This document shows, one piece after another, positions 1 to 64,000 of a stretch of 64,000 nt of DNA. The notes beneath the pieces are model-generated. The model saw only the letters and a program-made list of their open reading frames with translations, did no database searches and had not been told where the DNA came from. The stretch is from the NCBI RefSeq assembly GCF_003201105.1, contig NZ_QICJ01000010.1, forward strand, positions 62,001 through 126,000. Direction: 5' to 3'. This DNA is from Dyella sp. AtDHG13 (GTDB taxonomy: Bacteria; Pseudomonadota; Gammaproteobacteria; Xanthomonadales; Rhodanobacteraceae). Each line of letters starts with the position of its first letter. Position 1 is the first letter of the stretch. The translations under genes and the position numbers were made by a program.

Positions 1-2176
1 TGGCGCCATCGCGGAATCGTTCAAGCCGTTCGCTGGTCGATGCCTCCACCGACAGGCTGCGATGCCGCGCTTCGTAGTCGACCGGTGCGCGGTTGTCCGG
101 ATCCACCAGCGACAGATCCCAGTAGTCGCATCCCTGATAGAGATCGGGCACGCCCGGCAAAGTGTGGCGCAAGGTCACGCTGACCAGTCCGTTGAGCGCA
201 CCGGCCGTATCCAGCTCGCGCGCCAGGCGATGCACGTCGTGCCGCACGTCGGCCAGCTCGTTCGCGTCGAACAGTCGCCGCACCAGTTCGGTCGCGGCAC
301 TTTCATAGGCTACCTGCGGGGACGTCCAATGCGTGTGCAGGCGTGCTTCACGCAGCGCCTTGATCCACCAGCGCTGGATACGCTCTTTATAGGCGGCTTC
401 GCCGTCGCTGGCGGCATCCAGCGGCCACGCGCCGACCACGGTCTGCAGCAGCATCGCCAGGTCGCCTTTTGCCAGCACGGGCGCTGTTGCGTGGAGGCGC
501 GGCATCCAGCGCGCCAGTGCGTTCGTCCAGCGCGCGGGCATTTCGCTGAGCGCGGCGAGACGCGCACGCACGTCCTCGCCGCGCTTGTGGTCGTGCGTGG
601 CGGTGGCGGTCAGTGCGCGCGGCGCGATGGTGGCGCGCTGCTCCATGTCGTGATGGAAGCTGTCCGCGTCCATCGCGAAGCGCGCAGGGTCGCTGCCCAC
701 CTCGTTGCGCGACAGCCACACGCCATAGCGATAGAAGGCCGTGTCCTCCACCGCCTTGGCCGCGAGCGGCGCGGATAACTGCTCGAAGCGGCGACGCGCC
801 TGCGCAACCCGTTCGGACGGCATTGCGTCGCCTTCGCCACGCCCAAGCAGCAGCGAGCGCAACCAGTGGCGCAGATCGGCGCCATCCGGATGGCCATGAA
901 CATCGGCCGCATCGAACGCCTGCGCCAGCATCCGGGCGTCCTGCGTGGACGGCGCCGCACCCACGGTATAGCTGCGATAGACCGGCAGCTCGGCCAGCAC
1001 GTCGGCGCAGGCGCGTTCCAGCGCGGCGGGCGTGTAGTCGCCATGCTCCGGCGCCGATGCAAGGCAGTCCTGCAGGGCGCGCATGCAGCGGGTGAAATCG
1101 GCATGCAGGCCGCGATGCAGCCATTGCCGCCGGGCAAGCCGTTCCTCCAGCATGAACGATGTGGTTCGGCCGCTCAGCGAGCGCCAGCTGCGTCTGAGCG
1201 CAGGTGCGGACAAGGGGTCGTGCAGCACGGCGCCGATGCGATCCATCATCTCGTAGCCCGTGGTGCCGTCCGTGGGCCAATCCGTCGGCAGCTGCTCGTC
1301 GCCGCGCAGGATCTTTTCGACATGGAGGCTCGGGCGCATCGCATCCGCGCGCGGGGCCACGGCGGCATCCATCGCCTCGCGCAATCGCGAGAGATAGGCA
1401 CGCGGATCGGCAAGGCCATCCACGTGGTCGATGCGCAGGCCATCGACAAGGCCCTCGGCCAGCCAGCGCAGCGGCAGCGCGTGCACGGCGTCGAACGCCT
1501 CATCGCAGGTCATGTCGAGCGCGACGAGGCCGTCGATGTCGAAGAAGCGCCGATAGTTCACCGCATCGCTGCTGCTGCGCCACCAGGCGAGGCGATACGG
1601 TTGCCGGCACAGCAGCTGCCGCAGGGCGGCGGCGTTTGCGCATGCTTCCGGAGGCGTGTCGTGCATGGCCAGCGGCAGCGTCCAGTCGTCGTGCACCAGC
1701 AGGGTTTCGCCGTCGCGTGGTTCGACGCGCAGTTCGCCCCGCGCAAGTACCTCGCTCAGCGGTGCGGTGAGCCAGGGCAGCCACACGCGGCCCGGCGAGG
1801 CGGGCGAGTCCCAGTCGATATCGAAATGGCGCGCGTAACGGCTGTGGCGTCCATGGCGCAGCACATCCCACCACCACGGGTTGCGCGCATCGGCGGCCAT
1901 GTGGTTGGGCACGATGTCGAGGATGGCGCCCATGCCGTGATCGCGCAGCGCGGCGCCCAGCGCGCGCAGGCCGGCTTCGCCGCCGCGCTCCGGACACACC
2001 ACGCCGGGATCGATGACGTCATAGCCATGCGTGGAGCCCGGCCGCGCACGGGCAATAGGTGAGAGATACAGGTGGCTGACACCTAGGCGCTGGTAATAGG
2101 GCACCTGGGCGGCAGCGGCATGCAGGTCGAAGCCGGCGTGCAGTTGCAGCCGCACCGTGGCGCGCAGTTCAGGCAT
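1..2176 (-). CDS. treY: Maltooligosyltrehalose synthase, 3' end off window
   Basis: A GH13 enzyme that isomerises the reducing-end glucose of malto-oligosaccharides to an alpha,alpha-1,1 linkage, giving maltooligosyltrehalose for TreZ. The ATG at 2176 lies just inside the end of malQ (8-base overlap), so translation is probably coupled. The N-terminus has the typical start of the family (VRLQLHAGF, residues 8-16) followed by YYQRLGVSHLYLSPI and GSTHGYDVIDP. The nucleophile region reads LRIDHVDGLADP with the Asp near residue 250. Near the window edge the protein reads DYWDLSLVDPDNR, a motif typical of the C-terminal part of TreY. The frame is open through base 2; 725 codons are visible and the last part is outside the window. 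It is the last visible gene of the glgA-glgB-treZ-malQ-treY operon. Confidence 0.93.
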   Translation of the reverse strand, partial: MPELRATVRLQLHAGFDLHAAAAQVPYYQRLGVSHLYLSPIARARPGSTHGYDVIDPGVVCPERGGEAGLRALGAALRDHGMGAILDIVPNHMAADARNPWWWDVLRHGRHSRYARHFDIDWDSPASPGRVWLPWLTAPLSEVLARGELRVEPRDGETLLVHDDWTLPLAMHDTPPEACANAAALRQLLCRQPYRLAWWRSSSDAVNYRRFFDIDGLVALDMTCDEAFDAVHALPLRWLAEGLVDGLRIDHVDGLADPRAYLSRLREAMDAAVAPRADAMRPSLHVEKILRGDEQLPTDWPTDGTTGYEMMDRIGAVLHDPLSAPALRRSWRSLSGRTTSFMLEERLARRQWLHRGLHADFTRCMRALQDCLASAPEHGDYTPAALERACADVLAELPVYRSYTVGAAPSTQDARMLAQAFDAADVHGHPDGADLRHWLRSLLLGRGEGDAMPSERVAQARRRFEQLSAPLAAKAVEDTAFYRYGVWLSRNEVGSDPARFAMDADSFHHDMEQRATIAPRALTATATHDHKRGEDVRARLAALSEMPARWTNALARWMPRLHATAPVLAKGDLAMLLQTVVGAWPLDAASDGEAAYKERIQRWWIKALREARLHTHWTSPQVAYESAATELVRRLFDANELADVRHDVHRLARELDTAGALNGLVSVTLRHTLPGVPDLYQGCDYWDLSLVDPDNRAPVDYEARHRSLSVEASTSERLERFRDGA

Positions 2177-4121
2177 GCGCGACCGCCTTGCGCTGGCGCG
2201 CCACCAGGCGCAACGAGGCGGCAAGTCGCGGGCGTCGCCAGTTCAGGCGGCGTCGCCAGTTGGGATGCTGGTGATGCAGCGTGCCCGGCAGGTTGGGTTG
2301 TTCGCGCTCGCCGAGCAGGTCTTCCAGCGGAAACAGGGCCAGCGGCGACGGGCTCGCCGCGACGGCGCGCAACGCGGCCTGCCGTGGCGTGCGTGCACGG
2401 AAGCGCGCCAGCATGCGATCGAGCTGGGCGATGTCCGCGGCGCGGCGCGATTTCGCGATGATCCGCTGCGGCTCGGGCCACTGCTGGATGCGCGACAACT
2501 GCTCGATATCGCATCCTTCCCGCCAGCCTTCCAGCGGCGGCAGGTCATGCGTGCTGCTCATGGCGACGGCATCGCTGCGCCAGCGCGACGGGTCGAGAAA
2601 GCGCCCCGGCGCATCGCGGCAGAACGGCAGCACGTCCATGCCCATGACGCCGCTGGCCGCCAGCGTGGCGCGCAGGTCGGGCGGCACGGTGCCCAGGTCC
2701 TCGCCGATCACCACGGCATGGCGCAGCCACGATTCCAGCGCGAGCAGGCCCAGCAGGTCGTGAAGCGGATAACGCACATAGCCGCCCTCGCGCGGCGAGC
2801 GACCCTCCGGCACCAACCAGACACGGGCCCAGCCCAGGATGTGGTCGATGCGCAGGCCGCCGCCGCGGCTCATCATCCGCGCGAGCAGATCGCGGATGGG
2901 CTGGTAGCCGCAACGTCGCAGTGCATGGGGCGCATAGGCGGCCAAACCCCAATCCTGGCCGTCGGGGTTGAAGGCATCGGGCGGTGCGCCCAGGCGCGCG
3001 CCGCTCACCACCAGATGCCGGTGCTGCCACGCCTCGCTGCCGGAAGGAGAGAAGCCGGCGGCAAGATCCCAGATCAGGCCGATCGCCTGGCCTTGCTCGC
3101 GCAGCCGGCGCTGCGTGTCGTCCCAGCATGCCGCGGTCAGCCACTGCGCGAAGCATTCCAGTTGCACGTCTTCGGCGTGCTCGCGCGCGAGGGCATCGAG
3201 ATCGCCATGCAGATGGTGGCGCCATCGGCGCCAGTCGGTCGATTCGCCGCGCTCGCGCGCCTGGCGCTGCCTCACCACGAAGGCGGCGTGACGCGTCAGT
3301 GCCGGGCCACGGCGCTGCACGAAGAAATCCAGCTGACGGCGTATGTGCGCGGCGCGTCCCCAGCGCGTGAACAGGCTCTTCCACACCGACTGGCGCATCC
3401 GGTCCTGCGCGATCCAGTCGATCCGCGGCCGGCGCTCTTCGCGTGCCCAGGCCGCGGTCTGGCCGCTGTGTTCGAGCGCATCCTGGAACGCCTCGTTGCC
3501 GGTGATCTGGTACGGAGCCACCTGCAAGGTGTCGAGCCAGGCGCGATGCGAAGGCGAGTACGGGCTGAAATGAGCATCGATGGGCCCGTGCGCGTGCAGC
3601 GGGCTCAAGGCCACGGCGCTGCCGCCGGCCTCCGACACGCGCTGCCCGAGTTCGCACGCGGCGAGGCTGCCGCCCAGGCCGCCGTTGCCGTCGCTGCGCA
3701 AGCCGTAGACCTGCACGGCCACGCCCCAGCTTCGCGGTGCGTCGCAACCGGTGAGATCGGCGACGCTCCGGCAGCGCAACGGCGCGACGGCCAGCTGGCG
3801 ATCCGCGCGACCCGGCATCGCCTGTGCGTAGTAGCCGGGTTGTTCCGGCGCCAGCGCGCGGCCATGCGTGTCCGTGATCAGCGGCACCTCGCGTCCGCTC
3901 TGCAGGTCGAACAACGATGTCGTGCTGGATGCGTCATCCAGCGGCATGCCCGCGCGCACGACATCGAGTCCTGCCGGCGCCTCCGCATCGTGATCCGCGA
4001 GCAGGTCCAGCAAGGCGGCCACGGTGTCGTCCGCCAGGGTACGCGCCGTGCCCTGGGCATCGACCCAATGCACTTCGATGCCCGCTTTCCGGGCGCGGCT
4101 GTGCAGCGTGTCTGCCGTCAT
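2169..4121 (-). CDS. malQ: 4-alpha-glucanotransferase (amylomaltase)
   Basis: A GH77 enzyme, 650 residues, that transfers alpha-1,4-glucan segments between malto-oligosaccharides and releases glucose; cytoplasmic. The catalytic signatures are visible: Asp near residue 426 in LRIDHILGWARVW, Glu near 474 in VVIGEDLGTVPPDLR, and the later Asp in SSTHDLPPLEGW. The ATG at 4121 overlaps the TGA of treZ as ATGA, which fixes the start; the reading frame is open 50 codons further upstream, but that part is inside treZ and out of character. In this operon it would recycle short oligosaccharides left by TreY/TreZ back to substrates long enough for them. The length is near the upper end for GH77, as in proteobacterial MalQ with an N-terminal extension. 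Confidence 0.93.
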   Translation of the reverse strand: MTADTLHSRARKAGIEVHWVDAQGTARTLADDTVAALLDLLADHDAEAPAGLDVVRAGMPLDDASSTTSLFDLQSGREVPLITDTHGRALAPEQPGYYAQAMPGRADRQLAVAPLRCRSVADLTGCDAPRSWGVAVQVYGLRSDGNGGLGGSLAACELGQRVSEAGGSAVALSPLHAHGPIDAHFSPYSPSHRAWLDTLQVAPYQITGNEAFQDALEHSGQTAAWAREERRPRIDWIAQDRMRQSVWKSLFTRWGRAAHIRRQLDFFVQRRGPALTRHAAFVVRQRQARERGESTDWRRWRHHLHGDLDALAREHAEDVQLECFAQWLTAACWDDTQRRLREQGQAIGLIWDLAAGFSPSGSEAWQHRHLVVSGARLGAPPDAFNPDGQDWGLAAYAPHALRRCGYQPIRDLLARMMSRGGGLRIDHILGWARVWLVPEGRSPREGGYVRYPLHDLLGLLALESWLRHAVVIGEDLGTVPPDLRATLAASGVMGMDVLPFCRDAPGRFLDPSRWRSDAVAMSSTHDLPPLEGWREGCDIEQLSRIQQWPEPQRIIAKSRRAADIAQLDRMLARFRARTPRQAALRAVAASPSPLALFPLEDLLGEREQPNLPGTLHHQHPNWRRRLNWRRPRLAASLRLVARQRKAVAHA

Positions 4122-5860
4122 GGGGAGGGCTCGTGCCAGGCGGCGAGGCTGGCCGGCGGCAGCGTTTCGGTGTCCTCGCTCACGCGCGCCGCTTCCAGGT
4201 GCACGCGGGTGGCGGAGCCGCCAGGATGGAAACGCAGCGCCTGCTCGCCGGCATTGAACGCCAGCGTCCACACGGAACCATCGCCAAGCCGCCAGCGTGC
4301 CGCCAGGGCGCGCGCGCCGAGGATGTCCGCGCCCAGCGCGCGGCTGTCGGCAAGCGCGGGCACCAGATGCTGCATGCGCAGCTCCATCAGGTGGCGGAAC
4401 CAGCGACGCGTCGCCTGCGCATCGACGGTGTGCGCATCCGCGGGGCGCGAGGCCTCGAAGGTGGACAGCGCATTGGGGTCGGGTATCGCCGCGCGCCGCT
4501 CAGGGTCGGCAAAGCCCGAGAACGCGGCGAACTCGTTGCGCCGCCCGTCGCGCACCATGGCGGCGAGTTCGTCGTGGTAATCGGTGAAGTAGTAGAAGGG
4601 CGTGGCGCAGCCCCATTCGTCGCCCATGAAGAACAGCGGAACCATCGGGCAGAGCGCCACCAGCGCCATCGCCGCGCGCCAGCGGTCGCGGTCGATCAGC
4701 GCGATCAGCCGCTCGCCGAAAGGGCGGTTGCCGATCTGGTCGTGATTCTGCAGGAACAGCACGAACGCCGTGGGTGGAAGCCCGCCGCTGGGCTGGCCGC
4801 GCCGCCGGCCATGGCGGTCGCGCTGGCCCTGGAAGGCGAAGCCTTCGCCCAGCACGCGCACCAGTTGCGTCAACGGGCGCCGCGCGAAGTGGGCGTAGTA
4901 GCCCTCGTGCTCGCCGGTCAGCAGCACGTGCAGGGCGTTGTGGCCGTCGTCGTTCCATTGCGCGGTGTAGGGCGCGGGCAGCAGGCGCGCGTCGTTGTTC
5001 TCGTTCTCCAGCACCAGGTGCACATGCCGGCCGGATGGCACGCGGCAGCGAATCTCGTCGGCCAATTGCAGCAGGAACGACGCCGGGCGAATGGCGTGCA
5101 CGGCGTCCAGGCGCAGGCCGTCCATGCGGTATTCGAGCAGCCACATCAGCGCGTTGTCGATGTAGAACCGCCGCACGCTGGCCTGACGGAAATCGATGGC
5201 GTCGCCCCAGGGCGTGCGCAGGTCGCTGCGGAAGAAGCGCGGCGCGTAACGCGGCAGCGCGTTGCCGCTGGGTCCCAGGTGGTTGTAGACCACGTCCAGC
5301 AGCACCATCAGGCCCAGCGCATGCGCCGCATCCACCAGCGCCTTGAGTTGCTCGGGCGTGCCGTAGCTGGCTTCGGGCGCATAGGGCAGCACGCCGTCGT
5401 AGCCCCAGTTGCGCTGGCCGGGAAACTCGCCGACCGGCATCAGTTCGATCGCCGTGTAGCCGGCGTCGCGCCATTCCGGCAGGCGTTGCCGCACGGCGTC
5501 GAAGCCGCCCAGCGCGCCGACGTGCACCTCGCATATTACGGCCTCGTGCCAGGGCCGGCCTTGCCAATCGTCGTGTTGCCAGCGGTAACCCTGTGGATCG
5601 ACCACGACGCTGGGGCCATCCACGTCGCCTTGCTGCGCGCGCGAGGCGGGATCGGGAACTTCGACGCCATCGACGCGGAAGCGATACGCCGTTCCCGCGC
5701 GCGCGTCCGTCCGGCACGCATGCACGCCATGGCCGATGGCGCGCATGGAACCCACGTCGTTGCCGGTGACGAGCATGACCTCGCCGGCAGCCGGCGCCCA
5801 CAGGCGAAATTCCACATGGCCATCGGACAGCGGCGCGGCGCCCCAGCATGCCCTGGCCAT
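4118..5860 (-). CDS. treZ: Malto-oligosyltrehalose trehalohydrolase
   Basis: A GH13 enzyme, 580 residues, that cleaves maltooligosyltrehalose to free trehalose plus a shortened glucan; it is the partner of TreY. The protein begins with an N-terminal CBM48/E-set domain (VEFRLWAPAAGEVMLV). Its (beta/alpha)8 barrel follows, with VVYNHLGPSGN, the nucleophile Asp near residue 252 in DGLRLDAVHAI, and the acid/base Glu near 285 in HLVLENENNDAR. The later FLQNHDQIGNRPFGER carries the third carboxylate. The ATG at 5860 shares one base with the TGA of glgB (TGATG). The C-terminal domain is a normal GH13 beta-sandwich. The alternative call, glycogen debranching enzyme GlgX, is less likely given the ENENND signature and the adjacent treY. 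Confidence 0.93.
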   Translation of the reverse strand: MARACWGAAPLSDGHVEFRLWAPAAGEVMLVTGNDVGSMRAIGHGVHACRTDARAGTAYRFRVDGVEVPDPASRAQQGDVDGPSVVVDPQGYRWQHDDWQGRPWHEAVICEVHVGALGGFDAVRQRLPEWRDAGYTAIELMPVGEFPGQRNWGYDGVLPYAPEASYGTPEQLKALVDAAHALGLMVLLDVVYNHLGPSGNALPRYAPRFFRSDLRTPWGDAIDFRQASVRRFYIDNALMWLLEYRMDGLRLDAVHAIRPASFLLQLADEIRCRVPSGRHVHLVLENENNDARLLPAPYTAQWNDDGHNALHVLLTGEHEGYYAHFARRPLTQLVRVLGEGFAFQGQRDRHGRRRGQPSGGLPPTAFVLFLQNHDQIGNRPFGERLIALIDRDRWRAAMALVALCPMVPLFFMGDEWGCATPFYYFTDYHDELAAMVRDGRRNEFAAFSGFADPERRAAIPDPNALSTFEASRPADAHTVDAQATRRWFRHLMELRMQHLVPALADSRALGADILGARALAARWRLGDGSVWTLAFNAGEQALRFHPGGSATRVHLEAARVSEDTETLPPASLAAWHEPSP

Positions 5861-8070
5861 CAGGCGTCCTCCGCGCGCAGAATCAGGGTGGAAAGCGGCG
5901 GCAGCAGCAAGGCCAGCGATTGCCCGTGGCCATGCAGCGGTTGCGGCCCGGTGTGCACGATGCCGCCGTTGCCGAGGTTGGAGCCGCCGTAGAAGGCGCT
6001 GTCGGTATTGCACAGCTCGCGCCAGCGGCCGGCTTCGGGCACGCCCAGGCGATAGTCCATGCGCGGCTCCGGCGTGAAATTGCTCACCACCAGCACGGGC
6101 GGCGCGCCGTCTTTTCCGTGACGCACGAAGGCGTACACCGATTGCAGATGGTCGTCGGCCACGATCCATTGGAACGCTTCGGCGGCGTCGTCTGCCTCGT
6201 GGAGCGCGGGCTCGTTGACCAGCACGCGATTGAGATCGGCCACCAGCTGGCGCACGCCCTCGTGCATGGGGTCGTCGCGCAGCCGCCAGTCCAGCGTGTC
6301 GTCGTGGTTCCATTCGTTCCACGCCGCCAGTTCGCCGCCCATGAACAGCAGCTTCTTGCCTGGGTGCCCCCACATGAAGCCGTAATAGGCGCGCAGGTTG
6401 GCGAAGCGCTGCCAGCGGTCGCCGGGCATGCGCTGCAGCAGCGAGCCCTTGCCGTGAACCACTTCGTCATGGGAAAGCGGCAGGATGAAGCGCTCGCTGT
6501 GCGCGTACGTCATGCCAAAGGTCATGTCGTGATGGTGGAAGCGCCGGTGGATCGGGTCGCGCTGCATGTAGTGCAGCGTGTCGTGCATCCACCCCATGTT
6601 CCACTTGTGGCTGAAGCCGAGCCCGCCGTGCTCCGCCGGCGCGGTCACGCCGGCCCACGCGGTGGATTCCTCGGCGATGACGAGTGCGCCGGGGTAGTGC
6701 TCGTTCACCCTTCGGTTCAGTTCCCGCAGCAGGCCGATGGCCTCGAAGTTCTCCCTGCCGCCGAGATGATTGGGCACCCACTGGCCATCGTCGCGGCTGT
6801 AGTCGCGATAGAGCATGCTCGCCACCGCGTCGATGCGCAGGCCATCCACGTGGAAACGCTCCAGCCAGGTCAGCGCGCTGCCGATCAGGTACTGCGCCAC
6901 CTCGCGGCGGCCGTAGTTGTAGATCAGCGTGTGCCAGTCATGATGAAAGCCCTCGCGCGGGTCGGCGTGCTCGTACAGCGCCGTGCCGTCGAAACGCACC
7001 AGCCCATGCGCATCGTCGGGAAAATGCGCGCCCACCCAATCCACGATCACGCCGATGCCGGCCACGTGGCAGGTGTCCACGAAGCGCGCGAAGGCGGCCG
7101 GGCTGCCCAGCCGCGAGGTGGGCGCATACATGCCCAACGGCTGATAGCCCCAGGAGCCGCCAAAGGGATGCTCGCTCACCGGCAACAGCTCGATGTGGGT
7201 GAAGCCAAGCTCCTGCACGTAGGGCACCAGCGTATCGGCGAGCGCATTCCAGTCCGTATCGCGGCCAACCGCATGCTGCCAGGAAGGCGCATGCACTTCG
7301 TAGATGGAAATGGGTGCTGCCGGGCCCTGGCTTTGCTGTCGGCGCGCCATCCAGTGCGTGTCGTGCCATTTGATGCGCGAGGGATCGGCCACCACCGATG
7401 CCGAGGCAGGCGGCCGCTCCATCTGCTGGGCGTACGGGTCGGCCTTGAGCGGCAGCAGGTGTCCGCGGCGATCGAGCAGCTCGTACTTGTAGCGGGCGCC
7501 GGTTTCGACGCCGGGCACGAAGATCTCCCACACGCCGGCCTGGTGGCGCAGTCGCATCACATGCCGGCGGCCATCCCAGCCGTTGAAGTCGCCGACCACG
7601 GAAACGCGCTTCGCGTTGGGCGCCCACACCGCGAACCGCACGCCATCGACGCCCTCGATCGACATCACGTGGGCGCCGAGTACCTGTTCGGGATGAATCA
7701 GCTGGCCCTGATGAAACGCCTGCAACGTCGCGTCATCGAGCAGGGTAGGGAAGGCGTAGGCGTCGCGGCAGCGCTGCATGTGCCCGGGCCATTGCACGCG
7801 CAGCACGTAGTGCCCCGGCGGATGCGTGCCTTCCGCCACGAAGATGCCGGGGGGACGTTCGCGCGCCGTCGCCCATTCGCTGCCGTCCTGGCATTCGACG
7901 ATGACCTTGCGCGCGCCGGGCAGGCATGCGCGCACCACCCAGCGGTCGCCATGCCGGTGCGGACCCAGCCAGGCGAACGGATCGGTGTGTTGGCCTTCGG
8001 CCAGGTGGGCCAGTTTCGACGCTTCGGTGCTCGCTTCGGATGTCATGGCGGTTGCGGAGCCCAACGCCAT
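5860..8070 (-). CDS. glgB: 1,4-alpha-glucan branching enzyme
   Basis: A GH13 branching enzyme, 736 residues, that introduces alpha-1,6 branches into glycogen. The domain order is an N-terminal N1 module (residues ~20-115), CBM48 ([21 protein letters not shown], beginning near 150), the catalytic barrel, and a C-terminal beta domain. Catalytic residues are Asp near 414 ([13 protein letters not shown]), Glu near 467 (VIAEESTAW) and Asp near 535 ([12 protein letters not shown]). The ATG at 8070 lies two bases after the glgA stop. An ATG at 8046 is an alternative start, 24 bases in, but gives no better ribosome site. It forms the glycogen-synthesis pair with glgA; no glgC is visible in the window. 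Confidence 0.95.
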
Positions 8071-8072
8071 GG

Positions 8073-9596
8073 TCAGGCCGCCGCCGGTTGCGCCATGGCC
8101 CTTCCGTACAACGCGCTGTACTTCCGCGCCGAGTGCTCCCAGCCGTGCTTGAGCGCCATCGCGGCGTGGCGCATGGCGCTCATCAGCTCCGGCTCGTCAT
8201 GGATGCGGAAGGCGCGCGCCAATGCCTTGCGCAGCTCCGATGCGCACGAGTCGGCAAACAGCAGGCCGGTGACGCCATCCTCGATGGTGTCGACCAAGCC
8301 GCCCGTGGCGTGCGCAATCGGCAGGCTGCCATAGGCCTGGGCGTACATCTGGCTGAGGCCGCAGGGTTCGAAACGCGAAGGCATCAGCAGGAAATCGGAA
8401 CCGGCGAACATGCGTCGCGCCACCGCCTCGGTAAAGCCGATATGGGCCGCGATGCGTCCGGGGAAGCGCCGCGCCAGCCGCCGCACGGCCGCTTCCATGT
8501 CCGCGTCGCCGCAGCCGATCAAGGCGAGCTGGCCGCCGGCGCGCACGATCTGCGCGCCCACCTCGCACACCAGGTCGATGCCCTTTTGCGCCACCATGCG
8601 CGCCACGAAGGCAAACAGCGGACCCTTGTGTGGCTCCAGTCCCATCTCGGCGCACAGCGCCAGGCGCGCGAGTCGGCGAATGCTGTCGGGGTCGCGATCC
8701 GGGGCGAGCGGAAGCGCGGGGTCGCGCTCGATGTTCCAGCTGTCGTCGATGCCATTGACGATGCCCACCAGCCGGCCCTGCGACGCGCGACGATGCAGCA
8801 TGGCGTGCATGCCCATGCCTTGCGACGCCTGCGTGATCTGCTGCGCGTAATGCCCGCTCACCGTGGTGAGCATGTCGGCCTGCAGCAGGCCCGCGCGCAG
8901 GAACGAAAGCTGGCCGTGGTAATCCGCATCGCCCGCCCAGGACGGAATGCCCAGGCTTTCCTTGAGTTCCAGCGGAAACAGGCCCTGGTGCGCCAGGTTG
9001 TGAATGGTCAGCAGGCAGGGCGTGGCGTAGCCGTGCCAGCGCAGGTAGGACGGCGCCAGCGCGGTGGGCCAATCGTTGAGATGCAGCAGGTCAGGGCGCC
9101 AGCCCAGCCCGGCGCTGCCCGCGCCGATCTGCGCCGCGGCCATGGACAGCAGCGCGAAGCGCACGGCGTTGTCGCCCCAGTCTTCGCCGCTGGGAGACAG
9201 GTAAGGCGAGCCCACGCGCTCGAACAAGGATGTTTCCCGCACCACGTAGATGCCCAGGCCATCCTCCGTGCAACCGCGGCCGATGCGCGCGGCCGGCAGG
9301 CCCGCGACCGGGCGCGTCCAGCCTTCCCAGCGCAGGCCGCGGATATTTTCCAGCACCGACGGATATCCCGGGACCAGCACGCGCACGTCGTGCCAGCGGG
9401 ACAGCGCGCGCGGCAGCGCGGCGGCGACGTCGCCAAGTCCGCCCGTCTTGACGAAGTCGGCGATTTCCGTGGTGACGAAAAGCGCGGACGAGCCACCGCG
9501 ACGCACGTCGGCGATGGGGCTGGCGCGAAGCGCCGGGCTTCGCCGCGCGGCGCTCCGGTCGGGTCGCGTGGAACGCGTGAGTAGGGCCTGTTTCAT
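8073..9596 (-). CDS. glgA: Glycogen synthase (ADP-glucose GT5)
   Basis: A GT5 glucosyltransferase, 507 residues, that extends glycogen from ADP-glucose. The KTGGL sugar-nucleotide motif begins at residue 50, inside [18 protein letters not shown]. The second Rossmann half contains [17 protein letters not shown] and the C-terminal acceptor/nucleotide region [18 protein letters not shown]. The first ~35 residues are a basic extension compared with most GlgA proteins, so translation might begin slightly later, but no better ATG is available before the core. It is the first gene of the minus-strand operon, and the promoter should lie in 9597-9964. Confidence 0.95.
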
Positions 9597-9964
9597 CGAA
9601 GAGTTCTCGCGCCGGCAGTCGTGTCCTGCGGGCTGTCGGTGATTGCGTGGGCGAAACGCGATGCGGCTTTTGGCATGCAGCGCTGATGAGCCACGTTAGG
9701 AATCGGCGCATCAACGACGCGTCGAAAAGATGTACACGCATGGCGATTTCTTCGCCTTCGCCGAAGGCATCCGCGCGGCGCAGTGTCAACGCGAACGTGT
9801 CGCGAAGCGTGCGCCCTGGCGATGCGCATGCCGATGCTGGTCACGCGAGCGAAGCCTTTGCGCTGCCCGCATGAAGACGACATGACAGGCACGGCATATT
9901 CACATCTGCCTGACGCGGCCATGGCTGTAGTTCAGCGACAGCAACGGAACAACCCGGTGAAGGC
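9597..9964. promoter_or_regulatory. Divergent intergenic region, glgA / response regulator
   Basis: These 368 bases separate the divergent glgA operon and the response-regulator gene, so promoters for both should lie here. No convincing coding sequence was found: the open frames are short, overlap the genes' shadows and lack ribosome sites. I could not pick a confident -35/-10 pair or operator. On the plus strand GGTGAAGG stands just ahead of the ATG at 9965 and is a plausible ribosome site. Confidence 0.4.
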
Positions 9965-10675
9965 ATGGCAAGACCCAAACGCGGACCTGGCGCAGGCTCG
10001 GTGATCATGATCGACGACGACGAGGTCCTTGCGCGGGCTGCCGGCGATTACCTGGAGATACAGCAGTACAGCGTGGACTACGCGTATGACGGCATCACCG
10101 GATTCCATCTCGCCGGAAGCAATGAGTACGACGCCATCATCCTCGACGGCTCCATGCCGGGCATGGACGGCATCGAGGTATGCCGGCGCCTGCGGCGCGA
10201 GAACAAGAGCTCCGCGCCCATCCTCATGCTCACCGCCCGCTCCGATCTGGACGAGAAGGTGAAGGCGTTCGACGCCGGCGCCGACGACTACCTCTGCAAG
10301 CCTTTCGACCTGCGCGAGCTCAACGGGCGTCTCAAGGCCCTGATACGGCGCGCACGCCAGCGGGTGTCGCAGAACGTGCTGCGCGTGGCGGACCTGGAAT
10401 TCGACACCGGTACGCTGATCGTGCGCCGCGCCGGCCAGTCGATCACGCTCACGCCGGTCGCGCTGCGCATCCTGGAGGTGCTGATGCGCGAATCGCCCAA
10501 GCTGGTGACGCGCCAGCGCATCGAGCACGAGGTATGGGGCGAGAACCTGCCGGATTCGGATACCTTGCGATCCCACCTTTACGCACTTCGCTGCGCCATC
10601 GACAAGCCGTTCGGCCGGCCGCTGCTGCACACCATGGCCTCGTACGGCTATAGGCTTTGCGATCTGTCGAACTAG
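9965..10675 (+). CDS. OmpR-family response regulator, no adjacent kinase
   Basis: A 236-residue two-domain regulator. The receiver domain (residues ~13-125) has the acidic pocket IDDDE, the phospho-acceptor Asp61 (IILDGSMPGMDG), the LTAR switch threonine near 90 and the conserved Lys112 (DDYLCKPFD). A winged-helix DNA-binding domain (residues ~140-232) ends with SYGYRLCDL. No histidine kinase gene is next to it, so it is an orphan in this window; its partner and target genes cannot be told from the sequence. Its closest functional hint is position, between the glycogen operon and a small hydrophilic protein plus transketolase. Confidence 0.9.
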   Translation: MARPKRGPGAGSVIMIDDDEVLARAAGDYLEIQQYSVDYAYDGITGFHLAGSNEYDAIILDGSMPGMDGIEVCRRLRRENKSSAPILMLTARSDLDEKVKAFDAGADDYLCKPFDLRELNGRLKALIRRARQRVSQNVLRVADLEFDTGTLIVRRAGQSITLTPVALRILEVLMRESPKLVTRQRIEHEVWGENLPDSDTLRSHLYALRCAIDKPFGRPLLHTMASYGYRLCDLSN

Positions 10676-10893
10676 AGTTTCGACGCGATCCGCGTTGCCT
10701 CATCTTGTGTTGAATAGGCAAGCGGACGCGACCATGCGCGGCTAACGACACGGCCCGCGCGCTTTCACAAACATGCAGACACGTTTCATGGCGGTCTGAC
10801 GCCGGGCCTCACGGCGATTGGTCAAGCTGCTCCCGTGATCGCGATGCGCACCGCGATCGCACTCCTTTCCCCGGGTGCGCTTGAGGTAACGAC
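10676..10893 (+). promoter_or_regulatory. Leader region of the small repeat protein
   Basis: A gap of 218 bases between the response regulator and the small repeat gene. It probably holds the promoter of the latter, but no clear -35/-10 pair could be chosen. The ribosome site TGAGGTAACGAC directly before the ATG at 10894 is good. No other gene is seen. Confidence 0.35.
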
Positions 10894-11085
10894 ATGGCTA
10901 ACACGAACCAGGGCAATCGCGGTGGCGATCACGCCTCCCACGAGCAGCACGTCAAGGCTGGCCAGCAGAGCCACAAGAACGACGACAACAAGCAGGCGGG
11001 CTCCAGCCAGGAATCCGGCGGGCAGCGCGGCGGAAGCCACGAGCAGCATGTAAAGGCAGGCCAGCAGAGTCACAAGAACGACTGA
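10894..11085 (+). CDS. Small hydrophilic repeat protein (stress-protein-like)
   Basis: A 63-residue, very polar protein rich in Gly, Gln, His, Asn and Lys, with no hydrophobic core and no Cys. It contains the same 16-residue unit (SHEQHVKAGQQSHKND) exactly twice, at residues 15-30 and 48-63, joined by a Gly/Ser/Gln-rich spacer. The encoding DNA copies differ only at silent positions, a sign of selection on the peptide sequence. Composition and repeats recall the Con-10/KGG group of desiccation and general-stress proteins (inference; the classical KGG motif itself is absent). A good GAGG ribosome site and a strong terminator immediately downstream support a real, separately transcribed gene. 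Neighbouring trehalose and glycogen genes fit a stress-survival theme. Confidence 0.75.
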   Translation: MANTNQGNRGGDHASHEQHVKAGQQSHKNDDNKQAGSSQESGGQRGGSHEQHVKAGQQSHKND

Positions 11086-11106
11086 CTTCTGAACCACTGA
11101 CTTTCG

Positions 11107-11137
11107 GGCGGCTCCGCGGAGCCGCCTCGTCTTTTTT
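11107..11137 (+). terminator. Rho-independent terminator after small repeat gene
   Basis: A perfect 9-bp GC-rich stem (GGCGGCTCC / GGAGCCGCC) with a two-base loop is followed by TCGTCTTTTTT. It sits 21 bases after the stop of the 63-residue protein and before the transketolase gene. Confidence 0.85.
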
Positions 11138-11176
11138 CGCCAGCAGACGGCGTTGCGTTCAACCCGGATCCACCGT

Positions 11177-13228
11177 ATGTCACGCGCACTCGACCGGATA
11201 TGCATCAACGCCCTGCGTTGCCTGTCGATCGACATGGTGCAGAGGGCCAACAGCGGGCATCCCGGCCTGCCGCTCGGCGCGGCGCCAATGGCTTACGTGC
11301 TGTGGACGCGCTGGCTGAAGTTCCATCCGGGCAATCCGCAATGGTTCGACCGGGATCGTTTCGTGCTGTCCGCTGGACATGGCTCCGCACTGCTCTACAG
11401 CCTGCTGTACCTGACCGGTTATGCGCTGACCCTCGACGACCTCAAGTCGTTCAGGCAGTGGGGCAGCCGCACGCCCGGGCATCCGGAGCGCGGTCACACG
11501 CCGGGCGTGGAAGTCACCACGGGACCGCTGGGGCAGGGCATGGCGAACGCCGTGGGCATGGCGATGGCGGAGGCGCAGTTGGCCGCCCGCTACAACCGCG
11601 CGGGCCACGCCGTGATCGACCACTGCACCTACGCCCTGGTCAGCGATGGCGACCTGATGGAAGGCGTCGCCGCCGAGGCGGCCTCGCTGGCCGGGCATCT
11701 CAGGCTCGGCAAGCTGATCTGCCTTTACGACGACAACGCCGTGACGCTTTCCGCCGGCACGGACATGGTGTTTTCCGAAGACACGCGACGGCGATTCGAG
11801 GCCTATGGCTGGCACACCGTTCGCGTGCGTGATGGCAACGACATCGCCGCGATCGATGCCGCGCTTGAGGTCGCACGCGCGAAGCATGGGCGGCCCAGCC
11901 TGATTATCGTGCGCACCCATCTGGGTTATGGATCGCCCGAGCAGGACAAGTTCAAGGCGCACGGCTCACCGCTCGGCGCGGAGGGCGTGCGAAGGACGAA
12001 GATGAAACTGGGCTGGCCGCTGAAGCCCGATTTCTGGGTACCCGACGAAGCGCTGGATCACTTTCGCCAGTCGCTGGCGCGCGGCGCGGAGTGGGAGTCG
12101 TCATGGCAGGCCAGAATGAGCGCCTACGCCGATGCGTTTCCCGCGCTGCATGAAGAGTTGCAGTCCTTGCTGCGCGGCGAACTCGCTGAGTCGTGGGACG
12201 CGGATATCCCTTCGTTCTCGGCCGATGCCAAGGGCATGGCCACGCGCGAGGCGTCCAGCAAGGTGGTGAACGCCTTCGTCGCACGGACGCCCGAACTCAC
12301 CGGCGGCTCCGCCGATCTGGATCCTTCCACCAAGACGACATTGAACGGGCAGGGCGACTTCAATCCACCGTCCACGAAGGCGGCGGACCAACAGGGCTCG
12401 GATGCGGCGGGCTGGTCGTATCGGGGTCGCAACCTGCATTTCGGCGTGCGCGAACACGCCATGGCCGCCATCGTCAACGGAATCGCCGCGCATGGTGGCC
12501 TGGTGCCGTTCGGGTCCACCTTCCTGATCTTCTCCGACTACATGCGCCCGCCGATACGGCTGGCGGCGCTGATGGGCCTGCACGTCATCCACGTCTTTAC
12601 CCACGACAGCATCGGCCTGGGCGAGGACGGTCCCACGCACCAGCCGGTGGAGCAGCTGGCCAACCTGCGCGCCATTCCACGCCTCATCACCATCCGTCCT
12701 GCCGACGCCAACGAAGTGGCGGTGGCATGGCGCGTCGCCATGGAAACGCGCGAGCAGCCGGTGGCTCTCGTGCTCACTCGGCAGAACGTACCCACCCTGG
12801 ATCGGGAGCAGCTTGCCTCCGCGGATGGTTTGCGCCGTGGCGCCTACGTGCTGCGCGATGCACCCGACGGCACGCCGCAACTGATCCTTGTCGCTTCGGG
12901 TTCCGAGGTCTGCCTGATCGTCGAGGCGGCGGAACGGCTGCAGGAGGACGGCGTGGCCGTGCGCTGCGTGTCCATGCCGAGCTGGGAACTGTTCGAGTCG
13001 CTGCCGCAGTCCGAACGCGACGAGGTGCTGCCTCCCTCCGTGCCCGCGCGCCTGGCCGTTGAACTGAGCGTGCGCCAGGGCTGGGACCGATACATCGGCC
13101 CCGCCGGTGACATGCTCGGCATCGAGCGCTTCGGCGCGTCCGCCCCTGCGGATGTGCTGCTGAAGGCCTATGGCTTTACCGTGGATGCGATCTGCGACAG
13201 GGCCAGGGCCTTGCTGGAGGCGCGATAA
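11177..13228 (+). CDS. tkt: Transketolase
   Basis: A thiamine-diphosphate enzyme, 683 residues, that moves two-carbon units between ketoses and aldoses in the pentose phosphate pathway; cytoplasmic. The N-terminal TPP domain has [29 protein letters not shown] and the [16 protein letters not shown] cofactor motif. The middle domain has [20 protein letters not shown] and [19 protein letters not shown], and the C-terminal domain follows. I chose ATG 11177; the frame also opens with TTG at 11153, but that is a weak codon. The lack of a clear ribosome site leaves a small doubt on the exact start. It is convergent with the sensor kinase gene that follows, with 31 bases between stops. Confidence 0.94.
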
Positions 13229-13259
13229 GGCTGGGCTGCCGTTGTGACGGCGTGTCGCC

Positions 13260-14657
13260 TCAAGGCGGCGCGGTCGGGAACCACAGCGTGAAGCGCGTCG
13301 TGCCACTGGGCTCGCTTTCCGCCGTCACGCGCCCGCCGTGAAGGTCCAGGATGCTGCGCACGATCGACAGGCCCAATCCCGCGGAGTGGGCCGAATCGCC
13401 GCGCGCGCGGTCGACGCGGTAGAAGCGGTCGAACAGCTTGTCCAGGTGCTCCGGGGCGATGCCGTCGCCCGGGTTTTCGACCAGGATGCGTATCGCCCCT
13501 GGTGCTTCCTCCACCCGCACGTCGATGGCATGGTGTCGCGGGGTGTAGCGCAGGGCGTTGGAAAGCAGGTTGCCCACGGCGCGGCGGAAAAGATCGCGAT
13601 CCGCCAGCAGGCGCGCATGACCGGCGACGCGGATGTCCACCTCGGCATCGGCCGCGATGCCCTCGAAGTAATCGCCGATGAGCTGCAGCTCGTCGCCCAC
13701 GTCGAACACGCTGCGCTGCAGGGCAAACTGGGGGCTCTCCGCCCGCGCCAGGAAAAGCACGTTCTCGATCATGCGGCTGACGCGGTCGCACTCCTCGATG
13801 TTGGAGCCGAGCAGGGCCTGGTATTCCTCCGAGGTGCGCGGCCGCGTCAGGGCCACTTCGTTGGTGCCGCGCAGGTTGCCGATGGGGGTGCGCAAGTCGT
13901 GGGCCAGGTCCACGGTGAATCGCCATACGCGCGAGAAGCCTTCCTCCAGCCGGGAAAGCATGTCGTTGAGCGTGGCAGTCAACGCATGCAATTCCGGCGG
14001 CGCGTTGCTCGCCGACAGCCGCGTGCCCAGGTTGTGGGCCGATATGGTGGCCGCCTGGCCGGCCAGTGTTCTCAGCGGCCGCAGCGCCTGCCGGATCAGC
14101 AGATAGCCCAGCAGGATGGCCGCAGCCATGCCGGCGAGAAGACGGCGCACCATGTCGCGCTGGTAGTGCCGCAACAGCAACTGCCGATCGGCCAGCGAGC
14201 GGGCGACGATGATGGTGATGAGCGTGCCGTCCTGCAGTTTCCCGGCGGCGGCCATGCCGCGCACGGTATCGCCGTGCGTATCGCGTAACGACTCGAGCAT
14301 GGTGGGCACGAGTCGCTGGTCGGGCGCGATGGTGTCCGGAAAGGCGAGGGGAAGATGCAGCGGGTTGTGGTCGACCAGGGTTTGTCCGTCGCTGCCGGTG
14401 ATGCGCAGTGCGTTGCTGGCGTCGCCCAGCACGCTGATCACCAGGCGATCCTGATGCGCCACCAGGTCCGGCAAGGCGGCGAACTCGCCCGCCAGCCGGC
14501 GCAGGTGGCGCGCGGACAGCACAAGATTCGTTTCGTCCTGCTCGATGATGCGCTGCGATGCGGCCTTGAACAGCAGCACACCCACCAGGGCGAAGCTCGT
14601 CGTCGTCACCAGCGTGAAAATAAGGGTGAGCCGCGCGGTGAGCGAAAGCGTGCGCAT
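13260..14657 (-). CDS. Heavy-metal-type sensor histidine kinase
   Basis: A 465-residue inner-membrane kinase with TM1 at residues ~9-31, a periplasmic domain of about 140 residues and TM2 at ~172-190. HAMP follows (~190-243), then a dimerisation domain with the phospho-acceptor His253 in DLAHDLRTPIGNL, and the ATPase with NLLSNALRYTPR, ENPGDGI and SAGLGLSIV. The architecture and the RTPIGNLRG text match the CusS/CopS/IrlB group. The ATG at 14657 overlaps the TGA of the response regulator (TGATG), so the pair is translated together. Its stimulus is not shown by sequence; metals or other efflux substrates are plausible because of the divergent RND operon. Confidence 0.92.
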   Translation of the reverse strand: MRTLSLTARLTLIFTLVTTTSFALVGVLLFKAASQRIIEQDETNLVLSARHLRRLAGEFAALPDLVAHQDRLVISVLGDASNALRITGSDGQTLVDHNPLHLPLAFPDTIAPDQRLVPTMLESLRDTHGDTVRGMAAAGKLQDGTLITIIVARSLADRQLLLRHYQRDMVRRLLAGMAAAILLGYLLIRQALRPLRTLAGQAATISAHNLGTRLSASNAPPELHALTATLNDMLSRLEEGFSRVWRFTVDLAHDLRTPIGNLRGTNEVALTRPRTSEEYQALLGSNIEECDRVSRMIENVLFLARAESPQFALQRSVFDVGDELQLIGDYFEGIAADAEVDIRVAGHARLLADRDLFRRAVGNLLSNALRYTPRHHAIDVRVEEAPGAIRILVENPGDGIAPEHLDKLFDRFYRVDRARGDSAHSAGLGLSIVRSILDLHGGRVTAESEPSGTTRFTLWFPTAPP

Positions 14658-15337
14658 CACGCGTCCTCGCGCTCGTCGTCCAGCACGTAGCCCATGCCGC
14701 GCACGGTGTGGATGAGCTTGACGCCGTAACCCTCGTCCACCTTCGCGCGCAGCCGCCGGATGGCGACCTCGACCACGTTGGTGTCGCTGTCGAAATTCAT
14801 GTCCCAGACGTAGGAGGCGATCTGCGCGCGGCTCAGCACCTCGCCGCGGCGCCTCGCCAACAGTTGCAGCAGGGAGAATTCGCGCGGCGTCAGGTCGATG
14901 CGCTGTCCGTTCCGGCGCACGCGGCGGCGCACGGCATCGATCTCCAGGTCGCCGATGCGCATGTGTTCGATGTCCCGCGGCGGTCCACGGCGGAGCAGGG
15001 TGCGGATGCGTGCCAGCAGTTCGACGAAGGCAAATGGCTTGACCAGATAGTCGTCGCCGCCCAGCTCCAGGCCGCGTACGCGTTCCTCCAGCTCATCGAC
15101 GGCGGTGAGCAAGAGCACAGGTACGTCCTTCTTCTCGCGCAACCGCCGCAGCACTTCCCAGCCATCCATGCCCGGCAGCATGACGTCGAGGACGAGCAGA
15201 TCGTAATCCTCCTCCAGCGCCTGGTGGAGGCCGTCGATGCCATTGGCGACCACGTCCACGGTAAAGCCGGATTCCTCGAGTCCCTTCTTCAGGTACTCGC
15301 CGGCCTTCTTCTCGTCTTCGATCACCAGCAGGCGCAT
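14657..15337 (-). CDS. OmpR-family response regulator (CusR/CopR-like)
   Basis: A 226-residue regulator with a receiver domain ([12 protein letters not shown], Asp51 in [11 protein letters not shown], Lys100 in [10 protein letters not shown]) and a C-terminal winged helix ([22 protein letters not shown] to [11 protein letters not shown]). This text is characteristic of the heavy-metal response-regulator group. It is the first gene of a regulator-kinase operon and reads away from the RND efflux operon, 146 bases apart. It likely activates that operon and its own promoter through the repeat pair near 15404-15420. Confidence 0.93.
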
Positions 15338-15403
15338 GGGGCCTCCCGTATTGCCTGGGCCGGATCATAGCCGCACGGCCCGGCGGAGCGTGATTACAGA
15401 ATC

Positions 15404-15445
15404 GTCAGGAACCTGTCAGGGCCCGGCAAGCGCCCAAAACATAGG
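15404..15445 (+). promoter_or_regulatory. Candidate response-regulator box and -10 of the RND operon
   Basis: Two direct copies of GTCAGG, at 15404-15409 and 15415-15420, are spaced 11 bases start to start, the usual phasing for OmpR-family dimers. A -10-like CATAGG lies at 15440-15445, while the matching -35 position (about 15417-15422) is poor and overlaps the second repeat. This is the pattern expected of an activator-dependent promoter. It sits between the regulator gene and the divergent RND operon. Confidence 0.35.
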
Positions 15446-15483
15446 CTTTGCCGCGACCTGTCCTGGTGGTGGCGAGGTGACTC

Positions 15484-18400
15484 ATGTGGATCGTTCAACT
15501 GGCGCTACGGCGGCCTTACACCTTCATTGTCGTGGCGCTGCTGCTCGCGGTGCTGGGGCCGTTGATGGTGCTGCGCACGCCGACCGACATCTTTCCCAAC
15601 ATCAACATTCCGGTGCTGAGCATCGTGTGGTCGTACAACGGCTTCTCCGCCGACGACATGGCCAACCGCATCACCACGCCCTATGAGCGCGCGCTGACCT
15701 CGGACGTGGACAACATCGAGCACGTGGAATCGCAGACGGTCAATGGCGTCGCCGTCATCAAGGTCTATTTCCACGAGGGCGCGGACATCAACCGCGCGAT
15801 TGCCGAGGCGTCCGCCAATGCGCAGTCGATCCTGCGCGTTCTGCCGCCTGGGACGCTGCCGCCGCTGGTGATCTCGTACAACGCCTCGACCGTACCCATT
15901 CTGCAACTGGCGCTGTCCAGCCATTCGCTGCCCGAGCAGCAGCTGTACGACCTGGGCAACAACTTCATACGCACGCAGCTGGCGACGGTGCAGGGCGCGG
16001 CGATTCCGCTGCCGTTCGGCGGCAAGGTGCGCCAGATCATGGTGGACATCGACCCCAAGGCGTTGCAGGCGCATGGCCTGTCGCCGCTGGACGTGGTCAA
16101 TGCGGTCAACGCGCAGAACCTGATCCTGCCGGGCGGCACGGCCAAGATCGGCGCGCTCGAGTACAACGTCAACCTCAACGCCAGCCCGACCTCGGTGGAT
16201 GCGCTCAACCTGATGCCGGTCAAGGCCGACAGCGGCGGCGTGACCTATCTGCGCGACGTGGCCACCGTGCGCGACGGCTATGCGCCGCAGACCAATATCG
16301 TGCGAGTGGACGGTACGCGCTCGGCCTTGCTGCAGGTGGAGAAGTCGGGCGACGCCTCGACCCTGGACATCATCGGCAACGTCAAGAGCCTGCTGCCGAA
16401 GATCGCCGCCGGGCTTCCCAAGGCGCTCGACATCAAGCCCGTGTCGGACCAGTCGGTGTTCGTGAGCTCGGCGGTGCAGGGCGTCGTGCGCGAGGGCCTG
16501 ATCGCGGCGGGACTCACGGCGCTGATGATCCTGCTGTTCCTGGGCAGCTGGCGCTCCACGCTCATCATCGCGATCACCATTCCCTTGTCGGTCATCACGT
16601 CGTTGATGGTGCTTTCGGCGCTCGGGCAGACCATCAACATCATGACGCTGGGCGGGCTCGCGCTGGCGGTCGGCATCCTGGTGGACGATGCGACGGTGGC
16701 CATCGAGGCGATCAGCCACCAGCGCGACCTGGGCAAGGACTTGAAGGACGCCATCCTCGATGCCTCGGGCCAGATCGCCGTGCCGACGCTGGTGTCCACG
16801 CTGTCGATCTGCATTGTCTTCCTGCCGATGTTCCTGCTCTCCGGCGTCGCGCGCTATCTCTTCGTGCCGCTGGCGGAGGCCGTGGTATTTGCCATGCTGG
16901 CCTCGTATTTCTTCTCGCGCACGCTGATCCCGACGCTGGCGATGTACATCCTGCGCAGCGAGCGCGCCGCCACTGCAGGCAGCACGCGCTGGCGGGGCGT
17001 CCGCCGCTTCCAGCAGCGCTTCGACCAGGGTTTCGAGCGGCTGCACGGCCGCTACCAGCTGGCCCTGCGCAGCGTGCTGGCGCATCCGCGCCGCATGGCG
17101 GTGGTCTTTGCGCTGGTCTGCGCCGGCTCACTGTCGCTGGTGCCGCTGCTGGGTCAGGACTTCTTCCCCACCTCCGACACCGGCGAGATCCGCCTGCACA
17201 TGCGCGCGAAGACCGGCACGCGCATCGAGCAGACCGCGCGCCTGGTGGATCAGGTGGAGCAGGGCGTGCGCTCGGTGATTCCGGCCACGGAGCTGTCCGG
17301 CGTGCTCGACAACATCGGCCTGCCGGTGAGCGGCATCAACATGACGTATGACTCCTCCCTGCCGGTGGGTTCGGCGGATGCGGACATCCTGATCACACTG
17401 AAAGCCGATCATCGCCCGACGGCGGACTATGTCACCGCGCTGCGCCTGCGCCTGAACCACGATTTCCCCGGCGTGACGTTCTCCTTCCTTCCTGCGGACA
17501 TCATCAGCCAGACGCTGGATTTCGGCCTGCCGTCGCCCATCGACGTCCAGGTGGTGGGCAACGACAAGGCGGGCAACCGCAAGGTGGCGGAGCAGTTGCT
17601 GGCCAGCCTGCGCCATGTGGATGGCGTGGTGGATCCGCGCATCCAGCAGCCCGACGATGCCCCGTCGATCAATGTGGACGTGGATCGCACCAAGGCGATC
17701 CAAGCGGGTTTCCAGCAGCGCACCATCGCGCAGGATCTGCTGATCGCGCTGTCTGGCAGCTCGCAGACGTCGGCCAATTTCTGGCTGAATCCCAAGAACG
17801 GCGTGAGCTATCCGCTGGCGACGGAGGCTCCGCAATACGACATCGACTCGCTGCAGGCGTTGAGCAACATTCCGTTGTCCACGAGCGGCGCGGGCGTTGC
17901 GCAGGGCATTCCGCCCATTCTCGGTTCGCTGAGCACGCTGAGCCGCGCCACGCAGGACGCCGTGGTGTCCCACTACAACGTGCAGCCGGTGATCGACATC
18001 TTCGCCGGCGTGCAGGGGCGCGACCTGGGCGCCGTGGCGGCGGACGTGGACCAGCTGGTGGCGAAAGCGCGTGCGTCGCTCCCTGCTGGATCCAGCCTGG
18101 TGGTGCGTGGCGAAGTGCAGACCATGCACGCGTCGTTCCAGGGCTTGATGCTGGGGCTGATCCTGGCGGTGCTGCTGGTCTACGCGCTGATGGTGATCAA
18201 TTTCCAGTCGTGGATGGACCCGCTGATCATCATCAGCGGCCTGCCGGGCGCCATGGCCGGCATGGCATGGATGCTGTTCGTGACGCGCACCACGATCAGC
18301 GTGCCCGCGCTGACCGGCGCCATCATGTGCATCGGCATCGCCACGGCCAACAGCATCCTGGTGGTGAGTTTCGCGCGCGATCGACTGGCGGAAGGGGCCA

Positions 18401-18681
18401 CGCCGTTGCGCGCAGCCTTCGATGCGGGAAAGACCCGCTTCCGCCCGGTCCTGATGACCGCGCTGGCCATGCTGATCGGCATGCTGCCGATGGCGTTGGG
18501 CCTGGGCGACGGCGGCGAGCAGAACGCACCGCTGGGACGTGCGGTGATCGGCGGCCTGCTGTTCGGCACGGTGGCCACCCTGGTGTTCGTGCCGGTGGCG
18601 TTCTCGGCCGTCCATGCATGGCTGGCCCGTCGCGCGCGCCACGCCGTTCCGCTCCTTCCTTCCCACGATCCGGTGTCCTGA
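15484..18681 (+). CDS. RND efflux transporter, inner-membrane permease
   Basis: A 1065-residue RND permease of the hydrophobe/amphiphile (AcrB-like) family that uses the proton gradient to expel substrates through a tripartite pump. TM1 is near residues 10-28 and is followed by the large porter loop. A TM2-6 block, a second large loop and TM7-12 complete the twofold repeat. The proton-relay Asp pair is at 401-402 in LAVGILVDDATVAIE. The C-terminal half carries GIATANSILVVSFARDRLAEG and FRPVLMTALAMLIGMLPMALG. It is the first gene of a permease-adaptor-outer membrane factor operon, divergent from the two-component pair. Substrate is not decidable by eye. Confidence 0.93.
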   Translation: MWIVQLALRRPYTFIVVALLLAVLGPLMVLRTPTDIFPNINIPVLSIVWSYNGFSADDMANRITTPYERALTSDVDNIEHVESQTVNGVAVIKVYFHEGADINRAIAEASANAQSILRVLPPGTLPPLVISYNASTVPILQLALSSHSLPEQQLYDLGNNFIRTQLATVQGAAIPLPFGGKVRQIMVDIDPKALQAHGLSPLDVVNAVNAQNLILPGGTAKIGALEYNVNLNASPTSVDALNLMPVKADSGGVTYLRDVATVRDGYAPQTNIVRVDGTRSALLQVEKSGDASTLDIIGNVKSLLPKIAAGLPKALDIKPVSDQSVFVSSAVQGVVREGLIAAGLTALMILLFLGSWRSTLIIAITIPLSVITSLMVLSALGQTINIMTLGGLALAVGILVDDATVAIEAISHQRDLGKDLKDAILDASGQIAVPTLVSTLSICIVFLPMFLLSGVARYLFVPLAEAVVFAMLASYFFSRTLIPTLAMYILRSERAATAGSTRWRGVRRFQQRFDQGFERLHGRYQLALRSVLAHPRRMAVVFALVCAGSLSLVPLLGQDFFPTSDTGEIRLHMRAKTGTRIEQTARLVDQVEQGVRSVIPATELSGVLDNIGLPVSGINMTYDSSLPVGSADADILITLKADHRPTADYVTALRLRLNHDFPGVTFSFLPADIISQTLDFGLPSPIDVQVVGNDKAGNRKVAEQLLASLRHVDGVVDPRIQQPDDAPSINVDVDRTKAIQAGFQQRTIAQDLLIALSGSSQTSANFWLNPKNGVSYPLATEAPQYDIDSLQALSNIPLSTSGAGVAQGIPPILGSLSTLSRATQDAVVSHYNVQPVIDIFAGVQGRDLGAVAADVDQLVAKARASLPAGSSLVVRGEVQTMHASFQGLMLGLILAVLLVYALMVINFQSWMDPLIIISGLPGAMAGMAWMLFVTRTTISVPALTGAIMCIGIATANSILVVSFARDRLAEGATPLRAAFDAGKTRFRPVLMTALAMLIGMLPMALGLGDGGEQNAPLGRAVIGGLLFGTVATLVFVPVAFSAVHAWLARRARHAVPLLPSHDPVS

Positions 18682-18693
18682 CGGAGAGCCATC

Positions 18694-19851
18694 ATGTCCT
18701 TCTTCCATTTCGTGCCCGGCAAGTCACGCCTCGCGCTCGCCATTCCCTTCATTGCCGTCGGAGCGGCGCTGGCCGTCGGCGGATTGCCACGGCTTTCCGC
18801 CCGCACTCTGGTCAACCGGCAGACGGCGGCGCTGAGCGTGCCCACCGTGGCGACAGTGATGCCGGAGCGTGCTACGGGTAATGGCACGCTGGTGGTGCCC
18901 GGCGACATCCAGGCTTTCCAGGAGGCCAATATCTATGCGCGGACCAGTGGCTACCTGGGGCAGTGGTTCTTCGACATCGGCTCCCACGTGCACAAGGGCG
19001 ACCTGCTGGCGCGCATTGATGCACCGGAAGTCGATGCGCAGCTGGCGCAGGCGCAGGCCGATGCGGCCACGGCGTCCGCCAATTACCAAATTGCCAAGGT
19101 AACGGCGGCGCGCTGGCAGGAGATGTTGAAGAGCAACGCCGTCTCGCAGCAATCCAGCGAAGAGAACGTAAGCAGCATGAAGGCCCGGCAGGCCACGCTG
19201 GCCGCCGCCCAGGCCAACGTCAGCCGGCTGCAACAGCTGCAATCGTTCGAGAAGGTCTACGCGCCCTTCGACGGCACGCTCACCGTGCGCAACGTCGACG
19301 TGGGCGCGCTGATCGACGCCGGCAACGGTGGCGCGCCGGCGGCGCTGTTCCGGCTGGTGGAAACGGATCGCATGCGGGTGTTCGTGAACGTGCCGCAGGA
19401 CGACGCCGCGGCGATTGCCGTCGGCGCGGAAGCGACATTGGCATTGCCGCAATATCCGGGCCGCATCTTCAAGGGCACGGTGGCGCGCACGTCGGGTGCC
19501 ATCGATCCGGTGAGCCGCACGCTGCGCGTGGAAGTGGACTTGCCCAATCCCGATGGTGCGTTGCTCCCCGGCGCCTTCGTACAGGTAAGCCTGTCGTTGG
19601 ATGCCGGCGCGGGGCAGGTGTCGCTGCCCGCGAACGCGCTGCTGTTCCGGCCGTCCGGCGTGCAGGTGGCGACCGTCGACGGCAAGAACCAGGTGCGGCT
19701 AGTGCCTGTCACGCTGGGGCGCGACTTCGGCACGCGCGTGGAAATCCGCACGGGATTGCACGGCGATGAGAAGGTCATCGTCAATCCCGGGGATGCCATC
19801 GCCAATGGGCAGCGCGTGCAGGTCAATCCACAACCCTTGAACGCGGCTTGA
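18694..19851 (+). CDS. RND efflux membrane fusion (adaptor) protein
   Basis: A 385-residue periplasmic adaptor of the HlyD/AcrA family linking the RND permease to the outer-membrane channel. An N-terminal membrane segment (residues ~10-30) is followed by the lipoyl half-motif ARTSGYLGQWFFDIGSHVHKGD and a coiled coil (~100-180, ending in LQQLQSFEKVYAPFDG). The second lipoyl half then leads to the beta-barrel and membrane-proximal domains (SGAIDPVSRTLRVEVDLPN). The start lies 12 bases after the permease stop. Unlike AcrA, no lipobox Cys is present, so it is anchored by the N-terminal helix. Confidence 0.92.
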   Translation: MSFFHFVPGKSRLALAIPFIAVGAALAVGGLPRLSARTLVNRQTAALSVPTVATVMPERATGNGTLVVPGDIQAFQEANIYARTSGYLGQWFFDIGSHVHKGDLLARIDAPEVDAQLAQAQADAATASANYQIAKVTAARWQEMLKSNAVSQQSSEENVSSMKARQATLAAAQANVSRLQQLQSFEKVYAPFDGTLTVRNVDVGALIDAGNGGAPAALFRLVETDRMRVFVNVPQDDAAAIAVGAEATLALPQYPGRIFKGTVARTSGAIDPVSRTLRVEVDLPNPDGALLPGAFVQVSLSLDAGAGQVSLPANALLFRPSGVQVATVDGKNQVRLVPVTLGRDFGTRVEIRTGLHGDEKVIVNPGDAIANGQRVQVNPQPLNAA

Positions 19852-19868
19852 GCCTGGAGGACAGGGAC

Positions 19869-21359
19869 ATGCAAATGACGTTTACTTCGCAGCTTGCGCG
19901 TGGATGCGCCCTGGCGCTCGCGCTTGCACTGATGGCGGGCTGCTCGACCGGGCCTGCGTATGTGCGGCCATCGATGGACGTGCCGAATCAATTCAAGGAA
20001 GCCGATCGCCTGGCGCCCGGCTGGACACCGGCCCAACCGGCGGATGCCGCGATACGCGGCGCGTGGTGGCAGCTGTTCGGCGATATCACCTTGAACGGGC
20101 TCGAGGCGCGGGTGGACGCCGGCAACCAGGACATCGCCAAGGCCGTGGCCGCCCTGGAGCAGGCGAAGGCCGAGGCGGGCGTGGCGCGCTCGGCTTACTA
20201 CCCCACGATCACCGCAGGCGTGGCGGCCAATCGCAACCACACCTCGCAGAATGTCGTCGGCCGTTCCCTGGCTGGAAAAACCGTGTCCGACTTCAGCGGC
20301 GGGCTGGACGTGTCGTGGGAGCCCGACCTGTTCGGGCGCATCCGTCATCAGGTGGATGCGGCGACGGCGCGCTACCAGGCCAGCCATGCGGACCTGGCTT
20401 CGGTGCGACTGGCGATGCATGCGGAGCTTGCGCTGGACTACGTCGACCTGCGCAATGCGGACGCGCAGGCCGCGCTGCTGCAGCAGACGGTGGATGACTA
20501 CCGCCATGCACGCGATCTGGTGCAGGTGCGCGTCAAGGGCGGCATCGCCTCCCGGTCGGATCTTGCGGAAGCGGAAACGCAGTTGCAGATGGCGCAGGCG
20601 CAGTGGGTCGATCTCGGCGAAAGCCGCGCGCACTACGAACATGCCATCGCCACGCTGGTGGGCGTGCCTCCGTCTGCGCTGAACCTGCCGGCATCCACCG
20701 CGCCGATGGCATTGCCTGCCTTGCCCGTGGGCGTGCCATCGACCTTGTTGCAGCGACGGCCCGACATCGCAGCGGCGGAGCGCCGCGTCGCCGCCGCCAA
20801 TGCGGATGTGGGCGAGGCGACCTCCGCGTTCTTTCCTGACCTGCTGCTGTCGGCCACCGGCGGTTTCGAGGCATCGAACTTTGCGCAGTGGGCCGCGCTG
20901 CCCAGCCGGTTCTGGGCCATCGGCCCCGCGCTGGTGGGCACGATTTTCGATGGCGGCCGTCGCAAGCAGCAGCTCAAGTCGGCGCAGGCGAAAGAGGATG
21001 CGGCCGCGGCGGACTATCGGCAGACCGTGCTGACGGCCTTCCAGGACGTGGAAGACAACCTCGCTTCGCTGCGCGTGCTATCCGACGAGGCCAGTGTCCA
21101 GCAACGCGCCGTCGACGCCGCGCACCAGGCGGAAGTGCTCGCCATGACCCGCTACAAGGCCGGCGCCACCGATTATCTGGAGGTCGTGACGACGCAAGGC
21201 ACCAGCCTCGCGCAGCGCCGCGCCTATGACGACCTGACGCGGCGGCAACTGGAAAGCAGCATCCGCCTGATCAAGGGCCTGGGTGGCGGTTGGCAGGGCG
21301 GCGATATGCCCATGACGGCGGCAGCCGGCTCGAGGATGAAGCCGCCGGTGGACGGCTAA
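19869..21359 (+). CDS. Outer-membrane efflux lipoprotein (NodT/OprM family)
   Basis: A 496-residue TolC-like channel of the RND pump. The signal peptide ends in a lipobox (LMAGC, Cys25), followed by TGPAYVRPSMDVPNQF, typical of the NodT group. Two long helical repeats (QDIAKAVAALEQAKAEAGVARSA and the later ADYRQTVLTAFQDVEDNLASL) form the periplasmic tunnel. I chose ATG 19869, which has GGAGGACAGGGAC before it; the TTG at 19848 inside the previous stop is rejected. The end of the gene overlaps the end of the convergent folE2 gene by 4 bases. Confidence 0.92.
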   Translation: MQMTFTSQLARGCALALALALMAGCSTGPAYVRPSMDVPNQFKEADRLAPGWTPAQPADAAIRGAWWQLFGDITLNGLEARVDAGNQDIAKAVAALEQAKAEAGVARSAYYPTITAGVAANRNHTSQNVVGRSLAGKTVSDFSGGLDVSWEPDLFGRIRHQVDAATARYQASHADLASVRLAMHAELALDYVDLRNADAQAALLQQTVDDYRHARDLVQVRVKGGIASRSDLAEAETQLQMAQAQWVDLGESRAHYEHAIATLVGVPPSALNLPASTAPMALPALPVGVPSTLLQRRPDIAAAERRVAAANADVGEATSAFFPDLLLSATGGFEASNFAQWAALPSRFWAIGPALVGTIFDGGRRKQQLKSAQAKEDAAAADYRQTVLTAFQDVEDNLASLRVLSDEASVQQRAVDAAHQAEVLAMTRYKAGATDYLEVVTTQGTSLAQRRAYDDLTRRQLESSIRLIKGLGGGWQGGDMPMTAAAGSRMKPPVDG

Positions 21360-22345
21360 TCAGCGCTGTCGGGCGCACCTGAAGACCGCGGCCCGTTGGC
21401 GTATTCCCGTGATGAGCCGGAAAGACCTTTACGTTCCTTCCTCGCATGGGCCACCGCATTGTGAGGATGAAGGCTCTCCTCGTGGACGATGCGTATGTGA
21501 AAGTCGGCGATGCTGTCGTCCGCATCGAGCGCGTGCTGGACGCGCCGGGCGGCGTCCTCGCAGAACATCAGGTTGCGTCCGTTGGCCAGGGCGAAGGCCT
21601 GTTCGTCCTGGCGTTTGACGATCGTCTGCACCGGCGTCCCGAGCGACGCCTCGATGCGATCAATCAGCGCAGCCACATCCCACGCCGCGCCGCGAGCCGG
21701 GCGGATCCATACATGGGCGACACTGCGTTGCGCATGCGGTGTGGCGGGCATGCCCAGTTCGCTGCCCAGCCAGGCGGACGCGGCGCTGCCGGATATCTGG
21801 GCCGATGAAGAGAAATGCGCGTCGAAGTGCTGCCGGGCGACCTGTCTGGCGAGTGCCGCGGACGCGGGGCAGGTAGAGGAATAGGTGACGGTGGTGGCTA
21901 CCGTGACGTCCAGGCCGCGAGGGCCCAGCGTGCCTTCGATGGTGACGGGATAGACGCGCCACCCGTGATGATCGCTGCGCAATGCCTTGCGGCGCAGCGC
22001 CTGCTCGAAACGCAGGCGCAGGCGGGCGCGGTCGGCCAGCTCGTGATGCGATTGCAGGAAGGCTTGCAGCAGTTGCTCCAGCGCGTGGGTATCGAAGGGC
22101 GTATCGCCCAGGTACTCATCGATGAGGCGATACAGCCGCGACATGTGGATGCCCCGCTGATCGTCGCGGAACAGGTTGACGAAGGCATCGACGTGGCCGA
22201 TGACCTGCTGCGTCGAGCCATGGCCGGTGGCGACGCGCATGGGTATGAGGATGTCTTCCATGCCCACCCATGCCAGCGGTCCACTGGACGCGGAATCGGC
22301 GGCGACGTCGGGCATGAGGGAGAGCGGTTCGGCGATGTACTTCAC
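21356..22345 (-). CDS. folE2: GTP cyclohydrolase I, FolE2 type
   Basis: A 329-residue enzyme of the FolE2 (COG1469) family, which converts GTP to dihydroneopterin triphosphate for folate. Recognisable stretches are PLAWVGMEDILIPMR, QRGIHMSRLYRLIDEY, VTYSSTCP near residue 153, RIEASLGTPVQTIVKRQDEQAF and NLMFCEDAARRVQHALD. The family usually reads CPCS at the active-site loop; here it is CPAS (Cys159 kept, Ala161 in place of the second Cys). The C-terminal ~25 residues are low-complexity. The gene is the last in a minus-strand run after sigma, anti-sigma and protease, 30 bases from the latter. FolE2 can be a low-zinc substitute for FolE, but no Zur site was identified here. Confidence 0.88.
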   Translation of the reverse strand: MKYIAEPLSLMPDVAADSASSGPLAWVGMEDILIPMRVATGHGSTQQVIGHVDAFVNLFRDDQRGIHMSRLYRLIDEYLGDTPFDTHALEQLLQAFLQSHHELADRARLRLRFEQALRRKALRSDHHGWRVYPVTIEGTLGPRGLDVTVATTVTYSSTCPASAALARQVARQHFDAHFSSSAQISGSAASAWLGSELGMPATPHAQRSVAHVWIRPARGAAWDVAALIDRIEASLGTPVQTIVKRQDEQAFALANGRNLMFCEDAARRVQHALDADDSIADFHIRIVHEESLHPHNAVAHARKERKGLSGSSREYANGPRSSGAPDSAD

Positions 22346-22375
22346 ATGGGCCCTGCTGGCGTGGAAGGTGATGCG

Positions 22376-23680
22376 TCAGCGCCGCGGCGCGCTGTGGACC
22401 TGGCCCAGCGCGCTGACGGCCGCCGCGGCGTCGACCTGTTGCGCGCCACCCACCATCCGGCTACTGCGCAGAAGCAGGTCGTGCATGTCATGGGCCTTTA
22501 GGTGCGGGGAGAGCGCGAGCAACAGCGCGACGATGCCGCTTACGTGCGCGGCGGCCATGGACGAGCCGGACGTGAAGTCGTAGGCGCCGCCGGGCTGGGT
22601 GGTCAGGATGTCGTTGCCCGGCGCGCTGAGCACGCCGGCCGGCGCAGGCGAGGCGTTGCTCACGCGCACCACGAGCACGCCGGGCGTGCTGTCGGGGAAT
22701 CCGGCGTGGCTTCCATCAGGCGGCATGGCGGCAACGACGATGCGTTGCTGGCCCAGCAGCTGTTGCAGCAGCCGGTCCAGCAAGGGGTCGGGCGGCCCGC
22801 CCAGGCTGAGGTTGATCACGCGCGCATCGGTGTCGAGGATGGCGGCAAGCGCCTTGGCCAGCGTGAAGGTATTGCAGTGCGCGCCATCGGGGCTGTTGGC
22901 GGGATACCAGCAGGCCTTGTACACGCTGATGATGGCCCGTGGCGCGATGCCGACGATGCCGAGGTGGTTGTCGCCAATCGCGCCGATGATGCCGGCGACT
23001 TCGGTGCCGTGCGGGTCGCGATTGAACGCCGGGGCATTGCCATCCACTTCATTGCTGATGTCGTGGATGCGGCCTTGCAGATCGGGATGCGAAGTATCGA
23101 CGCCGGTGTCGACGATGGCGATATGCACGCTGTCGCCCTGGCTCACGTTGTGGGCCACGGCGGCGTCCGTTTCGACGAAGCCGCGCTGCAGGTTGGCGTA
23201 GGGATCGTTGTAGGCATGCGCATTGCCCGGCGCCTGCGAATACACGCTGTAGTCCTGCAGCGGCTGCGCCAGCGCGACGCGATCGTCCTTGGCCAGCACG
23301 GCGAGCAGCTCGTCGCGCGTCATGCCGGGCGGCGGCTCGAGCACGATGCAGTACACGCTGAGCGCCTTGATGGGCCAGCCGGTCACCTCACGCCAGCCGT
23401 AGCGCTGGCGCATGGCATCGAGCGCGGAGAGGGCGCGCTGCCCCGCGCCGTAGTTCGCCGTGGGGATGTAGCCGAGCAAGGTGGAGCCGGCGTGTGTCGG
23501 CGGCGGATCCTGCGGGTTGGCGACGGCGAGCACGATGTCGCGCGCGCTGTTCATGGCGGTGACGGCGTTGCCGTTCGCGGCGGCTGGATCGGCCGCGCTC
23601 GCCGGTGGATCCGGACGCAAGGGTGCGCAAGCCCCCAGCAGGCTGGTGGCGAACAGGAGCAGCAGTACCACGTGCTTCAT
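22376..23680 (-). CDS. Subtilisin-like serine protease, lipoprotein
   Basis: A 434-residue S8-family protease. The signal peptide ends in a lipobox (LLGAC, Cys18), so it should be membrane-anchored in the periplasm or outer membrane. A propeptide-like region covers ~50-145. The catalytic triad is visible: Asp191 (IAIVDTGVD), His224 (DPHGTEVAGIIGA) and Ser374 (TSGSSMAAAHVSG). The oxyanion-hole segment, usually AAGN, reads VVAAMPPDGSHAGFP, so the usual Asn is missing. The ATG at 23680 overlaps the anti-sigma stop (ATGA), so the gene is coupled to the sigma/anti-sigma pair and may take part in that signalling path or be its target. Confidence 0.88.
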   Translation of the reverse strand: MKHVVLLLLFATSLLGACAPLRPDPPASAADPAAANGNAVTAMNSARDIVLAVANPQDPPPTHAGSTLLGYIPTANYGAGQRALSALDAMRQRYGWREVTGWPIKALSVYCIVLEPPPGMTRDELLAVLAKDDRVALAQPLQDYSVYSQAPGNAHAYNDPYANLQRGFVETDAAVAHNVSQGDSVHIAIVDTGVDTSHPDLQGRIHDISNEVDGNAPAFNRDPHGTEVAGIIGAIGDNHLGIVGIAPRAIISVYKACWYPANSPDGAHCNTFTLAKALAAILDTDARVINLSLGGPPDPLLDRLLQQLLGQQRIVVAAMPPDGSHAGFPDSTPGVLVVRVSNASPAPAGVLSAPGNDILTTQPGGAYDFTSGSSMAAAHVSGIVALLLALSPHLKAHDMHDLLLRSSRMVGGAQQVDAAAAVSALGQVHSAPRR

Positions 23681-24312
23681 GGGTTGGCGGCGACGGGCTC
23701 GGCGAGGCGGATGCCGTGCGCGGCCCGCAGTTGTCGAAGGGCCGCGTCCCCGGTGGACGTGCGCGCGGGCATCACGGTGTAGGCGCCGACGTCATTGGGG
23801 CCATCCACCACCGCCAGCTGCAGCGAGTGCAGCAGGGTGTTCCAGTCGGCGAGCTTCATGTTGGTGTCGGGAACCACGCGGATCGCGCCGGCCATGGCCG
23901 GCTGGGCCGGGTTGCTCAAGGTGCGGTACGACGCGTGGTTGCCGCCGGACGACCACAGCTCCGCGCCAAGGATGCCAATGCCCACGGCCTGCACCAGCAC
24001 CGCGGCCACCAGCGCGCGGGTGACCCAGCCGCCGGCGCGCGCGCGCGGCGCCGATGCCTCGGCTTCGCCCGCGTCGATGCGTCCCAGCAGCCGCTTGAGG
24101 CCGGCCTCGGGATCGAGCTGGATGCCGGTGGGAAGAGCCAGCGCCAGGCGCAGCCGGCTCTGCTGCGCGAACTCCTCCCGGCAGGCTTCGCAGCGCGCGA
24201 GATGGTCGGTGAGCCAGGCGCTTTGCTCCTGCGGGGCGCTGTCCTGCAATACCCAGGGCATGGCTTCCCACGCGCGGGCACAGTCCTGGTCGGTGTCTTT
24301 CGTCGACTTCAT
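23677..24312 (-). CDS. Membrane anti-sigma factor with zinc-finger motif
   Basis: A 211-residue protein with an N-terminal zf-HC2-like motif (His37, Cys41, Cys44 in DHLARCEACREEF), one transmembrane segment at about 96-118 and a periplasmic C-terminal domain of ~90 residues. This layout is that of anti-sigma factors holding an ECF sigma factor at the inner membrane. The ATG at 24312 overlaps the sigma factor stop (ATGA) and its own stop overlaps the start of the protease, so all three are coupled. The frame is open upstream, but that part lies inside the sigma gene. Confidence 0.86.
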   Translation of the reverse strand: MKSTKDTDQDCARAWEAMPWVLQDSAPQEQSAWLTDHLARCEACREEFAQQSRLRLALALPTGIQLDPEAGLKRLLGRIDAGEAEASAPRARAGGWVTRALVAAVLVQAVGIGILGAELWSSGGNHASYRTLSNPAQPAMAGAIRVVPDTNMKLADWNTLLHSLQLAVVDGPNDVGAYTVMPARTSTGDAALRQLRAAHGIRLAEPVAANP

Positions 24313-24896
24313 GGCACGCGGTTCTCTTTCGGCGTGATCGGTTCGCCTGCCAGTGCCGGCAGGATGTTGCGCAACTTCACCCTGGCGTGGAACAGCCGCG
24401 CCTTCACGGTGCCGACCGGGCATTGCATGATGGTGGCCACGTCGTCCAGCGTGTGTCCCACGCCATAGACCAGCTCCACCACCACGCGCTGATCGGCCGA
24501 CAGGCGCTCCATCGCCTTGCCCAGCCAGTCGCGCAGTTCGCGGTCTTCGCCGGGGTCGAAGGCCGGGGTGCGGTCTTCCGGCAGGCCTTCCTCGTCCACG
24601 GGTTCGTCGCCGCGCTGGCGCAGGGCCTTCAGGCCGCAGCGGTAGGTGATGCCGATGATCCAGGTCGATACCCGCGAGTCGCCGTGGAAGGAGCCGGCCT
24701 TCTGCCACACGATCCAGAAGCAGTCGTTGATGACCTCTTCGATGACGTCGTTGCGGCGCGTGAGGCGGGAAAGGAACCGGCACAGCCGGCCGTGATAGGC
24801 CCGGTACAGCGTGGCCAGCGCCGCGCGGTCTCCTGCCGCCATGCGCTGGAGCAGCAGGCGGTCCGTCTCGTCAGCATCGATGTCGGCGTATTTCAT
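24309..24896 (-). CDS. ECF RNA polymerase sigma factor
   Basis: A 195-residue sigma-70-family protein. Region 2 (residues ~18-90) includes LYRAYHGRLCRFLSRLT, EEVINDCFWIVWQKAGSF and STWIIGITYRCGLKALR. Region 4 (~125-182) includes LSADQRVVVELVYGVGHTLDDVA and CPVGTVKARLFHARVKLR. Regions 1 and 3 are lacking, as usual for ECF factors. It is the first gene of the sigma/anti-sigma/protease unit. The 64-base gap before it contains a T-rich stretch and TTACCGGGTAACA, but no promoter could be assigned with confidence. The signal and regulon are unknown. Confidence 0.92.
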   Translation of the reverse strand: MKYADIDADETDRLLLQRMAAGDRAALATLYRAYHGRLCRFLSRLTRRNDVIEEVINDCFWIVWQKAGSFHGDSRVSTWIIGITYRCGLKALRQRGDEPVDEEGLPEDRTPAFDPGEDRELRDWLGKAMERLSADQRVVVELVYGVGHTLDDVATIMQCPVGTVKARLFHARVKLRNILPALAGEPITPKENRVP

Positions 24897-24960
24897 GGCT
24901 GAGGCGAAGGCAGGGTGTTACCCGGTAAGTGCCCTAAAAAGCCCAAATGGTTGCCTAGGC

Positions 24961-25734
24961 TCAGAACGACCATGACACCGTCGCCACCCAGGGCGAGGCG
25001 GCCAGGTTGTCCTGGCGCAGGGTCGCATCGACGAAGACGCGGTCCACTTCCACGCGCCACGGACCCTGGCCCCAGATCAGCCCCAGGTGCCCGTATCCAT
25101 AGGAGTTTACGCGGTTGCCGTGACGGTAGCGGTGGGTGCCGTACTCGTCGCCGTAGACCCGGTAGTAGGGCACCTGGGCCTGGGCGTAGCCCGCGCCTGC
25201 GGAAACGGCGAAGTGCAAGGGCAGCGGCCAGTGGAAGTCCGCGTCGACGGCGCCGCGCAGGCGGTGGTCGTCGCCGCCCGTGGGCGCCAGGGCGGCGACA
25301 CCCAGGGTGAGCACGTCGCGGTAGAGCCAGTTGGCGCTGCCTTCGGCGCGGTTGAAGGCGCCGTGTCCACGGCCGGGATAGTCGTAGTACGCCAGGCCGG
25401 CGACAAGCTGCCAGTCCGCCCCGATGCGCCAGGCGCGGGACGCCTGGGCGAACGCTTCGGCGAGCGGCGCCGCGTCGCGCACCTCCGTGCTGGCGGCCAC
25501 GCCCAGCGACCAGCCCGACGGCAGCGCCCAGGACGCCGCGCCCTGCACAATGGCCGTATCGGGGGTGATCGCCAGTCCGCGATCCACCAGTTGCGAGCTC
25601 AGGGCGACCGTGCCGCTGATCGTTCCCGATTGCGCACGCGTCGGCCACGGCAGGCACGCACACGCCAGCGCGATCGCGAGCGCGCATGGCCGCATGCGGG
25701 CATGGATAGCTGACGGGTCGATGCCTTGCTTCAT
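24961..25734 (-). CDS. Putative outer-membrane beta-barrel protein (TorF-like)
   Basis: A 257-residue protein with a signal peptide (hydrophobic 16-30, cleavage near TRAQSG). It shows alternating aromatic/hydrophobic beta-strand patterns throughout and ends in VATVSWSF with a terminal Phe, as in proteins inserted by the Bam complex. The segment SGTVALSSQLVDRGLAITPDTAIVQG resembles the start of the TorF family of putative porins. I do not recognise a specific function. It lies 181 bases downstream of the cytochrome c gene on the same strand, and so may be the last member of that electron-transfer set, or independent. Confidence 0.7.
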   Translation of the reverse strand: MKQGIDPSAIHARMRPCALAIALACACLPWPTRAQSGTISGTVALSSQLVDRGLAITPDTAIVQGAASWALPSGWSLGVAASTEVRDAAPLAEAFAQASRAWRIGADWQLVAGLAYYDYPGRGHGAFNRAEGSANWLYRDVLTLGVAALAPTGGDDHRLRGAVDADFHWPLPLHFAVSAGAGYAQAQVPYYRVYGDEYGTHRYRHGNRVNSYGYGHLGLIWGQGPWRVEVDRVFVDATLRQDNLAASPWVATVSWSF

Positions 25735-25873
25735 CGGCGTCCCGGAATGCGGGCATCCGCGCGACGCGGAGCGGAACGCACCGCGGGCAGAGAGGGCCGG
25801 TTGCCGCTGGCAGTAGCGTGGCCGTGCAACATCGGTCCCAGGATTGATCCGCGTCGGTACCGCCCTAGGTTAG

Positions 25874-25915
25874 TGGGCGCAAGGGTCCGTGTATACGTGG
25901 ATGCCTTGGCGCCCA
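25874..25915 (-). terminator. Long inverted repeat after cytochrome c gene
   Basis: TGGGCGC-AAGG (25874-25884) pairs with CCTTGGCGCCCA (25904-25915) with one bulge, giving an ~11-bp stem directly after the stop codon of the minus-strand cytochrome c gene. No T-tract follows on either strand, so it could be a partial terminator, an attenuator or an mRNA-stabilising hairpin between this gene and the outer-membrane protein gene. Confidence 0.4.
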
Positions 25916-26314
25916 TCAGTGGTTCGACTGCAGGTACGCGATGAGATCGTCCAGCTGCCTGGCGTCGTCGAGCCCCGGGTACTTCATCTTGGTGCCAGGG
26001 TTGGCCTGCTTGGCCGGCTGGGACAGATACCAGTGCAGCTTGTCCTCGGTCCACACCCAATCGGCGTTCTTCAGCGCATCGGAATAACTGTAGTCGGCGA
26101 TGCTGCCCGCATGGCGGCCCACGATGCCGAACAGGCTGGGGCCTTTCTTGTTGTGTCCTTGCCGCGTGGTGTGGCACTCGGCGCATTCCTGCTTGAATAC
26201 GTCCGCACCGGCGCCGGCATCGCCCGCACGCGCGGGCAGGGCATGCGCGCCACAGCACAGCATCATCGTCATCACGGCGCCGCGCGCCGCTCTCCCCAGC
26301 TTGGGTTCAATCAC
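25916..26314 (-). CDS. Periplasmic monoheme class I cytochrome c
   Basis: A 132-residue cytochrome c from the GTG at 26314. It has a signal peptide (hydrophobic 13-25, ALPARA cleavage) and a heme-attachment motif CAECH at residues 44-48. The fold continues with GPSLFGIVGRHAGSIADYSYS and DKLHWYLSQP, and the axial Met110 is in GTKMKYPG. The text matches small soluble class I cytochromes. I chose GTG 26314 because GGAG stands ahead of it and it follows the previous stop by 19 bases; a TTG at 26344 would overlap the previous gene. It probably shuttles electrons between the barrel-fused cytochrome and an inner-membrane partner. Confidence 0.88.
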   Translation of the reverse strand: MIEPKLGRAARGAVMTMMLCCGAHALPARAGDAGAGADVFKQECAECHTTRQGHNKKGPSLFGIVGRHAGSIADYSYSDALKNADWVWTEDKLHWYLSQPAKQANPGTKMKYPGLDDARQLDDLIAYLQSNH

Positions 26315-26333
26315 GTCCAGGCTCCGTCGGGTG

Positions 26334-27662
26334 TCAGAACGCAACGCTTGCGCTCAAGGTAAAGGCATCGAGGTCTTTCGCTTGGGTCATGAGCGCACCC
26401 GGCGGCGCGCCGAAGATGTTGTCGCTCACGCCGTTGAAGCGCGTGAAGCGGAACCAGGTGGCGGCGATCTTCAGGTTCGCTTTCGAGGTGAACGAATCGT
26501 CCTTGCCGAACGGCGTCCAGTACAGGCTGATCAGGTTGGCCGTGCTGTCCGGCTTGCCGTAGGGCGGGTAGCGTGCCGGGTCCTGCGTGCCGGTGCTCAC
26601 CAGGTGCGCCACCTGCAGGGCATAGCTCTGCTTGAAGGTGTAGGTCACGCTGAGCGTGCGGTCGTGCGCATCGCCGTGCGACTTGGCGACCAGCCCGTTG
26701 ATGGTGGGCGCGCTGCCGTAGTCCCGCTGCTCCAGGATGTTCACGTAGCTGACCTGCACGATGTGCTCGCGATTGCCCAGGAACTGATACGTGAGGTCGT
26801 AGCCGAGGTCGGTGATGTCGTCGCTGCGCGCATTGCGCGGCAGCTGGCGCCGGGTGGTGAGCGCCACCAGGCCCGCGGAGAAGAACTGCCGCTTCATGTC
26901 CTTCATATAGGCAAAGCGGAAGTAGCCCGTGTCGCTGAGCTTGCCGGGGTCGCCGGAGACGTTGTAGCCCAGGTGATCCTGCACCGAGGTCGGCATGGCG
27001 TTGTAGCTGCCGATCTCGCCGTACCAGTTGTCGTCGTAGAGCGCATACACGCCACCGCCGATCACCCGGTTGTACAGCGAGTTGGGGCTGGACAGGTTCA
27101 GCAGCGTGCCGGATATGGCCGGCGGCCCGAGCGTCGACGCGTTGGGCAGGGCCGCGATGGGGTCGTCGAAGCCGGGGCTGTTGTTGACGCTCACGCCGAT
27201 CACGGCGTCCTTGCCGGCGATCTTCAGGTCCTTGGCCACGAAGCGCAGGTCGAGGTTGCTGAGCTTGGTGCTGAATTGATCCTTGCCGTTGTTGTCCGTC
27301 TCCACCTTGACGAAGCCGCCGAGGTGGTCGCTGATGCGGCCGGCCAGATAGATGTCCGCTTCCGTGAGCTGCGTGGTGTTGTCGCCGCGCTCGGGCACCG
27401 TGCGCGTACCGATTAGCTGCGCCGCCACCGGAATCTTGGTGCCCTGGCCATCCGTGTCGGTATAGCCGTTGAGCTTGAAGCGCATGCCATAGGGCGTCAG
27501 CGCGGGACCATAGGCGCCGGCGTGGCAGTCCGCGCAGGCGGAGCCCGTCTGGCGTGCATAGGCCGGCACCGCATGCGCGCTGTTGCCGGCCATCATCAAC
27601 AGTGCGGCGACGAGCGCACAAGCGGCGCACAATGGCCAATGGCGGGTCAGGGCAGACGGCAT
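26334..27662 (-). CDS. Cyc2-like monoheme cytochrome/outer-membrane porin fusion
   Basis: A 442-residue exported protein with signal peptide ~1-31. Immediately after it, at residues 32-65, comes a monoheme domain: VPAYARQTGSACADCH (CXXCH at 43-47) and then LTPYGMRFKLNGYTDTDG. The remaining ~375 residues have the alternating strand pattern of a large beta-barrel (e.g. GGFVKVETDNNG, LDLRFVAKDLKIAG, YALQVAHLVSTGT) and end in FTLSASVAF with a terminal Phe. A heme motif within an 'ARQTG' context fused to a barrel is the architecture described for Cyc2 iron oxidases and related porin-cytochromes. The ATG at 27662 has AGGAGA before it; an ATG at 27689 that overlaps the b561 stop (ATGA) is an alternative. 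Iron as substrate is not shown. Confidence 0.78.
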   Translation of the reverse strand: MPSALTRHWPLCAACALVAALLMMAGNSAHAVPAYARQTGSACADCHAGAYGPALTPYGMRFKLNGYTDTDGQGTKIPVAAQLIGTRTVPERGDNTTQLTEADIYLAGRISDHLGGFVKVETDNNGKDQFSTKLSNLDLRFVAKDLKIAGKDAVIGVSVNNSPGFDDPIAALPNASTLGPPAISGTLLNLSSPNSLYNRVIGGGVYALYDDNWYGEIGSYNAMPTSVQDHLGYNVSGDPGKLSDTGYFRFAYMKDMKRQFFSAGLVALTTRRQLPRNARSDDITDLGYDLTYQFLGNREHIVQVSYVNILEQRDYGSAPTINGLVAKSHGDAHDRTLSVTYTFKQSYALQVAHLVSTGTQDPARYPPYGKPDSTANLISLYWTPFGKDDSFTSKANLKIAATWFRFTRFNGVSDNIFGAPPGALMTQAKDLDAFTLSASVAF

Positions 27663-27685
27663 GAGATCTCCTGGTCTCGAAATAT

Positions 27686-28303
27686 TCATCGGCGGCGGCG
27701 CGGCAGCATCAGGCGCAAGGTGCGATCGCGCAGCATGAAGTGATGCCACAGCGCGGCGGCGACATGCAGCGCGATCAGGGCAAGCAGCACCCAGGCGACA
27801 CCCTGGTGCCAGTCGGTGAGGCGGTCGGCGAGGTCTTCGTCGCTGGCGACGATGGCGGGCAGCGTGAGTCCGAAGAAATGCACCGGCTTGCCTTGCGCAT
27901 TGCTGAGCGCCCAGCCGAGCAGGGGCTGGACCAGCAGCAGCACATACAAGGCCAGATGGGTCGAGCCGGCGGCGAAACGGATCAAGGGCGACACCTTGCC
28001 CTCGACCGGCCAATGGCGCAGCCGCAGGCGCAGCGCCGCGCGCGCAAAGAACAGCAGCAGCACCAGCAATCCGAAGTGGCGGTGGCCTTCCAGCAGCCAC
28101 ATGCGCAGCGCGCGGCCGTCCACCTCGTCACGCAACAGGATGAGCGCGGCCGCCATCGCCAGGAACAGCGCCGTCAGCCAGTGCATGACCACCAGCGCGC
28201 GCGGGCGCTCCGGCAGCTCATCGCCCTGGGCGCCGCGCTCCATGGCGGATGCACGCGCGCCGTCGTCGCCTGTCGCCGATGGGCTCTTGTTCTGCCATTC
28301 CAT
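27686..28303 (-). CDS. Cytochrome b561, inner membrane
   Basis: A 205-residue protein with four predicted membrane helices and the His pattern of prokaryotic di-heme cytochrome b561: VVMHWLTALFLAMAAALIL, RHFGLLVLLLFFARAALRL, STHLALYVLLLVQPLLGW and TDWHQGVAWVLLALIALHVAAALWHHF (shown in parts). The N-terminal 35 residues are polar and probably cytoplasmic. Such proteins pass electrons between quinones and periplasmic carriers. It is the first gene of the b561 - porin-cytochrome - cytochrome c unit; AGAGGTTCGTAC precedes the ATG. Its stop overlaps a possible upstream start of the next gene. Confidence 0.9.
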   Translation of the reverse strand: MEWQNKSPSATGDDGARASAMERGAQGDELPERPRALVVMHWLTALFLAMAAALILLRDEVDGRALRMWLLEGHRHFGLLVLLLFFARAALRLRLRHWPVEGKVSPLIRFAAGSTHLALYVLLLVQPLLGWALSNAQGKPVHFFGLTLPAIVASDEDLADRLTDWHQGVAWVLLALIALHVAAALWHHFMLRDRTLRLMLPRRRR

Positions 28304-28540
28304 GTACGAACCTCTATGCCGCGCCTCTGCGGTTCACGCGATCCGCGCGCCCATCGGTTCCGCAAGGGAAGGGATGGCTGCGAGAGGCAAGCCTGCGTTG
28401 TGGCGTGAGTGCCGGGTCCGCCCGGAAAGGTTGTGCGGACGCGTGGTCACAGGAAAGTGACGTCACGCAACCTTGTGCGCGATGGATGGCACTCAGTGCC
28501 TAGAGTCCCTGATGACGACTCCATCCGCCGGGCCGAGAGC
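28304..28540. promoter_or_regulatory. Divergent region, b561 / polysaccharide locus
   Basis: These 237 bases separate the minus-strand electron-transfer genes and the plus-strand polysaccharide locus. Promoters for both should lie here. I saw no coding sequence of its own and no -35/-10 pair that I would defend. TGGCAC near 28488 recalls half of a sigma-54 site, but the second half is missing. Confidence 0.4.
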
Positions 28541-28978
28541 ATGGAAATCGAACGCGTTCAATTGCAGAAGCATGGGGACCACGGCGGCATGCTCATCGCC
28601 CTGGAACAGGACATCAACGTGCCCTTCGTGATCCGTCGCGTGTACTACATCTTCGCGACGCAGCGCGACGTGCATCGCGGCAAGCACGCCCACCGCCATC
28701 TGCACCAGCTGGCCGTGGCGGTGCGCGGGTCGGTGACCATCCTGCTCGACGACGGCTCGGGGCCGGTCGAGGTGGTGCTCAACGATCCGTCCCAGGGCCT
28801 GCTGCTTGGCTGCATGGTGTGGCGCGAGCTGTACGACTTCAGCGACGACTGCGTGCTGATGGTGCTGGCGGACCATCTCTACGACCCCGCCGACTACATC
28901 ACCGATTACGACGTGTTCCTCAGCGAGGTGAAAGGCCTTGCCTATCCCGGTGGGCTGGTGGCATGCCAAAGCGTCTAG
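28541..28978 (+). CDS. dTDP-sugar 3,4-ketoisomerase (FdtA/QdtA-like cupin)
   Basis: A 145-residue single-domain cupin of the WxcM-like/FdtA family. These enzymes convert dTDP-4-keto-6-deoxyglucose to the 3-keto form before C3 amination. Characteristic text is INVPFVIRRVYYIF, the RGKHAHRHLHQLAVAVRGSV metal/active-site stretch and GLLLGCMVWRELYDFS. The start at 28541 was chosen because upstream in-frame codons do not fit the family. With the aminotransferase at 31507 and the acyltransferase that overlaps its 3' end, it forms a three-gene set for a 3-acylamino-3,6-dideoxyhexose (Fuc3NAc or Qui3NAc type). The stereochemistry (FdtA versus QdtA) cannot be told here. Confidence 0.87.
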   Translation: MEIERVQLQKHGDHGGMLIALEQDINVPFVIRRVYYIFATQRDVHRGKHAHRHLHQLAVAVRGSVTILLDDGSGPVEVVLNDPSQGLLLGCMVWRELYDFSDDCVLMVLADHLYDPADYITDYDVFLSEVKGLAYPGGLVACQSV

Positions 28979-29628
28979 TCCTGATCGGCGCGGGCGAACT
29001 GGCGCAGATCGCCTGCGAATATTTCGAGCACGACAGCGACTACGAGGTCGCCGCTTTCAGCGTCGAGAGCCCCTACCTGAGCGAGACCGAGCTGGCTGGC
29101 CGGCCGGTGGTTCCGTACGAGCTGCTGGAGGCGCTCTATCCGCCGGCGCAGTTCGAGGCCTTCGTGGCCATTCCGGCGAGCCAGCTCAATCGCCTGCGTG
29201 CGCGGCTTTATCTGGACGCGAAATCGCGAGGCTACCGCCTGGCGACCTACGTGAGCTCGCGCGCCTTCGTGTGGCGCAACGCCGAGATCGGCGAGAACAG
29301 CTTCATCTTCGAGAACAACGTGATCCAGCCGTTCGTGCGCATCGGCAACAACTGCATCCTGTGGAGCGGCAACCACGTCGGGCATCGCACGGTGATCCGC
29401 GACCATGTGTTCGTGGCCTCGCACGCCGTCATCTCCGGCTATTGCGACGTGGGCGAGAGCAGCTTCATCGGCGTCAACACCACGTTCAACGACCACGTGA
29501 AGGTGGCGTCGGACAACGTGATCGGCTCCGGCGCGCTGGTTCACCGCGACACGGAGCCGGGCAAGGTCTACGTGGGCTCGCCGGCCAAGGCCGTGCCGGG
29601 GCGATCCAGCTTCGACGTGAGGCTCTGA
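28963..29628 (+). CDS. Left-handed beta-helix sugar N-acyltransferase
   Basis: A 221-residue protein with a PglD-like N-terminal Rossmann domain (MPKRLVLIGAGELAQIACEYF). A left-handed parallel beta-helix of hexapeptide repeats follows (AEIGENSFIFENNVIQPFVRIG, NHVGHRTVIRDHVFVASHAVI, in parts), and the C-terminus reads GKVYVGSPAKAVPGR. It likely acylates the 3-amino group of the dTDP-sugar made by its neighbours (FdtC/QdtC role). The start overlaps the ketoisomerase gene by 16 bases in another frame. The acyl donor is probably acetyl-CoA, but other acyl groups are possible. Confidence 0.85.
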   Translation: MPKRLVLIGAGELAQIACEYFEHDSDYEVAAFSVESPYLSETELAGRPVVPYELLEALYPPAQFEAFVAIPASQLNRLRARLYLDAKSRGYRLATYVSSRAFVWRNAEIGENSFIFENNVIQPFVRIGNNCILWSGNHVGHRTVIRDHVFVASHAVISGYCDVGESSFIGVNTTFNDHVKVASDNVIGSGALVHRDTEPGKVYVGSPAKAVPGRSSFDVRL

Positions 29629-30582
29629 ATGCCCATGGCAACGTGGCGCAAGCACGGGCTGATCTTCGATACCGCGCGCCAGGGCGTGGGCGGATGGATG
29701 CGCCATTCGGCGCTCACGCCGACGCCCTGGCGCATGGACGAGGCGACCATCCGCGTCTACGCGGGTTTTCGTAACGATGAAGGCGTAAGCCGCATCGGCT
29801 ACGTGGACGTGCTGGCGGAAGACCCGAGCGTGATCCTGCGCGTGAGCCGGCAGCCCGTGCTCGATGTGGGGCGAGGCGGCTGCTTCGACGACAACGGCAT
29901 GATCCTGGGCGACGTGGTGGACGCGCCCGGCGGGCTTCATCTGTTCTATGTCGGCTTTCAACAGGTGGCGCGCGCCAAGTTCCTCGCCTTCACCGGGCTG
30001 GCCATTTCCACCGATGGCGGCGAGCATTTCGAGCGGGTGCAGGAGACGCCCATCCTCGACCGCGCGCCTGGACGCAGCACCATCGCAGCCGTGCACACCG
30101 CCATGTTCGATGGAGCCCAGTGGCGCCTCTGGTATGCGGTGGGCGACGACTGGGAATGGATAGACGGGCGGCCCTTTCCGCGCTACCACATCCGCTGCGT
30201 CACCACGCGCGATCTCACGGACATTCCCCGCGACGACCGTATCTGCCTGCTGCCGCGAAACAGCGAGTACCGCATTGGCCGCCCGCGCGTGTACCGGATG
30301 GGCGACGGCTACGCGATGCTCTTCACACGGGGCAACGTCACGGGTGAATACCTCCCGGGCATGGCTTTCAGCGACGACGGGCTCGCCTGGGTGCGCAGGG
30401 ACGAAGCGCTGGACATCGGGCTTTCCCGTGACGGCTGGGACTCGCGCACGCTCTGCTATCCCGCCCTGATACCGCGCGGCGACGACGTGCTGATGTTCTA
30501 CAACGGCAACGACATGGGACGGGATGGTTTTGGCGTCGCCGTGGCGCGCCAGCCCTTGTTCCAGGAGGCGGCCCATGCTTGA
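29629..30582 (+). CDS. Five-bladed beta-propeller, glycosidase-like protein
   Basis: A 317-residue soluble protein with no signal peptide. It has repeating blade elements such as RVYAGFRNDEGVSRIGYVDV, GGLHLFYVGFQQV, TGLAISTDGGEHFERV, QWRLWYAVGDDW, YAMLFTRG and VLMFYNGNDMGRDGFGVAV. This resembles GH43/GH32/GH130-type propellers. Which carboxylates are catalytic is not clear, so activity is unproven. The ATG follows the preceding TGA directly. Such genes sometimes accompany polysaccharide loci; here it might trim or bind the repeat unit. Confidence 0.6.
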   Translation: MPMATWRKHGLIFDTARQGVGGWMRHSALTPTPWRMDEATIRVYAGFRNDEGVSRIGYVDVLAEDPSVILRVSRQPVLDVGRGGCFDDNGMILGDVVDAPGGLHLFYVGFQQVARAKFLAFTGLAISTDGGEHFERVQETPILDRAPGRSTIAAVHTAMFDGAQWRLWYAVGDDWEWIDGRPFPRYHIRCVTTRDLTDIPRDDRICLLPRNSEYRIGRPRVYRMGDGYAMLFTRGNVTGEYLPGMAFSDDGLAWVRRDEALDIGLSRDGWDSRTLCYPALIPRGDDVLMFYNGNDMGRDGFGVAVARQPLFQEAAHA

Positions 30583-31507
30583 GGTTCGCCGCTACCAGCC
30601 GTCGGACGCCAAGGCCTGGGATGCTGTCGTGGAGCGTTCGCGCAATGGCAATTTCCTGCATCGGCGTGGCTACATGGATTATCACGCCGACCGTTTTGCC
30701 GATTGCTCGCTGCTGGTGGAGCGAGGCTCGGAGATCGTCGCAGTGTTTCCCGCCAACCTTCGCGACAACGTGGTCAGCAGCCACGGCGGGCTCACCTATG
30801 CCGGCCTTATCGCGACGCATGAACTGCGCACCGACGCCACATTGCAGGTGTTCGAGCTGATCGGCGAGCACTACCGGCGCAGCGGCGTCGAGCGCGTGAT
30901 CTACAAGCCAGTGCCGCACGTCTTCCATGCGTATCCCGCCGAGGAGGATCTCTACGCGCTCCAGCGCGTCGGCGCACGCCTGAGCCGGCGAGATATCTCG
31001 TCGGTGATCCCGTTGCGCCGCGCCGCGGGGTTCTCCGCTACGCGCTGCAGGGCGATCCGGCGGGCCGAAAGCGCGGGCGTGAGCATCGGACAGGGGCGTG
31101 ACCTGGCGGCCTTCCATGCCTTGCTGAGCGAGGTCCTGCGTCGCCACCAGGCCGTACCGACGCACAGCGCTGCGGAACTCTTCCTGCTGCAGTCGCGATT
31201 TCCCGGGCAGATCGTGCTGCATGAGGCACGCGGCGAGGGCCAGCTGTTGGCCGGGGTGCTGGTCTACGATTTCGGTCGAACGGTGCACGCCCAGTACATC
31301 GCCGCGTCGGAAGAGGGCTGGCGCGTCGATGCGCTGAGCCTGCTGCTTGGCGCACTGGTGAGCGACGTGTATGCCGAGCGCGGCTACTTCAGCCTGGGCA
31401 TCTCCACCGAACAGGACGGCACCGTGCTCAACAGCGGCCTGGTGGCGCAGAAGGAATCCTTCGGTGCGCGCGGCGTCGTGCAGGACTTCTACGAGTGGGT
31501 ACTGTGA
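30575..31507 (+). CDS. GNAT/FemAB-like transferase
   Basis: A 310-residue cytoplasmic protein. The text [23 protein letters not shown] and [15 protein letters not shown] at the N-terminus, and [20 protein letters not shown] with [20 protein letters not shown] at the C-terminus, is that of FemAB/GNAT-fold proteins found in surface polysaccharide loci. It likely transfers an acyl or aminoacyl group to a sugar intermediate; substrate unknown. It overlaps the propeller gene by 8 bases and its stop overlaps the next start (TGATG). Confidence 0.7.
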
Positions 31508-32619
31508 TGGAGGTGCCCTTCCTTTCGCTGCGCGACGTCAACGCGTGCTACGGCGACGAACTCAAGACGGCCGCGGCCAGGGTGATCGATTCCGGCTGGT
31601 ACGTGATGGGTGACGAGCTGGCGGCATTCGAGCGCGAGTTCGCCGCTTACTGCGGCGTAGCGCATGCGCTCGGCGTGGGCAACGGCCTGGACGCGCTCGC
31701 GCTGATCCTGCGCGGCTACAAGGAGATGGGGCGGTTGCGCGATGGCGACGAGGTCATCGTGCCGGGCAACACCTTCATCGCTACCTTCCTTGCCGTGACG
31801 GCCAATCAGCTGGTGCCCGTGCCGGTCGAGCCGGATCCGTCGACCTTCAACATCGATCCGTCGCACGTCGAGGCCGTACTGAGCCCGCGCACGCGCGCGA
31901 TCATGCCGGTGCACCTGTACGGCCAGCTGGCGGACATGGACGCCCTGGCCGATATCGCCCGCCGACGCGGCCTGCTGCTGATCGAGGACGCCGCCCAGGC
32001 ACATGGCGCAAGCTGCGGCGGCCGTCGCGCCGGGGCCTTTGGCGGTGCCGCCGGCTTCAGCTTTTTCCCGACTAAGAATCTGGGCGCTCTGGGCGATGGC
32101 GGCGCCGTGGTCACGGCCGACGACGAACTCGCCGCGCGCGTGGCGGCACTGCGCAACTACGGATCGGAGGCGAAATACCACCACCTGTACCAGGGCCTCA
32201 ATTCACGACTGGACGAAATGCAGGCGGCCCTGCTGCGGGTCAAGCTCGGCCATCTCGACGACGAGACGGCGAAGCGGCGGCACGTGGCGCGGCGCTATCG
32301 CGAGGGCATCCGCCACCCGCAAATCCTGTTGCCGGCGGTGCCGGCGGAAGAGGCGCACGCCTGGCACCTCTTCGTGGTGCGCTCCGCGCGGCGCGATGCG
32401 CTGAAGGAGCACTTGGCCGCCCATGGCGTGCAGAGCCAGGTGCACTATCCCGTGCCGGCGCATCGCCAGCCGGCGTATCCCTCGCTGCACGGCATCGAGC
32501 TGCCGCTGACCGATCGCTTGCACCGCGAGGTGCTGAGCCTGCCGATCAGTCCGGTGATGAGCGAAGATGCCATGGCGCGCGTCATCGATGCCTGCAATGC
32601 GTTCGGTTGTGCGCCATGA
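31507..32619 (+). CDS. DegT/DnrJ/EryC1 sugar aminotransferase (FdtB/QdtB-like)
   Basis: A 370-residue PLP enzyme. The family text is [16 protein letters not shown], the [22 protein letters not shown] cap (in parts), [27 protein letters not shown] and the PLP-lysine Lys190 in [16 protein letters not shown]. It most likely aminates C3 of the dTDP-3-keto-6-deoxyhexose made by the ketoisomerase at 28541, because 3-aminotransferases of the FdtB/QdtB type accompany that enzyme. I chose the ATG at 31507, overlapping the previous stop, over the GTG four codons upstream. Confidence 0.9.
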
Positions 32620-33866
32620 ACATCGCGCGCGCCGGCATCTACGCCTCGATAGCCACGGCCGCCAAGCTGCTTGCCGGCCTGGTGATCGTCAAGCTGGTGG
32701 CCTGGATGGCCGGCCCCGAAGGCGTGGGGCGGCTGGGCCAGTTCATGAGCCTGATGTCGGTGCTGGCCGTGCTCGCTGGCGGCGGCATCAGTGCGGGCGT
32801 GGTGAAGTACGTGGCGGAGTATCGCGACGATCCGCACAGGTTGTCCCTCCTGCTGGGCGCCGCGCTGTGGTACGCGCTATGCGCATCGTGCCTGGTCGGC
32901 GTCATCGGCTTGCTGCTCAGCCGGCAGATCGCGGGCTGGCTGCTGGGCGACGTTCGCTACTGGGGCCTTGTCGTCGTGCTTGCCGCGGTGCAGACGGGCA
33001 TTGCCATGGCGAACTACGTCCTTGCCGTGATCAACGGTTTCATGGACGTGAAGCGCCTGGCCTGCATCCAGGTATTGGGCTCGCTGCTGAGCGTGGCAGT
33101 GGCCTTGTGCTTGGCGCGCTGGCTGCAGCTGTATGGCGTGTTGCTGGCGCTGGTGGTCGGACAGCTGCTCGTGCTTGCCGTGGGGCTTCCCGCGTGGTGG
33201 CGCAGCCCGTACTTCAGTCGGCACATGCTGCGCCTGCGCTTCGACCGCGAGATGACGTGGCGGCTGGCCGCATTCTCCGTGATGACGCTGACCTCGGCGC
33301 TGCTGCCACCGCTGGTGAACATCGCCGTGCGCGATCATCTGGCCGCCCGGTTCGGGTGGGAACACGTGGGCTATTGGCAGGCGGTAGGCAAGGTGTCGGA
33401 TGCCTATCTGCTGTTCCTCACCACGGCGATCAACGTGTACTACCTGCCCAAGCTGGCCTCGACGCATGCGCGCGAATCGCTGGTGGCGGAGCTTCGTCTG
33501 GCCTACCGCTACGTGATGCCGGCGGTGGTGCTTCTTGCCGTGGGCGTCTACCTGTGCCGCGGCTGGGTGACCCTGCTGCTTTTCAGCGATGGCTTCGCGG
33601 CGGCCAATGCGCTGTATGCGCCGCAACTGATGGGCGATGTCGTGAAGATCGCCTCCTTTGTGCTGTCGTACGTGATGCTGGCCAAGGCCATGACGGGCTT
33701 GTTCGTGGTGTCCGAAATCGTCTTCGCGATCAGCTACGTGCTGCTGGTGTTCCTGCTCACCGCGCGCTTCGGGTTGGTGGGCGCGATGTATGCGTTCGCG
33801 CTGAACTATGCGCTTTACCTGGTTTTCAACGTGATCGTCGTGCGGCGCTACCTGGGGGAAGTATGA
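32616..33866 (+). CDS. wzx: Wzx-type flippase
   Basis: A 416-residue integral membrane protein with about 12 predicted helices, starting [23 protein letters not shown] (in parts) and containing [38 protein letters not shown] (in parts). This is the start typical of the Wzx/WzxE group of the MOP exporter superfamily. It should flip the undecaprenyl-linked repeat unit across the inner membrane. The start overlaps the aminotransferase stop as ATGA and its stop overlaps the next start in the same way. The middle loop with [22 protein letters not shown] is also WzxE-like. Confidence 0.87.
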
Positions 33867-34813
33867 CGATGGACGGGATCGTGCCCGAGACAGGGCTTCC
33901 GCCGCTGGTGTCCATTCTGGTGCCCGCCTACAACCATGAACGCTTCGTGGAGCGTTGCCTGGACAGCGTGCTGGAGGAGCCGTATCCGGCGAAGGAAATC
34001 GTCATCATCGATGACGGCTCGACGGATGCCACCGGCCAGCGCATCGCCGACTGGATCGAGCGCCACGGCAGCGAAGTGCCGGTGGAATACGTGCGGCGCG
34101 GCAACAAGGGCATCGCCGCCACGCTCAACGAATTGGCCGCCCGCGCGCGCGGCGACTTCCTGCGCCTTGGCGCCAGCGACGACTACCTGCTGCCGGGCGG
34201 CCTGCACGCCCAGGTCGGCTATCTGCTGGCGCACCCCGGCAAGTGGGTGGTGATCGGCGATTCGCTGGTGGTGGATCGCAACGAACGGCTCCGGCACGGC
34301 AGCGCCATGCGCGACCTGCATCGCGCGGACAAGCGGCTGTACGGCACGGACGAAGGCATCCGCCGGGCGGTGATCACGCAATGGGCCATCGGCGGGCCGG
34401 TGACCCTGGTGCGACGCCGCGCGCTGGAGCGCGTGGCGGGATGGAACGAGGGCCTTCGATTCGACGACTGGGATTTCTTCCTGCGCCTGGCCGCGCACGA
34501 CGCCATCGGCTTCATCGATCGCAACGTGTGCGCCTATCGCATCCACGGCGCCAACGTCAGCCGCACGCGCGACACGCGCACGCGCATCCACAACCTCATC
34601 GAGGCGCGTGACGTGGCGATCCGGCGCATGGGCATGTTCGAGGAACCATACCGCACGCTGCTGCTCGCCCAGTCGCATCATCTCGGCGCCAAGGTCGCCT
34701 TTCTGCAGCGGCGGCTGTGGGCCGTGGCGACGCATATGGCGGCGTATGCCTTGCTGACGCAGCTGTCGCGCATGCGCGGCGGGCCAACCCAGCGACTGGC
34801 CGAACGCACATGA
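33863..34813 (+). CDS. Family 2 glycosyltransferase
   Basis: A 316-residue GT-A fold enzyme. It has VSILVPAYNHERFVERCLDSVL, IVIIDDGSTDATGQ, FLRLGASDDYLLPGGL (the acidic DXD-equivalent is SDD) and GWNEGLRFDDWDFFLRLA, which carries the catalytic-base region. It likely adds one sugar of the repeat unit on the cytoplasmic side. It is coupled by ATGA overlaps to wzx upstream and the polymerase downstream. Sugar specificity is not predictable. Confidence 0.9.
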   Translation: MTMDGIVPETGLPPLVSILVPAYNHERFVERCLDSVLEEPYPAKEIVIIDDGSTDATGQRIADWIERHGSEVPVEYVRRGNKGIAATLNELAARARGDFLRLGASDDYLLPGGLHAQVGYLLAHPGKWVVIGDSLVVDRNERLRHGSAMRDLHRADKRLYGTDEGIRRAVITQWAIGGPVTLVRRRALERVAGWNEGLRFDDWDFFLRLAAHDAIGFIDRNVCAYRIHGANVSRTRDTRTRIHNLIEARDVAIRRMGMFEEPYRTLLLAQSHHLGAKVAFLQRRLWAVATHMAAYALLTQLSRMRGGPTQRLAERT

Positions 34814-35979
34814 GTCCGCTCCTGCGCCTGCCTTCGTTCTACCTGAGCCTGCCGCTGCTGGTGGCGTGCGGCCTGACGCTGCTCACCTACGACTTGCCGC
34901 CAGACTATATGGAAGGCCTGCTGCTGCTCGCCGCGGCAGCCGTGGCTATCCTCGCCGTGGATGTCTTCGTGGGCATTCGCCTGCCGCGCCCTGCGGCGTT
35001 TCTTGCGCGCGACTACACGGGAACGCGCGACGCCTTCGTGGCTCTGGTCTTCGCGGCGCTGATCGTCGTGTTCTGCCTGCTGGACCTGGCGCTGTTCCCG
35101 GTGCCGCTGTTCACCACGCCCAACGCCTACGCGAACATGGAAGGCGGCCGCGACCATATCCGGCACGTGTCGGACATGTGCTGGGTGCTGCCGCCCATCG
35201 GCCTGCTGTGCGCGCGCCAGCGGTGGCTGCGTGCCGCGCTGGTGGTGGCGGGCTTCGTCTTTCCCGTGCTGGTGATCGACCGCAACCGCATCTTCGCGGC
35301 GCTGTTCTCGGTGGCCCTGATCATGCTGTTGCGCCGTAGCGAGACTAAGGCGCTGCCGTGGAAGCGCGTATTGCTGCTGATTGTTGCCGGCACCACGGTG
35401 TTTTCGGTGCTTGGCATCCTGCGTTCGGGCACCCTGGATTACGTGACGCTTCCTTTCAGCGACCTGTACCGGGCTGCGCCGCAGGGCGTGAAATGGCTGC
35501 TGCTGTATGCCAGCGCGGGCCCGTACAACTTCTCCTCGATCCTGGCCAAGCACTACGCGGACGCCCATTTCCTGATCAACCAGCTGGTGCCGATGGCGGG
35601 CTCGATCGCCACGGCGGACACCGGCATTCCCCTGGACGCGAGCAACATCAATGTGGGCACGGAGTTCTTTCCGTTCCTCATGGCGCTGGGCCCGGTGGGC
35701 GCCATCGGATCCATGGCCGCGCTCTACCTGATGCTGCTGTGGAGCGTGCGCCGCGTGCAGCCCACCGTGCCGCTGTTCGGCCTGCTGATCTTCCTGCGCG
35801 TGTCCTACACGGCGGTGATGGCGCCCTTCGCGCCGCAGGCGTTCACCTGGACCAGCTTCGGTTTCATCGCGCTATGCCTGCTGCTGCAACTGGTGGCCGC
35901 GCTGCTGCCGGATGGCCGCGCGCGGGACCAGACGCCAGGCGTGGCCGCCGGCCACGGCGCCACTTCATCCATCCATTGA
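34810..35979 (+). CDS. Wzy-like O-antigen/EPS polymerase
   Basis: A 389-residue membrane protein with about ten hydrophobic helices and a large periplasmic loop near residues 200-290 containing SAGPYNFSSILAKHY and ASNINVGTEFFPFLMALGPVGAIG. Topology and position between a glycosyltransferase and a chain-length regulator match Wzy polymerases, which are poorly conserved in sequence. The start overlaps the previous stop (ATGA). I call it by context and topology rather than by motif. Confidence 0.78.
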   Translation: MSPLLRLPSFYLSLPLLVACGLTLLTYDLPPDYMEGLLLLAAAAVAILAVDVFVGIRLPRPAAFLARDYTGTRDAFVALVFAALIVVFCLLDLALFPVPLFTTPNAYANMEGGRDHIRHVSDMCWVLPPIGLLCARQRWLRAALVVAGFVFPVLVIDRNRIFAALFSVALIMLLRRSETKALPWKRVLLLIVAGTTVFSVLGILRSGTLDYVTLPFSDLYRAAPQGVKWLLLYASAGPYNFSSILAKHYADAHFLINQLVPMAGSIATADTGIPLDASNINVGTEFFPFLMALGPVGAIGSMAALYLMLLWSVRRVQPTVPLFGLLIFLRVSYTAVMAPFAPQAFTWTSFGFIALCLLLQLVAALLPDGRARDQTPGVAAGHGATSSIH

Positions 35980-35991
35980 CGAGCCAGGATC

Positions 35992-36942
35992 ATGCAACGA
36001 GACGAAGTTTACGTAGTGGACGTGTGGCGGATCCTGCTCCGCGAGTGGGTTTGGTTTGTCGCGGGCATGCTGCTGGTGATCGCGGCGGTGGCAGGGTTCA
36101 CCCGCATGGCGCGGCCGCAATGGGAGGCCACGGGCTATATCCAGATCGGCCAGGTCGCGGGCGTTCCGCCGGGGCAGGACCCCAAGGTGGAGCCGCTGGC
36201 GCGCGTGCTCGAACGGCTGAAGTTCGAGCCGTTCCAGAACCAGGTGATGGCGCGCATCGGTATCCGGGACGATGCGCCGGAGGCGAGGCTTTATCGCAGG
36301 AGCATGAAACTCGAGCCGCTGCCATACGCCGGCCCGCTGGTGAAGTTCACGGTGCGAGGCTGGTCGCCGCAGCAGGCCAGGCAATTTGCCGAGGCCACCG
36401 TGGCGCAGTTGCAGGCGCTGCACCAGCAATTGCTGGCCCGCCCGCTGGCCATGACGCAGGCGCGATTGGGCGAAGTGCAGGCCGATCTCGACGTGGCCAG
36501 GAACCAGCGGCAGCAGTTGATGCTGACCGCTGCGCCGGACGCCGCGCACGGCAAGGATGCGCCATCCGCTGGCGCCGCCTCGCTGCTGCTGGCCACGACG
36601 GATACGGAGATTCACGGCTTGCAGCAGGCCAGGGGCGATCTCGCCCTGCGCCTCAGCCCGAACTATACGTACGACACCTCGTTGCTGTGGCCCGTCTATG
36701 TGCCGCGCGGGCCGGCGTTTCCGAATCTGCCCCTGCTGTGGGGCGTCGGCGTGCTGTTCGGCCTGGCGCTGGGCGCGTTCGCCGCCATCGCGCGGCATGC
36801 CATGCGACGCGCCAACGCACCCACGGTCGCGTTCAACCAAACGGACGATGCCGGGCACCTACCGACACATGGCGGTCATGGCGCAGCAGTGAGGCGCAAT
36901 GCCGTCGCATCCAATCCGCATGCAGGTGCAGGAAGTCCATGA
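35992..36942 (+). CDS. Wzz-family chain-length determinant-like protein
   Basis: A 316-residue inner-membrane protein. TM1 is at ~18-36 (WVWFVAGMLLVIAAVAGF), followed by a periplasmic domain with a long helical stretch at ~125-175. The second TM is at ~247-268 (LLWGVGVLFGLALGAFAA), preceded by the Pro-rich YVPRGPAFPNLP that is typical of Wzz before TM2. An unusual polar tail of ~45 residues follows TM2. No C-terminal kinase domain is fused. It likely sets the chain length of the polymer made by the preceding Wzy. Confidence 0.82.
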   Translation: MQRDEVYVVDVWRILLREWVWFVAGMLLVIAAVAGFTRMARPQWEATGYIQIGQVAGVPPGQDPKVEPLARVLERLKFEPFQNQVMARIGIRDDAPEARLYRRSMKLEPLPYAGPLVKFTVRGWSPQQARQFAEATVAQLQALHQQLLARPLAMTQARLGEVQADLDVARNQRQQLMLTAAPDAAHGKDAPSAGAASLLLATTDTEIHGLQQARGDLALRLSPNYTYDTSLLWPVYVPRGPAFPNLPLLWGVGVLFGLALGAFAAIARHAMRRANAPTVAFNQTDDAGHLPTHGGHGAAVRRNAVASNPHAGAGSP

Positions 36943-37781
36943 TGGGGCAGGCAAGCCGACGTCCGCCGGAAGCATCCTTGAACGAGGCGCAGCTGCTCGA
37001 CACGCAGCGCGCGTTCGACAGCGTTGCCGAAGACTATGACGGCCCGCGCGGCAACAACGAACTGATCCAGCGCATGCGCACCACGCTGTGGGACACCGTC
37101 TGCCGCGAAGTGCCCACCGGATCGCAGCTGCTGGACATCGGTTGCGGCACCGGCCTGGACGCCATCGAGTTCGCGAGGCGCGGGCATCAGGTGGTCGCCA
37201 CGGACTGGTCGCCGGCCATGGTCGGCCGCACGCGGTCGCGCGCCGCGCTGGCAGGGCTGGAATCGCACGTGGTGGCCTTGCACCTGGGCGTGCAGCAGCT
37301 GGACCAGTTGAACGAAACGTTCGACGGCATCTACTCCAACTTCGGTCCGCTCAACTGCGCGCCGGATCTGCAGGCGGTGGCCGGGGAATGCGCGCGACTG
37401 CTCAAGCCCGGCGGCAAGCTGGTGTTCTCCGTGATCGGTCGCCTTTGCCCGTGGGAGCTGGGCCACTACGCGCTGCGCGGACGCTTCCGCCGCGCGGGCG
37501 TGCGCGGCACGCGCGGGCCGGCCGCGGTGAGCATGAACAAGCACACCATCTGGACGTACTACTACCTGCCGCGCGAGTTCTACCGCGCCTTCGCGCCGCT
37601 GTTCTCGCTGGAAAGCTATCGCGCGTTGAGCCTGTTCATGCCGCCGCCGTACCTGGTGCACTACTACCGCCGTCGCCGCCATTGGTACGAGCAGCTCGGC
37701 CGCCTTGACGACCATCTCGGTTCGCTGCCCTTGCTGCGCGACATGGGCGACCACTTCCTGATGGTCATGCGCAGGCGGTAA
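36939..37781 (+). CDS. Class I SAM-dependent methyltransferase
   Basis: A 280-residue methyltransferase. It has FDSVAEDYDGPRGNNELIQRM, motif I LLDIGCGTGLDAIEFAR, the acidic loop VVATDWSPAMVGRTR and ARLLKPGGKLVFSVIGRLCPWE, followed by a C-terminal lid rich in aromatic residues (YYYLPREFYRAF, PPPYLVHYYRRRR). It overlaps the wzz stop by four bases (ATGATG). The substrate is likely a sugar or lipid-linked intermediate, by context only. Confidence 0.87.
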   Translation: MMGQASRRPPEASLNEAQLLDTQRAFDSVAEDYDGPRGNNELIQRMRTTLWDTVCREVPTGSQLLDIGCGTGLDAIEFARRGHQVVATDWSPAMVGRTRSRAALAGLESHVVALHLGVQQLDQLNETFDGIYSNFGPLNCAPDLQAVAGECARLLKPGGKLVFSVIGRLCPWELGHYALRGRFRRAGVRGTRGPAAVSMNKHTIWTYYYLPREFYRAFAPLFSLESYRALSLFMPPPYLVHYYRRRRHWYEQLGRLDDHLGSLPLLRDMGDHFLMVMRRR

Positions 37782-37785
37782 GGCG

Positions 37786-39009
37786 ATGGCCGCGCGATCA
37801 GCACATAGCCATGCCGTCGTGTACGGCGCGACATGCCTGCGGCCGGATGGATGGTCGGGCGCGCCCTTGCGGATGCGCGACGGAGTGATCGCCGACGCCG
37901 AATCGAGCGGGGCGTTTCGCATCTACCTGCGCGATCACCTGGTCTTTCCCGGCCTGATCAACGCGCACGATCACCTGCACGTGAATGCCGTGCCGCCACT
38001 TGCCGCGACGGAAGTATTCGCCAACAGCTATGCGTGGATCGATGCGTTCCAGGCGCATTTCGACGATTCCGCCGTCAAGGCCGCGCTGCGGGTGCCCAAG
38101 GCGGTGCGCCTGCGTCACGGCGGCCTGAAGAACCTGCTGGCAGGCACCACCTGCGTCGCGCACCATGATCCCTGGCATGAGGCGCTCGATGCCGATGATT
38201 TTCCCGTGGCGTTGTTGCGCGACTACGGCTGGAGCTACGCGCTGGGCTGGCCTTCCTACGGGCCGCCTGTGCGGCAGAGTTTCGCGCAGACACCGGCCGA
38301 CCGGCCGTGGCTCATCCATCTGGCCGAAGGAACGGATGCCGTCGCGCAGGCCGAACTCACGCAGCTGGACGCGCTGGGCTACCTGGCGCCGCACAGCATC
38401 CTCGTGCACGGCGTGGGCCTGCATGAGCAGGATATCGAGCGGATCATCGCGGTCGGTGCTGGGGTGGTGTGGTGCCCGCGCAGCAATCGGCGGCTGCTGG
38501 GTCGCACGCTGCATCCTCGGCGCCTCGCCGATGCAGGACGACTGGCGCTGGGCACGGACTCGCGCCTGAGCGGGTCGCGCGACCTGCTGGAGGAACTGCG
38601 GGACGTCGCCGATGGCGGCGAACTTCGTTCAACGCAGTGGCTGGACCTGGTCACCACCGATGCGGCGCGATTGTTGCGCATGCCTTTGCGCGGCAGCCTG
38701 CAAGCGGGCGCGCCGGCGGACCTGGTAATTGTCGAGGATCGCGGTGGCGATCCGATACGAAGCCTCGTCGGCATCGGCCGGGCGCAACTGCGCGCGGTGG
38801 TGCGCGATGGCCTGCCGCGCATCGCCGATCCGGACTTTGCGGAGTGGTTCGACGCGGCAGGCGTGGAGACCGTTCCCGTCATGCTCGATGGCCGCCCGAA
38901 ACTGCTGGCGACATCGTTGGCGGACGCCGAGGTGATCGCGCTGGAACCCGGTCTTGAACAACTGCCTATACGTGGCGTCGCCGCCGTTCCGCGGGAGGCT
39001 TGCCACTGA
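37786..39009 (+). CDS. Amidohydrolase-superfamily metallohydrolase
   Basis: A 407-residue enzyme of the amidohydrolase superfamily (chlorohydrolase/cytosine deaminase branch). The metal-binding HXH is in FPGLINAHDHLHVNAVPP, with further metal/active-site positions in WLIHLAEGTDAVAQAEL, ILVHGVGLHE and LALGTDSRLSGSRDLLEELR. The C-terminus has the composite beta-sandwich text LQAGAPADLVIVEDRGG. In a polysaccharide operon such an enzyme is unexpected; it could deaminate or deacylate an intermediate. It lies 4 bases after the methyltransferase and its stop overlaps the next start (TGATG). Confidence 0.82.
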   Translation: MAARSAHSHAVVYGATCLRPDGWSGAPLRMRDGVIADAESSGAFRIYLRDHLVFPGLINAHDHLHVNAVPPLAATEVFANSYAWIDAFQAHFDDSAVKAALRVPKAVRLRHGGLKNLLAGTTCVAHHDPWHEALDADDFPVALLRDYGWSYALGWPSYGPPVRQSFAQTPADRPWLIHLAEGTDAVAQAELTQLDALGYLAPHSILVHGVGLHEQDIERIIAVGAGVVWCPRSNRRLLGRTLHPRRLADAGRLALGTDSRLSGSRDLLEELRDVADGGELRSTQWLDLVTTDAARLLRMPLRGSLQAGAPADLVIVEDRGGDPIRSLVGIGRAQLRAVVRDGLPRIADPDFAEWFDAAGVETVPVMLDGRPKLLATSLADAEVIALEPGLEQLPIRGVAAVPREACH

Positions 39010-39707
39010 TGCTGCACACGCCGATGCTCGACCCCGCCGAGGCCTATGCGCTGTGGGCGCCCAGCTATCCGCCGCGCGCACACAATCCCGTGATGCTGGC
39101 GGAGGAGCGGGCCATGCTCGCGCTGTTGCCGCAAGACCTGAGCGGCCGCAATGTGCTGGACGCGGGCTGTGGCACCGGCCGCTACATGCATCATGCCCTG
39201 CAGCGCGGCGCGGCGCGGCTGCTGGGCGTGGATCTGTCGCGCGACATGTTGCTGCGCGCCGACACCGAGCTGCGCAGCGAGCGCAGGCGCGTGCCGCTGG
39301 AGCTTCTGCAGGGCGGCCTGGATGCCTTGCCCGTGGCCGATGCCTGGGCCGACCTGGTGGTCTGCGGACTGGCCGTGGGCCATGTCGAGCAACTCGAGCC
39401 GGTGCTGGCGGAGCTCAGTCGCGTCACGCAGCCGGGCGGCATGGTGTTGTGCAGCGACGTGCATCCCATCGGGCACGCGCTGGGCTGGCTGCGCGACTTC
39501 AAGGCCGAAGGCCGCCGCTACGCCGTGCGCCACACCGCACACCTCTACAGCCATTGGCATGCCGCCTGTGCCGCGCTGGACCTGGAGATCGGCTGCGTGC
39601 TCGAACCCATGATCGATCCGGCGGACATCCCGGCAGGCGCGCATTTCGATCCCGCCGCGCTGGATGTGCCGGTGGCGCTGGTCTTTCAGCTGTGGCGCAG
39701 GCCATGA
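39009..39707 (+). CDS. Class I SAM-dependent methyltransferase
   Basis: A 232-residue methyltransferase with NVLDAGCGTGRYMHHALQRG (motif I), LLGVDLSRDMLLRA, ADLVVCGLAVGHVEQLEPVL and VTQPGGMVLCSDVHPIG. It resembles UbiE/COQ5-type small-molecule methyltransferases. Start overlap with the amidohydrolase (TGATG) and stop overlap with the radical SAM gene (ATGA) show it belongs to one translation-coupled set. Substrate unknown. Confidence 0.86.
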   Translation: MLHTPMLDPAEAYALWAPSYPPRAHNPVMLAEERAMLALLPQDLSGRNVLDAGCGTGRYMHHALQRGAARLLGVDLSRDMLLRADTELRSERRRVPLELLQGGLDALPVADAWADLVVCGLAVGHVEQLEPVLAELSRVTQPGGMVLCSDVHPIGHALGWLRDFKAEGRRYAVRHTAHLYSHWHAACAALDLEIGCVLEPMIDPADIPAGAHFDPAALDVPVALVFQLWRRP

Positions 39708-41242
39708 CTTTGCCCATACACGTTCCCGCCAGCCGTAGGCCGCATACGCTGCTGGTCAATCCCACCATCACCTCGCGTGCCAGCGCGCGCTTTCCGCTGT
39801 CGTTGCTCCACCTGTCCGCGACGCTCGATCGCACTGGCAGCAGCCGCATCATCGACGGCAACGTGGATCGCGACTTCATCGCGCGCACGCTCCATGCGCT
39901 GGACGAGCGCCCGTGCAGCGCCGTCGGCATCAGCGTGATGGGCGGGCCGCAGGTAGAGCCGGCCATCGCCGTGTCGCGCGCCATTCGCGCGCAACGTCCC
40001 GACGTGCCCATCGTGTGGGGCGGCTACTTTCCCACGCTGTATACCGGCACTGCGCTGTCCGCACCCTATGTGGACTATGCGATACGCGGGCAAGGCGAAG
40101 ACAGCCTGCCGGAACTCGTCGCTGCGCTGCATGCCGGCAACACGGCCGGTCTGGCGGCGATCCAGGGTCTGTCGTGGAAGGATGTTGGCGGCACGGTACA
40201 CAACCCGAGTCGGCCGTTCTCGCGCAGCGGCCCGCCGGTCTTGCTGCCTTACGAAAAGCTGGGCGATCCCCGCCGTTACCTCGCGCGCACCTTTCTCGGC
40301 CGCCGCACGGCGGCGCACCAGGCGTCAGTGGGATGCCGCTTCCGCTGCACGTTCTGCGGCGTGGCCGCCATGTTCGGCGGCGCTACCGCGTTGCCGCCCT
40401 TGGCGCGGCTGGAGCGGGATCTGGCCTATCTCAAGCATGGCCTTGGCGCCGACTCCATCCAGTATTTCGACCACAACTTCTTCGACCGCGAGCAGGACAT
40501 GATCCCGCTGCTGGAAATCATGGCCCGCCATGAGCTGCCGTGGTGGTGCTACGCACGCGCGGATGCCTTGCTCAATCTGTCCGAGAGCACGTGGAAGCTG
40601 GTGCGCAAGAGCCGCCTGCGCATGGCCTACATCGGCGCGGAGTCGCCCAGCCCGGCCATGCTGAAGGAGATCCGCAAGGGCACGCGGCCGGACCAGACGC
40701 TGGCCGTGGCGGAGCTGTGCCGGCGCCACGGCGTGATCCCGGAGCTGTCCTTCATGGTGGCGCCGCCGGAGAACACCGAGGAGGAAACCGAGCATACGTT
40801 CGAGTTCATCCGCGAGCTAAAGCGCATCAATCCGCAGTCGGAGATCATCGTCTACGTCTACACGCCGCTGCCCGAGAGCAGCCGTCACGAGAAGGACCGG
40901 CATCGCCGGCCTTCCACGCCGCTGCTCGATCTCAACGGGGAACCCGTGGTGTTTCCCGCGACGCCGGAGGAGTGGACGCAGAAGCGCTGGGTGGATTACG
41001 CCTGCCACGCGGATGCGCCGTGGGTGAGCGACAGGCTGCGTCAACGCATCCACGATTTCGTGACCGTGCTGCGCTGCCGTTACCCCACGGTGCAGGACCT
41101 GCGCTCGCCGCCGTGGGCGAAGCGCACGCTGGCCGCGGCGGCATCGTGGCGTTACCGGTTGCGCCGCTACGACCGCCCGTGGGAGCTGAATCTGGCGAAT
41201 CGGCTGGTGCGCTTGCGCATGCCGCAGGTTTCGGGACTCTGA
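39704..41242 (+). CDS. B12-binding-type radical SAM protein
   Basis: A 512-residue protein with an N-terminal cobalamin-binding-like Rossmann domain (residues ~14-145: LLVNPTITSRASARFPLSLL, AVGISVMGGPQVEPAI, VPIVWGGYFPTLYTG). A radical SAM domain follows, with the 4Fe-4S motif Cys211-X3-Cys215-X2-Cys218 (SVGCRFRCTFCGVAAMFG) and FMVAPPENTEEETEHTFEFI. This is the class B/BchE-like layout; members methylate unactivated carbon or phosphinate centres, or rearrange rings. In this locus it might C-methylate a sugar or lipid, but that is inference. Translation is coupled to the preceding methyltransferase. Confidence 0.87.
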   Translation: MTLPIHVPASRRPHTLLVNPTITSRASARFPLSLLHLSATLDRTGSSRIIDGNVDRDFIARTLHALDERPCSAVGISVMGGPQVEPAIAVSRAIRAQRPDVPIVWGGYFPTLYTGTALSAPYVDYAIRGQGEDSLPELVAALHAGNTAGLAAIQGLSWKDVGGTVHNPSRPFSRSGPPVLLPYEKLGDPRRYLARTFLGRRTAAHQASVGCRFRCTFCGVAAMFGGATALPPLARLERDLAYLKHGLGADSIQYFDHNFFDREQDMIPLLEIMARHELPWWCYARADALLNLSESTWKLVRKSRLRMAYIGAESPSPAMLKEIRKGTRPDQTLAVAELCRRHGVIPELSFMVAPPENTEEETEHTFEFIRELKRINPQSEIIVYVYTPLPESSRHEKDRHRRPSTPLLDLNGEPVVFPATPEEWTQKRWVDYACHADAPWVSDRLRQRIHDFVTVLRCRYPTVQDLRSPPWAKRTLAAAASWRYRLRRYDRPWELNLANRLVRLRMPQVSGL

Positions 41243-41245
41243 TCC

Positions 41246-42370
41246 GTGCGACCGCTCCATGTCGCGCAGATCAATTTCCACGCCGCGCCGGCAGGGCAGA
41301 ACCTGGCCGATACGCTGGCGCGATGGCCGTCGCTGGTCGACATCGCCGAATCCGCGGCGAGCGCCGGCGCACGAGTGACGGTGATCCAGCGTGCGGCGCA
41401 TGCGGAGCGACTTCAGCGAGGCGCCGTGGACTATCGTTTCATCGCTTCCAGCGATGAGGGCGACGGTGGCGTGCGTGCCGTCGCCGAAGCGTTGCGCGAG
41501 CAGCGCGCGGATGTGCTACACGCCCATAGCCTGGGTGCGGCGGCCAAGGCCCATGCGCTTTCCCGAGTGATGCCCGGTGTTCCGATCCTGCTGCAGGATC
41601 ATGCCGATCGCCTGCCGTCATGGTGGAAGCGCCCGCGCTGGCGTCGCTGGTACGCATCGGCCCGTGGCGTGGCGTTCACGGCGCCGGAGCTGGCGCGGCC
41701 TTATGTATCGGCCAGGCTGTTCGGTGCGGCGATGCGCCTGTTTGCGATACCCGAATCCACCAGCCGCTTCACGCCGGGCAGCCTTGCGCAGGCGTGGGCG
41801 GAGACAGGGCTGTATGGCAACCCTTGCGTGGTCTGGGTGGGGCACCTGCAAACCGGCAAGGATCCGCTGACGGTGTTGGCGGGCTTTGCGCAGGCAGCCG
41901 AGGCACTGCCGCAGATGCAGCTGTGGTGTGCGTATGGCCATGCTCCGTTGTTGGCGCAGGTGCAACAGCGCATGGCGCGCGATCCCCGCCTGAAGGATCG
42001 CGTGCACCTGCTGGGCCGCGTTCCGCATGAGCGCGTGCAGTCGTTGATGCGGGCAGCCGACATCTTCGTGTCGGGCAGTCGTGCCGAAAGCTGCGGCTAC
42101 GCGTTGCTGGAAGCGATGGCGTGCGGCGCGACGCCGGTGGTCACCCGCATTCCCTCGTTTCTTGCGCTGGTCGGCGAGGTGGGCCGCCTGTGGTCGCCCG
42201 GCGATGCCAACGAGCTTGCGCAGGCGCTGATCGCTGCGGCGGCGTCGCGTCCGTCGGTGCAGACGGTGAGGGATCATTTCGAGCGCCATCTGTCGCTGGA
42301 AGCGATTGGACGCCGCTGGGTCGATGCCTACGGGCAGTTGATCCGTGAACGCCGTGGAGGGGTATCGTGA
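41246..42370 (+). CDS. Family 4 glycosyltransferase
   Basis: A 374-residue GT-B enzyme starting with GTG at 41246. The N-terminal half has VLHAHSLGAAAKAHALSRV. The C-terminal half has PCVVWVGHLQTGKDPLTVLAGF, RVHLLGRVPHERVQSLMRAADIFV (in parts) and the GT4 signature GSRAESCGYALLEAMACGATPVV. It likely adds a sugar to the repeat unit. Unlike most GT4 enzymes, the N-terminal region lacks the full glycine-rich acceptor loop; otherwise normal. Confidence 0.86.
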   Translation: MRPLHVAQINFHAAPAGQNLADTLARWPSLVDIAESAASAGARVTVIQRAAHAERLQRGAVDYRFIASSDEGDGGVRAVAEALREQRADVLHAHSLGAAAKAHALSRVMPGVPILLQDHADRLPSWWKRPRWRRWYASARGVAFTAPELARPYVSARLFGAAMRLFAIPESTSRFTPGSLAQAWAETGLYGNPCVVWVGHLQTGKDPLTVLAGFAQAAEALPQMQLWCAYGHAPLLAQVQQRMARDPRLKDRVHLLGRVPHERVQSLMRAADIFVSGSRAESCGYALLEAMACGATPVVTRIPSFLALVGEVGRLWSPGDANELAQALIAAAASRPSVQTVRDHFERHLSLEAIGRRWVDAYGQLIRERRGGVS

Positions 42371-43479
42371 AGCTCGCGCTGGTGGTGCCCGGCGGCGTGG
42401 ATCGCACCGGCGAGTTTCGCGTGATTCCCGTGCTGCTGGCCTTGATCCGGCGGCTTGCCAGCGAACACGAGGTGCACGTGTATGCGCTGCGGCAGGAAGC
42501 GGCGGCCGACAGCTGGCCGCTCGCCGGTGCGCGCATCCACAATATCGGCGATGGCTGGCCGCGCCTGCGCGCCATCCGCGCCATTCGCGAGGAACACCGC
42601 CGCGCGCCGTTCGACCTGGTGCACGCCATCTTCTCCGGTTCATGCAGCCTGGTAGCGGTGGCCGCCGCCGTATCGCTCGGCCTGCCGAGCCTGGTGCACA
42701 TCGCCGGCGGCGAGCTGGTGGCCATGCATGAGATCGGCTATGGCGGCCGCCGTTTCCTGAAAGGGCGATTGCGTGAAGCGCTGGTATTGCGCGGCGCCGA
42801 TGCGGTAACCGCGGCGAGCGCGCCCATCATCGATTCCTTGCGATCTCTTGGCCTTGCAGCGCGCCGTGTGCCGCTGGGCGTGGACCTTCGCTGCTGGCCG
42901 CCAAGGCCGCCGCGCAGCCGAGGCGAGGGCTGCGCGCGGCTTGTCCACGTGGGCAGCCTCAATCGCGTCAAGGACCAACCGACGCTGTTGCGCGCGCTGG
43001 CGTTGCTGGCCGGGCAGGGCGTGGAGTTCGAGATGGATATCGTGGGCGAGGACACCCTCGATGGCGAAATGCAGCGACTGGCTCATGAGCTAGGACTCAA
43101 CGGGCGCGTGCACTTCCATGGCTTCAGGACGCAGCGCGAACTGCGTCCCGTGATGGAAGCGGCCGACCTGCTGGTGATGTCGTCCCGTCACGAGGCGGGG
43201 CCACTCGTGTCGCTGGAGGCGGCCGTGGTAGGCGTGCCCACGGTCGGCACCGCGGTGGGGCATATCGCCGAATGGTCGCCATCGGCGGCCCTGGCGGTGC
43301 CGGTGGGCGACTGGATGGCGCTGGCCAACGCCATCCGTCGCGTGCTGGAGGATGATGCGCTGCGCCTGCGGCTTGCGGTGTGCGCGCATCGCCGCGCCGT
43401 GACGGAAGACGCCGACCACACGGCGCGTGCCTTCGAGGCGCTCTACCTTCAGGTCGTGACGGCGGGCTCCGGGCGCTGA
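42367..43479 (+). CDS. Family 4 glycosyltransferase
   Basis: A 370-residue GT-B enzyme with a GTG start overlapping the previous stop (GTGA). The N-terminal domain reads KLALVVPGGVDRTGEFRVIP and PSLVHIAGGELVAM. The C-terminal domain reads RLVHVGSLNRVKDQPTLLRAL, GRVHFHGFRTQRELRPVMEAADLLVM (in parts) and the E-X7-E region SSRHEAGPLVSLEAAVVGVPTVG. It is the last plus-strand gene of the polysaccharide locus. Its end overlaps the convergent nucleotidyltransferase gene by 31 bases. Confidence 0.88.
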   Translation: MKLALVVPGGVDRTGEFRVIPVLLALIRRLASEHEVHVYALRQEAAADSWPLAGARIHNIGDGWPRLRAIRAIREEHRRAPFDLVHAIFSGSCSLVAVAAAVSLGLPSLVHIAGGELVAMHEIGYGGRRFLKGRLREALVLRGADAVTAASAPIIDSLRSLGLAARRVPLGVDLRCWPPRPPRSRGEGCARLVHVGSLNRVKDQPTLLRALALLAGQGVEFEMDIVGEDTLDGEMQRLAHELGLNGRVHFHGFRTQRELRPVMEAADLLVMSSRHEAGPLVSLEAAVVGVPTVGTAVGHIAEWSPSAALAVPVGDWMALANAIRRVLEDDALRLRLAVCAHRRAVTEDADHTARAFEALYLQVVTAGSGR

Positions 43480-44726
43480 GCCCATGCGGGCGATGCCTGC
43501 TGCTCCAGCGCGGTGCGCACGACGTACATGGTGTCCGTGCGCGTCACCGGGTGCGTAAGCCAGCCGAACGCGCGGCGCCACCGGCTGGCAGTGACCCACG
43601 GCGAGTCCTGCAGCCAGAGCTGCGTGCGCACCATGTCCGCACGTTCCTGTTGCGCATGCGGCGAGGGACGTATGCGATGGGACACGAACCGCCCGGCCTC
43701 GGGCAGGGAACGCGCCCACTCGATGCCGGACCACGCGTGCAGCCATAGTTCGGAACAGGACGCCCTGGTCAGGGTGAGATGCCCGGACGCGAAACGGAGC
43801 AGAGCGGGACATTCGGACTGAAGTTCGTAGAGCAGCGTCGGCGGCACCGCGCCGGTGTAGTAGCGCGAGACCAGCCGCAAGGGCGGCAGCGCCCACCAGG
43901 GCGATTCCGTGGTGCCGTCGCCCCAGAGGGCCAGCCACTCGCTGCGCATCATGCGGGCAGCCAGCAGCGAAATGTCGTTCAGATGAATGAGCCGCATCGA
44001 GCGATTGCAGAGGTTGCCTGCCGCATGCAGCAGCAGATGGCTCATCAACGCGCCATGCGAAGGGTAGGGGTTGATGCCGGCCACCGGCGAGCGTGGATAG
44101 ACGCAGCTCGTGATATCCACGATGGACACCGGAAGGCGCTCCTGGATGCGCGTATGCAGCTCGATGTTGACCGGTGTGTCGCGGTGCTCGCCAAGGCAGG
44201 CCACGGCAGCGTCGCCGGCCGGCTTGTAGACCCGGTGCTTCCACGCGGCGAACGACAGCACGTAGCCCATGCGTTCCAGCATGGCGCCGGCGCGTTCCTG
44301 ATCGTTCTCGCTCACCAGCAGGTCGATGTCCGCCATCGGGCGTTCGCCCGGCGCGTAGAGTCCCATCGCATGCAGCGCCGCGCCCTTGAGCGCCACCAGC
44401 GGCAGGCCGATGGCGCGCGCGTGCGCGCCAATGCGTTCCAGCAGCGTATCGATACGTTCATGGCGCCGCGCCACGTGTTCGTGCTGGCTGTCCAGGAACC
44501 TGATCCAGCCGTCATGTCGCCAGCGGGCGTACACGTTTCCTTGCCCGGCCACGCCGTGCGCCGCCGCCACTGCCATGGCCAGCCGCCATTCCAGCGCGTT
44601 CCAATCGGGTGTGTCGCCCGCGGGATGCGCCAACTCGGTGGCGAGTGCCTCGGTGGTACGCAATAGTCCGGCCTTGATCGTTGCAAGCGGAGGCCGGGCG
44701 TATGGCTTGGCGTGCTGCTCAGGCAT
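43449..44726 (-). CDS. NTP_transf_5-type nucleotidyltransferase-like protein
   Basis: A 425-residue protein of the NTP_transf_5 group. The diagnostic stretch is IGLPLVALKGAALHAMGLY followed by RPMADIDLLVSENDQERA, which carries the two metal-binding Asp residues of the polymerase-beta-like fold. ALMSHLLLHAAGNL and RLIHLNDISLLAARM follow in the C-terminal part. Members are frequent in peptide-modification and exopolysaccharide clusters, often with HprK-like kinases, and their substrates are mostly unknown. The ATG at 44726 overlaps the stop of the radical SAM gene by 8 bases, so the two are co-translated. Confidence 0.8.
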   Translation of the reverse strand: MPEQHAKPYARPPLATIKAGLLRTTEALATELAHPAGDTPDWNALEWRLAMAVAAAHGVAGQGNVYARWRHDGWIRFLDSQHEHVARRHERIDTLLERIGAHARAIGLPLVALKGAALHAMGLYAPGERPMADIDLLVSENDQERAGAMLERMGYVLSFAAWKHRVYKPAGDAAVACLGEHRDTPVNIELHTRIQERLPVSIVDITSCVYPRSPVAGINPYPSHGALMSHLLLHAAGNLCNRSMRLIHLNDISLLAARMMRSEWLALWGDGTTESPWWALPPLRLVSRYYTGAVPPTLLYELQSECPALLRFASGHLTLTRASCSELWLHAWSGIEWARSLPEAGRFVSHRIRPSPHAQQERADMVRTQLWLQDSPWVTASRWRRAFGWLTHPVTRTDTMYVVRTALEQQASPAWAQRPEPAVTT

Positions 44727-46197
44727 GTTGCGACGCTCCCGCGCGCAAGGGTGCGTCCAGAGGTGTGGTGCGATGCGTGGCCTCAGCTTCGATCAAGGCA
44801 TGCCAGCGGGCATCCAGGGCGCGGGATACTTGCCGGTGACGGTCGGGCAGGTCGGCCGTCTTCCATTGCTGCACGACGACCTGCTCGTGCAGCAAATCGC
44901 GCACGCGGCGATAGAACTCCGAGTCGTAGGCGCCCTGGAACATCATCGCGAGGTCGTCGCTGTCGCGCCAATGCGTCTTCTCGCCGAGCTGCGCCTTCAC
45001 CTGTTCGTAGAAGCGCGTGCCCGGCAAGGGATAGGAAATGCTGACGCCGATGTCGTCCGGCGAGGCGCGCGCAATGAGATCGCGCGTGGCCAACAGATCG
45101 TCCAGTTCTTCACCCAGGTAGCCAAGCTGGATGAAGAAGCCGACGCGGATGCCGTGCGCGCCCAGCCGTTCGCGCGCGACGATCAGGTCCTCGATCTTGG
45201 TGCCCTTGTTCATGCGGTCCAGCACGCGCTGGCTGCCGCTTTCCGCGCCGATCCAGGCCTCCGCGCAACCGGCATGGCTCAGCGCCGCGGCCATGCGCTC
45301 GCTGACGAGGTCGGCGCGCGTCTGGATGGTGAAGGGGATGGAGCCGGCGACCTGGTTGGCGTGGGCCGCGAACGCCTCGACCCAGTCCACATGGAAACCG
45401 AAGATGTCATCGGCGAGCCAGACGTGGTCCGCGCGGTAGGTGTGCTTGAGATACGCCATCTCCGCCGCGACGTCCTCGGCGGAACGGCGGTTGTAATGGT
45501 TGCCCCAGATCGGCTTGGCGCACCAGTTGCAACGGAATGGACAGCCGCGCGAGGCCGCCATGTTGAGGCTGAAATAGCCGTGGCGCTCCAGCCAGAACGC
45601 GCGGTAGCGATCCACGTCCACCAAGTCCCAGGCGGGATGGCCGACGATGCGCGGATCGGGTGGCGCCGCGCCGATGCGCGCGAGCTGCAGTTGATCGCGC
45701 TGCATCGACGCCACGCCGGCGAGGCCGGCCACCCAGTCGCGGGTATCGATGGAAGGGTTCTGATCGAGCCGGCGAACCAGCTCGGCCAGCGGTGCGATGC
45801 CTTCGCCGATCAGTACGGCATCCGCACCCGCGGCGAGAAAGGCATCAGGCTGGTCCGACGCATCGGAGCCCGCGACGATCACGCGCGCGCCCGTCGCACG
45901 CGCGGCGGCGATCATCTCGCATGCCGCATCGCGCATGCGGGCAAGGCACATCTTGGTGAGGTAGTTGAAGTTGTCCTCGTAGATCAGGACCACATCGGGA
46001 CGCGACGCCGACAGGCTGCTCGCATAATCCTCCACGCCTTCGGCAAGCATGGCGTCGAAAAGGGAAACCCGATGGCCCATGCGACGCAGCAGCGCGGCCA
46101 CGTGGATGGTCGCGAGCGGCGGATAAGGCTTGCCGCGCTCCCATTGCTTGCGGTCGAACCTCAGGAAGTAGGAGTGACCGACCTGAATGGTTAGCAT
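44719..46197 (-). CDS. B12-binding-type radical SAM protein
   Basis: A 492-residue protein. The N-terminal cobalamin-binding-like domain (residues ~3-140) contains YPPLATIHVAALLRRMGHRV, PDVVLIYEDNFNY and VIVAGSDASDQPDAFLAAGADAV (in parts). The radical SAM domain has Cys219-X3-Cys223-X2-Cys226 in ASRGCPFRCNWCAKPIWG and then WLADDIFGFHVDW, AEAWIGAESGSQRVLDRMNKGT (in parts) and ISYPLPGTRFYEQVK. It is closest in style to BchE-like class B methylases or cyclases. I chose ATG 46197, with GGAGAT nine bases ahead; the frame opens earlier at 46245 but that part does not fit the family. Substrate unknown. Confidence 0.86.
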   Translation of the reverse strand: MLTIQVGHSYFLRFDRKQWERGKPYPPLATIHVAALLRRMGHRVSLFDAMLAEGVEDYASSLSASRPDVVLIYEDNFNYLTKMCLARMRDAACEMIAAARATGARVIVAGSDASDQPDAFLAAGADAVLIGEGIAPLAELVRRLDQNPSIDTRDWVAGLAGVASMQRDQLQLARIGAAPPDPRIVGHPAWDLVDVDRYRAFWLERHGYFSLNMAASRGCPFRCNWCAKPIWGNHYNRRSAEDVAAEMAYLKHTYRADHVWLADDIFGFHVDWVEAFAAHANQVAGSIPFTIQTRADLVSERMAAALSHAGCAEAWIGAESGSQRVLDRMNKGTKIEDLIVARERLGAHGIRVGFFIQLGYLGEELDDLLATRDLIARASPDDIGVSISYPLPGTRFYEQVKAQLGEKTHWRDSDDLAMMFQGAYDSEFYRRVRDLLHEQVVVQQWKTADLPDRHRQVSRALDARWHALIEAEATHRTTPLDAPLRAGASQHA

Positions 46198-46262
46198 CTT
46201 GGAAGGATCTCCGTCGTTGCCGTTGGGCGAGCTGCTCCGGCGCATCCACGGCAGGTCGGCGA

Positions 46263-46328
46263 TCAGGCCTCCAGCGTTTTACGCTCGTCAGGCGTGAGTG
46301 CCACCAGGGAGTTCGGCGGTTGCGCCAT
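46263..46328 (-). CDS. Possible 21-residue peptide ahead of radical SAM gene
   Basis: A short frame reading MAQPPNSLVALTPDERKTLEA, in the 207-base divergent gap between the radical SAM gene and the HprK-like gene, on the same strand as the former and 65 bases ahead of it. The frame is open for 62 more codons upstream, but that part looks non-coding. There is no good ribosome site (AAAATTTCCTCGCC precedes the ATG). It could be a precursor or leader peptide, a fragment of an older gene, or chance. Listed only because of its position next to possible peptide-modifying genes. Confidence 0.2.
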   Translation of the reverse strand: MAQPPNSLVALTPDERKTLEA

Positions 46329-46404
46329 GGCGAGGAAATTTTTGGATGTCCATTCGCCCAGGCGTGTGCTATCACATGGCCGCCTGACATCACCGACGCA
46401 TGCC

Positions 46405-47415
46405 ATGACATCCGAGCCACAGGCGAGCGACCTTCTTGCCGATCCCTTTCTCGAACGCCCCGCGTGCGCGCGAACCGCCGAGCACTGGATACTCGGGCGC
46501 TGTTTTCGCTTCACCAGTGCGAGCGAGGCGCTGCTGGCATCGGTAGAAGAGGCCTACGCGGGCCTGCCGCCGCACGTGCTGCCGGGTGACTCGCCGGTGC
46601 TTGAGGTCGAGCTTCGGCTGACACCATCCCATAGTGAATGGACGGGCGACGAGCCGCCCTGCATGCACATGCAATCGGGCGCCGGCCTGTTGTGCGGTGT
46701 GGTGGACGCGGCCAACTATGTGGTCATCTCACCAGAGACGATGCGCGCACTCGTCGTGGCATCCGGGGACATGCTGGCGTTTCCGTATCACCTGCGCTAC
46801 GAACTCATCGAGTTCGCGGTGTTCACCCTGGCTGCGCGTGCGCAGGGCCTGATCCCCCTGCATGGCGCCTGCCTGGGTCTTGATGGGCGCGGGCTTCTGA
46901 TCGTGGGCGCCAGTGGGGCCGGGAAATCGACGCTGGCATTGCAGGGCTTGCTGGAAGGCTTGGATCTACTCGCCGAGGATGCCGTGTTCGTGCATCCCGA
47001 AAGCCTGCGTGCGACGGGAGTCCCGAACTTTCTTCATGTGCGCAGGGATGGGCTGGCGTGGTTGGACGATGAACGGCATCGCCAGTGGATCGCCGGCTCG
47101 CCCACGATCCGGCGTCGCAGCGGGGTGGAGAAGTTCGAGATCGACCTGCGCAAGGGGCCCGCGCGACTGGCCGGACCGCTGGAGCTCGCGGGCATCGTGT
47201 TTGCGGCGCCGGCTAGTGCGGCGTCGAGTGTGGCGAAGCTTCATCCTGTTGACAGCCACGACGTGCCCGCGCGCCTCGCCGCGGAACAGGCTTATGCGGC
47301 CAGTCAGCCCGCATGGGCGGATTTTGCGCGGACATCGACGCGGTTGAGCGCTTTTGAACTGGTCAGGGGACAGCACCCGTCGGAGTCCATCCGGCTGCTC
47401 AGGCAGCTGCTGTAG
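46405..47415 (+). CDS. HprK-like (HPr kinase-related) protein
   Basis: A 336-residue protein. The C-terminal half is an HPr-kinase-like P-loop domain with LIPLHGACLGLDGRGLLIVG, Walker A GASGAGKST at 168-176, LLEGLDLLAEDAVFVHPE and KFEIDLRKGP. The N-terminal half (AEHWILGRCFRFTSASEALLASVEEAYAGLPPH, in parts) is the domain seen in HprK-related kinases of polysaccharide and peptide-modification clusters. It is much unlike true HprK and no PTS genes are present, so the substrate is probably a peptide or small molecule. ATG 46405 is chosen for family fit; ATG 46327 and GTG 46294 are in frame upstream. It faces the radical SAM gene across a divergent promoter gap. Confidence 0.78.
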   Translation: MTSEPQASDLLADPFLERPACARTAEHWILGRCFRFTSASEALLASVEEAYAGLPPHVLPGDSPVLEVELRLTPSHSEWTGDEPPCMHMQSGAGLLCGVVDAANYVVISPETMRALVVASGDMLAFPYHLRYELIEFAVFTLAARAQGLIPLHGACLGLDGRGLLIVGASGAGKSTLALQGLLEGLDLLAEDAVFVHPESLRATGVPNFLHVRRDGLAWLDDERHRQWIAGSPTIRRRSGVEKFEIDLRKGPARLAGPLELAGIVFAAPASAASSVAKLHPVDSHDVPARLAAEQAYAASQPAWADFARTSTRLSAFELVRGQHPSESIRLLRQLL

Positions 47416-47566
47416 TAGCTGTTTTCCATCGTTCCGGCTGGCAACCCTTTTTCTTCCCGCCTGCACTCACCGACAGGAGCAGCAGCGACGGGTGGGGTTT
47501 TGTGTAGTCATCAGGTGCCAACTGAACCGCGGCGGGCGCAGTCGCGCAGCAGCAAGGAAGCCTGAC
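47416..47566 (+). other. Short gap between HprK-like and ABC genes
   Basis: These 151 bases carry no recognised gene. AAGGAAG lies just before the ATG at 47567 and is the likely ribosome site of the ABC gene. A GTG at 47492 is in frame with the ABC gene and could extend it by 25 residues, but has no well-spaced ribosome site. Confidence 0.4.
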
Positions 47567-49300
47567 ATGCCAGGCGCATGGCAGGGTCTGTTGCGCGAGC
47601 GGGCGAACGGCCTGCCGCGGTCCTTTTTTGCGACGCTGCGGCCCCTGGGCTTGTGGCGCATCGCAACGTATGTGGCGCTGTCGCTCGGCAGTGCATTGAC
47701 CGGCGGCATCGCGGCCCTGCTGGTGGCGCCGATGATCCAGCCGGGTGCGGTGAGCGGGTTGGGTCATGCATGGCCGGCAGACACCGCCAGCATGGAGATG
47801 CGCGCGCTGCTCTTCGTGATCGCATCCGCGGTATTCGCACTGGTGCGCTGGCAGGCGGCGCGACTGGCCGCACGGCTCGCCAGCAGCTATGGCATGCAGC
47901 TTCGCGGACGCGTGCATGAAAGCCTGATCGAGGCGCCGCTTTCCTCCCTGGCGGATGCCACCTCGGCGGAGCTGGCGAACGTACTCACCCACAACGTCGA
48001 GCTCGTGACGCAGGGCTTCAATGCGCTGATGCAGCTGCTGGTCGCCGGCATCACCACCGCGGTCAGCCTGGCGTTTGCGCTGTGGGTGTCGCCGCCGCTC
48101 GTGCTGGCCGTGCCGGTGATCGTGGCGTGCTCCTTGATCGCCGCGCGTTTCAACAGCCGTGAGCATGCGGCGGTAAGCCGACGCTACGTGGCCGACATGA
48201 CGCGGCTGTTCTGGATGAGCGAGGACTTTCCGCGCCGCTGGCGACACATCAAGTCGTTCGGGCAGGAGCAGGCCGAGAAGGCGCATCACGCCGCGGCATC
48301 CGGGCAACTGGCCGAGGGCTACCGCAGGCAGCTGGAGCTGATTGCATCGGGTCGACTGGTGATCGAAATGCTGGCCGCTGCTGGCATCGCCGCGATTTTC
48401 GTGGTGGCGCACCGGTGGCACGGCATCGACCAGGCATCGCTGATCGCGGTGTGCCTGCTGCTGGGGCGCCTGCTTCCGTATCTCGTCTCCACCCGGCAGA
48501 GCTTCCATCAGCTCGCCTCGGCGGTGCCGGCCTTCGCGTTGTGGTGCAGGTACGCGGGCACGCTGCCTTCCGTGCCCACGAGTACGATGGACGCGCAAGC
48601 CGGACAAGCCCTGCGGATCGAATCCTTGTCGATCGACTATCCCATGGCGCTTTGCGTGAAGAATCTATGGCTGCATCCCGGCGAGTTGCTGCTGATCCGT
48701 GGCGACTCCGGCATCGGCAAGACCAGCCTGGCGGACGTGCTCGCGGGCATGATCCGTCCCGCTGCCTTTACCGCATGGTTGGGCGCGAGCCGCATGGATT
48801 TCGATGCCTATCGCGCGTGGGTCCGCAACGGCGCCTACGTCAGCCAGAGCGTGAGGCCGTGGCAGCGCACGGTGCGCGATTGCCTGCGCTGGGCCGCGGC
48901 GGACGCCACCGACGAGGACATGCAGCAAGCCCTCGCAGATGTGGGCCTGGATCGGCGCCTCGCAACGCAGGGGCAGGGACTCGACGCCACGCTGGATAGT
49001 TCATCGGGGCGGCTGTCGGGTGGCGAAATCCAGCGGCTGCTATTGGCCCAGGTATTGTTGCGACGACCGGCGCTGGCCATTCTCGATGAGGCGACCAGCG
49101 CGCTCGACGCTGCCGCGGAGGCGCACGTGCTGGCCACGATCAGGCAGCGATTGCCGGATACGATCCTCATCGTTATCTCCCATCGCGCAGGTGTCGCGAG
49201 CCTGGCGAATCGCAGCCTGACCATCGGCGCGGATCTTGTCGTGACGATTCGGGAATCGATCGGGTCCGCAGGTCGCGCGGAAGTTGCGCGCGGGCGCTAG
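47567..49300 (+). CDS. ABC transporter, fused membrane and ATPase domains
   Basis: A 577-residue half-size exporter. The transmembrane domain (residues ~28-330, about six helices) includes LRPLGLWRIATYVALSLGSALTGGIAALLVAPM (in parts) and PVIVACSLIAARFNSREH. The ATPase domain (~348-570) has Walker A GDSGIGKTS at 379-387, the Q-loop region YVSQSVRPWQRTV, signature LSGGE at 483-487, Walker B LAILDEATSAL from 503 and the H-loop IVISHRAG. Cyclic-peptide/siderophore exporters of the SyrD/PvdE type have a similar layout. No peptidase C39 domain is present. It likely exports the product of the neighbouring modifying enzymes. It shares the four bases CTAG at its stop with the convergent gene. Confidence 0.87.
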   Translation: MPGAWQGLLRERANGLPRSFFATLRPLGLWRIATYVALSLGSALTGGIAALLVAPMIQPGAVSGLGHAWPADTASMEMRALLFVIASAVFALVRWQAARLAARLASSYGMQLRGRVHESLIEAPLSSLADATSAELANVLTHNVELVTQGFNALMQLLVAGITTAVSLAFALWVSPPLVLAVPVIVACSLIAARFNSREHAAVSRRYVADMTRLFWMSEDFPRRWRHIKSFGQEQAEKAHHAAASGQLAEGYRRQLELIASGRLVIEMLAAAGIAAIFVVAHRWHGIDQASLIAVCLLLGRLLPYLVSTRQSFHQLASAVPAFALWCRYAGTLPSVPTSTMDAQAGQALRIESLSIDYPMALCVKNLWLHPGELLLIRGDSGIGKTSLADVLAGMIRPAAFTAWLGASRMDFDAYRAWVRNGAYVSQSVRPWQRTVRDCLRWAAADATDEDMQQALADVGLDRRLATQGQGLDATLDSSSGRLSGGEIQRLLLAQVLLRRPALAILDEATSALDAAAEAHVLATIRQRLPDTILIVISHRAGVASLANRSLTIGADLVVTIRESIGSAGRAEVARGR

Positions 49301-50223
49301 GCTTCGGCGAACGGCATGTCGCGCCGGCGCCGATACGTCTGGTAGTAGCCCGGCGTGTGGTGAAGCTGCTCGCCATGGGCAAGCGCCTCATCGGACAGGA
49401 CGCGGCCCAGGAAGAAGATATGGGAGCCGATCTCCTGGCTGTGCAGCAGGGTGAGCTCGTGCACGCACAACGCGGAAGCCACCGCCGGAATGCTGAGTTC
49501 ACGCGAAGGGCGAACGGCAAGCGGCAGGTCGCTCCAGCGTTGCAGCGGCATTTTGTGGTGTTCGCTGAGCTTGTAAGCCAGGGGCTTCATGGCGGCGGGA
49601 ATGCAGGACAGGGCTACGCGACCCGTTTCACGCATGACCTGAGCGGAGACATTGGTGCTGCGCAGGGCCAGTGAATACAGTCCGCATCGCGACAGCGGCC
49701 CGATCAGGTCCATCGGAAACATGTTGCGGTGATGGGGCGTGTCCACCGAGACGAGCACGACCGGCCGCGGGCACAGGTACGCGATCATCAACTGCTGCAC
49801 CGCATTCGGCGCCATCAAGGCATGCTGCGACGAAGGTTGCCGTTGCATGAGGCGGTTCTGCAGCCAGCGGTTCCAGGCATTTCGCGGCCAGCCCAGGCAA
49901 TGGTGTTCGCCCGCCGTCACGCGATACAGCGTGGGCGATGCCTGTTCGCCGATGCTCAGCGGAACCATGCGCGCCAGCCGCAGGCTGCCGAGCCGCTTGC
50001 CTGTCACTGTGTCGCAATATTCGATGACCGGCCGCTGACCCGCATTCATGCTGGTCGCGATGACCAGCGGCTTGAGCGAGGCCACGGTGTGATCCATGGT
50101 GACGTCGTGCACGCCATCGTCTGCGTGCAGATAGGCCGCGACGGCGTGCTGCGGAGCGGCGACGGCCACCGTCGACCATTGCGGCAGCGGTCGTACCCAC
50201 GGACGCAACGTATCCTTCCACAT
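49297..50223 (-). CDS. Flavin-reductase-like (FMN split-barrel) protein
   Basis: A 308-residue protein. The C-terminal ~185 residues match the flavin-reductase/DIM6-NTAB split barrel: NAVQQLMIAYLCPRPVVLVSV, NMFPMDLIGPLSRCGLYSLAL, ETGRVALSCIPA and the ending GEQLHHTPGYYQTYRRRRDMPF. The N-terminal ~120 residues (AAYLHADDGVHDVTMDHTVA, LKPLVIATSMN, GSLRLARMVPLSIGEQASPTLY in parts) are an extra domain I do not recognise. The ATG at 50223 lies one base past the methyltransferase stop. It may provide reduced flavin or use it in an oxidoreductive step. Confidence 0.72.
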   Translation of the reverse strand: MWKDTLRPWVRPLPQWSTVAVAAPQHAVAAYLHADDGVHDVTMDHTVASLKPLVIATSMNAGQRPVIEYCDTVTGKRLGSLRLARMVPLSIGEQASPTLYRVTAGEHHCLGWPRNAWNRWLQNRLMQRQPSSQHALMAPNAVQQLMIAYLCPRPVVLVSVDTPHHRNMFPMDLIGPLSRCGLYSLALRSTNVSAQVMRETGRVALSCIPAAMKPLAYKLSEHHKMPLQRWSDLPLAVRPSRELSIPAVASALCVHELTLLHSQEIGSHIFFLGRVLSDEALAHGEQLHHTPGYYQTYRRRRDMPFAEA

Positions 50224-50224
50224 C

Positions 50225-50872
50225 TCAGCGGCGCCGGAACAGCAGGAACATGTAGAGCTGGGTGGCCATGCGAAGGCCGCCGGGCTCGATGCGTTCGAGG
50301 TGGAAATGGGGCGCCGCCGAACGCGCCACCACGCGCGGCGCGAAGCGATGGATGCGGCTCTCGCTGGCGATGGCGTAGTGGCCGCGGCGCAGCAGATGGA
50401 AGGCATTGGCCAGCCACCAGCCGTAGCGTGCATCGCCCAGGTAGTAGGGGTTGAGCATGCTCGCCAGTACAAAGCCGCCCTTGCGCACGATGGTCGACAG
50501 CTGCTCGAAGAGCTGGGCGTGATCCGCGAAATGATTGAGTACCGCGAAGTTCGCCGTGACCGCGGATACCTTGCACTCGCTGGCCGAGTCGATGCTTACG
50601 ACGGTTCGACGATCCAGTTCCTCGCTGCAATACGCCAGCAGGTGCTCCCGCATGGCGGGGGAGGGTTCATAGACGTAGGTGCGATGGCCGTGCGCGGCGT
50701 AAGCCTTCGCGTCGATGCCCGTGCCGGCGCCGAAATCGAGCACGTCCGCTCCGTGCGGCAGCATGGCCATGGCCGTGCGCTGGAAGCGGTCGCGCACCTC
50801 CAGGTCCCGGCGGGAGGTCAGGAAGAATTGGTGGTACTGCGCTCCCGTATGCATGGCACTGCCTTTGATCAT
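50225..50872 (-). CDS. Class I SAM-dependent methyltransferase
   Basis: A 215-residue methyltransferase with VLDFGAGTGIDAKAYAAHG (motif I), TYVYEPSPAMREHLLAYC, AVTANFAVLNHFADHAQLFEQL (in parts) and VRKGGFVLASMLNPYYLG. It forms a two-gene unit with the flavin-reductase-like gene. The start is either ATG 50872 or ATG 50854. Substrate unknown; it may act on the same molecule as the neighbouring radical SAM enzyme. Confidence 0.83.
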   Translation of the reverse strand: MIKGSAMHTGAQYHQFFLTSRRDLEVRDRFQRTAMAMLPHGADVLDFGAGTGIDAKAYAAHGHRTYVYEPSPAMREHLLAYCSEELDRRTVVSIDSASECKVSAVTANFAVLNHFADHAQLFEQLSTIVRKGGFVLASMLNPYYLGDARYGWWLANAFHLLRRGHYAIASESRIHRFAPRVVARSAAPHFHLERIEPGGLRMATQLYMFLLFRRR

Positions 50873-50993
50873 GGCCCGACGAAATCCGCAGCAAGAAGCG
50901 AGGAGCGGCTTCCCGCGCCAAGCTCAACGGACCCTGCGTGAGTGCCTGGTTGGCGGCGTCAGGTTGCGACCGTTGGTGCATTCGCCTCCATGC

Positions 50994-52178
50994 TCAATCG
51001 CCGGTGCCCACGACGCGATTGCGGCCAGCCTGTTTGGCGGCATAAAGAGCCTGGTCGGCCGCGACAACCACCTCGCGCCAGCTCTTTTCCCTGCGGGTGG
51101 ATACGCAGTAGCCGATGCTGACCGTGCAATGCAGGGTCTCGCCGGACAGCAGCGTGATGGCTTCCTTTTCAATGGCCAGGCGCAGTCGTTCCGCCGCGTC
51201 CTTCGCCGCGGTGGCCTCGGCCTGATGAAGCAGCACCATGAACTCTTCGCCGCCCACCCGCGCAAGGATGTCCTTCTCGCGGATATGCCGCCGCAGCGTG
51301 TCCGCGATGGCGACAAGCACCTGGTCGCCGCCGTCATGTCCCCAGCGGTCGTTGATCGACTTGAACCGGTCCACGTCGATGATGAGCGTGGCGACGGAGC
51401 TGCCCCGCGGCGTCGAGGCGGCGATCCGCTGCTGTCCTTCCTCCCACATGACGCGGCGATTGGCGACGCCGGTCAGCGGATCCTGGCTGGCGTGGCGGAT
51501 CAGTTCCGCGTCGAGCTTGCGAGTGAGCATCCATAGCAGGCTCGGGGTAATCACCCAGGTGAGCACGATGCGCGAGAGCAGGCCAAAGGTCGAGGTGGGG
51601 TCCCGTCCCGCAAATTCGACGGGCTGGGCGATCCACCACGACATGCGCACCAGCAGCATCGCCGCCCATAGAAAATGGAAGAGGGCGGCCAGGCGCGCGA
51701 CCGGGCGCTGCGCCTCGTCCTTGCATTGCCAGAACGCCGCGCCGGTGGCGCCAGTGAGCAGCGCCGTCAACGCGCCGCCCAGGATCACCATGTGGCGGAG
51801 GTTTTCGCCTTCGACCAGCACCAGGAAGAGTTCGGCCAGCGCCATCGCGGCCACGGGAACCAGCACCCATAGCCGCCGCCGTGGCAGCTCCAGATAGGCG
51901 TTGACCGCAAGCAAGGCCCACACTGCGCCCAGGTCGATCAAGAGGTTGCCCACCAGGCCCAGACCCGGAAAGCCGACGTGAAAGGCCGGCAGGAAAAGTA
52001 CGCCGAAGCCTGCCGCAAAGGCCGCGTAGCTCGTGCCCCACAGCATGACGCCAGGCTGGCGTTTGACCCGGGGATGGCCCATGTACAAGGCAAAGAAGAG
52101 CGCGGAGGCAAGGGACGCCAGCAACGCATTGACCAGCAGCAGGGTGCCTGCATGCAATAGGCCTGCGATCCACTCCAT
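50994..52178 (-). CDS. Membrane diguanylate cyclase (GGDEF)
   Basis: A 394-residue protein with an N-terminal membrane module of six or seven helices (residues ~5-215) and a C-terminal GGDEF domain. The domain has HASQDPLTGVANRRVMWEEG, LIIDVDRFKSINDRWGHDGGD, the active-site GGEEF at 309-313 and the inhibitory I-site RXXD at 300-303 five residues before it. It should make cyclic di-GMP and be product-inhibited. The ATG at 52178 follows GGAG; an open extension to 52214 is less likely. It is divergent from the giant autotransporter, a typical c-di-GMP-linked adhesin arrangement, though direct control is inference. Confidence 0.9.
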   Translation of the reverse strand: MEWIAGLLHAGTLLLVNALLASLASALFFALYMGHPRVKRQPGVMLWGTSYAAFAAGFGVLFLPAFHVGFPGLGLVGNLLIDLGAVWALLAVNAYLELPRRRLWVLVPVAAMALAELFLVLVEGENLRHMVILGGALTALLTGATGAAFWQCKDEAQRPVARLAALFHFLWAAMLLVRMSWWIAQPVEFAGRDPTSTFGLLSRIVLTWVITPSLLWMLTRKLDAELIRHASQDPLTGVANRRVMWEEGQQRIAASTPRGSSVATLIIDVDRFKSINDRWGHDGGDQVLVAIADTLRRHIREKDILARVGGEEFMVLLHQAEATAAKDAAERLRLAIEKEAITLLSGETLHCTVSIGYCVSTRREKSWREVVVAADQALYAAKQAGRNRVVGTGD

Positions 52179-52879
52179 GGTTTCTCCGGGTGACGATGTT
52201 GCCAATACCGGCAATTTTGCTCGTCTTCGGCCGGTCGGGAGAAGCCCGATGGTTGGCGCGTGCCATCGGGGAGCGCGCGCTTATGGGCAAGAAATCAATG
52301 GGCGAATTCGGCAAGAAATCCGTCATGCGTGACAAGCCTTTCACGACGCAGATCAAATTTTTCTTCGCCCCATGGTTTTCCCGGCGATTTCCTCGCGATG
52401 CCGTGCGTGGGCTGGCCTATGCGGCTAATGGGTCACGGGTTGCGCGAGCTTCCTTGTCCTGCCCATCCCTTTGAAGCGCCTGTAAATGCAGCGCTGAAGC
52501 CATGCGCATTTCCAGTGCTTGCGGACGCGCGGTTTCCAACACAGTCGTGATCGGCTCGTGTCTTGCAGCCTCAGGAACGGTGCATTCATCTTGCCGATTT
52601 TGCGCACGATTTGCGGATGGACCGCGCACTCGCGACATCACCTCTCCTTGATGAGGCATTCACGAAACCGGTGAGAGAAGGCCTTGCGGCGATGGATGCG
52701 CCGGCATAGGGGTATGCAGATCTTTATAGGGGAAGTTCGCTCCAAGAGCGTTCCGTCAGCAGGTATCCCACATTCGAAGCAGTCGTTCCCAAGGAACGGC
52801 ACGGCGTGCTTCTGCCCTCCCTTTTTGAGGGCATGTCATCGACGCCGTGCGTCCGTGTTCCTTCGGCATGGAGGCGCAT
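52179..52879. promoter_or_regulatory. Divergent region, diguanylate cyclase / autotransporter
   Basis: These 701 bases hold no convincing gene. Two short stem-loops lie on the autotransporter side: CGTTCC/GGAACG (52784-52798, three-base loop) and GCCCTC/GAGGGC (52814-52832), perhaps in the mRNA leader. No promoter pair could be chosen with confidence. The ribosome site of the autotransporter is GGAGG, seven bases before ATG 52880. The length of the gap suggests complex control of the large surface protein. Confidence 0.4.
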
Positions 52880-55800
52880 ATGCACACCCGTCGTTTCAAG
52901 CAGGCACATCCGTTTCGTCACCGTCCCATCGCCAAGGGCATCTGGGTCGCCCTGGCATCGCTCGCGGTATTTCCATGGACGGCCGGCATCGCCCAGGCCG
53001 CCTGCACGACGGCCGGCACCACCATCACCTGCGCGACCGGATCCAATACCAACAACCTGGCGGACAGCACGAATGCCGTCACGGTCAATGTGCAGTCGGG
53101 CGCCGTGCTCAGCGTGCCGCCCATCGTTGGTGGAACCTCGCTGACTCTTACCGGAAACGGCATCACGCTCAACAACCAGGGTTCCATCGATCCGGCGATC
53201 AATGGCGGCGTGGCCAGCATCGTCGCTTCCGGCGCGGCGCTCGGCAATGCGAACGCCAACACCATCAACGTGACGAACTACAGCGGCGCCACGCTGCGGG
53301 GCCTGTTCAATTTCGCCCAGCTGTTCAGCTATGGCGGCCAGGCCCTGGTGCTTCAGAACGGCGCGGGCGGCGTGGCCAATGTACAAAACAGCGGCAACAT
53401 CGGCATGTCGGTGCTCGGCGGCATAGGCAACACCGCCGACGGCGCCTCGGTGCTGGCCTATGGCGGTGGCCAGGTCAACTTTATCAACAACAGCGGCGGC
53501 GTCGTGAGCGGCCGCATCGGCTTCACCACGCCGGGCGCTGCGGGCGTGGGCAATACCTTCGTCAATGCGGGCACTCTCAACGGCAGCCTTTATCTGGGCG
53601 ACGCGACGAGCGGCAATGTCTTCACCGCCGTATCGGGTTCCAGCGTCAACGCCGCCGGCGGCACGTCGGCGGCCGGCACGATCAGCAACGGCACCACGAT
53701 CAATGTCAAGCTGGCCGCGGCCGGTACGGTCAATGCGGGCACGGGCACCAACAACCGCCTGGTGCTGCAAAACGTGGTGTCGGGGCCGGGCTCCGGCACC
53801 GGTGGCGGCAGCACGAACCTCAGCGCCGCCACGTATCTCGGCTTCCAGCATCTGACGGTGAACAGCGGCACGTGGAACCTGCAAGGCGCGCTTGTGAGCG
53901 CGGATGCCACGCTCAACGATGGCCTGGTGAATTTCGACAATGCCGCGGCGTTCGGCAGCGGCCTGTTCAACATCAACGGCGGCGCCATCGCCGCCAGCGT
54001 CGGCGGTCTCTCGCTGTCCAACAGCATGGCGCTGAATACCGCGGCCGGCCTGACCTTGAGCGGCACCAATCCGTTTTCGCTCACCGGCGTACTGTCGGGA
54101 AGCGGTGGGCTGACAATCAACGACACTGCCGTCATTACGCTGGGGGGCGGCAATCTGTTCTCCGGCAACGTGGCGCTCAATGCCGGCGGCCTGGTGCTGG
54201 GCAATGCCGGCGCGCTGGGTTCGGGCAGCCTGGTGGTCGGTGGCTCGGCCTCGCTGGATACCACCGGTGCCTTTGGCCTTTCCAACAACATCACCATCAA
54301 TGCCGGAACGCTCAATCTGCTGGGCAGCCAGGCCTTGAGCCTCAACGGCATCCTGTCGGGCGCGGGCAACCTGACCAAGAGCGGCGCGGGCAGCCTCACG
54401 CTCAATGGCAGCGATGCGCTGGCGGGAACGTTTTCGTTGGCGGGCGGCTCCCTGATGCTCGGTGCGGGAGGCCACCTGTCGCCGACGGGCGGACTCAACC
54501 TTTCCGCGGGCACCAGCGTGGACATCTCGCTGGCGGGCGCGCAATCCATCGGTGCGCTATCCGGCACGGGCGGCACGTTCAACCTTGGCGCCAGCGCATT
54601 GAGCTTTGGCGATGCGACGAACCAGAGCTTCGGTGGCCTGTTCACCGGCAGCGGCAGCCTGACCAAGCTGGGGGCCGGCGTGGAAACGCTGACGGGCGCC
54701 AGCAGTGGTTTCACCGGCGACATCAACCTCAATGTGGGTGGGTTCGTGCTCGGCAACGCCCAGGCGCTGGGCGGCGGCACACTGCAGGTCGGTGGCAGCG
54801 CCACGCTGGATGCAAGCACCGCGCTGACGCTCACCAATCCGCTCAACCTGAGCCTCGGCGGCGCGCTGGATGTGCTGGGCAGCAACGCGCTGACACTCGG
54901 CGGCACGATCAGCGGCGGCGGCAGCCTGTCCAAGCATGGCGCGGCGTTGCTTACGCTCAATGGCGCCAATGCCTTCAGTGGCGGCCTTGGCCTCGATGCC
55001 GGCGGATTGCTGCTCGGCAACGCACAGGCGCTCGGAACGGGGGCGCTTGGCATCGGTGGCGACGCCACGCTGGATGTCAGCACCTCGCTTGCGTTGAACA
55101 ACGACATCAACTTCGGCACCAGCAACGCCACGCTGACCTTGCCCGGCAGTCAGGCGCTGACCTTGGGTGGCGCGCTGAGCGGCACCGGCAATCTGGTCAA
55201 GAATGGATTGAGCACGCTGAGCCTCGGCGGCACGGGCAACCTTGCCGGCAATCTGGCGATCAATACGGGCACCGTCGCCATGGTGGGGCAGGGCACGTTG
55301 TCCTCGGGGCTGGCGATCGGCCTCGGCGCGGGCGCCGCGTTCGATATTTCCGCTGCTGCCAATGCGCAGCTCATCGGCAAGCTCTATGGCGTGGGCGGCA
55401 CGGTCAATCTCGGTGGCAAGGCGCTGAGTTTCGGTGACGCTTCCGATGCCAGTTTCGGCGGCGTGTTCAGCGGTAGCGGCGGCCTGACCAAGCTAGGGGG
55501 CGGCGTGGAAACGCTGACCGGTGTGAGCAGCGGCTTCACCGGCTCGTTCAATCTCGGTGCGGGCGGTCTGGTGCTGGGCAATGCCGGCGCGCTGGGCAGT
55601 GGCGATCTGAACGTCGGCGGCAATGTCACGCTGGATGGCAGCGTGGCGCTCAGCCTTGCCAACCATGTCGCGCTGGATGCGGGAGCGTCGCTGGATCTGC
55701 TGGGAAGCAACGCGCTCACGCTCGATGGTGCGATCAGTGGCACCGGCAGCTTGATCAAGGACGGTTCATCGCTGCTCACCCTCAATGGCACCAATACGTT

Positions 55801-58800
55801 TGGCGGTGGACTGGCAATCAACGCCGGCGGCCTGTTCCTTGGCAATGGTGGCGCGCTGGGCAGCGGTGGGTTGAGCGTCGGCGGTGCAGGCCCGGTCACG
55901 CTGGATGCTGGCGTCGACCTCACGCTTGGCAATGGCGTTGCACTCGGCACGGGCGCGTCGCTGGATCTGCTGGGTGGTCATGCACTGACACTCGACGGCG
56001 TGATCAGCGGCAATGGCGGCTTGATCAAGGATGGCGCGTCGCTGCTTACGCTCAACGGCGCCAACACGTTCGGTGGCGGGCTCACGCTAAACGGCGGCGG
56101 CCTGCTGCTCGGCAATGGCGGCGCGCTGGGCACGGGCGTGCTTGCGGTAGGTGGCGCCGGTGCAGTCACGCTCGATGGCGGCGTTGACCTCAACGTTGGT
56201 AACAACATCGCCCTTGGCGCGGGCGCTTCGCTGGATGTGCTGGGCGGCCATGCACTGACGCTCAACGGCGTGATCAGCGGCAATGGCGGGCTGATCAAGG
56301 ATGGCGCATCGCTGCTCACGCTCAACGGCGCGAACACCTTCGGCGGCGGACTCGCCCTCAACGGAGGCGGACTGCTGCTCGGCGACAGTCTTGCCCTGGG
56401 CACGGGCGCGCTGAACGTGGGCGCCGCGGGGTCGGTCACACTGGACAGCAGCGCGGCGCTGAACCTGGCGAACAACATCAACCTGGGCGCGGGCGCCACG
56501 CTGAACTGGCTCGGCAGCAACGCGCTGGCCGTGAGCGGCGCGATTTCCGGTGCCGGCGGCCTGCTCAAGAACGGCGCGGGCACCCTGACCTTGAACGGCG
56601 CCAACAGCTTTGGCGGTGGTCTCGACATCGCTGGCGGCACCGTGGCGCTGGGCGCCGGTGGCAGCCTCGCGGCCACCGGTGCAGTCAACCTGAGTGGAGC
56701 TGGCGCGGCGCTGGATCTGTCGGGGACCAGTGGCGGCCTGACCATCGGTGATCTGCAGGGCATGGCAGGTACGAGCCTGTTGCTCGGCGCGCAAACGCTG
56801 ACCTTCGGCGGCAGCAATGCGTTGAGCTTTGGCGGTTCCATCACTGGAAGTGGCGGCCTGATCAAGCAGGGCACGGGAACGGAAACGCTGACCGGCGCCA
56901 GCACGTTCACCGGCGGCATCGCGATCAACTCCGGCACGCTGGCGATGGGCGCGGGTGGCAGCCTTTCCGGTTCCAACACGATCAACCTTGCGGGCGCGGG
57001 AGCGGCCTTCGACATATCGGCGGCCGGTGACCAAGGCATCGGTGCGCTCAATGGCGTGTCCGGCAGCAGCGTCAACCTTGGCGGCGGCACGCTGACGCTG
57101 GGCGGCATCGGCAATGCCAGCTTCGATGGCGCCATCGCCGGCACCGGTGGATTGATCAAGAATGGCAGCGGCGTGCAGACGCTCAACGGCGCCAGCACGT
57201 TCAGCGGCGGCTTGGCGCTCAATGCCGGTGGGCTGATCGTCGGCAATAACGCCGCGCTCGGAACGGGCAACCTGACGGTGGGTGCCGGCAGCGCGGTGAC
57301 GCTGGCCGCCGGCGGCGCGGTGAATCTCACCAACAACATAGGCCTGGGCGCGGGCTCCGGCCTCACTGTGCAAGGCAACAACGCATTGACGCTGGGCGGC
57401 GTGATCTCCGGCAACGGCAGCCTCACCTTGAATGGCGCATCCACGCTGACGCTGACGGGTGCGAACACCTATGCCGGCGGCACCAACATCCTTGCCGGCA
57501 CGCTGGTGCTCGGCACGGGCGGCAGCCTGTTGTCCACCGGCAATGTCACGCTGGGCGGCACGGGCACGTTCGATCTTTCCAGTGCAGGCAACCAGACCGT
57601 CGGCGCGCTCAACGGCGCATCCGGCACGGTGAATCTCGGCGGCAATACGCTCAGCCTGAACGGCATCGGCAGCGCGAGTTTCGATGGCGTGATCAACGGC
57701 AGCGGCGGGCTGGCGATCAACGGTGGCGTGCAGGCGCTTGGTGGCGCCAATGCCTTCAGCGGCGGCGTGTCGCTGGGCGCCAATGCGGGCGTAATCGTCG
57801 GCGACAACGCGGCGCTGGGCACGGGCAAGCTCACCGTCAATGGCGCCGCCACGCTCGATGCCAATCGCACGCTTACGCTCGACAACAACGTGACGCTCAA
57901 CGACGGGCTGACGTTCCTGGGAAGCAACGCGCTCACCTTGAATGGCAACCTCTCGGGTGCGGGCAGCCTGACCAAGAACGGCGCAGCCACGCTGACCTTG
58001 AACGGCACGAATACCTATGCCGGCGGCACCTTCATCAACAGCGGAACCCTCGCCCTGGGTGCCGGCGCGAGCCTGGCGGCGAGCGGCACGGTGACGCTCG
58101 CCACGGGCGCCACGTTCGATCTCTCTGCCGGCAACGGCACGCAGACGTTCGGCACGCTGGTCGGTGGCGGCACCGTCAACATGGGCAACAATGACCTGGT
58201 GCTCGGCGGCGCCACCAATGGCGTGTTCAGCGGCTCGATCACCGGCACGGGCAGCCTGACCAAGGTCGGTGCCGGCACGGAGACGCTGACCGGCACCAAT
58301 GGCTTCACCGGCGGCACCTTCATCAATGCGGGAACGCTGGCCATCGGCGCGGGCGGCAACCTTGCCGCCACGGGCAGCGTGAACCTCGCGGCCGGTACAG
58401 GCTTCGACATCAGTGCCGGCGGCGCGCAGACCATTGGCGCACTCAACGGCGTGGCCGGCAGCACCGTGACGCTGGGCGGCAACACGCTGACGCTGGCAGG
58501 TGCAGGCAATGCCAGCTATGGCGGCGCCATCACCGGCACCGGCGCGCTGGCGATCAACGGTGGCGTGCAGACGCTTGGCGGGGCCAGTACGTTCAGCGGC
58601 GGCGTCACGCTTGGAAACAATGCGGGACTGGTGGTTGGCGACAACGCGGCGCTCGGCACCGGCGCGCTCACAGTCAACGGGGCTTCCACGCTCGATGCCC
58701 AGGCGCCGGTGTCGCTGGCCAACAACGTCACGCTTGCCGGCAATGCCGGCCTCAACGTACTGGGCAGCAACGCGCTCACGCTTGGCGGCGCGATTTCCGG

Positions 58801-61800
58801 TACCGGCAGCCTCACCAAGAACGGCGCGGCGACACTCACGCTGTCCGGCGCCAACACCTACACCGGCGGCACCACCATCAATGCGGGCACGTTGGCCATC
58901 GGCGCGGGTGGCAGCCTGGCGCCTATGGGCGCGCTTACGCTGACGGGCACGGCAACCTTCGACATGAGCGCGGGTGGCGCGCAGGCGGTTGGTTCGCTGG
59001 CGGGCGCGTCCGGCAGCGTGGTGCTCGGCAACAACACGCTGACGCTGGGCGGCGCGGGCAACACCAGCTTCGGCGGCACCATCGGCGGCAACGGGGGCCT
59101 GGTGAAGATCGGCAGCGGCGTGCAGACGCTGGATGGCGCCAACACCTTCGCCGGCGGCGTGAGCCTGGATGCCGGCGGCCTCGTGCTCGGCAACAGTGCC
59201 GCGTTGGGCACGGGCATGTTGACGGTGGGCGGCAACGCGACGCTGGATACCAGCAGCGCGATGACCGTGGCCAACAATGTGAGCCTCGCCAGCGGCGCGG
59301 GCCTGCACGTATCGGGCAGCAACCCGCTGGTGTTGAGTGGCGCGATCACCGGCGCAGGCAGCCTCAACAAGGATGGCGCGGCGACACTGACCCTGAGCGC
59401 CGCCAACGGTTTCACCGGCGGCACCACCATCAACGCAGGCACCTTGGCGATTGGCACGGGTGGCAGCCTTGCGTCCACGGGCGCGGTGAATCTGGCGGCA
59501 AGCGGCGCGGCGCTCGACATCAGCGCCGGCGGTGCGCAGTCCATCGGCGCACTCAACGGCGTGGCTGGCAGCGCCATCGCGCTGGGCAGCAATACATTGA
59601 CGTTGAGCGCGGGTGCGAGCCCGGCGTCGTTCGGTGGCGTCATCACCGGCACGGGCGGCCTGGCGATCCAGAGCGGCGTGCAGACGCTGGGTGGCGCCAA
59701 CGGTTTCAGCGGTGGCGTGACGCTTGCTGATCACACTGGCGTGATCGTGGGCAACAACACGGCGCTCGGCACCGGAACGCTTTCGGTCAACGGCACGGCC
59801 ACGCTCGACGCCAACAGTCCGGTGACACTCGGCAACAACGTGGCGCTGGCGGCGGGCGCGGGTCTGAGCGTGCCGGGCAGCAACCCGCTCACGCTCGGCG
59901 GCGTGATTTCCGGCAACGGCAGCCTGACCTTGAACGGCGGTTCCACGCTGACGCTGACCGGCGCCAACACCTTCACGGGCGGCACCACGATCAATGCGGG
60001 CACGCTGGCGATCGGTGCGGGTGGAAGCCTGGCGCCGTCGGGCGCGGTAAGTCTCGCCGCCAGTGGCGCGGGCCTCGACATCAGCGGAGGAGGCAGCCAG
60101 ACCATCGGCGCGCTCAGCGGCGCGGCCGGCAGCACCATCGCCCTGGGCGGCAACACGTTGACCTTCGGTGGCGCCACCGACCAGACATTTGCCGGCGCGA
60201 TCAGCGGCACAGGCGGCCTGGTGAAGAGCGGCACCGGCGTGCAGACACTCGCCGTCGCCAGCAGCTTCAGCGGAGGCATCACGACGCAGGGCGGCGGACT
60301 GCTGCTGGGCAACAGCGCCGCGCTCGGCACAGGTGCGCTGACCGTGGCAGGCGCCACCACGCTGGCGGCGAGCGCACCGGTCAGCCTGTCCAACGGCGTC
60401 ACGCTGAATGCGCCGCTGACGTATGGCGGTACGCAGGCCGTCACGCTGAGCGGCACGGTCTCCGGCACAGGCAGCCTGGTCGTCAATGGGCCCAGCCTCA
60501 CGCTGTCTGGTGCGAATAGCTTCAGCGGCGGCACGGCACTTAACAGCGGCAACCTGACCGTCAGCGGCACCAGCGCCTTGGGCACCGGCACATTGAATGC
60601 CAACGGCGGCAGCCTGCAGGCGGGCAGCAGCGCGACATTGGGCAACAACGTGGTGATCGGCAGCAGCGGCCTGCAGGTGCTTGGCGCGCAGAGCCTGGTG
60701 CTGTCCGGCGCGCTTTCGGGTGCAGGGTTGCTCGACAAGCAAGGCAGCGGCACGACCACGCTCAACGGTTCGCTCGCCAGTTTCACGGGCGGTCTGGCCA
60801 TCGATGGCGGCGTGTTGAATGCGGCGATGCCGTATGCCGGCAACATCACCGTGGCGCAAGGCTCGATCGCCAACCTCAATGGCAGCGGCAGCGCGGCGAC
60901 GGTCAATGGGCCGTTGGCCGGCACGCTGAACCTGGCCAGCGACAGCAGCGTCGGCATCGACTACGCGCATCTGGCCGATGTCACCGGTACCGTTCACGGG
61001 CAGGGCGGCGGCACGACACTCAACGTCACCGGCACCGGCGAAGCCACGCTGCCGGCGTCCTCCTTCACCAACATCGCGAAGCTTGGCGTGGATGGCGGCA
61101 CGCTGATCATTGGCGGCGGCAACACCGCAAGCTTCACGGATGGCAGCAGCGTGGGCGGCAACCTGGTCGTGAACGGCCAGTTGATGGGTCCGGCAATGAT
61201 CCGTGCTGGTGGTGCGCTGATCGGTGCGGGCAGTGTCTCCGGCCCCGTCACGGTCGACGGCACGCTGGCTCCGGGCGGCGTGAGCGGCGCCGCGGGCGCG
61301 GCCGCCGGCACGCCGGGCGCCACCCTGACCGTGGGCAGCCTGGTGACCGGCGCTGGTTCGACCACGCAAATCCACACCACCGGCAATGGCGCGAGCGATC
61401 ACGTCGTCGTCAACGGAAGCGCGACGCTGGGCGGCCAACTGGTTGCGTTGCCTGCCGCCGGCTCGTACGCGCCAAGCACCACCTACACGATCCTCAATGC
61501 AAGCGGCGGCGTGAGCGGCAGCTACGCGGGCGTGACCCAGAACGTCCTGCCGTTCCTCACGGCCAGCGTGAGCACGCAGGGCGACAACGTATTGCTGACG
61601 CTGGTGCAGCCAGGCAGCGTCGGCGGTGGCGACCCAGGCAACGGCGGCCAGGGCGGTGGCATGGCCTTCAACCAGTTCGCGGGGTTGAACAACAACCAGC
61701 GCAGCATGGCCAGCGCGCTGCAGAGCATCGCGACGCAGACGCCCTCCGCGTTGCCGGCCTTGCTGGGCGCTGCGCGAGGGTTGACGGCGGCGCAGGCGAT

Positions 61801-63145
61801 TCCTGCCTTCGACAGCCTCACCGGCGAAACCTATGCGTCATCGACGCAGTACGCATTGAACGGGCAGGAGCAGTTCCTCAACACGATACTGCATCGCCTG
61901 CAGCTGGCGCGGGACACGGGCGAGCAGGGCACGGCGGCATGGGCCGAGCCGTACGCGTACAACTCAGGGTATGACGCGACCCGCGGCACCGCGCAGACCG
62001 ATTACCGCATTTACGGGTTGATCGTCGGGGCGGACACCACGGTGGCGCCCGATCTTCGCCTGGGCGTGCATGCGGGCTTTGCAAATTCGCGCACCTCGGT
62101 GGACGCGCGTAACGACAAGGTCGACGTCGACCAGTACGCCGTGGGCGTGCATGGCCTGTACGCACCCGCGCAACAGTGGTGGATCGAAGGCGCGGCCTCG
62201 TATGGCTGGCAGCGCGCCAGTGGCGATCGGCTGATCCAGGTCGGGCCGCTGTTCGATTCGCGCGCGACCTCGCGCTACGACGGTACGGCGCTCAACGCGG
62301 GCGTGGAGGGCGGCTACCGCTTCAACGGCGGGCAGTGGCACATGGAGCCTTTCATCGGCGCCTACTACACCAAGGTGTCCTACGACGGCTTCACCGAGCA
62401 CGGTGCCGGCAATGCGGATCTGGATGTGGCTCGCAGCCACGCCAGTAGCATGCAATACGGCGTGGGCGCACGACTGGTCGGCGACTTCGGCCAGCAACCC
62501 AATGGCACGCAGTGGCATCCGTTCGCGCTGGTGCGCTACCTGCACAGCACCAACGACAACGGCGTGACCACGACCGCAGCCTTCGCGGGCGTTCCCGATG
62601 CCGGCTTCAACGTGAGCAGCATGCCCGGCACGCGCAATCACTGGCAGGCGGGCGCTGGCCTGAGCTACGACATCACGCCCCAGGCGAGTCTCTACGGTTA
62701 TTACTCCGCCGACATCGCGCCCCACAGCACCAGCCAGGCAGTGAACCTGGGATTCCGCTGGAGCTTTGGCTTGCCAGCTTCGGCCGTGGCCATGCAGCTG
62801 AGCCACCGCGTGAATACCTTGCCCGCCATGCCGATCGCTCCGGTGGTGCTGGACCCGTCCATGCCCGGGCATGGTGATTCGCATAACGCAGGGATGGCAG
62901 GTGCCGCAGGAATGGGAGCGGCCGCCGCGGCCGGGGCAGGCGCTGCGCCGGGCAGCGAGCCGTTCTCCCAATGCAAAGGCCACCCGGCGCCTTCCGCATC
63001 GAAAGCCACGACGGTGGCCTCGGTCCATCCGCATCACGCGCGAACCCATCAAGGAGCAGGGAAGGCGGCGACGGCGGCGGTGAAGCCAAAGCCGCGTTCC
63101 ATCGCCATCAAGAAGATTCCCGTGGGAGAACTTTGCGATCTCTGA
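52880..63145 (+). CDS. Giant autotransporter (type Va) with PATR-like repeats
   Basis: A 3421-residue surface protein. The N-terminus has a signal peptide with an extended basic region (MHTRRFKQAHPFRHRPIAKG) and a hydrophobic stretch ending AGIAQA. Passenger residues ~45-2950 are almost entirely Gly/Asn/Thr/Leu-rich beta-helix repeats of the passenger-associated type, built on LTLNGANTFxGG...LxLGNxxALG. A Gly-rich linker (~2920) leads to an autotransporter barrel (~3015-3296) with WAEPYAYNSGYDATRG, RIYGLIVGADTTVAPDLRLG and AVNLGFRWSFG. The barrel should end at Phe3296, yet 125 more residues follow: Ala/Gly/Pro/His/Lys-rich, with two Cys, ending VGELCDL. I chose ATG 52880 for its GGAGG; ATG 52868 is possible. 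Confidence 0.93.
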   Translation: MHTRRFKQAHPFRHRPIAKGIWVALASLAVFPWTAGIAQAACTTAGTTITCATGSNTNNLADSTNAVTVNVQSGAVLSVPPIVGGTSLTLTGNGITLNNQGSIDPAINGGVASIVASGAALGNANANTINVTNYSGATLRGLFNFAQLFSYGGQALVLQNGAGGVANVQNSGNIGMSVLGGIGNTADGASVLAYGGGQVNFINNSGGVVSGRIGFTTPGAAGVGNTFVNAGTLNGSLYLGDATSGNVFTAVSGSSVNAAGGTSAAGTISNGTTINVKLAAAGTVNAGTGTNNRLVLQNVVSGPGSGTGGGSTNLSAATYLGFQHLTVNSGTWNLQGALVSADATLNDGLVNFDNAAAFGSGLFNINGGAIAASVGGLSLSNSMALNTAAGLTLSGTNPFSLTGVLSGSGGLTINDTAVITLGGGNLFSGNVALNAGGLVLGNAGALGSGSLVVGGSASLDTTGAFGLSNNITINAGTLNLLGSQALSLNGILSGAGNLTKSGAGSLTLNGSDALAGTFSLAGGSLMLGAGGHLSPTGGLNLSAGTSVDISLAGAQSIGALSGTGGTFNLGASALSFGDATNQSFGGLFTGSGSLTKLGAGVETLTGASSGFTGDINLNVGGFVLGNAQALGGGTLQVGGSATLDASTALTLTNPLNLSLGGALDVLGSNALTLGGTISGGGSLSKHGAALLTLNGANAFSGGLGLDAGGLLLGNAQALGTGALGIGGDATLDVSTSLALNNDINFGTSNATLTLPGSQALTLGGALSGTGNLVKNGLSTLSLGGTGNLAGNLAINTGTVAMVGQGTLSSGLAIGLGAGAAFDISAAANAQLIGKLYGVGGTVNLGGKALSFGDASDASFGGVFSGSGGLTKLGGGVETLTGVSSGFTGSFNLGAGGLVLGNAGALGSGDLNVGGNVTLDGSVALSLANHVALDAGASLDLLGSNALTLDGAISGTGSLIKDGSSLLTLNGTNTFGGGLAINAGGLFLGNGGALGSGGLSVGGAGPVTLDAGVDLTLGNGVALGTGASLDLLGGHALTLDGVISGNGGLIKDGASLLTLNGANTFGGGLTLNGGGLLLGNGGALGTGVLAVGGAGAVTLDGGVDLNVGNNIALGAGASLDVLGGHALTLNGVISGNGGLIKDGASLLTLNGANTFGGGLALNGGGLLLGDSLALGTGALNVGAAGSVTLDSSAALNLANNINLGAGATLNWLGSNALAVSGAISGAGGLLKNGAGTLTLNGANSFGGGLDIAGGTVALGAGGSLAATGAVNLSGAGAALDLSGTSGGLTIGDLQGMAGTSLLLGAQTLTFGGSNALSFGGSITGSGGLIKQGTGTETLTGASTFTGGIAINSGTLAMGAGGSLSGSNTINLAGAGAAFDISAAGDQGIGALNGVSGSSVNLGGGTLTLGGIGNASFDGAIAGTGGLIKNGSGVQTLNGASTFSGGLALNAGGLIVGNNAALGTGNLTVGAGSAVTLAAGGAVNLTNNIGLGAGSGLTVQGNNALTLGGVISGNGSLTLNGASTLTLTGANTYAGGTNILAGTLVLGTGGSLLSTGNVTLGGTGTFDLSSAGNQTVGALNGASGTVNLGGNTLSLNGIGSASFDGVINGSGGLAINGGVQALGGANAFSGGVSLGANAGVIVGDNAALGTGKLTVNGAATLDANRTLTLDNNVTLNDGLTFLGSNALTLNGNLSGAGSLTKNGAATLTLNGTNTYAGGTFINSGTLALGAGASLAASGTVTLATGATFDLSAGNGTQTFGTLVGGGTVNMGNNDLVLGGATNGVFSGSITGTGSLTKVGAGTETLTGTNGFTGGTFINAGTLAIGAGGNLAATGSVNLAAGTGFDISAGGAQTIGALNGVAGSTVTLGGNTLTLAGAGNASYGGAITGTGALAINGGVQTLGGASTFSGGVTLGNNAGLVVGDNAALGTGALTVNGASTLDAQAPVSLANNVTLAGNAGLNVLGSNALTLGGAISGTGSLTKNGAATLTLSGANTYTGGTTINAGTLAIGAGGSLAPMGALTLTGTATFDMSAGGAQAVGSLAGASGSVVLGNNTLTLGGAGNTSFGGTIGGNGGLVKIGSGVQTLDGANTFAGGVSLDAGGLVLGNSAALGTGMLTVGGNATLDTSSAMTVANNVSLASGAGLHVSGSNPLVLSGAITGAGSLNKDGAATLTLSAANGFTGGTTINAGTLAIGTGGSLASTGAVNLAASGAALDISAGGAQSIGALNGVAGSAIALGSNTLTLSAGASPASFGGVITGTGGLAIQSGVQTLGGANGFSGGVTLADHTGVIVGNNTALGTGTLSVNGTATLDANSPVTLGNNVALAAGAGLSVPGSNPLTLGGVISGNGSLTLNGGSTLTLTGANTFTGGTTINAGTLAIGAGGSLAPSGAVSLAASGAGLDISGGGSQTIGALSGAAGSTIALGGNTLTFGGATDQTFAGAISGTGGLVKSGTGVQTLAVASSFSGGITTQGGGLLLGNSAALGTGALTVAGATTLAASAPVSLSNGVTLNAPLTYGGTQAVTLSGTVSGTGSLVVNGPSLTLSGANSFSGGTALNSGNLTVSGTSALGTGTLNANGGSLQAGSSATLGNNVVIGSSGLQVLGAQSLVLSGALSGAGLLDKQGSGTTTLNGSLASFTGGLAIDGGVLNAAMPYAGNITVAQGSIANLNGSGSAATVNGPLAGTLNLASDSSVGIDYAHLADVTGTVHGQGGGTTLNVTGTGEATLPASSFTNIAKLGVDGGTLIIGGGNTASFTDGSSVGGNLVVNGQLMGPAMIRAGGALIGAGSVSGPVTVDGTLAPGGVSGAAGAAAGTPGATLTVGSLVTGAGSTTQIHTTGNGASDHVVVNGSATLGGQLVALPAAGSYAPSTTYTILNASGGVSGSYAGVTQNVLPFLTASVSTQGDNVLLTLVQPGSVGGGDPGNGGQGGGMAFNQFAGLNNNQRSMASALQSIATQTPSALPALLGAARGLTAAQAIPAFDSLTGETYASSTQYALNGQEQFLNTILHRLQLARDTGEQGTAAWAEPYAYNSGYDATRGTAQTDYRIYGLIVGADTTVAPDLRLGVHAGFANSRTSVDARNDKVDVDQYAVGVHGLYAPAQQWWIEGAASYGWQRASGDRLIQVGPLFDSRATSRYDGTALNAGVEGGYRFNGGQWHMEPFIGAYYTKVSYDGFTEHGAGNADLDVARSHASSMQYGVGARLVGDFGQQPNGTQWHPFALVRYLHSTNDNGVTTTAAFAGVPDAGFNVSSMPGTRNHWQAGAGLSYDITPQASLYGYYSADIAPHSTSQAVNLGFRWSFGLPASAVAMQLSHRVNTLPAMPIAPVVLDPSMPGHGDSHNAGMAGAAGMGAAAAAGAGAAPGSEPFSQCKGHPAPSASKATTVASVHPHHARTHQGAGKAATAAVKPKPRSIAIKKIPVGELCDL
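55678..56757 (+). repeat. Tandem 270-bp repeats in the autotransporter passenger
   Basis: Four consecutive units with a period of exactly 270 bp (90 residues), aligned by the common element (A/G)ACGCTCxCGxTG at 55711, 55981, 56251 and 56521. Each unit reads GASLDLLGSNALTLDGAISG, then SLIKDGSSLLTLNGTNTFGG, then a LxLGNGGALG block. Units two and three (from about 55948 and 56218) are the most alike; the fourth is diverged. The surrounding passenger holds shorter, more diverged copies. Confidence 0.75.
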
Positions 63146-63161
63146 GACTGGCTTTGGAAGG

Positions 63162-63205
63162 GCATCCGGGAATCCCCTCGAACACCGGATGCTCTTCGTT
63201 TTTTT
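63162..63205 (+). terminator. Rho-independent terminator after autotransporter
   Basis: An 8-bp perfect stem (GCATCCGG at 63162-63169 with CCGGATGC at 63185-63192, 15-base loop) is followed by TCTTCGTTTTTTT. It lies 16 bases past the autotransporter stop and between convergent genes. Confidence 0.75.
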
Positions 63206-63270
63206 GCCAGGCGCAAGGCGGCCTGTAAGGGCAAAGGCTGGATCGTCTCGGGCGCTCGCGCAGTGAACGC

Positions 63271-64000
63271 CTAGACGGAGTCGCCCACACCCTCGACAGC
63301 GTCGGCTGCGATAGCCCGCGAGGCATGGCGATACGCTTTGGGCGACTGGCCAGTCATGCGCTTGAAGGCATGGCTGAACGCGCTCTCGGATGCATATCCG
63401 AGCGATTGCGCGATAACTGCCACTGGCGTGCTTCTTTCCCGCAACGTCCGTTCGGCAAGACGCATTCGCCGCTCGGCCAGATACGTCAGCGGTGCGACAC
63501 CCGCACTTTTCTTGAAATGGACGGCGAAGGTCGTGCGAGACATGGCGCAGGCCTCGGCCAACTCGTCGAGACGCCAGGAGCGCACAGGGTCGCCGTGCAT
63601 CAACCGGAGCGCAGGAGCAATGCGCGGATCGCTCAATGCCCGCAGCCATCCCGACACGGGGCCCACTGTTTTCAGATGAGCGCGCAGAATCTGCACGAAA
63701 AGAAGTTGCGCCAGTTGCGCCGAGACAAGCTGCGCGCCAGGCAGACCCGCCGCCCGTTCTTCCACGAGCTGATCCAGCAGCCAGCGGAAGGTCGTTGCCT
63801 GGGGCGATGCAGCCGGGACGTGAATCCACGGCGGCAGCACGTCCAACAGCAGTCGACCGCCGGCAGGATCCAGCAAGACATGTCCACCGACGTGCGCGAA
63901 ATCACGGCCGTCGCCCAGCACGGCCGACGACGTTCCCGCACGGGAAAACACGCTCATCGCATCGACGGGCGCCACAGCAGGATCGCTGGCCAGAACGAAC
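63271..64000 (-). CDS. AraC-family regulator, 5' end off window
   Basis: A transcription regulator whose N-terminus lies beyond the right edge; 242 codons are visible, with the frame open to the last base (it reads FVLASDPAVAPVDAMSVF at the edge). The first part is the cupin-type ligand domain typical of the AraC_binding/cupin_6 group (LLLDVLPPWIHVPA, LVSAQLAQLLFVQILRAHL). The C-terminal ~100 residues hold the two helix-turn-helix units: WRLDELAEACAMSRTTFAVHF and TPVAVIAQSLGYASESAFSHAFKRMTGQSP (in parts). It reads toward the autotransporter gene but is separated by a terminator, so it probably controls genes further right. Confidence 0.9.
   Translation of the reverse strand, partial: FVLASDPAVAPVDAMSVFSRAGTSSAVLGDGRDFAHVGGHVLLDPAGGRLLLDVLPPWIHVPAASPQATTFRWLLDQLVEERAAGLPGAQLVSAQLAQLLFVQILRAHLKTVGPVSGWLRALSDPRIAPALRLMHGDPVRSWRLDELAEACAMSRTTFAVHFKKSAGVAPLTYLAERRMRLAERTLRERSTPVAVIAQSLGYASESAFSHAFKRMTGQSPKAYRHASRAIAADAVEGVGDSV

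Follow-up and report, generated by a model that had tools for sequence, protein, structure and literature searches.

Introduction

Homologs of the porin-cytochrome Cyc2 are present in many bacteria that are not known to oxidize iron, and accessible accounts, including Keffer 2021 (PMC8406198), pose their role there as a question. A locus in Dyella sp. AtDHG13 raises the same question. In the 64,000 nucleotides of contig NZ_QICJ01000010.1 analyzed here (the window), a gene for a Cyc2-like protein lies between genes for a cytochrome b561 and a cytochrome c, and a sequence-only reading had proposed that these three genes allow the lineage to exchange electrons with an external donor or acceptor. 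Here, we ask which partners and which regulator accompany the Cyc2-like protein, and in which direction electrons would flow.

Results

The three genes are part of a larger conserved locus

The genes for cytochrome b561 (P0002; 27686-28303; PF01292, E 1.9e-21), the Cyc2-like protein (P0001; 26334-27662) and a periplasmic class I (mitochondrial-type) cytochrome c (P0003; 25916-26344; PF00034, E 5.3e-9) are intact open reading frames on the minus strand, in the order previously proposed. As called, the cytochrome c gene starts with TTG, and its first 11 bases lie within the end of the porin gene; the best solved matches of its product are yeast cytochrome c, a CcoP-fused cytochrome c and cytochrome c2. 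The three genes are real, but the boundaries drawn around them were too narrow, leaving out five downstream genes and the shared promoter-like elements described below. These five genes, all on the minus strand, code for a putative outer-membrane porin of the TorF family (P0004; 24961-25734; TIGR02001, 49.8 bits against a cut-off of 47.15, with PF09694 scoring slightly below its cut-off), an ECF sigma factor (24309-24896; PF08281 and PF04542, both above cut-off), a putative zinc-finger anti-sigma factor (23677-24312; PF13490 zf-HC2, 17.7 bits and under the cut-off of 22.2, with an Hx3Cx2C motif noticed by eye), the gene of which shares 4 bases with the sigma factor gene, an S8 (subtilase) peptidase (22376-23680; PF00082, E 2.3e-32) with an N-terminus that is lipoprotein-like by eye, and, last in the run, the type I GTP cyclohydrolase FolE2 (21356-22345; PF02649, E 4.9e-70). 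On the plus strand, a divergent surface-glycan cluster starts at 28541-33866 (ATG at 28541 by eye; PF05523, PF00132, PF13480, PF01041 and PF01943) with genes for an FdtA-like isomerase, a hexapeptide acyltransferase, an unmatched protein, a GNAT protein, a DegT aminotransferase and a polysaccharide flippase.

The Cyc2-like gene is no chance observation: a homolog of its product is present in 113 of 197 genomes of the family. The gene-neighborhood comparison that had been proposed as a check gave conserved b561 and cytochrome c neighbors throughout: these two genes, the Cyc2-like gene and the TorF gene are all matched in 30/30 ortholog loci, which are the best matches of the homolog search in the family genomes, with the window's own locus included, rather than a random draw, and all four are found together with the sigma and anti-sigma factor genes in 22/22 loci of a second set (L071-L092) that includes Xanthomonas. 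In the second set, the S8 peptidase gene is present at 21 of the 22 loci, the contig ending at the remaining one, and the FdtA gene is likewise present in 21/22. The folE2 gene is less constant than the others (5/22, in stretches that stop soon after the S8 gene). At 22 further loci, mostly from betaproteobacteria, b561 is found in 13 and cytochrome c in 20.

P0001 is a Cyc2-like porin-cytochrome

P0001 has 442 residues, with a signal-like N-terminus (by eye) followed by AVPAYARQTGSACADCHAGAYGPALTPYGMRFKLNGY; inspection of the sequence confirms a single CxxCH, at residues 43-47, as the heme motif claimed for the mature N-terminus. An AlphaFold2 model (pLDDT 85.7, pTM 0.83) shows heme helices at the N-terminus followed by 16 strands, so that the barrel that had been anticipated is indeed predicted and the no-barrel outcome did not arise. 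Foldseek searches with this model returned matches to porins, 206 of them with E ≤0.001. Thus, P0001 combines one CxxCH near the mature N-terminus, a length of at least 365 residues and a predicted 16-strand outer-membrane barrel, as in Cyc2. By sequence, Pfam and NCBIfam gave no family at E 0.1, and the PDB gave two matches at E 0.62 for P0001 alone and one weak N-terminal match (E 0.016) for the alignment.

Cyc2 proteins have the motif AXPXFAR[Q/K][T/Y] upstream of the heme motif, of which PXFAR[Q/K][T/Y] was demanded for the dataset of Keffer 2021, and a PXL four residues downstream of CXXCH (PMC8406198, accessible text). P0001 reads AVPAYARQT, with Y for F, while Xanthomonas orthologs at ~59% identity have F; it would fail the strict filter and is therefore named Cyc2-like. 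Its PAL follows CADCH after five residues (AGAYG), that is, one residue further; among the homologs listed, most have a spacing between 3 and 5. In a tree of 93 rows, none of them a protein of verified function, the clade of P0001 is on a long stem away from the zeta-like clade. Judged from its sequence, P0001 is a Cyc2 homolog outside the sampled clade taken for neutrophilic iron oxidizers, with borderline matches to the strict motifs. Homologous proteins were collected by motif and a start rule, which yielded none from 11 of 80 loci and none from 5 of 30 loci (L151-L180); the structure alignment comprises 60 of 69 homologs plus P0001, and the tree omits 7 of the 69. According to the same text, the Keffer dataset had been thinned by several sequences from genera with heavy sampling (Burkholderia, Ralstonia, Xanthomonas).

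The partners also set P0001 apart from the Cyc2 proteins described there: it is linked to a sigma factor and accompanied by b561 and a class I cytochrome c. As in the rus operon of Acidithiobacillus (cyc2-cyc1-cup-cox-rus; PMC10654088, accessible text), the cyc2 gene adjoins a cytochrome c gene; unlike in that operon, b561 replaces the oxidase genes and is joined by downstream genes for the sigma factor, the anti-sigma factor and the S8 peptidase.

The b561 protein retains the quinone site and lacks part of the superoxide site

The single solved match of P0002 is E. coli cytochrome b561, CybB (5OC0, E 1.7e-21). The four heme-ligating histidines of 5OC0 are kept in 36/36 aligned b561 proteins, as are the quinone-site residues H158 and D164, while H87 is kept in 35/36; P0002 itself has the ligands for two b hemes together with H87, H158 and D164. 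It is a di-heme inner-membrane protein and likely the quinone-side partner. The E. coli protein is described as a superoxide oxidase (PMC11869295, accessible text). Of the cationic residues of the superoxide site, P0002 keeps R30, R35 and R38, but R108 is replaced by Q and K134 by T; across the 36 proteins, R30 is kept in 35, positions 35 and 38 are mostly R or K, and R108 and K134 are not conserved. With two of five site residues lost, we reject P0002 as a superoxide oxidase of the CybB type. Thus, P0002 belongs to the same family as CybB and shares its heme ligands, quinone-site residues and R30, but differs from it in the lost site residues and in its operon partners, which are cytochromes and a heme barrel.

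A b561 gene is also operon-linked to an exported partner in the LcoA-BcnA pair, which is described as a peroxyl-radical defense (PMC9113575); compared by that description, the partner there is a lipocalin without heme. The b561 had been expected to make the Dyella locus an unusual version of a Cyc2 pathway. This stands in relation to the models of iron oxidizers, which in the accessible accounts use bc1 or alternative complex III, not b561; within the clade studied here, however, b561 is the rule.

The sigma factor, the proposed electron path and the glycan cluster share a promoter-like element

An identical promoter-like element is present before the sigma factor gene (24927-24954, minus strand), before the b561-cyc2 genes (28407-28434, minus strand) and toward the divergent glycan cluster (28467-28494, plus strand), the latter two copies being conserved. 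These are the only three exact copies in the 5.1-Mb genome, against one for the reversed-pattern control. Allowing at most one mismatch, the window has five sites compared to 0.16 expected, and 0 of 100 shuffles reached five. Genome-wide, by contrast, we reject the further one-mismatch sites as copies of the element, their number (8 against 5 in the control) being near chance. At the 22 loci of the second set, the element occupies 65 of the 66 positions where it would be expected, and a looser form of the element occurs 68 times at these loci (286 kb) compared to four times at 58 other loci (666 kb).

The sigma factor matches sigma regions 2 and 4, has the element before its gene and lies next to the anti-sigma candidate with its sub-threshold zinc-finger match. 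On this sequence evidence, it would be the sigma factor that reads the shared element, and the copy before its own gene suggests autoregulation. Within the accessible open-access literature, we found neither ECF control of cyc2 nor a cyc2-b561 operon; the accessible text of two papers that mention both cyc2 and b561 contains no such operon.

A decaheme cassette occupies the same slot in relatives

An ortholog of the anti-sigma factor is present in 75 genomes of the family, 51 with and 24 without this Cyc2, and in 51/51 genomes that carry this Cyc2 (counts made by hand, using identity cut-offs of 57% and 51% placed at visible gaps). A decaheme gene is present anywhere in the genome in 24/24 of those without this Cyc2 and in 8/51 of those with it (Fisher 4e-13, uncorrected for kinship); none was detected in the window's genome at E 1e-20. 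We inspected the slot beside the sigma factor gene in 19 of the 24: 12 have a cassette for a decaheme cytochrome, an MtrB/PioB porin and a diheme cytochrome, and 7 are empty. The anti-sigma tree covers these 19 and 20 of the 51 Cyc2 genomes, L056 being dropped as its stretch gave no match. In four of the five remaining genomes, anti-sigma and decaheme genes are within ~7 kb on one contig.

The cassettes beside the sigma factor gene have 10 CxxCH motifs and a PF11854 porin. The element directly precedes 5 of the 12, and 4 of the 12 are in reverse orientation, without the element. The L199 cassette, with 10 CxxCH motifs, TIGR03508 above cut-off and PF11854 at E 3.3e-74 (TIGR03509 is under its cut-off), is of the MtoAB/PioAB type; its slot holds just the three cassette genes, without an outer multiheme gene, as is likewise the case in the Mto/Pio layout (He 2017, accessible text). 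By family matches, the cassette is unrelated to the window's Cyc2. That 12 of the 19 relatives inspected have a cassette of the MtrAB/MtoAB/PioAB type at or next to this slot is an independent argument for an outer-membrane electron conduit. Weaker homologs of the sigma factor are in one run with the S8 gene and a decaheme cassette at 2/2 loci inspected (L232, L233).

The seven genomes with an empty slot keep the sigma factor and the element, as well as TorF and most glycan genes, and the sigma factor must therefore have a further role. Two of them (L203, L206) have a weak cytochrome c match, at 28 and 54 bits. Among the 19 loci inspected, the fetched stretches of L202, L204 and L209 are without the FdtA side of the slot, and TorF was not detected in L208. 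At the decaheme loci of six of the seven genomes with an empty slot, there is no exact element before the gene, and one has a one-mismatch site. We reject the idea that every decaheme genome has a sigma-controlled cassette: of 18 cassettes that lie elsewhere than at the sigma locus or in genomes lacking the anti-sigma ortholog (L214-L231), none has an exact copy of the element upstream of its decaheme gene. A one-mismatch site precedes the gene in L219 and lies within it in L217. The 24/24 co-occurrence is thus partly due to unlinked cassettes.

Discussion

Computation establishes the conserved gene order, the barrel, the heme motifs, the element common to the three sites and the alternative cassette. 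From these, we suggest that the locus probably encodes an electron conduit across the envelope that is controlled by the sigma factor and has interchangeable modules in the outer membrane. In this model, an ECF sigma factor held by the anti-sigma factor would turn on its own operon, the electron path and the surface-glycan cluster via the one shared element. The outer-membrane conduit would be an exchangeable cassette, namely Cyc2, or the decaheme, MtrB/PioB porin and diheme set, or nothing, and TorF would be a second outer-membrane porin beside it. In the slightly favored direction, an outside reductant, such as Fe(II) in solution, would donate electrons to cytochrome c and on to a heme-copper oxidase, for which the genome has five matches. 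As the genome has no RuBisCO match, a Calvin cycle would not be supplied by Fe(II). Further points against the model are the position of P0001 on a long stem away from the zeta-like clade, its deviations from the published motifs, the empty slots, the cassettes without the element and the near-control number of one-mismatch sites in the genome. The exchange with an external donor or acceptor originally proposed is supported by the predicted barrel, the conserved neighbors and the decaheme cassette at the same slot, with electron flow, its direction and the outside partner being inferred.

The same parts could possibly work in reverse, although we regard this as doubtful: electrons would then pass from quinol via b561 and cytochrome c to the Cyc2-like barrel and an outside acceptor, such as oxidized metals or radicals, as an overflow or a surface reducing shield. 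The heme and quinone-site residues retained across the b561 proteins and the absence of a RuBisCO match argue for such an export, and a class I cytochrome c would accept electrons from quinol in a downhill reaction. A b561 with a cytoplasmic-side quinone site suits the oxidation of quinol or superoxide better than a reduction of quinone by cytochrome c, which at its high potential would have to push electrons uphill. Against export, the L199 cassette has the Mto/Pio layout lacking an outer multiheme gene, and three tested Cyc2 representatives oxidize Fe(II) (Keffer 2021, PMC8406198, accessible text). Overall, we slightly favor uptake from an outside reductant over the export of electrons from quinol.

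It is unlikely that the barrel exchanges no electrons with the outside, in which case its heme segment would be a sensor or a structural plug and the regulon of the sigma factor would serve to maintain the envelope and the glycan. Such a role would fit the 7 of 19 sigma loci in which the slot is empty yet TorF, most glycan genes and the element are kept, but not the conserved cytochrome c gene directly next to the Cyc2-like gene, the decaheme conduits that also fill the slot or the runs shared by sigma homologs and decaheme conduits at L232 and L233. Less likely still is a defense against oxidative stress in which b561 reduces quinone with electrons taken from superoxide, while the cytochromes and the sigma factor form an envelope response to reactive oxygen. 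While the only solved b561 match is a protein described as a superoxide oxidase, R30, R35 and R38 are largely retained and the b561-lipocalin pair is a known radical defense, the loss of R108 and K134 speaks against it; in addition, superoxide can be oxidized without a cytochrome c or a heme barrel, and the replacement by a decaheme conduit in relatives would be left unexplained.

If the locus is a sigma-controlled conduit, the slot is a good place to test conduit function in bacteria for which growth on iron is not known. At this locus, the Cyc2-like gene keeps a constant partner on the quinone side, is linked to a regulator for which a DNA element has been defined, and is naturally exchanged for the other textbook conduit in relatives. 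Genetics is called challenging in iron oxidizers (Keffer 2021, PMC8406198, accessible text), while carriers of this locus include strains of Dyella, Luteibacter and Rhodanobacter. The sigma-linked locus thus offers a genetic handle: the sigma factor could be induced in a soil strain and electron exchange measured. In iron oxidizers, stalk polysaccharides have been proposed to catch Fe(III). We tentatively speculate that in heterotrophic Lysobacterales, including plant-associated Xanthomonas, a regulon of one ECF sigma factor may couple an electron conduit, in which Cyc2 and MtoAB/PioAB-type modules interchange, to a surface glycan that may trap Fe(III) at the cell surface.

Gene order and conserved neighbors

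The three genes placed side by side by the sequence-only reading are present as open frames on the minus strand: a cytochrome b561 (27686-28303; PF01292), a porin-cytochrome of 442 aa with a single CxxCH (26334-27662), for which no match was found in Pfam or NCBIfam, and a mitochondrial-type class I cytochrome c (25916-26344), whose best solved matches are yeast cytochrome c, a cytochrome c fused to CcoP and a cytochrome c2. According to the gene calls, the same strand also holds a TorF-family porin (24961-25734), an ECF sigma factor (24309-24896), a putative anti-sigma factor (23677-24312), an S8 peptidase (22376-23680) and folE2 (21356-22345). The intergenic gaps, starting from b561, are 23 bases to cyc2, -11 to cytochrome c, 181 to TorF, 64 to sigma, -4 to anti-sigma, -4 to S8 and 30 to folE2.

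Conservation of the partner genes holds among nearer relatives, which are what the best 80 of at least 582 confirmed relatives (L071-L150) cover. Each of the 22 loci L071-L092 (Luteibacter, Dyella, Rhodanobacter, Xanthomonas, a Lysobacterales MAG and a MAG contig labelled Eremiobacteraeota) contains b561, cyc2, cytochrome c, TorF, sigma and anti-sigma; S8 is present in 21, the contig stopping there in the remaining locus, and folE2 in 5. In L093-L114, b561 is found in 13/22 and cytochrome c in 20/22 loci, and the sigma set was not found. In L115-L150, the counts are 0/36 for b561 and 5/36 for cytochrome c, located upstream. In three Xanthomonas loci (L085, L088, L090), ccmC-, ccmE- and ccmF-like cytochrome c maturation genes were recognised by eye beyond S8.

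The porin-cytochrome is Cyc2-like

An AlphaFold2 model built on 61 aligned sequences predicts the proposed barrel, with 16 strands (mean pLDDT 85.7, pTM 0.83) preceded by three helices (35-39, 43-46, 57-64) that surround the heme motif. Foldseek matched this model to general porins (top match OmpT, E 9.5e-10; TM-scores 0.29 to 0.62 among the 50 matches listed). The Cyc2 features described in Keffer 2021 (PMC8406198) include AXPXFAR[Q/K][T/Y], CXXCH, PXL and a 16-strand barrel. The window protein reads AVPAYARQT...CADCH-AGAYG-PAL and thus differs from that description at one residue of the first motif and in a CXXCH-to-PXL spacing that is longer by one residue; its Xanthomonas orthologs have the F in the first motif. 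A profile built from 25 family members matches a large protein family (f39), mostly through the N-terminal part (one third) of the profile. With their motif AIPAFARQTG..C..CHF and their small genomes, the f39 carriers look like Zetaproteobacteria. In a tree of 93 rows made by a quick method, the window protein falls within a 19-row set (SH-aLRT 100), all with b561, separate from the f39 rows and from a clade containing Thiomonas sp. FB-6. He 2017 (PMC5566968) describes two Fe(II)-oxidising Thiomonas strains with Cyc2-like genes, and MtoAB in Thiomonas FB-6 and FB-Cd. The window protein is homologous to Cyc2 and of the same build, and is here called Cyc2-like rather than assigned to a tested cluster.

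Genomes of the family also hold, in L045-L050 and L034-L044, two or more additional, distant Cyc2-like types that differ in the spacing or the residues near the heme motif; in these stretches no b561 was assigned to the b561 family studied here. Uliginosibacterium gangwonense has a second Cyc2-like gene near the first (L112:9123-10610).

The b561 likely has a quinone site

The sole solved match of the window b561 is E. coli b561 (5OC0), a superoxide oxidase with the functional residues described in PMC11869295. Across 36 b561 proteins from b561-cyc2-cytochrome c trios, all four heme His are invariant, as are H158 and D164 of the quinone site; H87, which belongs to that site too, is kept in 35. 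Compared with the E. coli enzyme, R30 is kept in 35/36 and R/K is found at R35 in 32/36 and at R38 in 33/36, while R108 and K134 are not conserved. This pattern makes a quinone site likely and casts doubt on superoxide oxidation.

A promoter-like element shared with the glycan cluster

The pattern RCAACCWT-N14-GCACTY has three exact sites in the window, ending 30 bases upstream of the sigma start codon (24927-24954), 103 bases upstream of b561 (28407-28434) and, on the opposite strand, 46 bases upstream of the FdtA-like gene of the divergent glycan cluster (28467-28494, +). The whole 5.1-Mb genome has three exact sites, in the identical places (reversed-pattern control, 1). If up to one mismatch is allowed, the count in the window rises to 5 sites (expected, 0.16), a number reached in 0/100 shuffles; genome-wide, such copies are near control level (8 sites, control 5). 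One-mismatch copies lie ahead of an ABC transporter gene (47441-47468, +; gene at 47567) and a methyltransferase gene (50940-50967, -; start 50872).

When a looser version of the pattern was searched with at most one mismatch, 68 sites turned up in L071-L092 (286 kb), compared with 4 in the 58 remaining loci (666 kb) and 2 after a single letter shuffle of the 22. These counts depend on the design of the looser version, because the b561-FdtA spacers of these loci had been viewed first; the uniqueness across the genome and the sites ahead of the 22 sigma genes had not. Sixty-five of the 68 sites fill expected positions, out of 66 (three per locus); the unfilled one is on the glycan side of L082, where the FdtA gene was not found. 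From the position and conservation of the element, we infer that the ECF sigma factor reads it.

The glycan region also contains two B12-binding radical SAM genes (39692-41242, +; 44719-46245, -), and a 3432-aa open frame (52847-63145, +) perhaps encodes a large surface protein.

The outer-membrane module seems to have been exchanged

Among the 197 family genomes, 75 have an anti-sigma ortholog (at least 51% identity), including all 51 with a Cyc2 ortholog (at least 57%). In 19 of the 24 genomes with anti-sigma and without this Cyc2, we inspected the slot between the FdtA-like/glycan genes and TorF. It is empty in 7, with just spacer between glycan genes and TorF (weak cytochrome c trace in two); in 12, a cassette of decaheme, porin and diheme genes lies nearby, upstream of TorF or sigma in nine (FdtA in view in six of those) and directly downstream of S8 or folE2 in three. 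In one such locus, L199, the decaheme has 10 CxxCH (TIGR03508 above cut-off) and the porin matches PF11854 MtrB_PioB (3.3e-74). The element is immediately ahead of the decaheme gene in five loci (L199, L200, L209, L210, L211), and the cassette is reversed and without the element in four (L197, L202, L204, L208).

A decaheme gene is present in 24/24 anti-sigma genomes without this Cyc2 versus 8/51 with it (Fisher 4e-13, kinship ignored). In the six empty-slot genomes (of seven) whose decaheme locus was inspected, it lies elsewhere and has no exact element ahead of the gene, which counts against a simple reading. On an anti-sigma tree (38 rows), the Cyc2 label requires 8 changes, at least 5 of these forced by starred branches, which suggests repeated turnover of the slot. 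Two loci with weaker sigma homologs (L232, L233) have sigma, anti-sigma, S8, decaheme, porin and diheme in a single run, with the element near the sigma start, and in 9/28 genomes with a weaker anti-sigma match alone the decaheme gene lies ~1.4-1.5 kb from that match.

L232 also has two cupredoxin-like genes, one (by eye, 12232-13117) near this run with the element ahead and another (4641-5042) within it. Decaheme/MtrB/diheme cassettes unlinked to sigma genes occur in L214-L228, in genomes also carrying the sigma locus; no exact element was found at these cassettes.

Proposed electron path

We suggest that the barrel heme would accept electrons from an outside donor, e.g. dissolved Fe(II), and that the class I cytochrome c would deliver them to a heme-copper oxidase or exchange them with quinone via b561. 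Heme-copper oxidases are represented by five COX1 matches. The same parts could carry electrons in the opposite direction, and such export would be energetically easier for b561; we consider it only somewhat less likely than uptake, because the Mto/Pio-type alternative in the L199 slot, which comes without an outer multiheme gene, tips the balance towards uptake. Iron oxidisers have been proposed to template Fe(III) on polysaccharide and so avoid crusts (PMC8250860); as a guess, a glycan cluster driven from the shared element would fit such templating. As no RuBisCO match was found, electron uptake would benefit the cell, if at all, through energy or detoxification and not through Calvin-cycle autotrophy.
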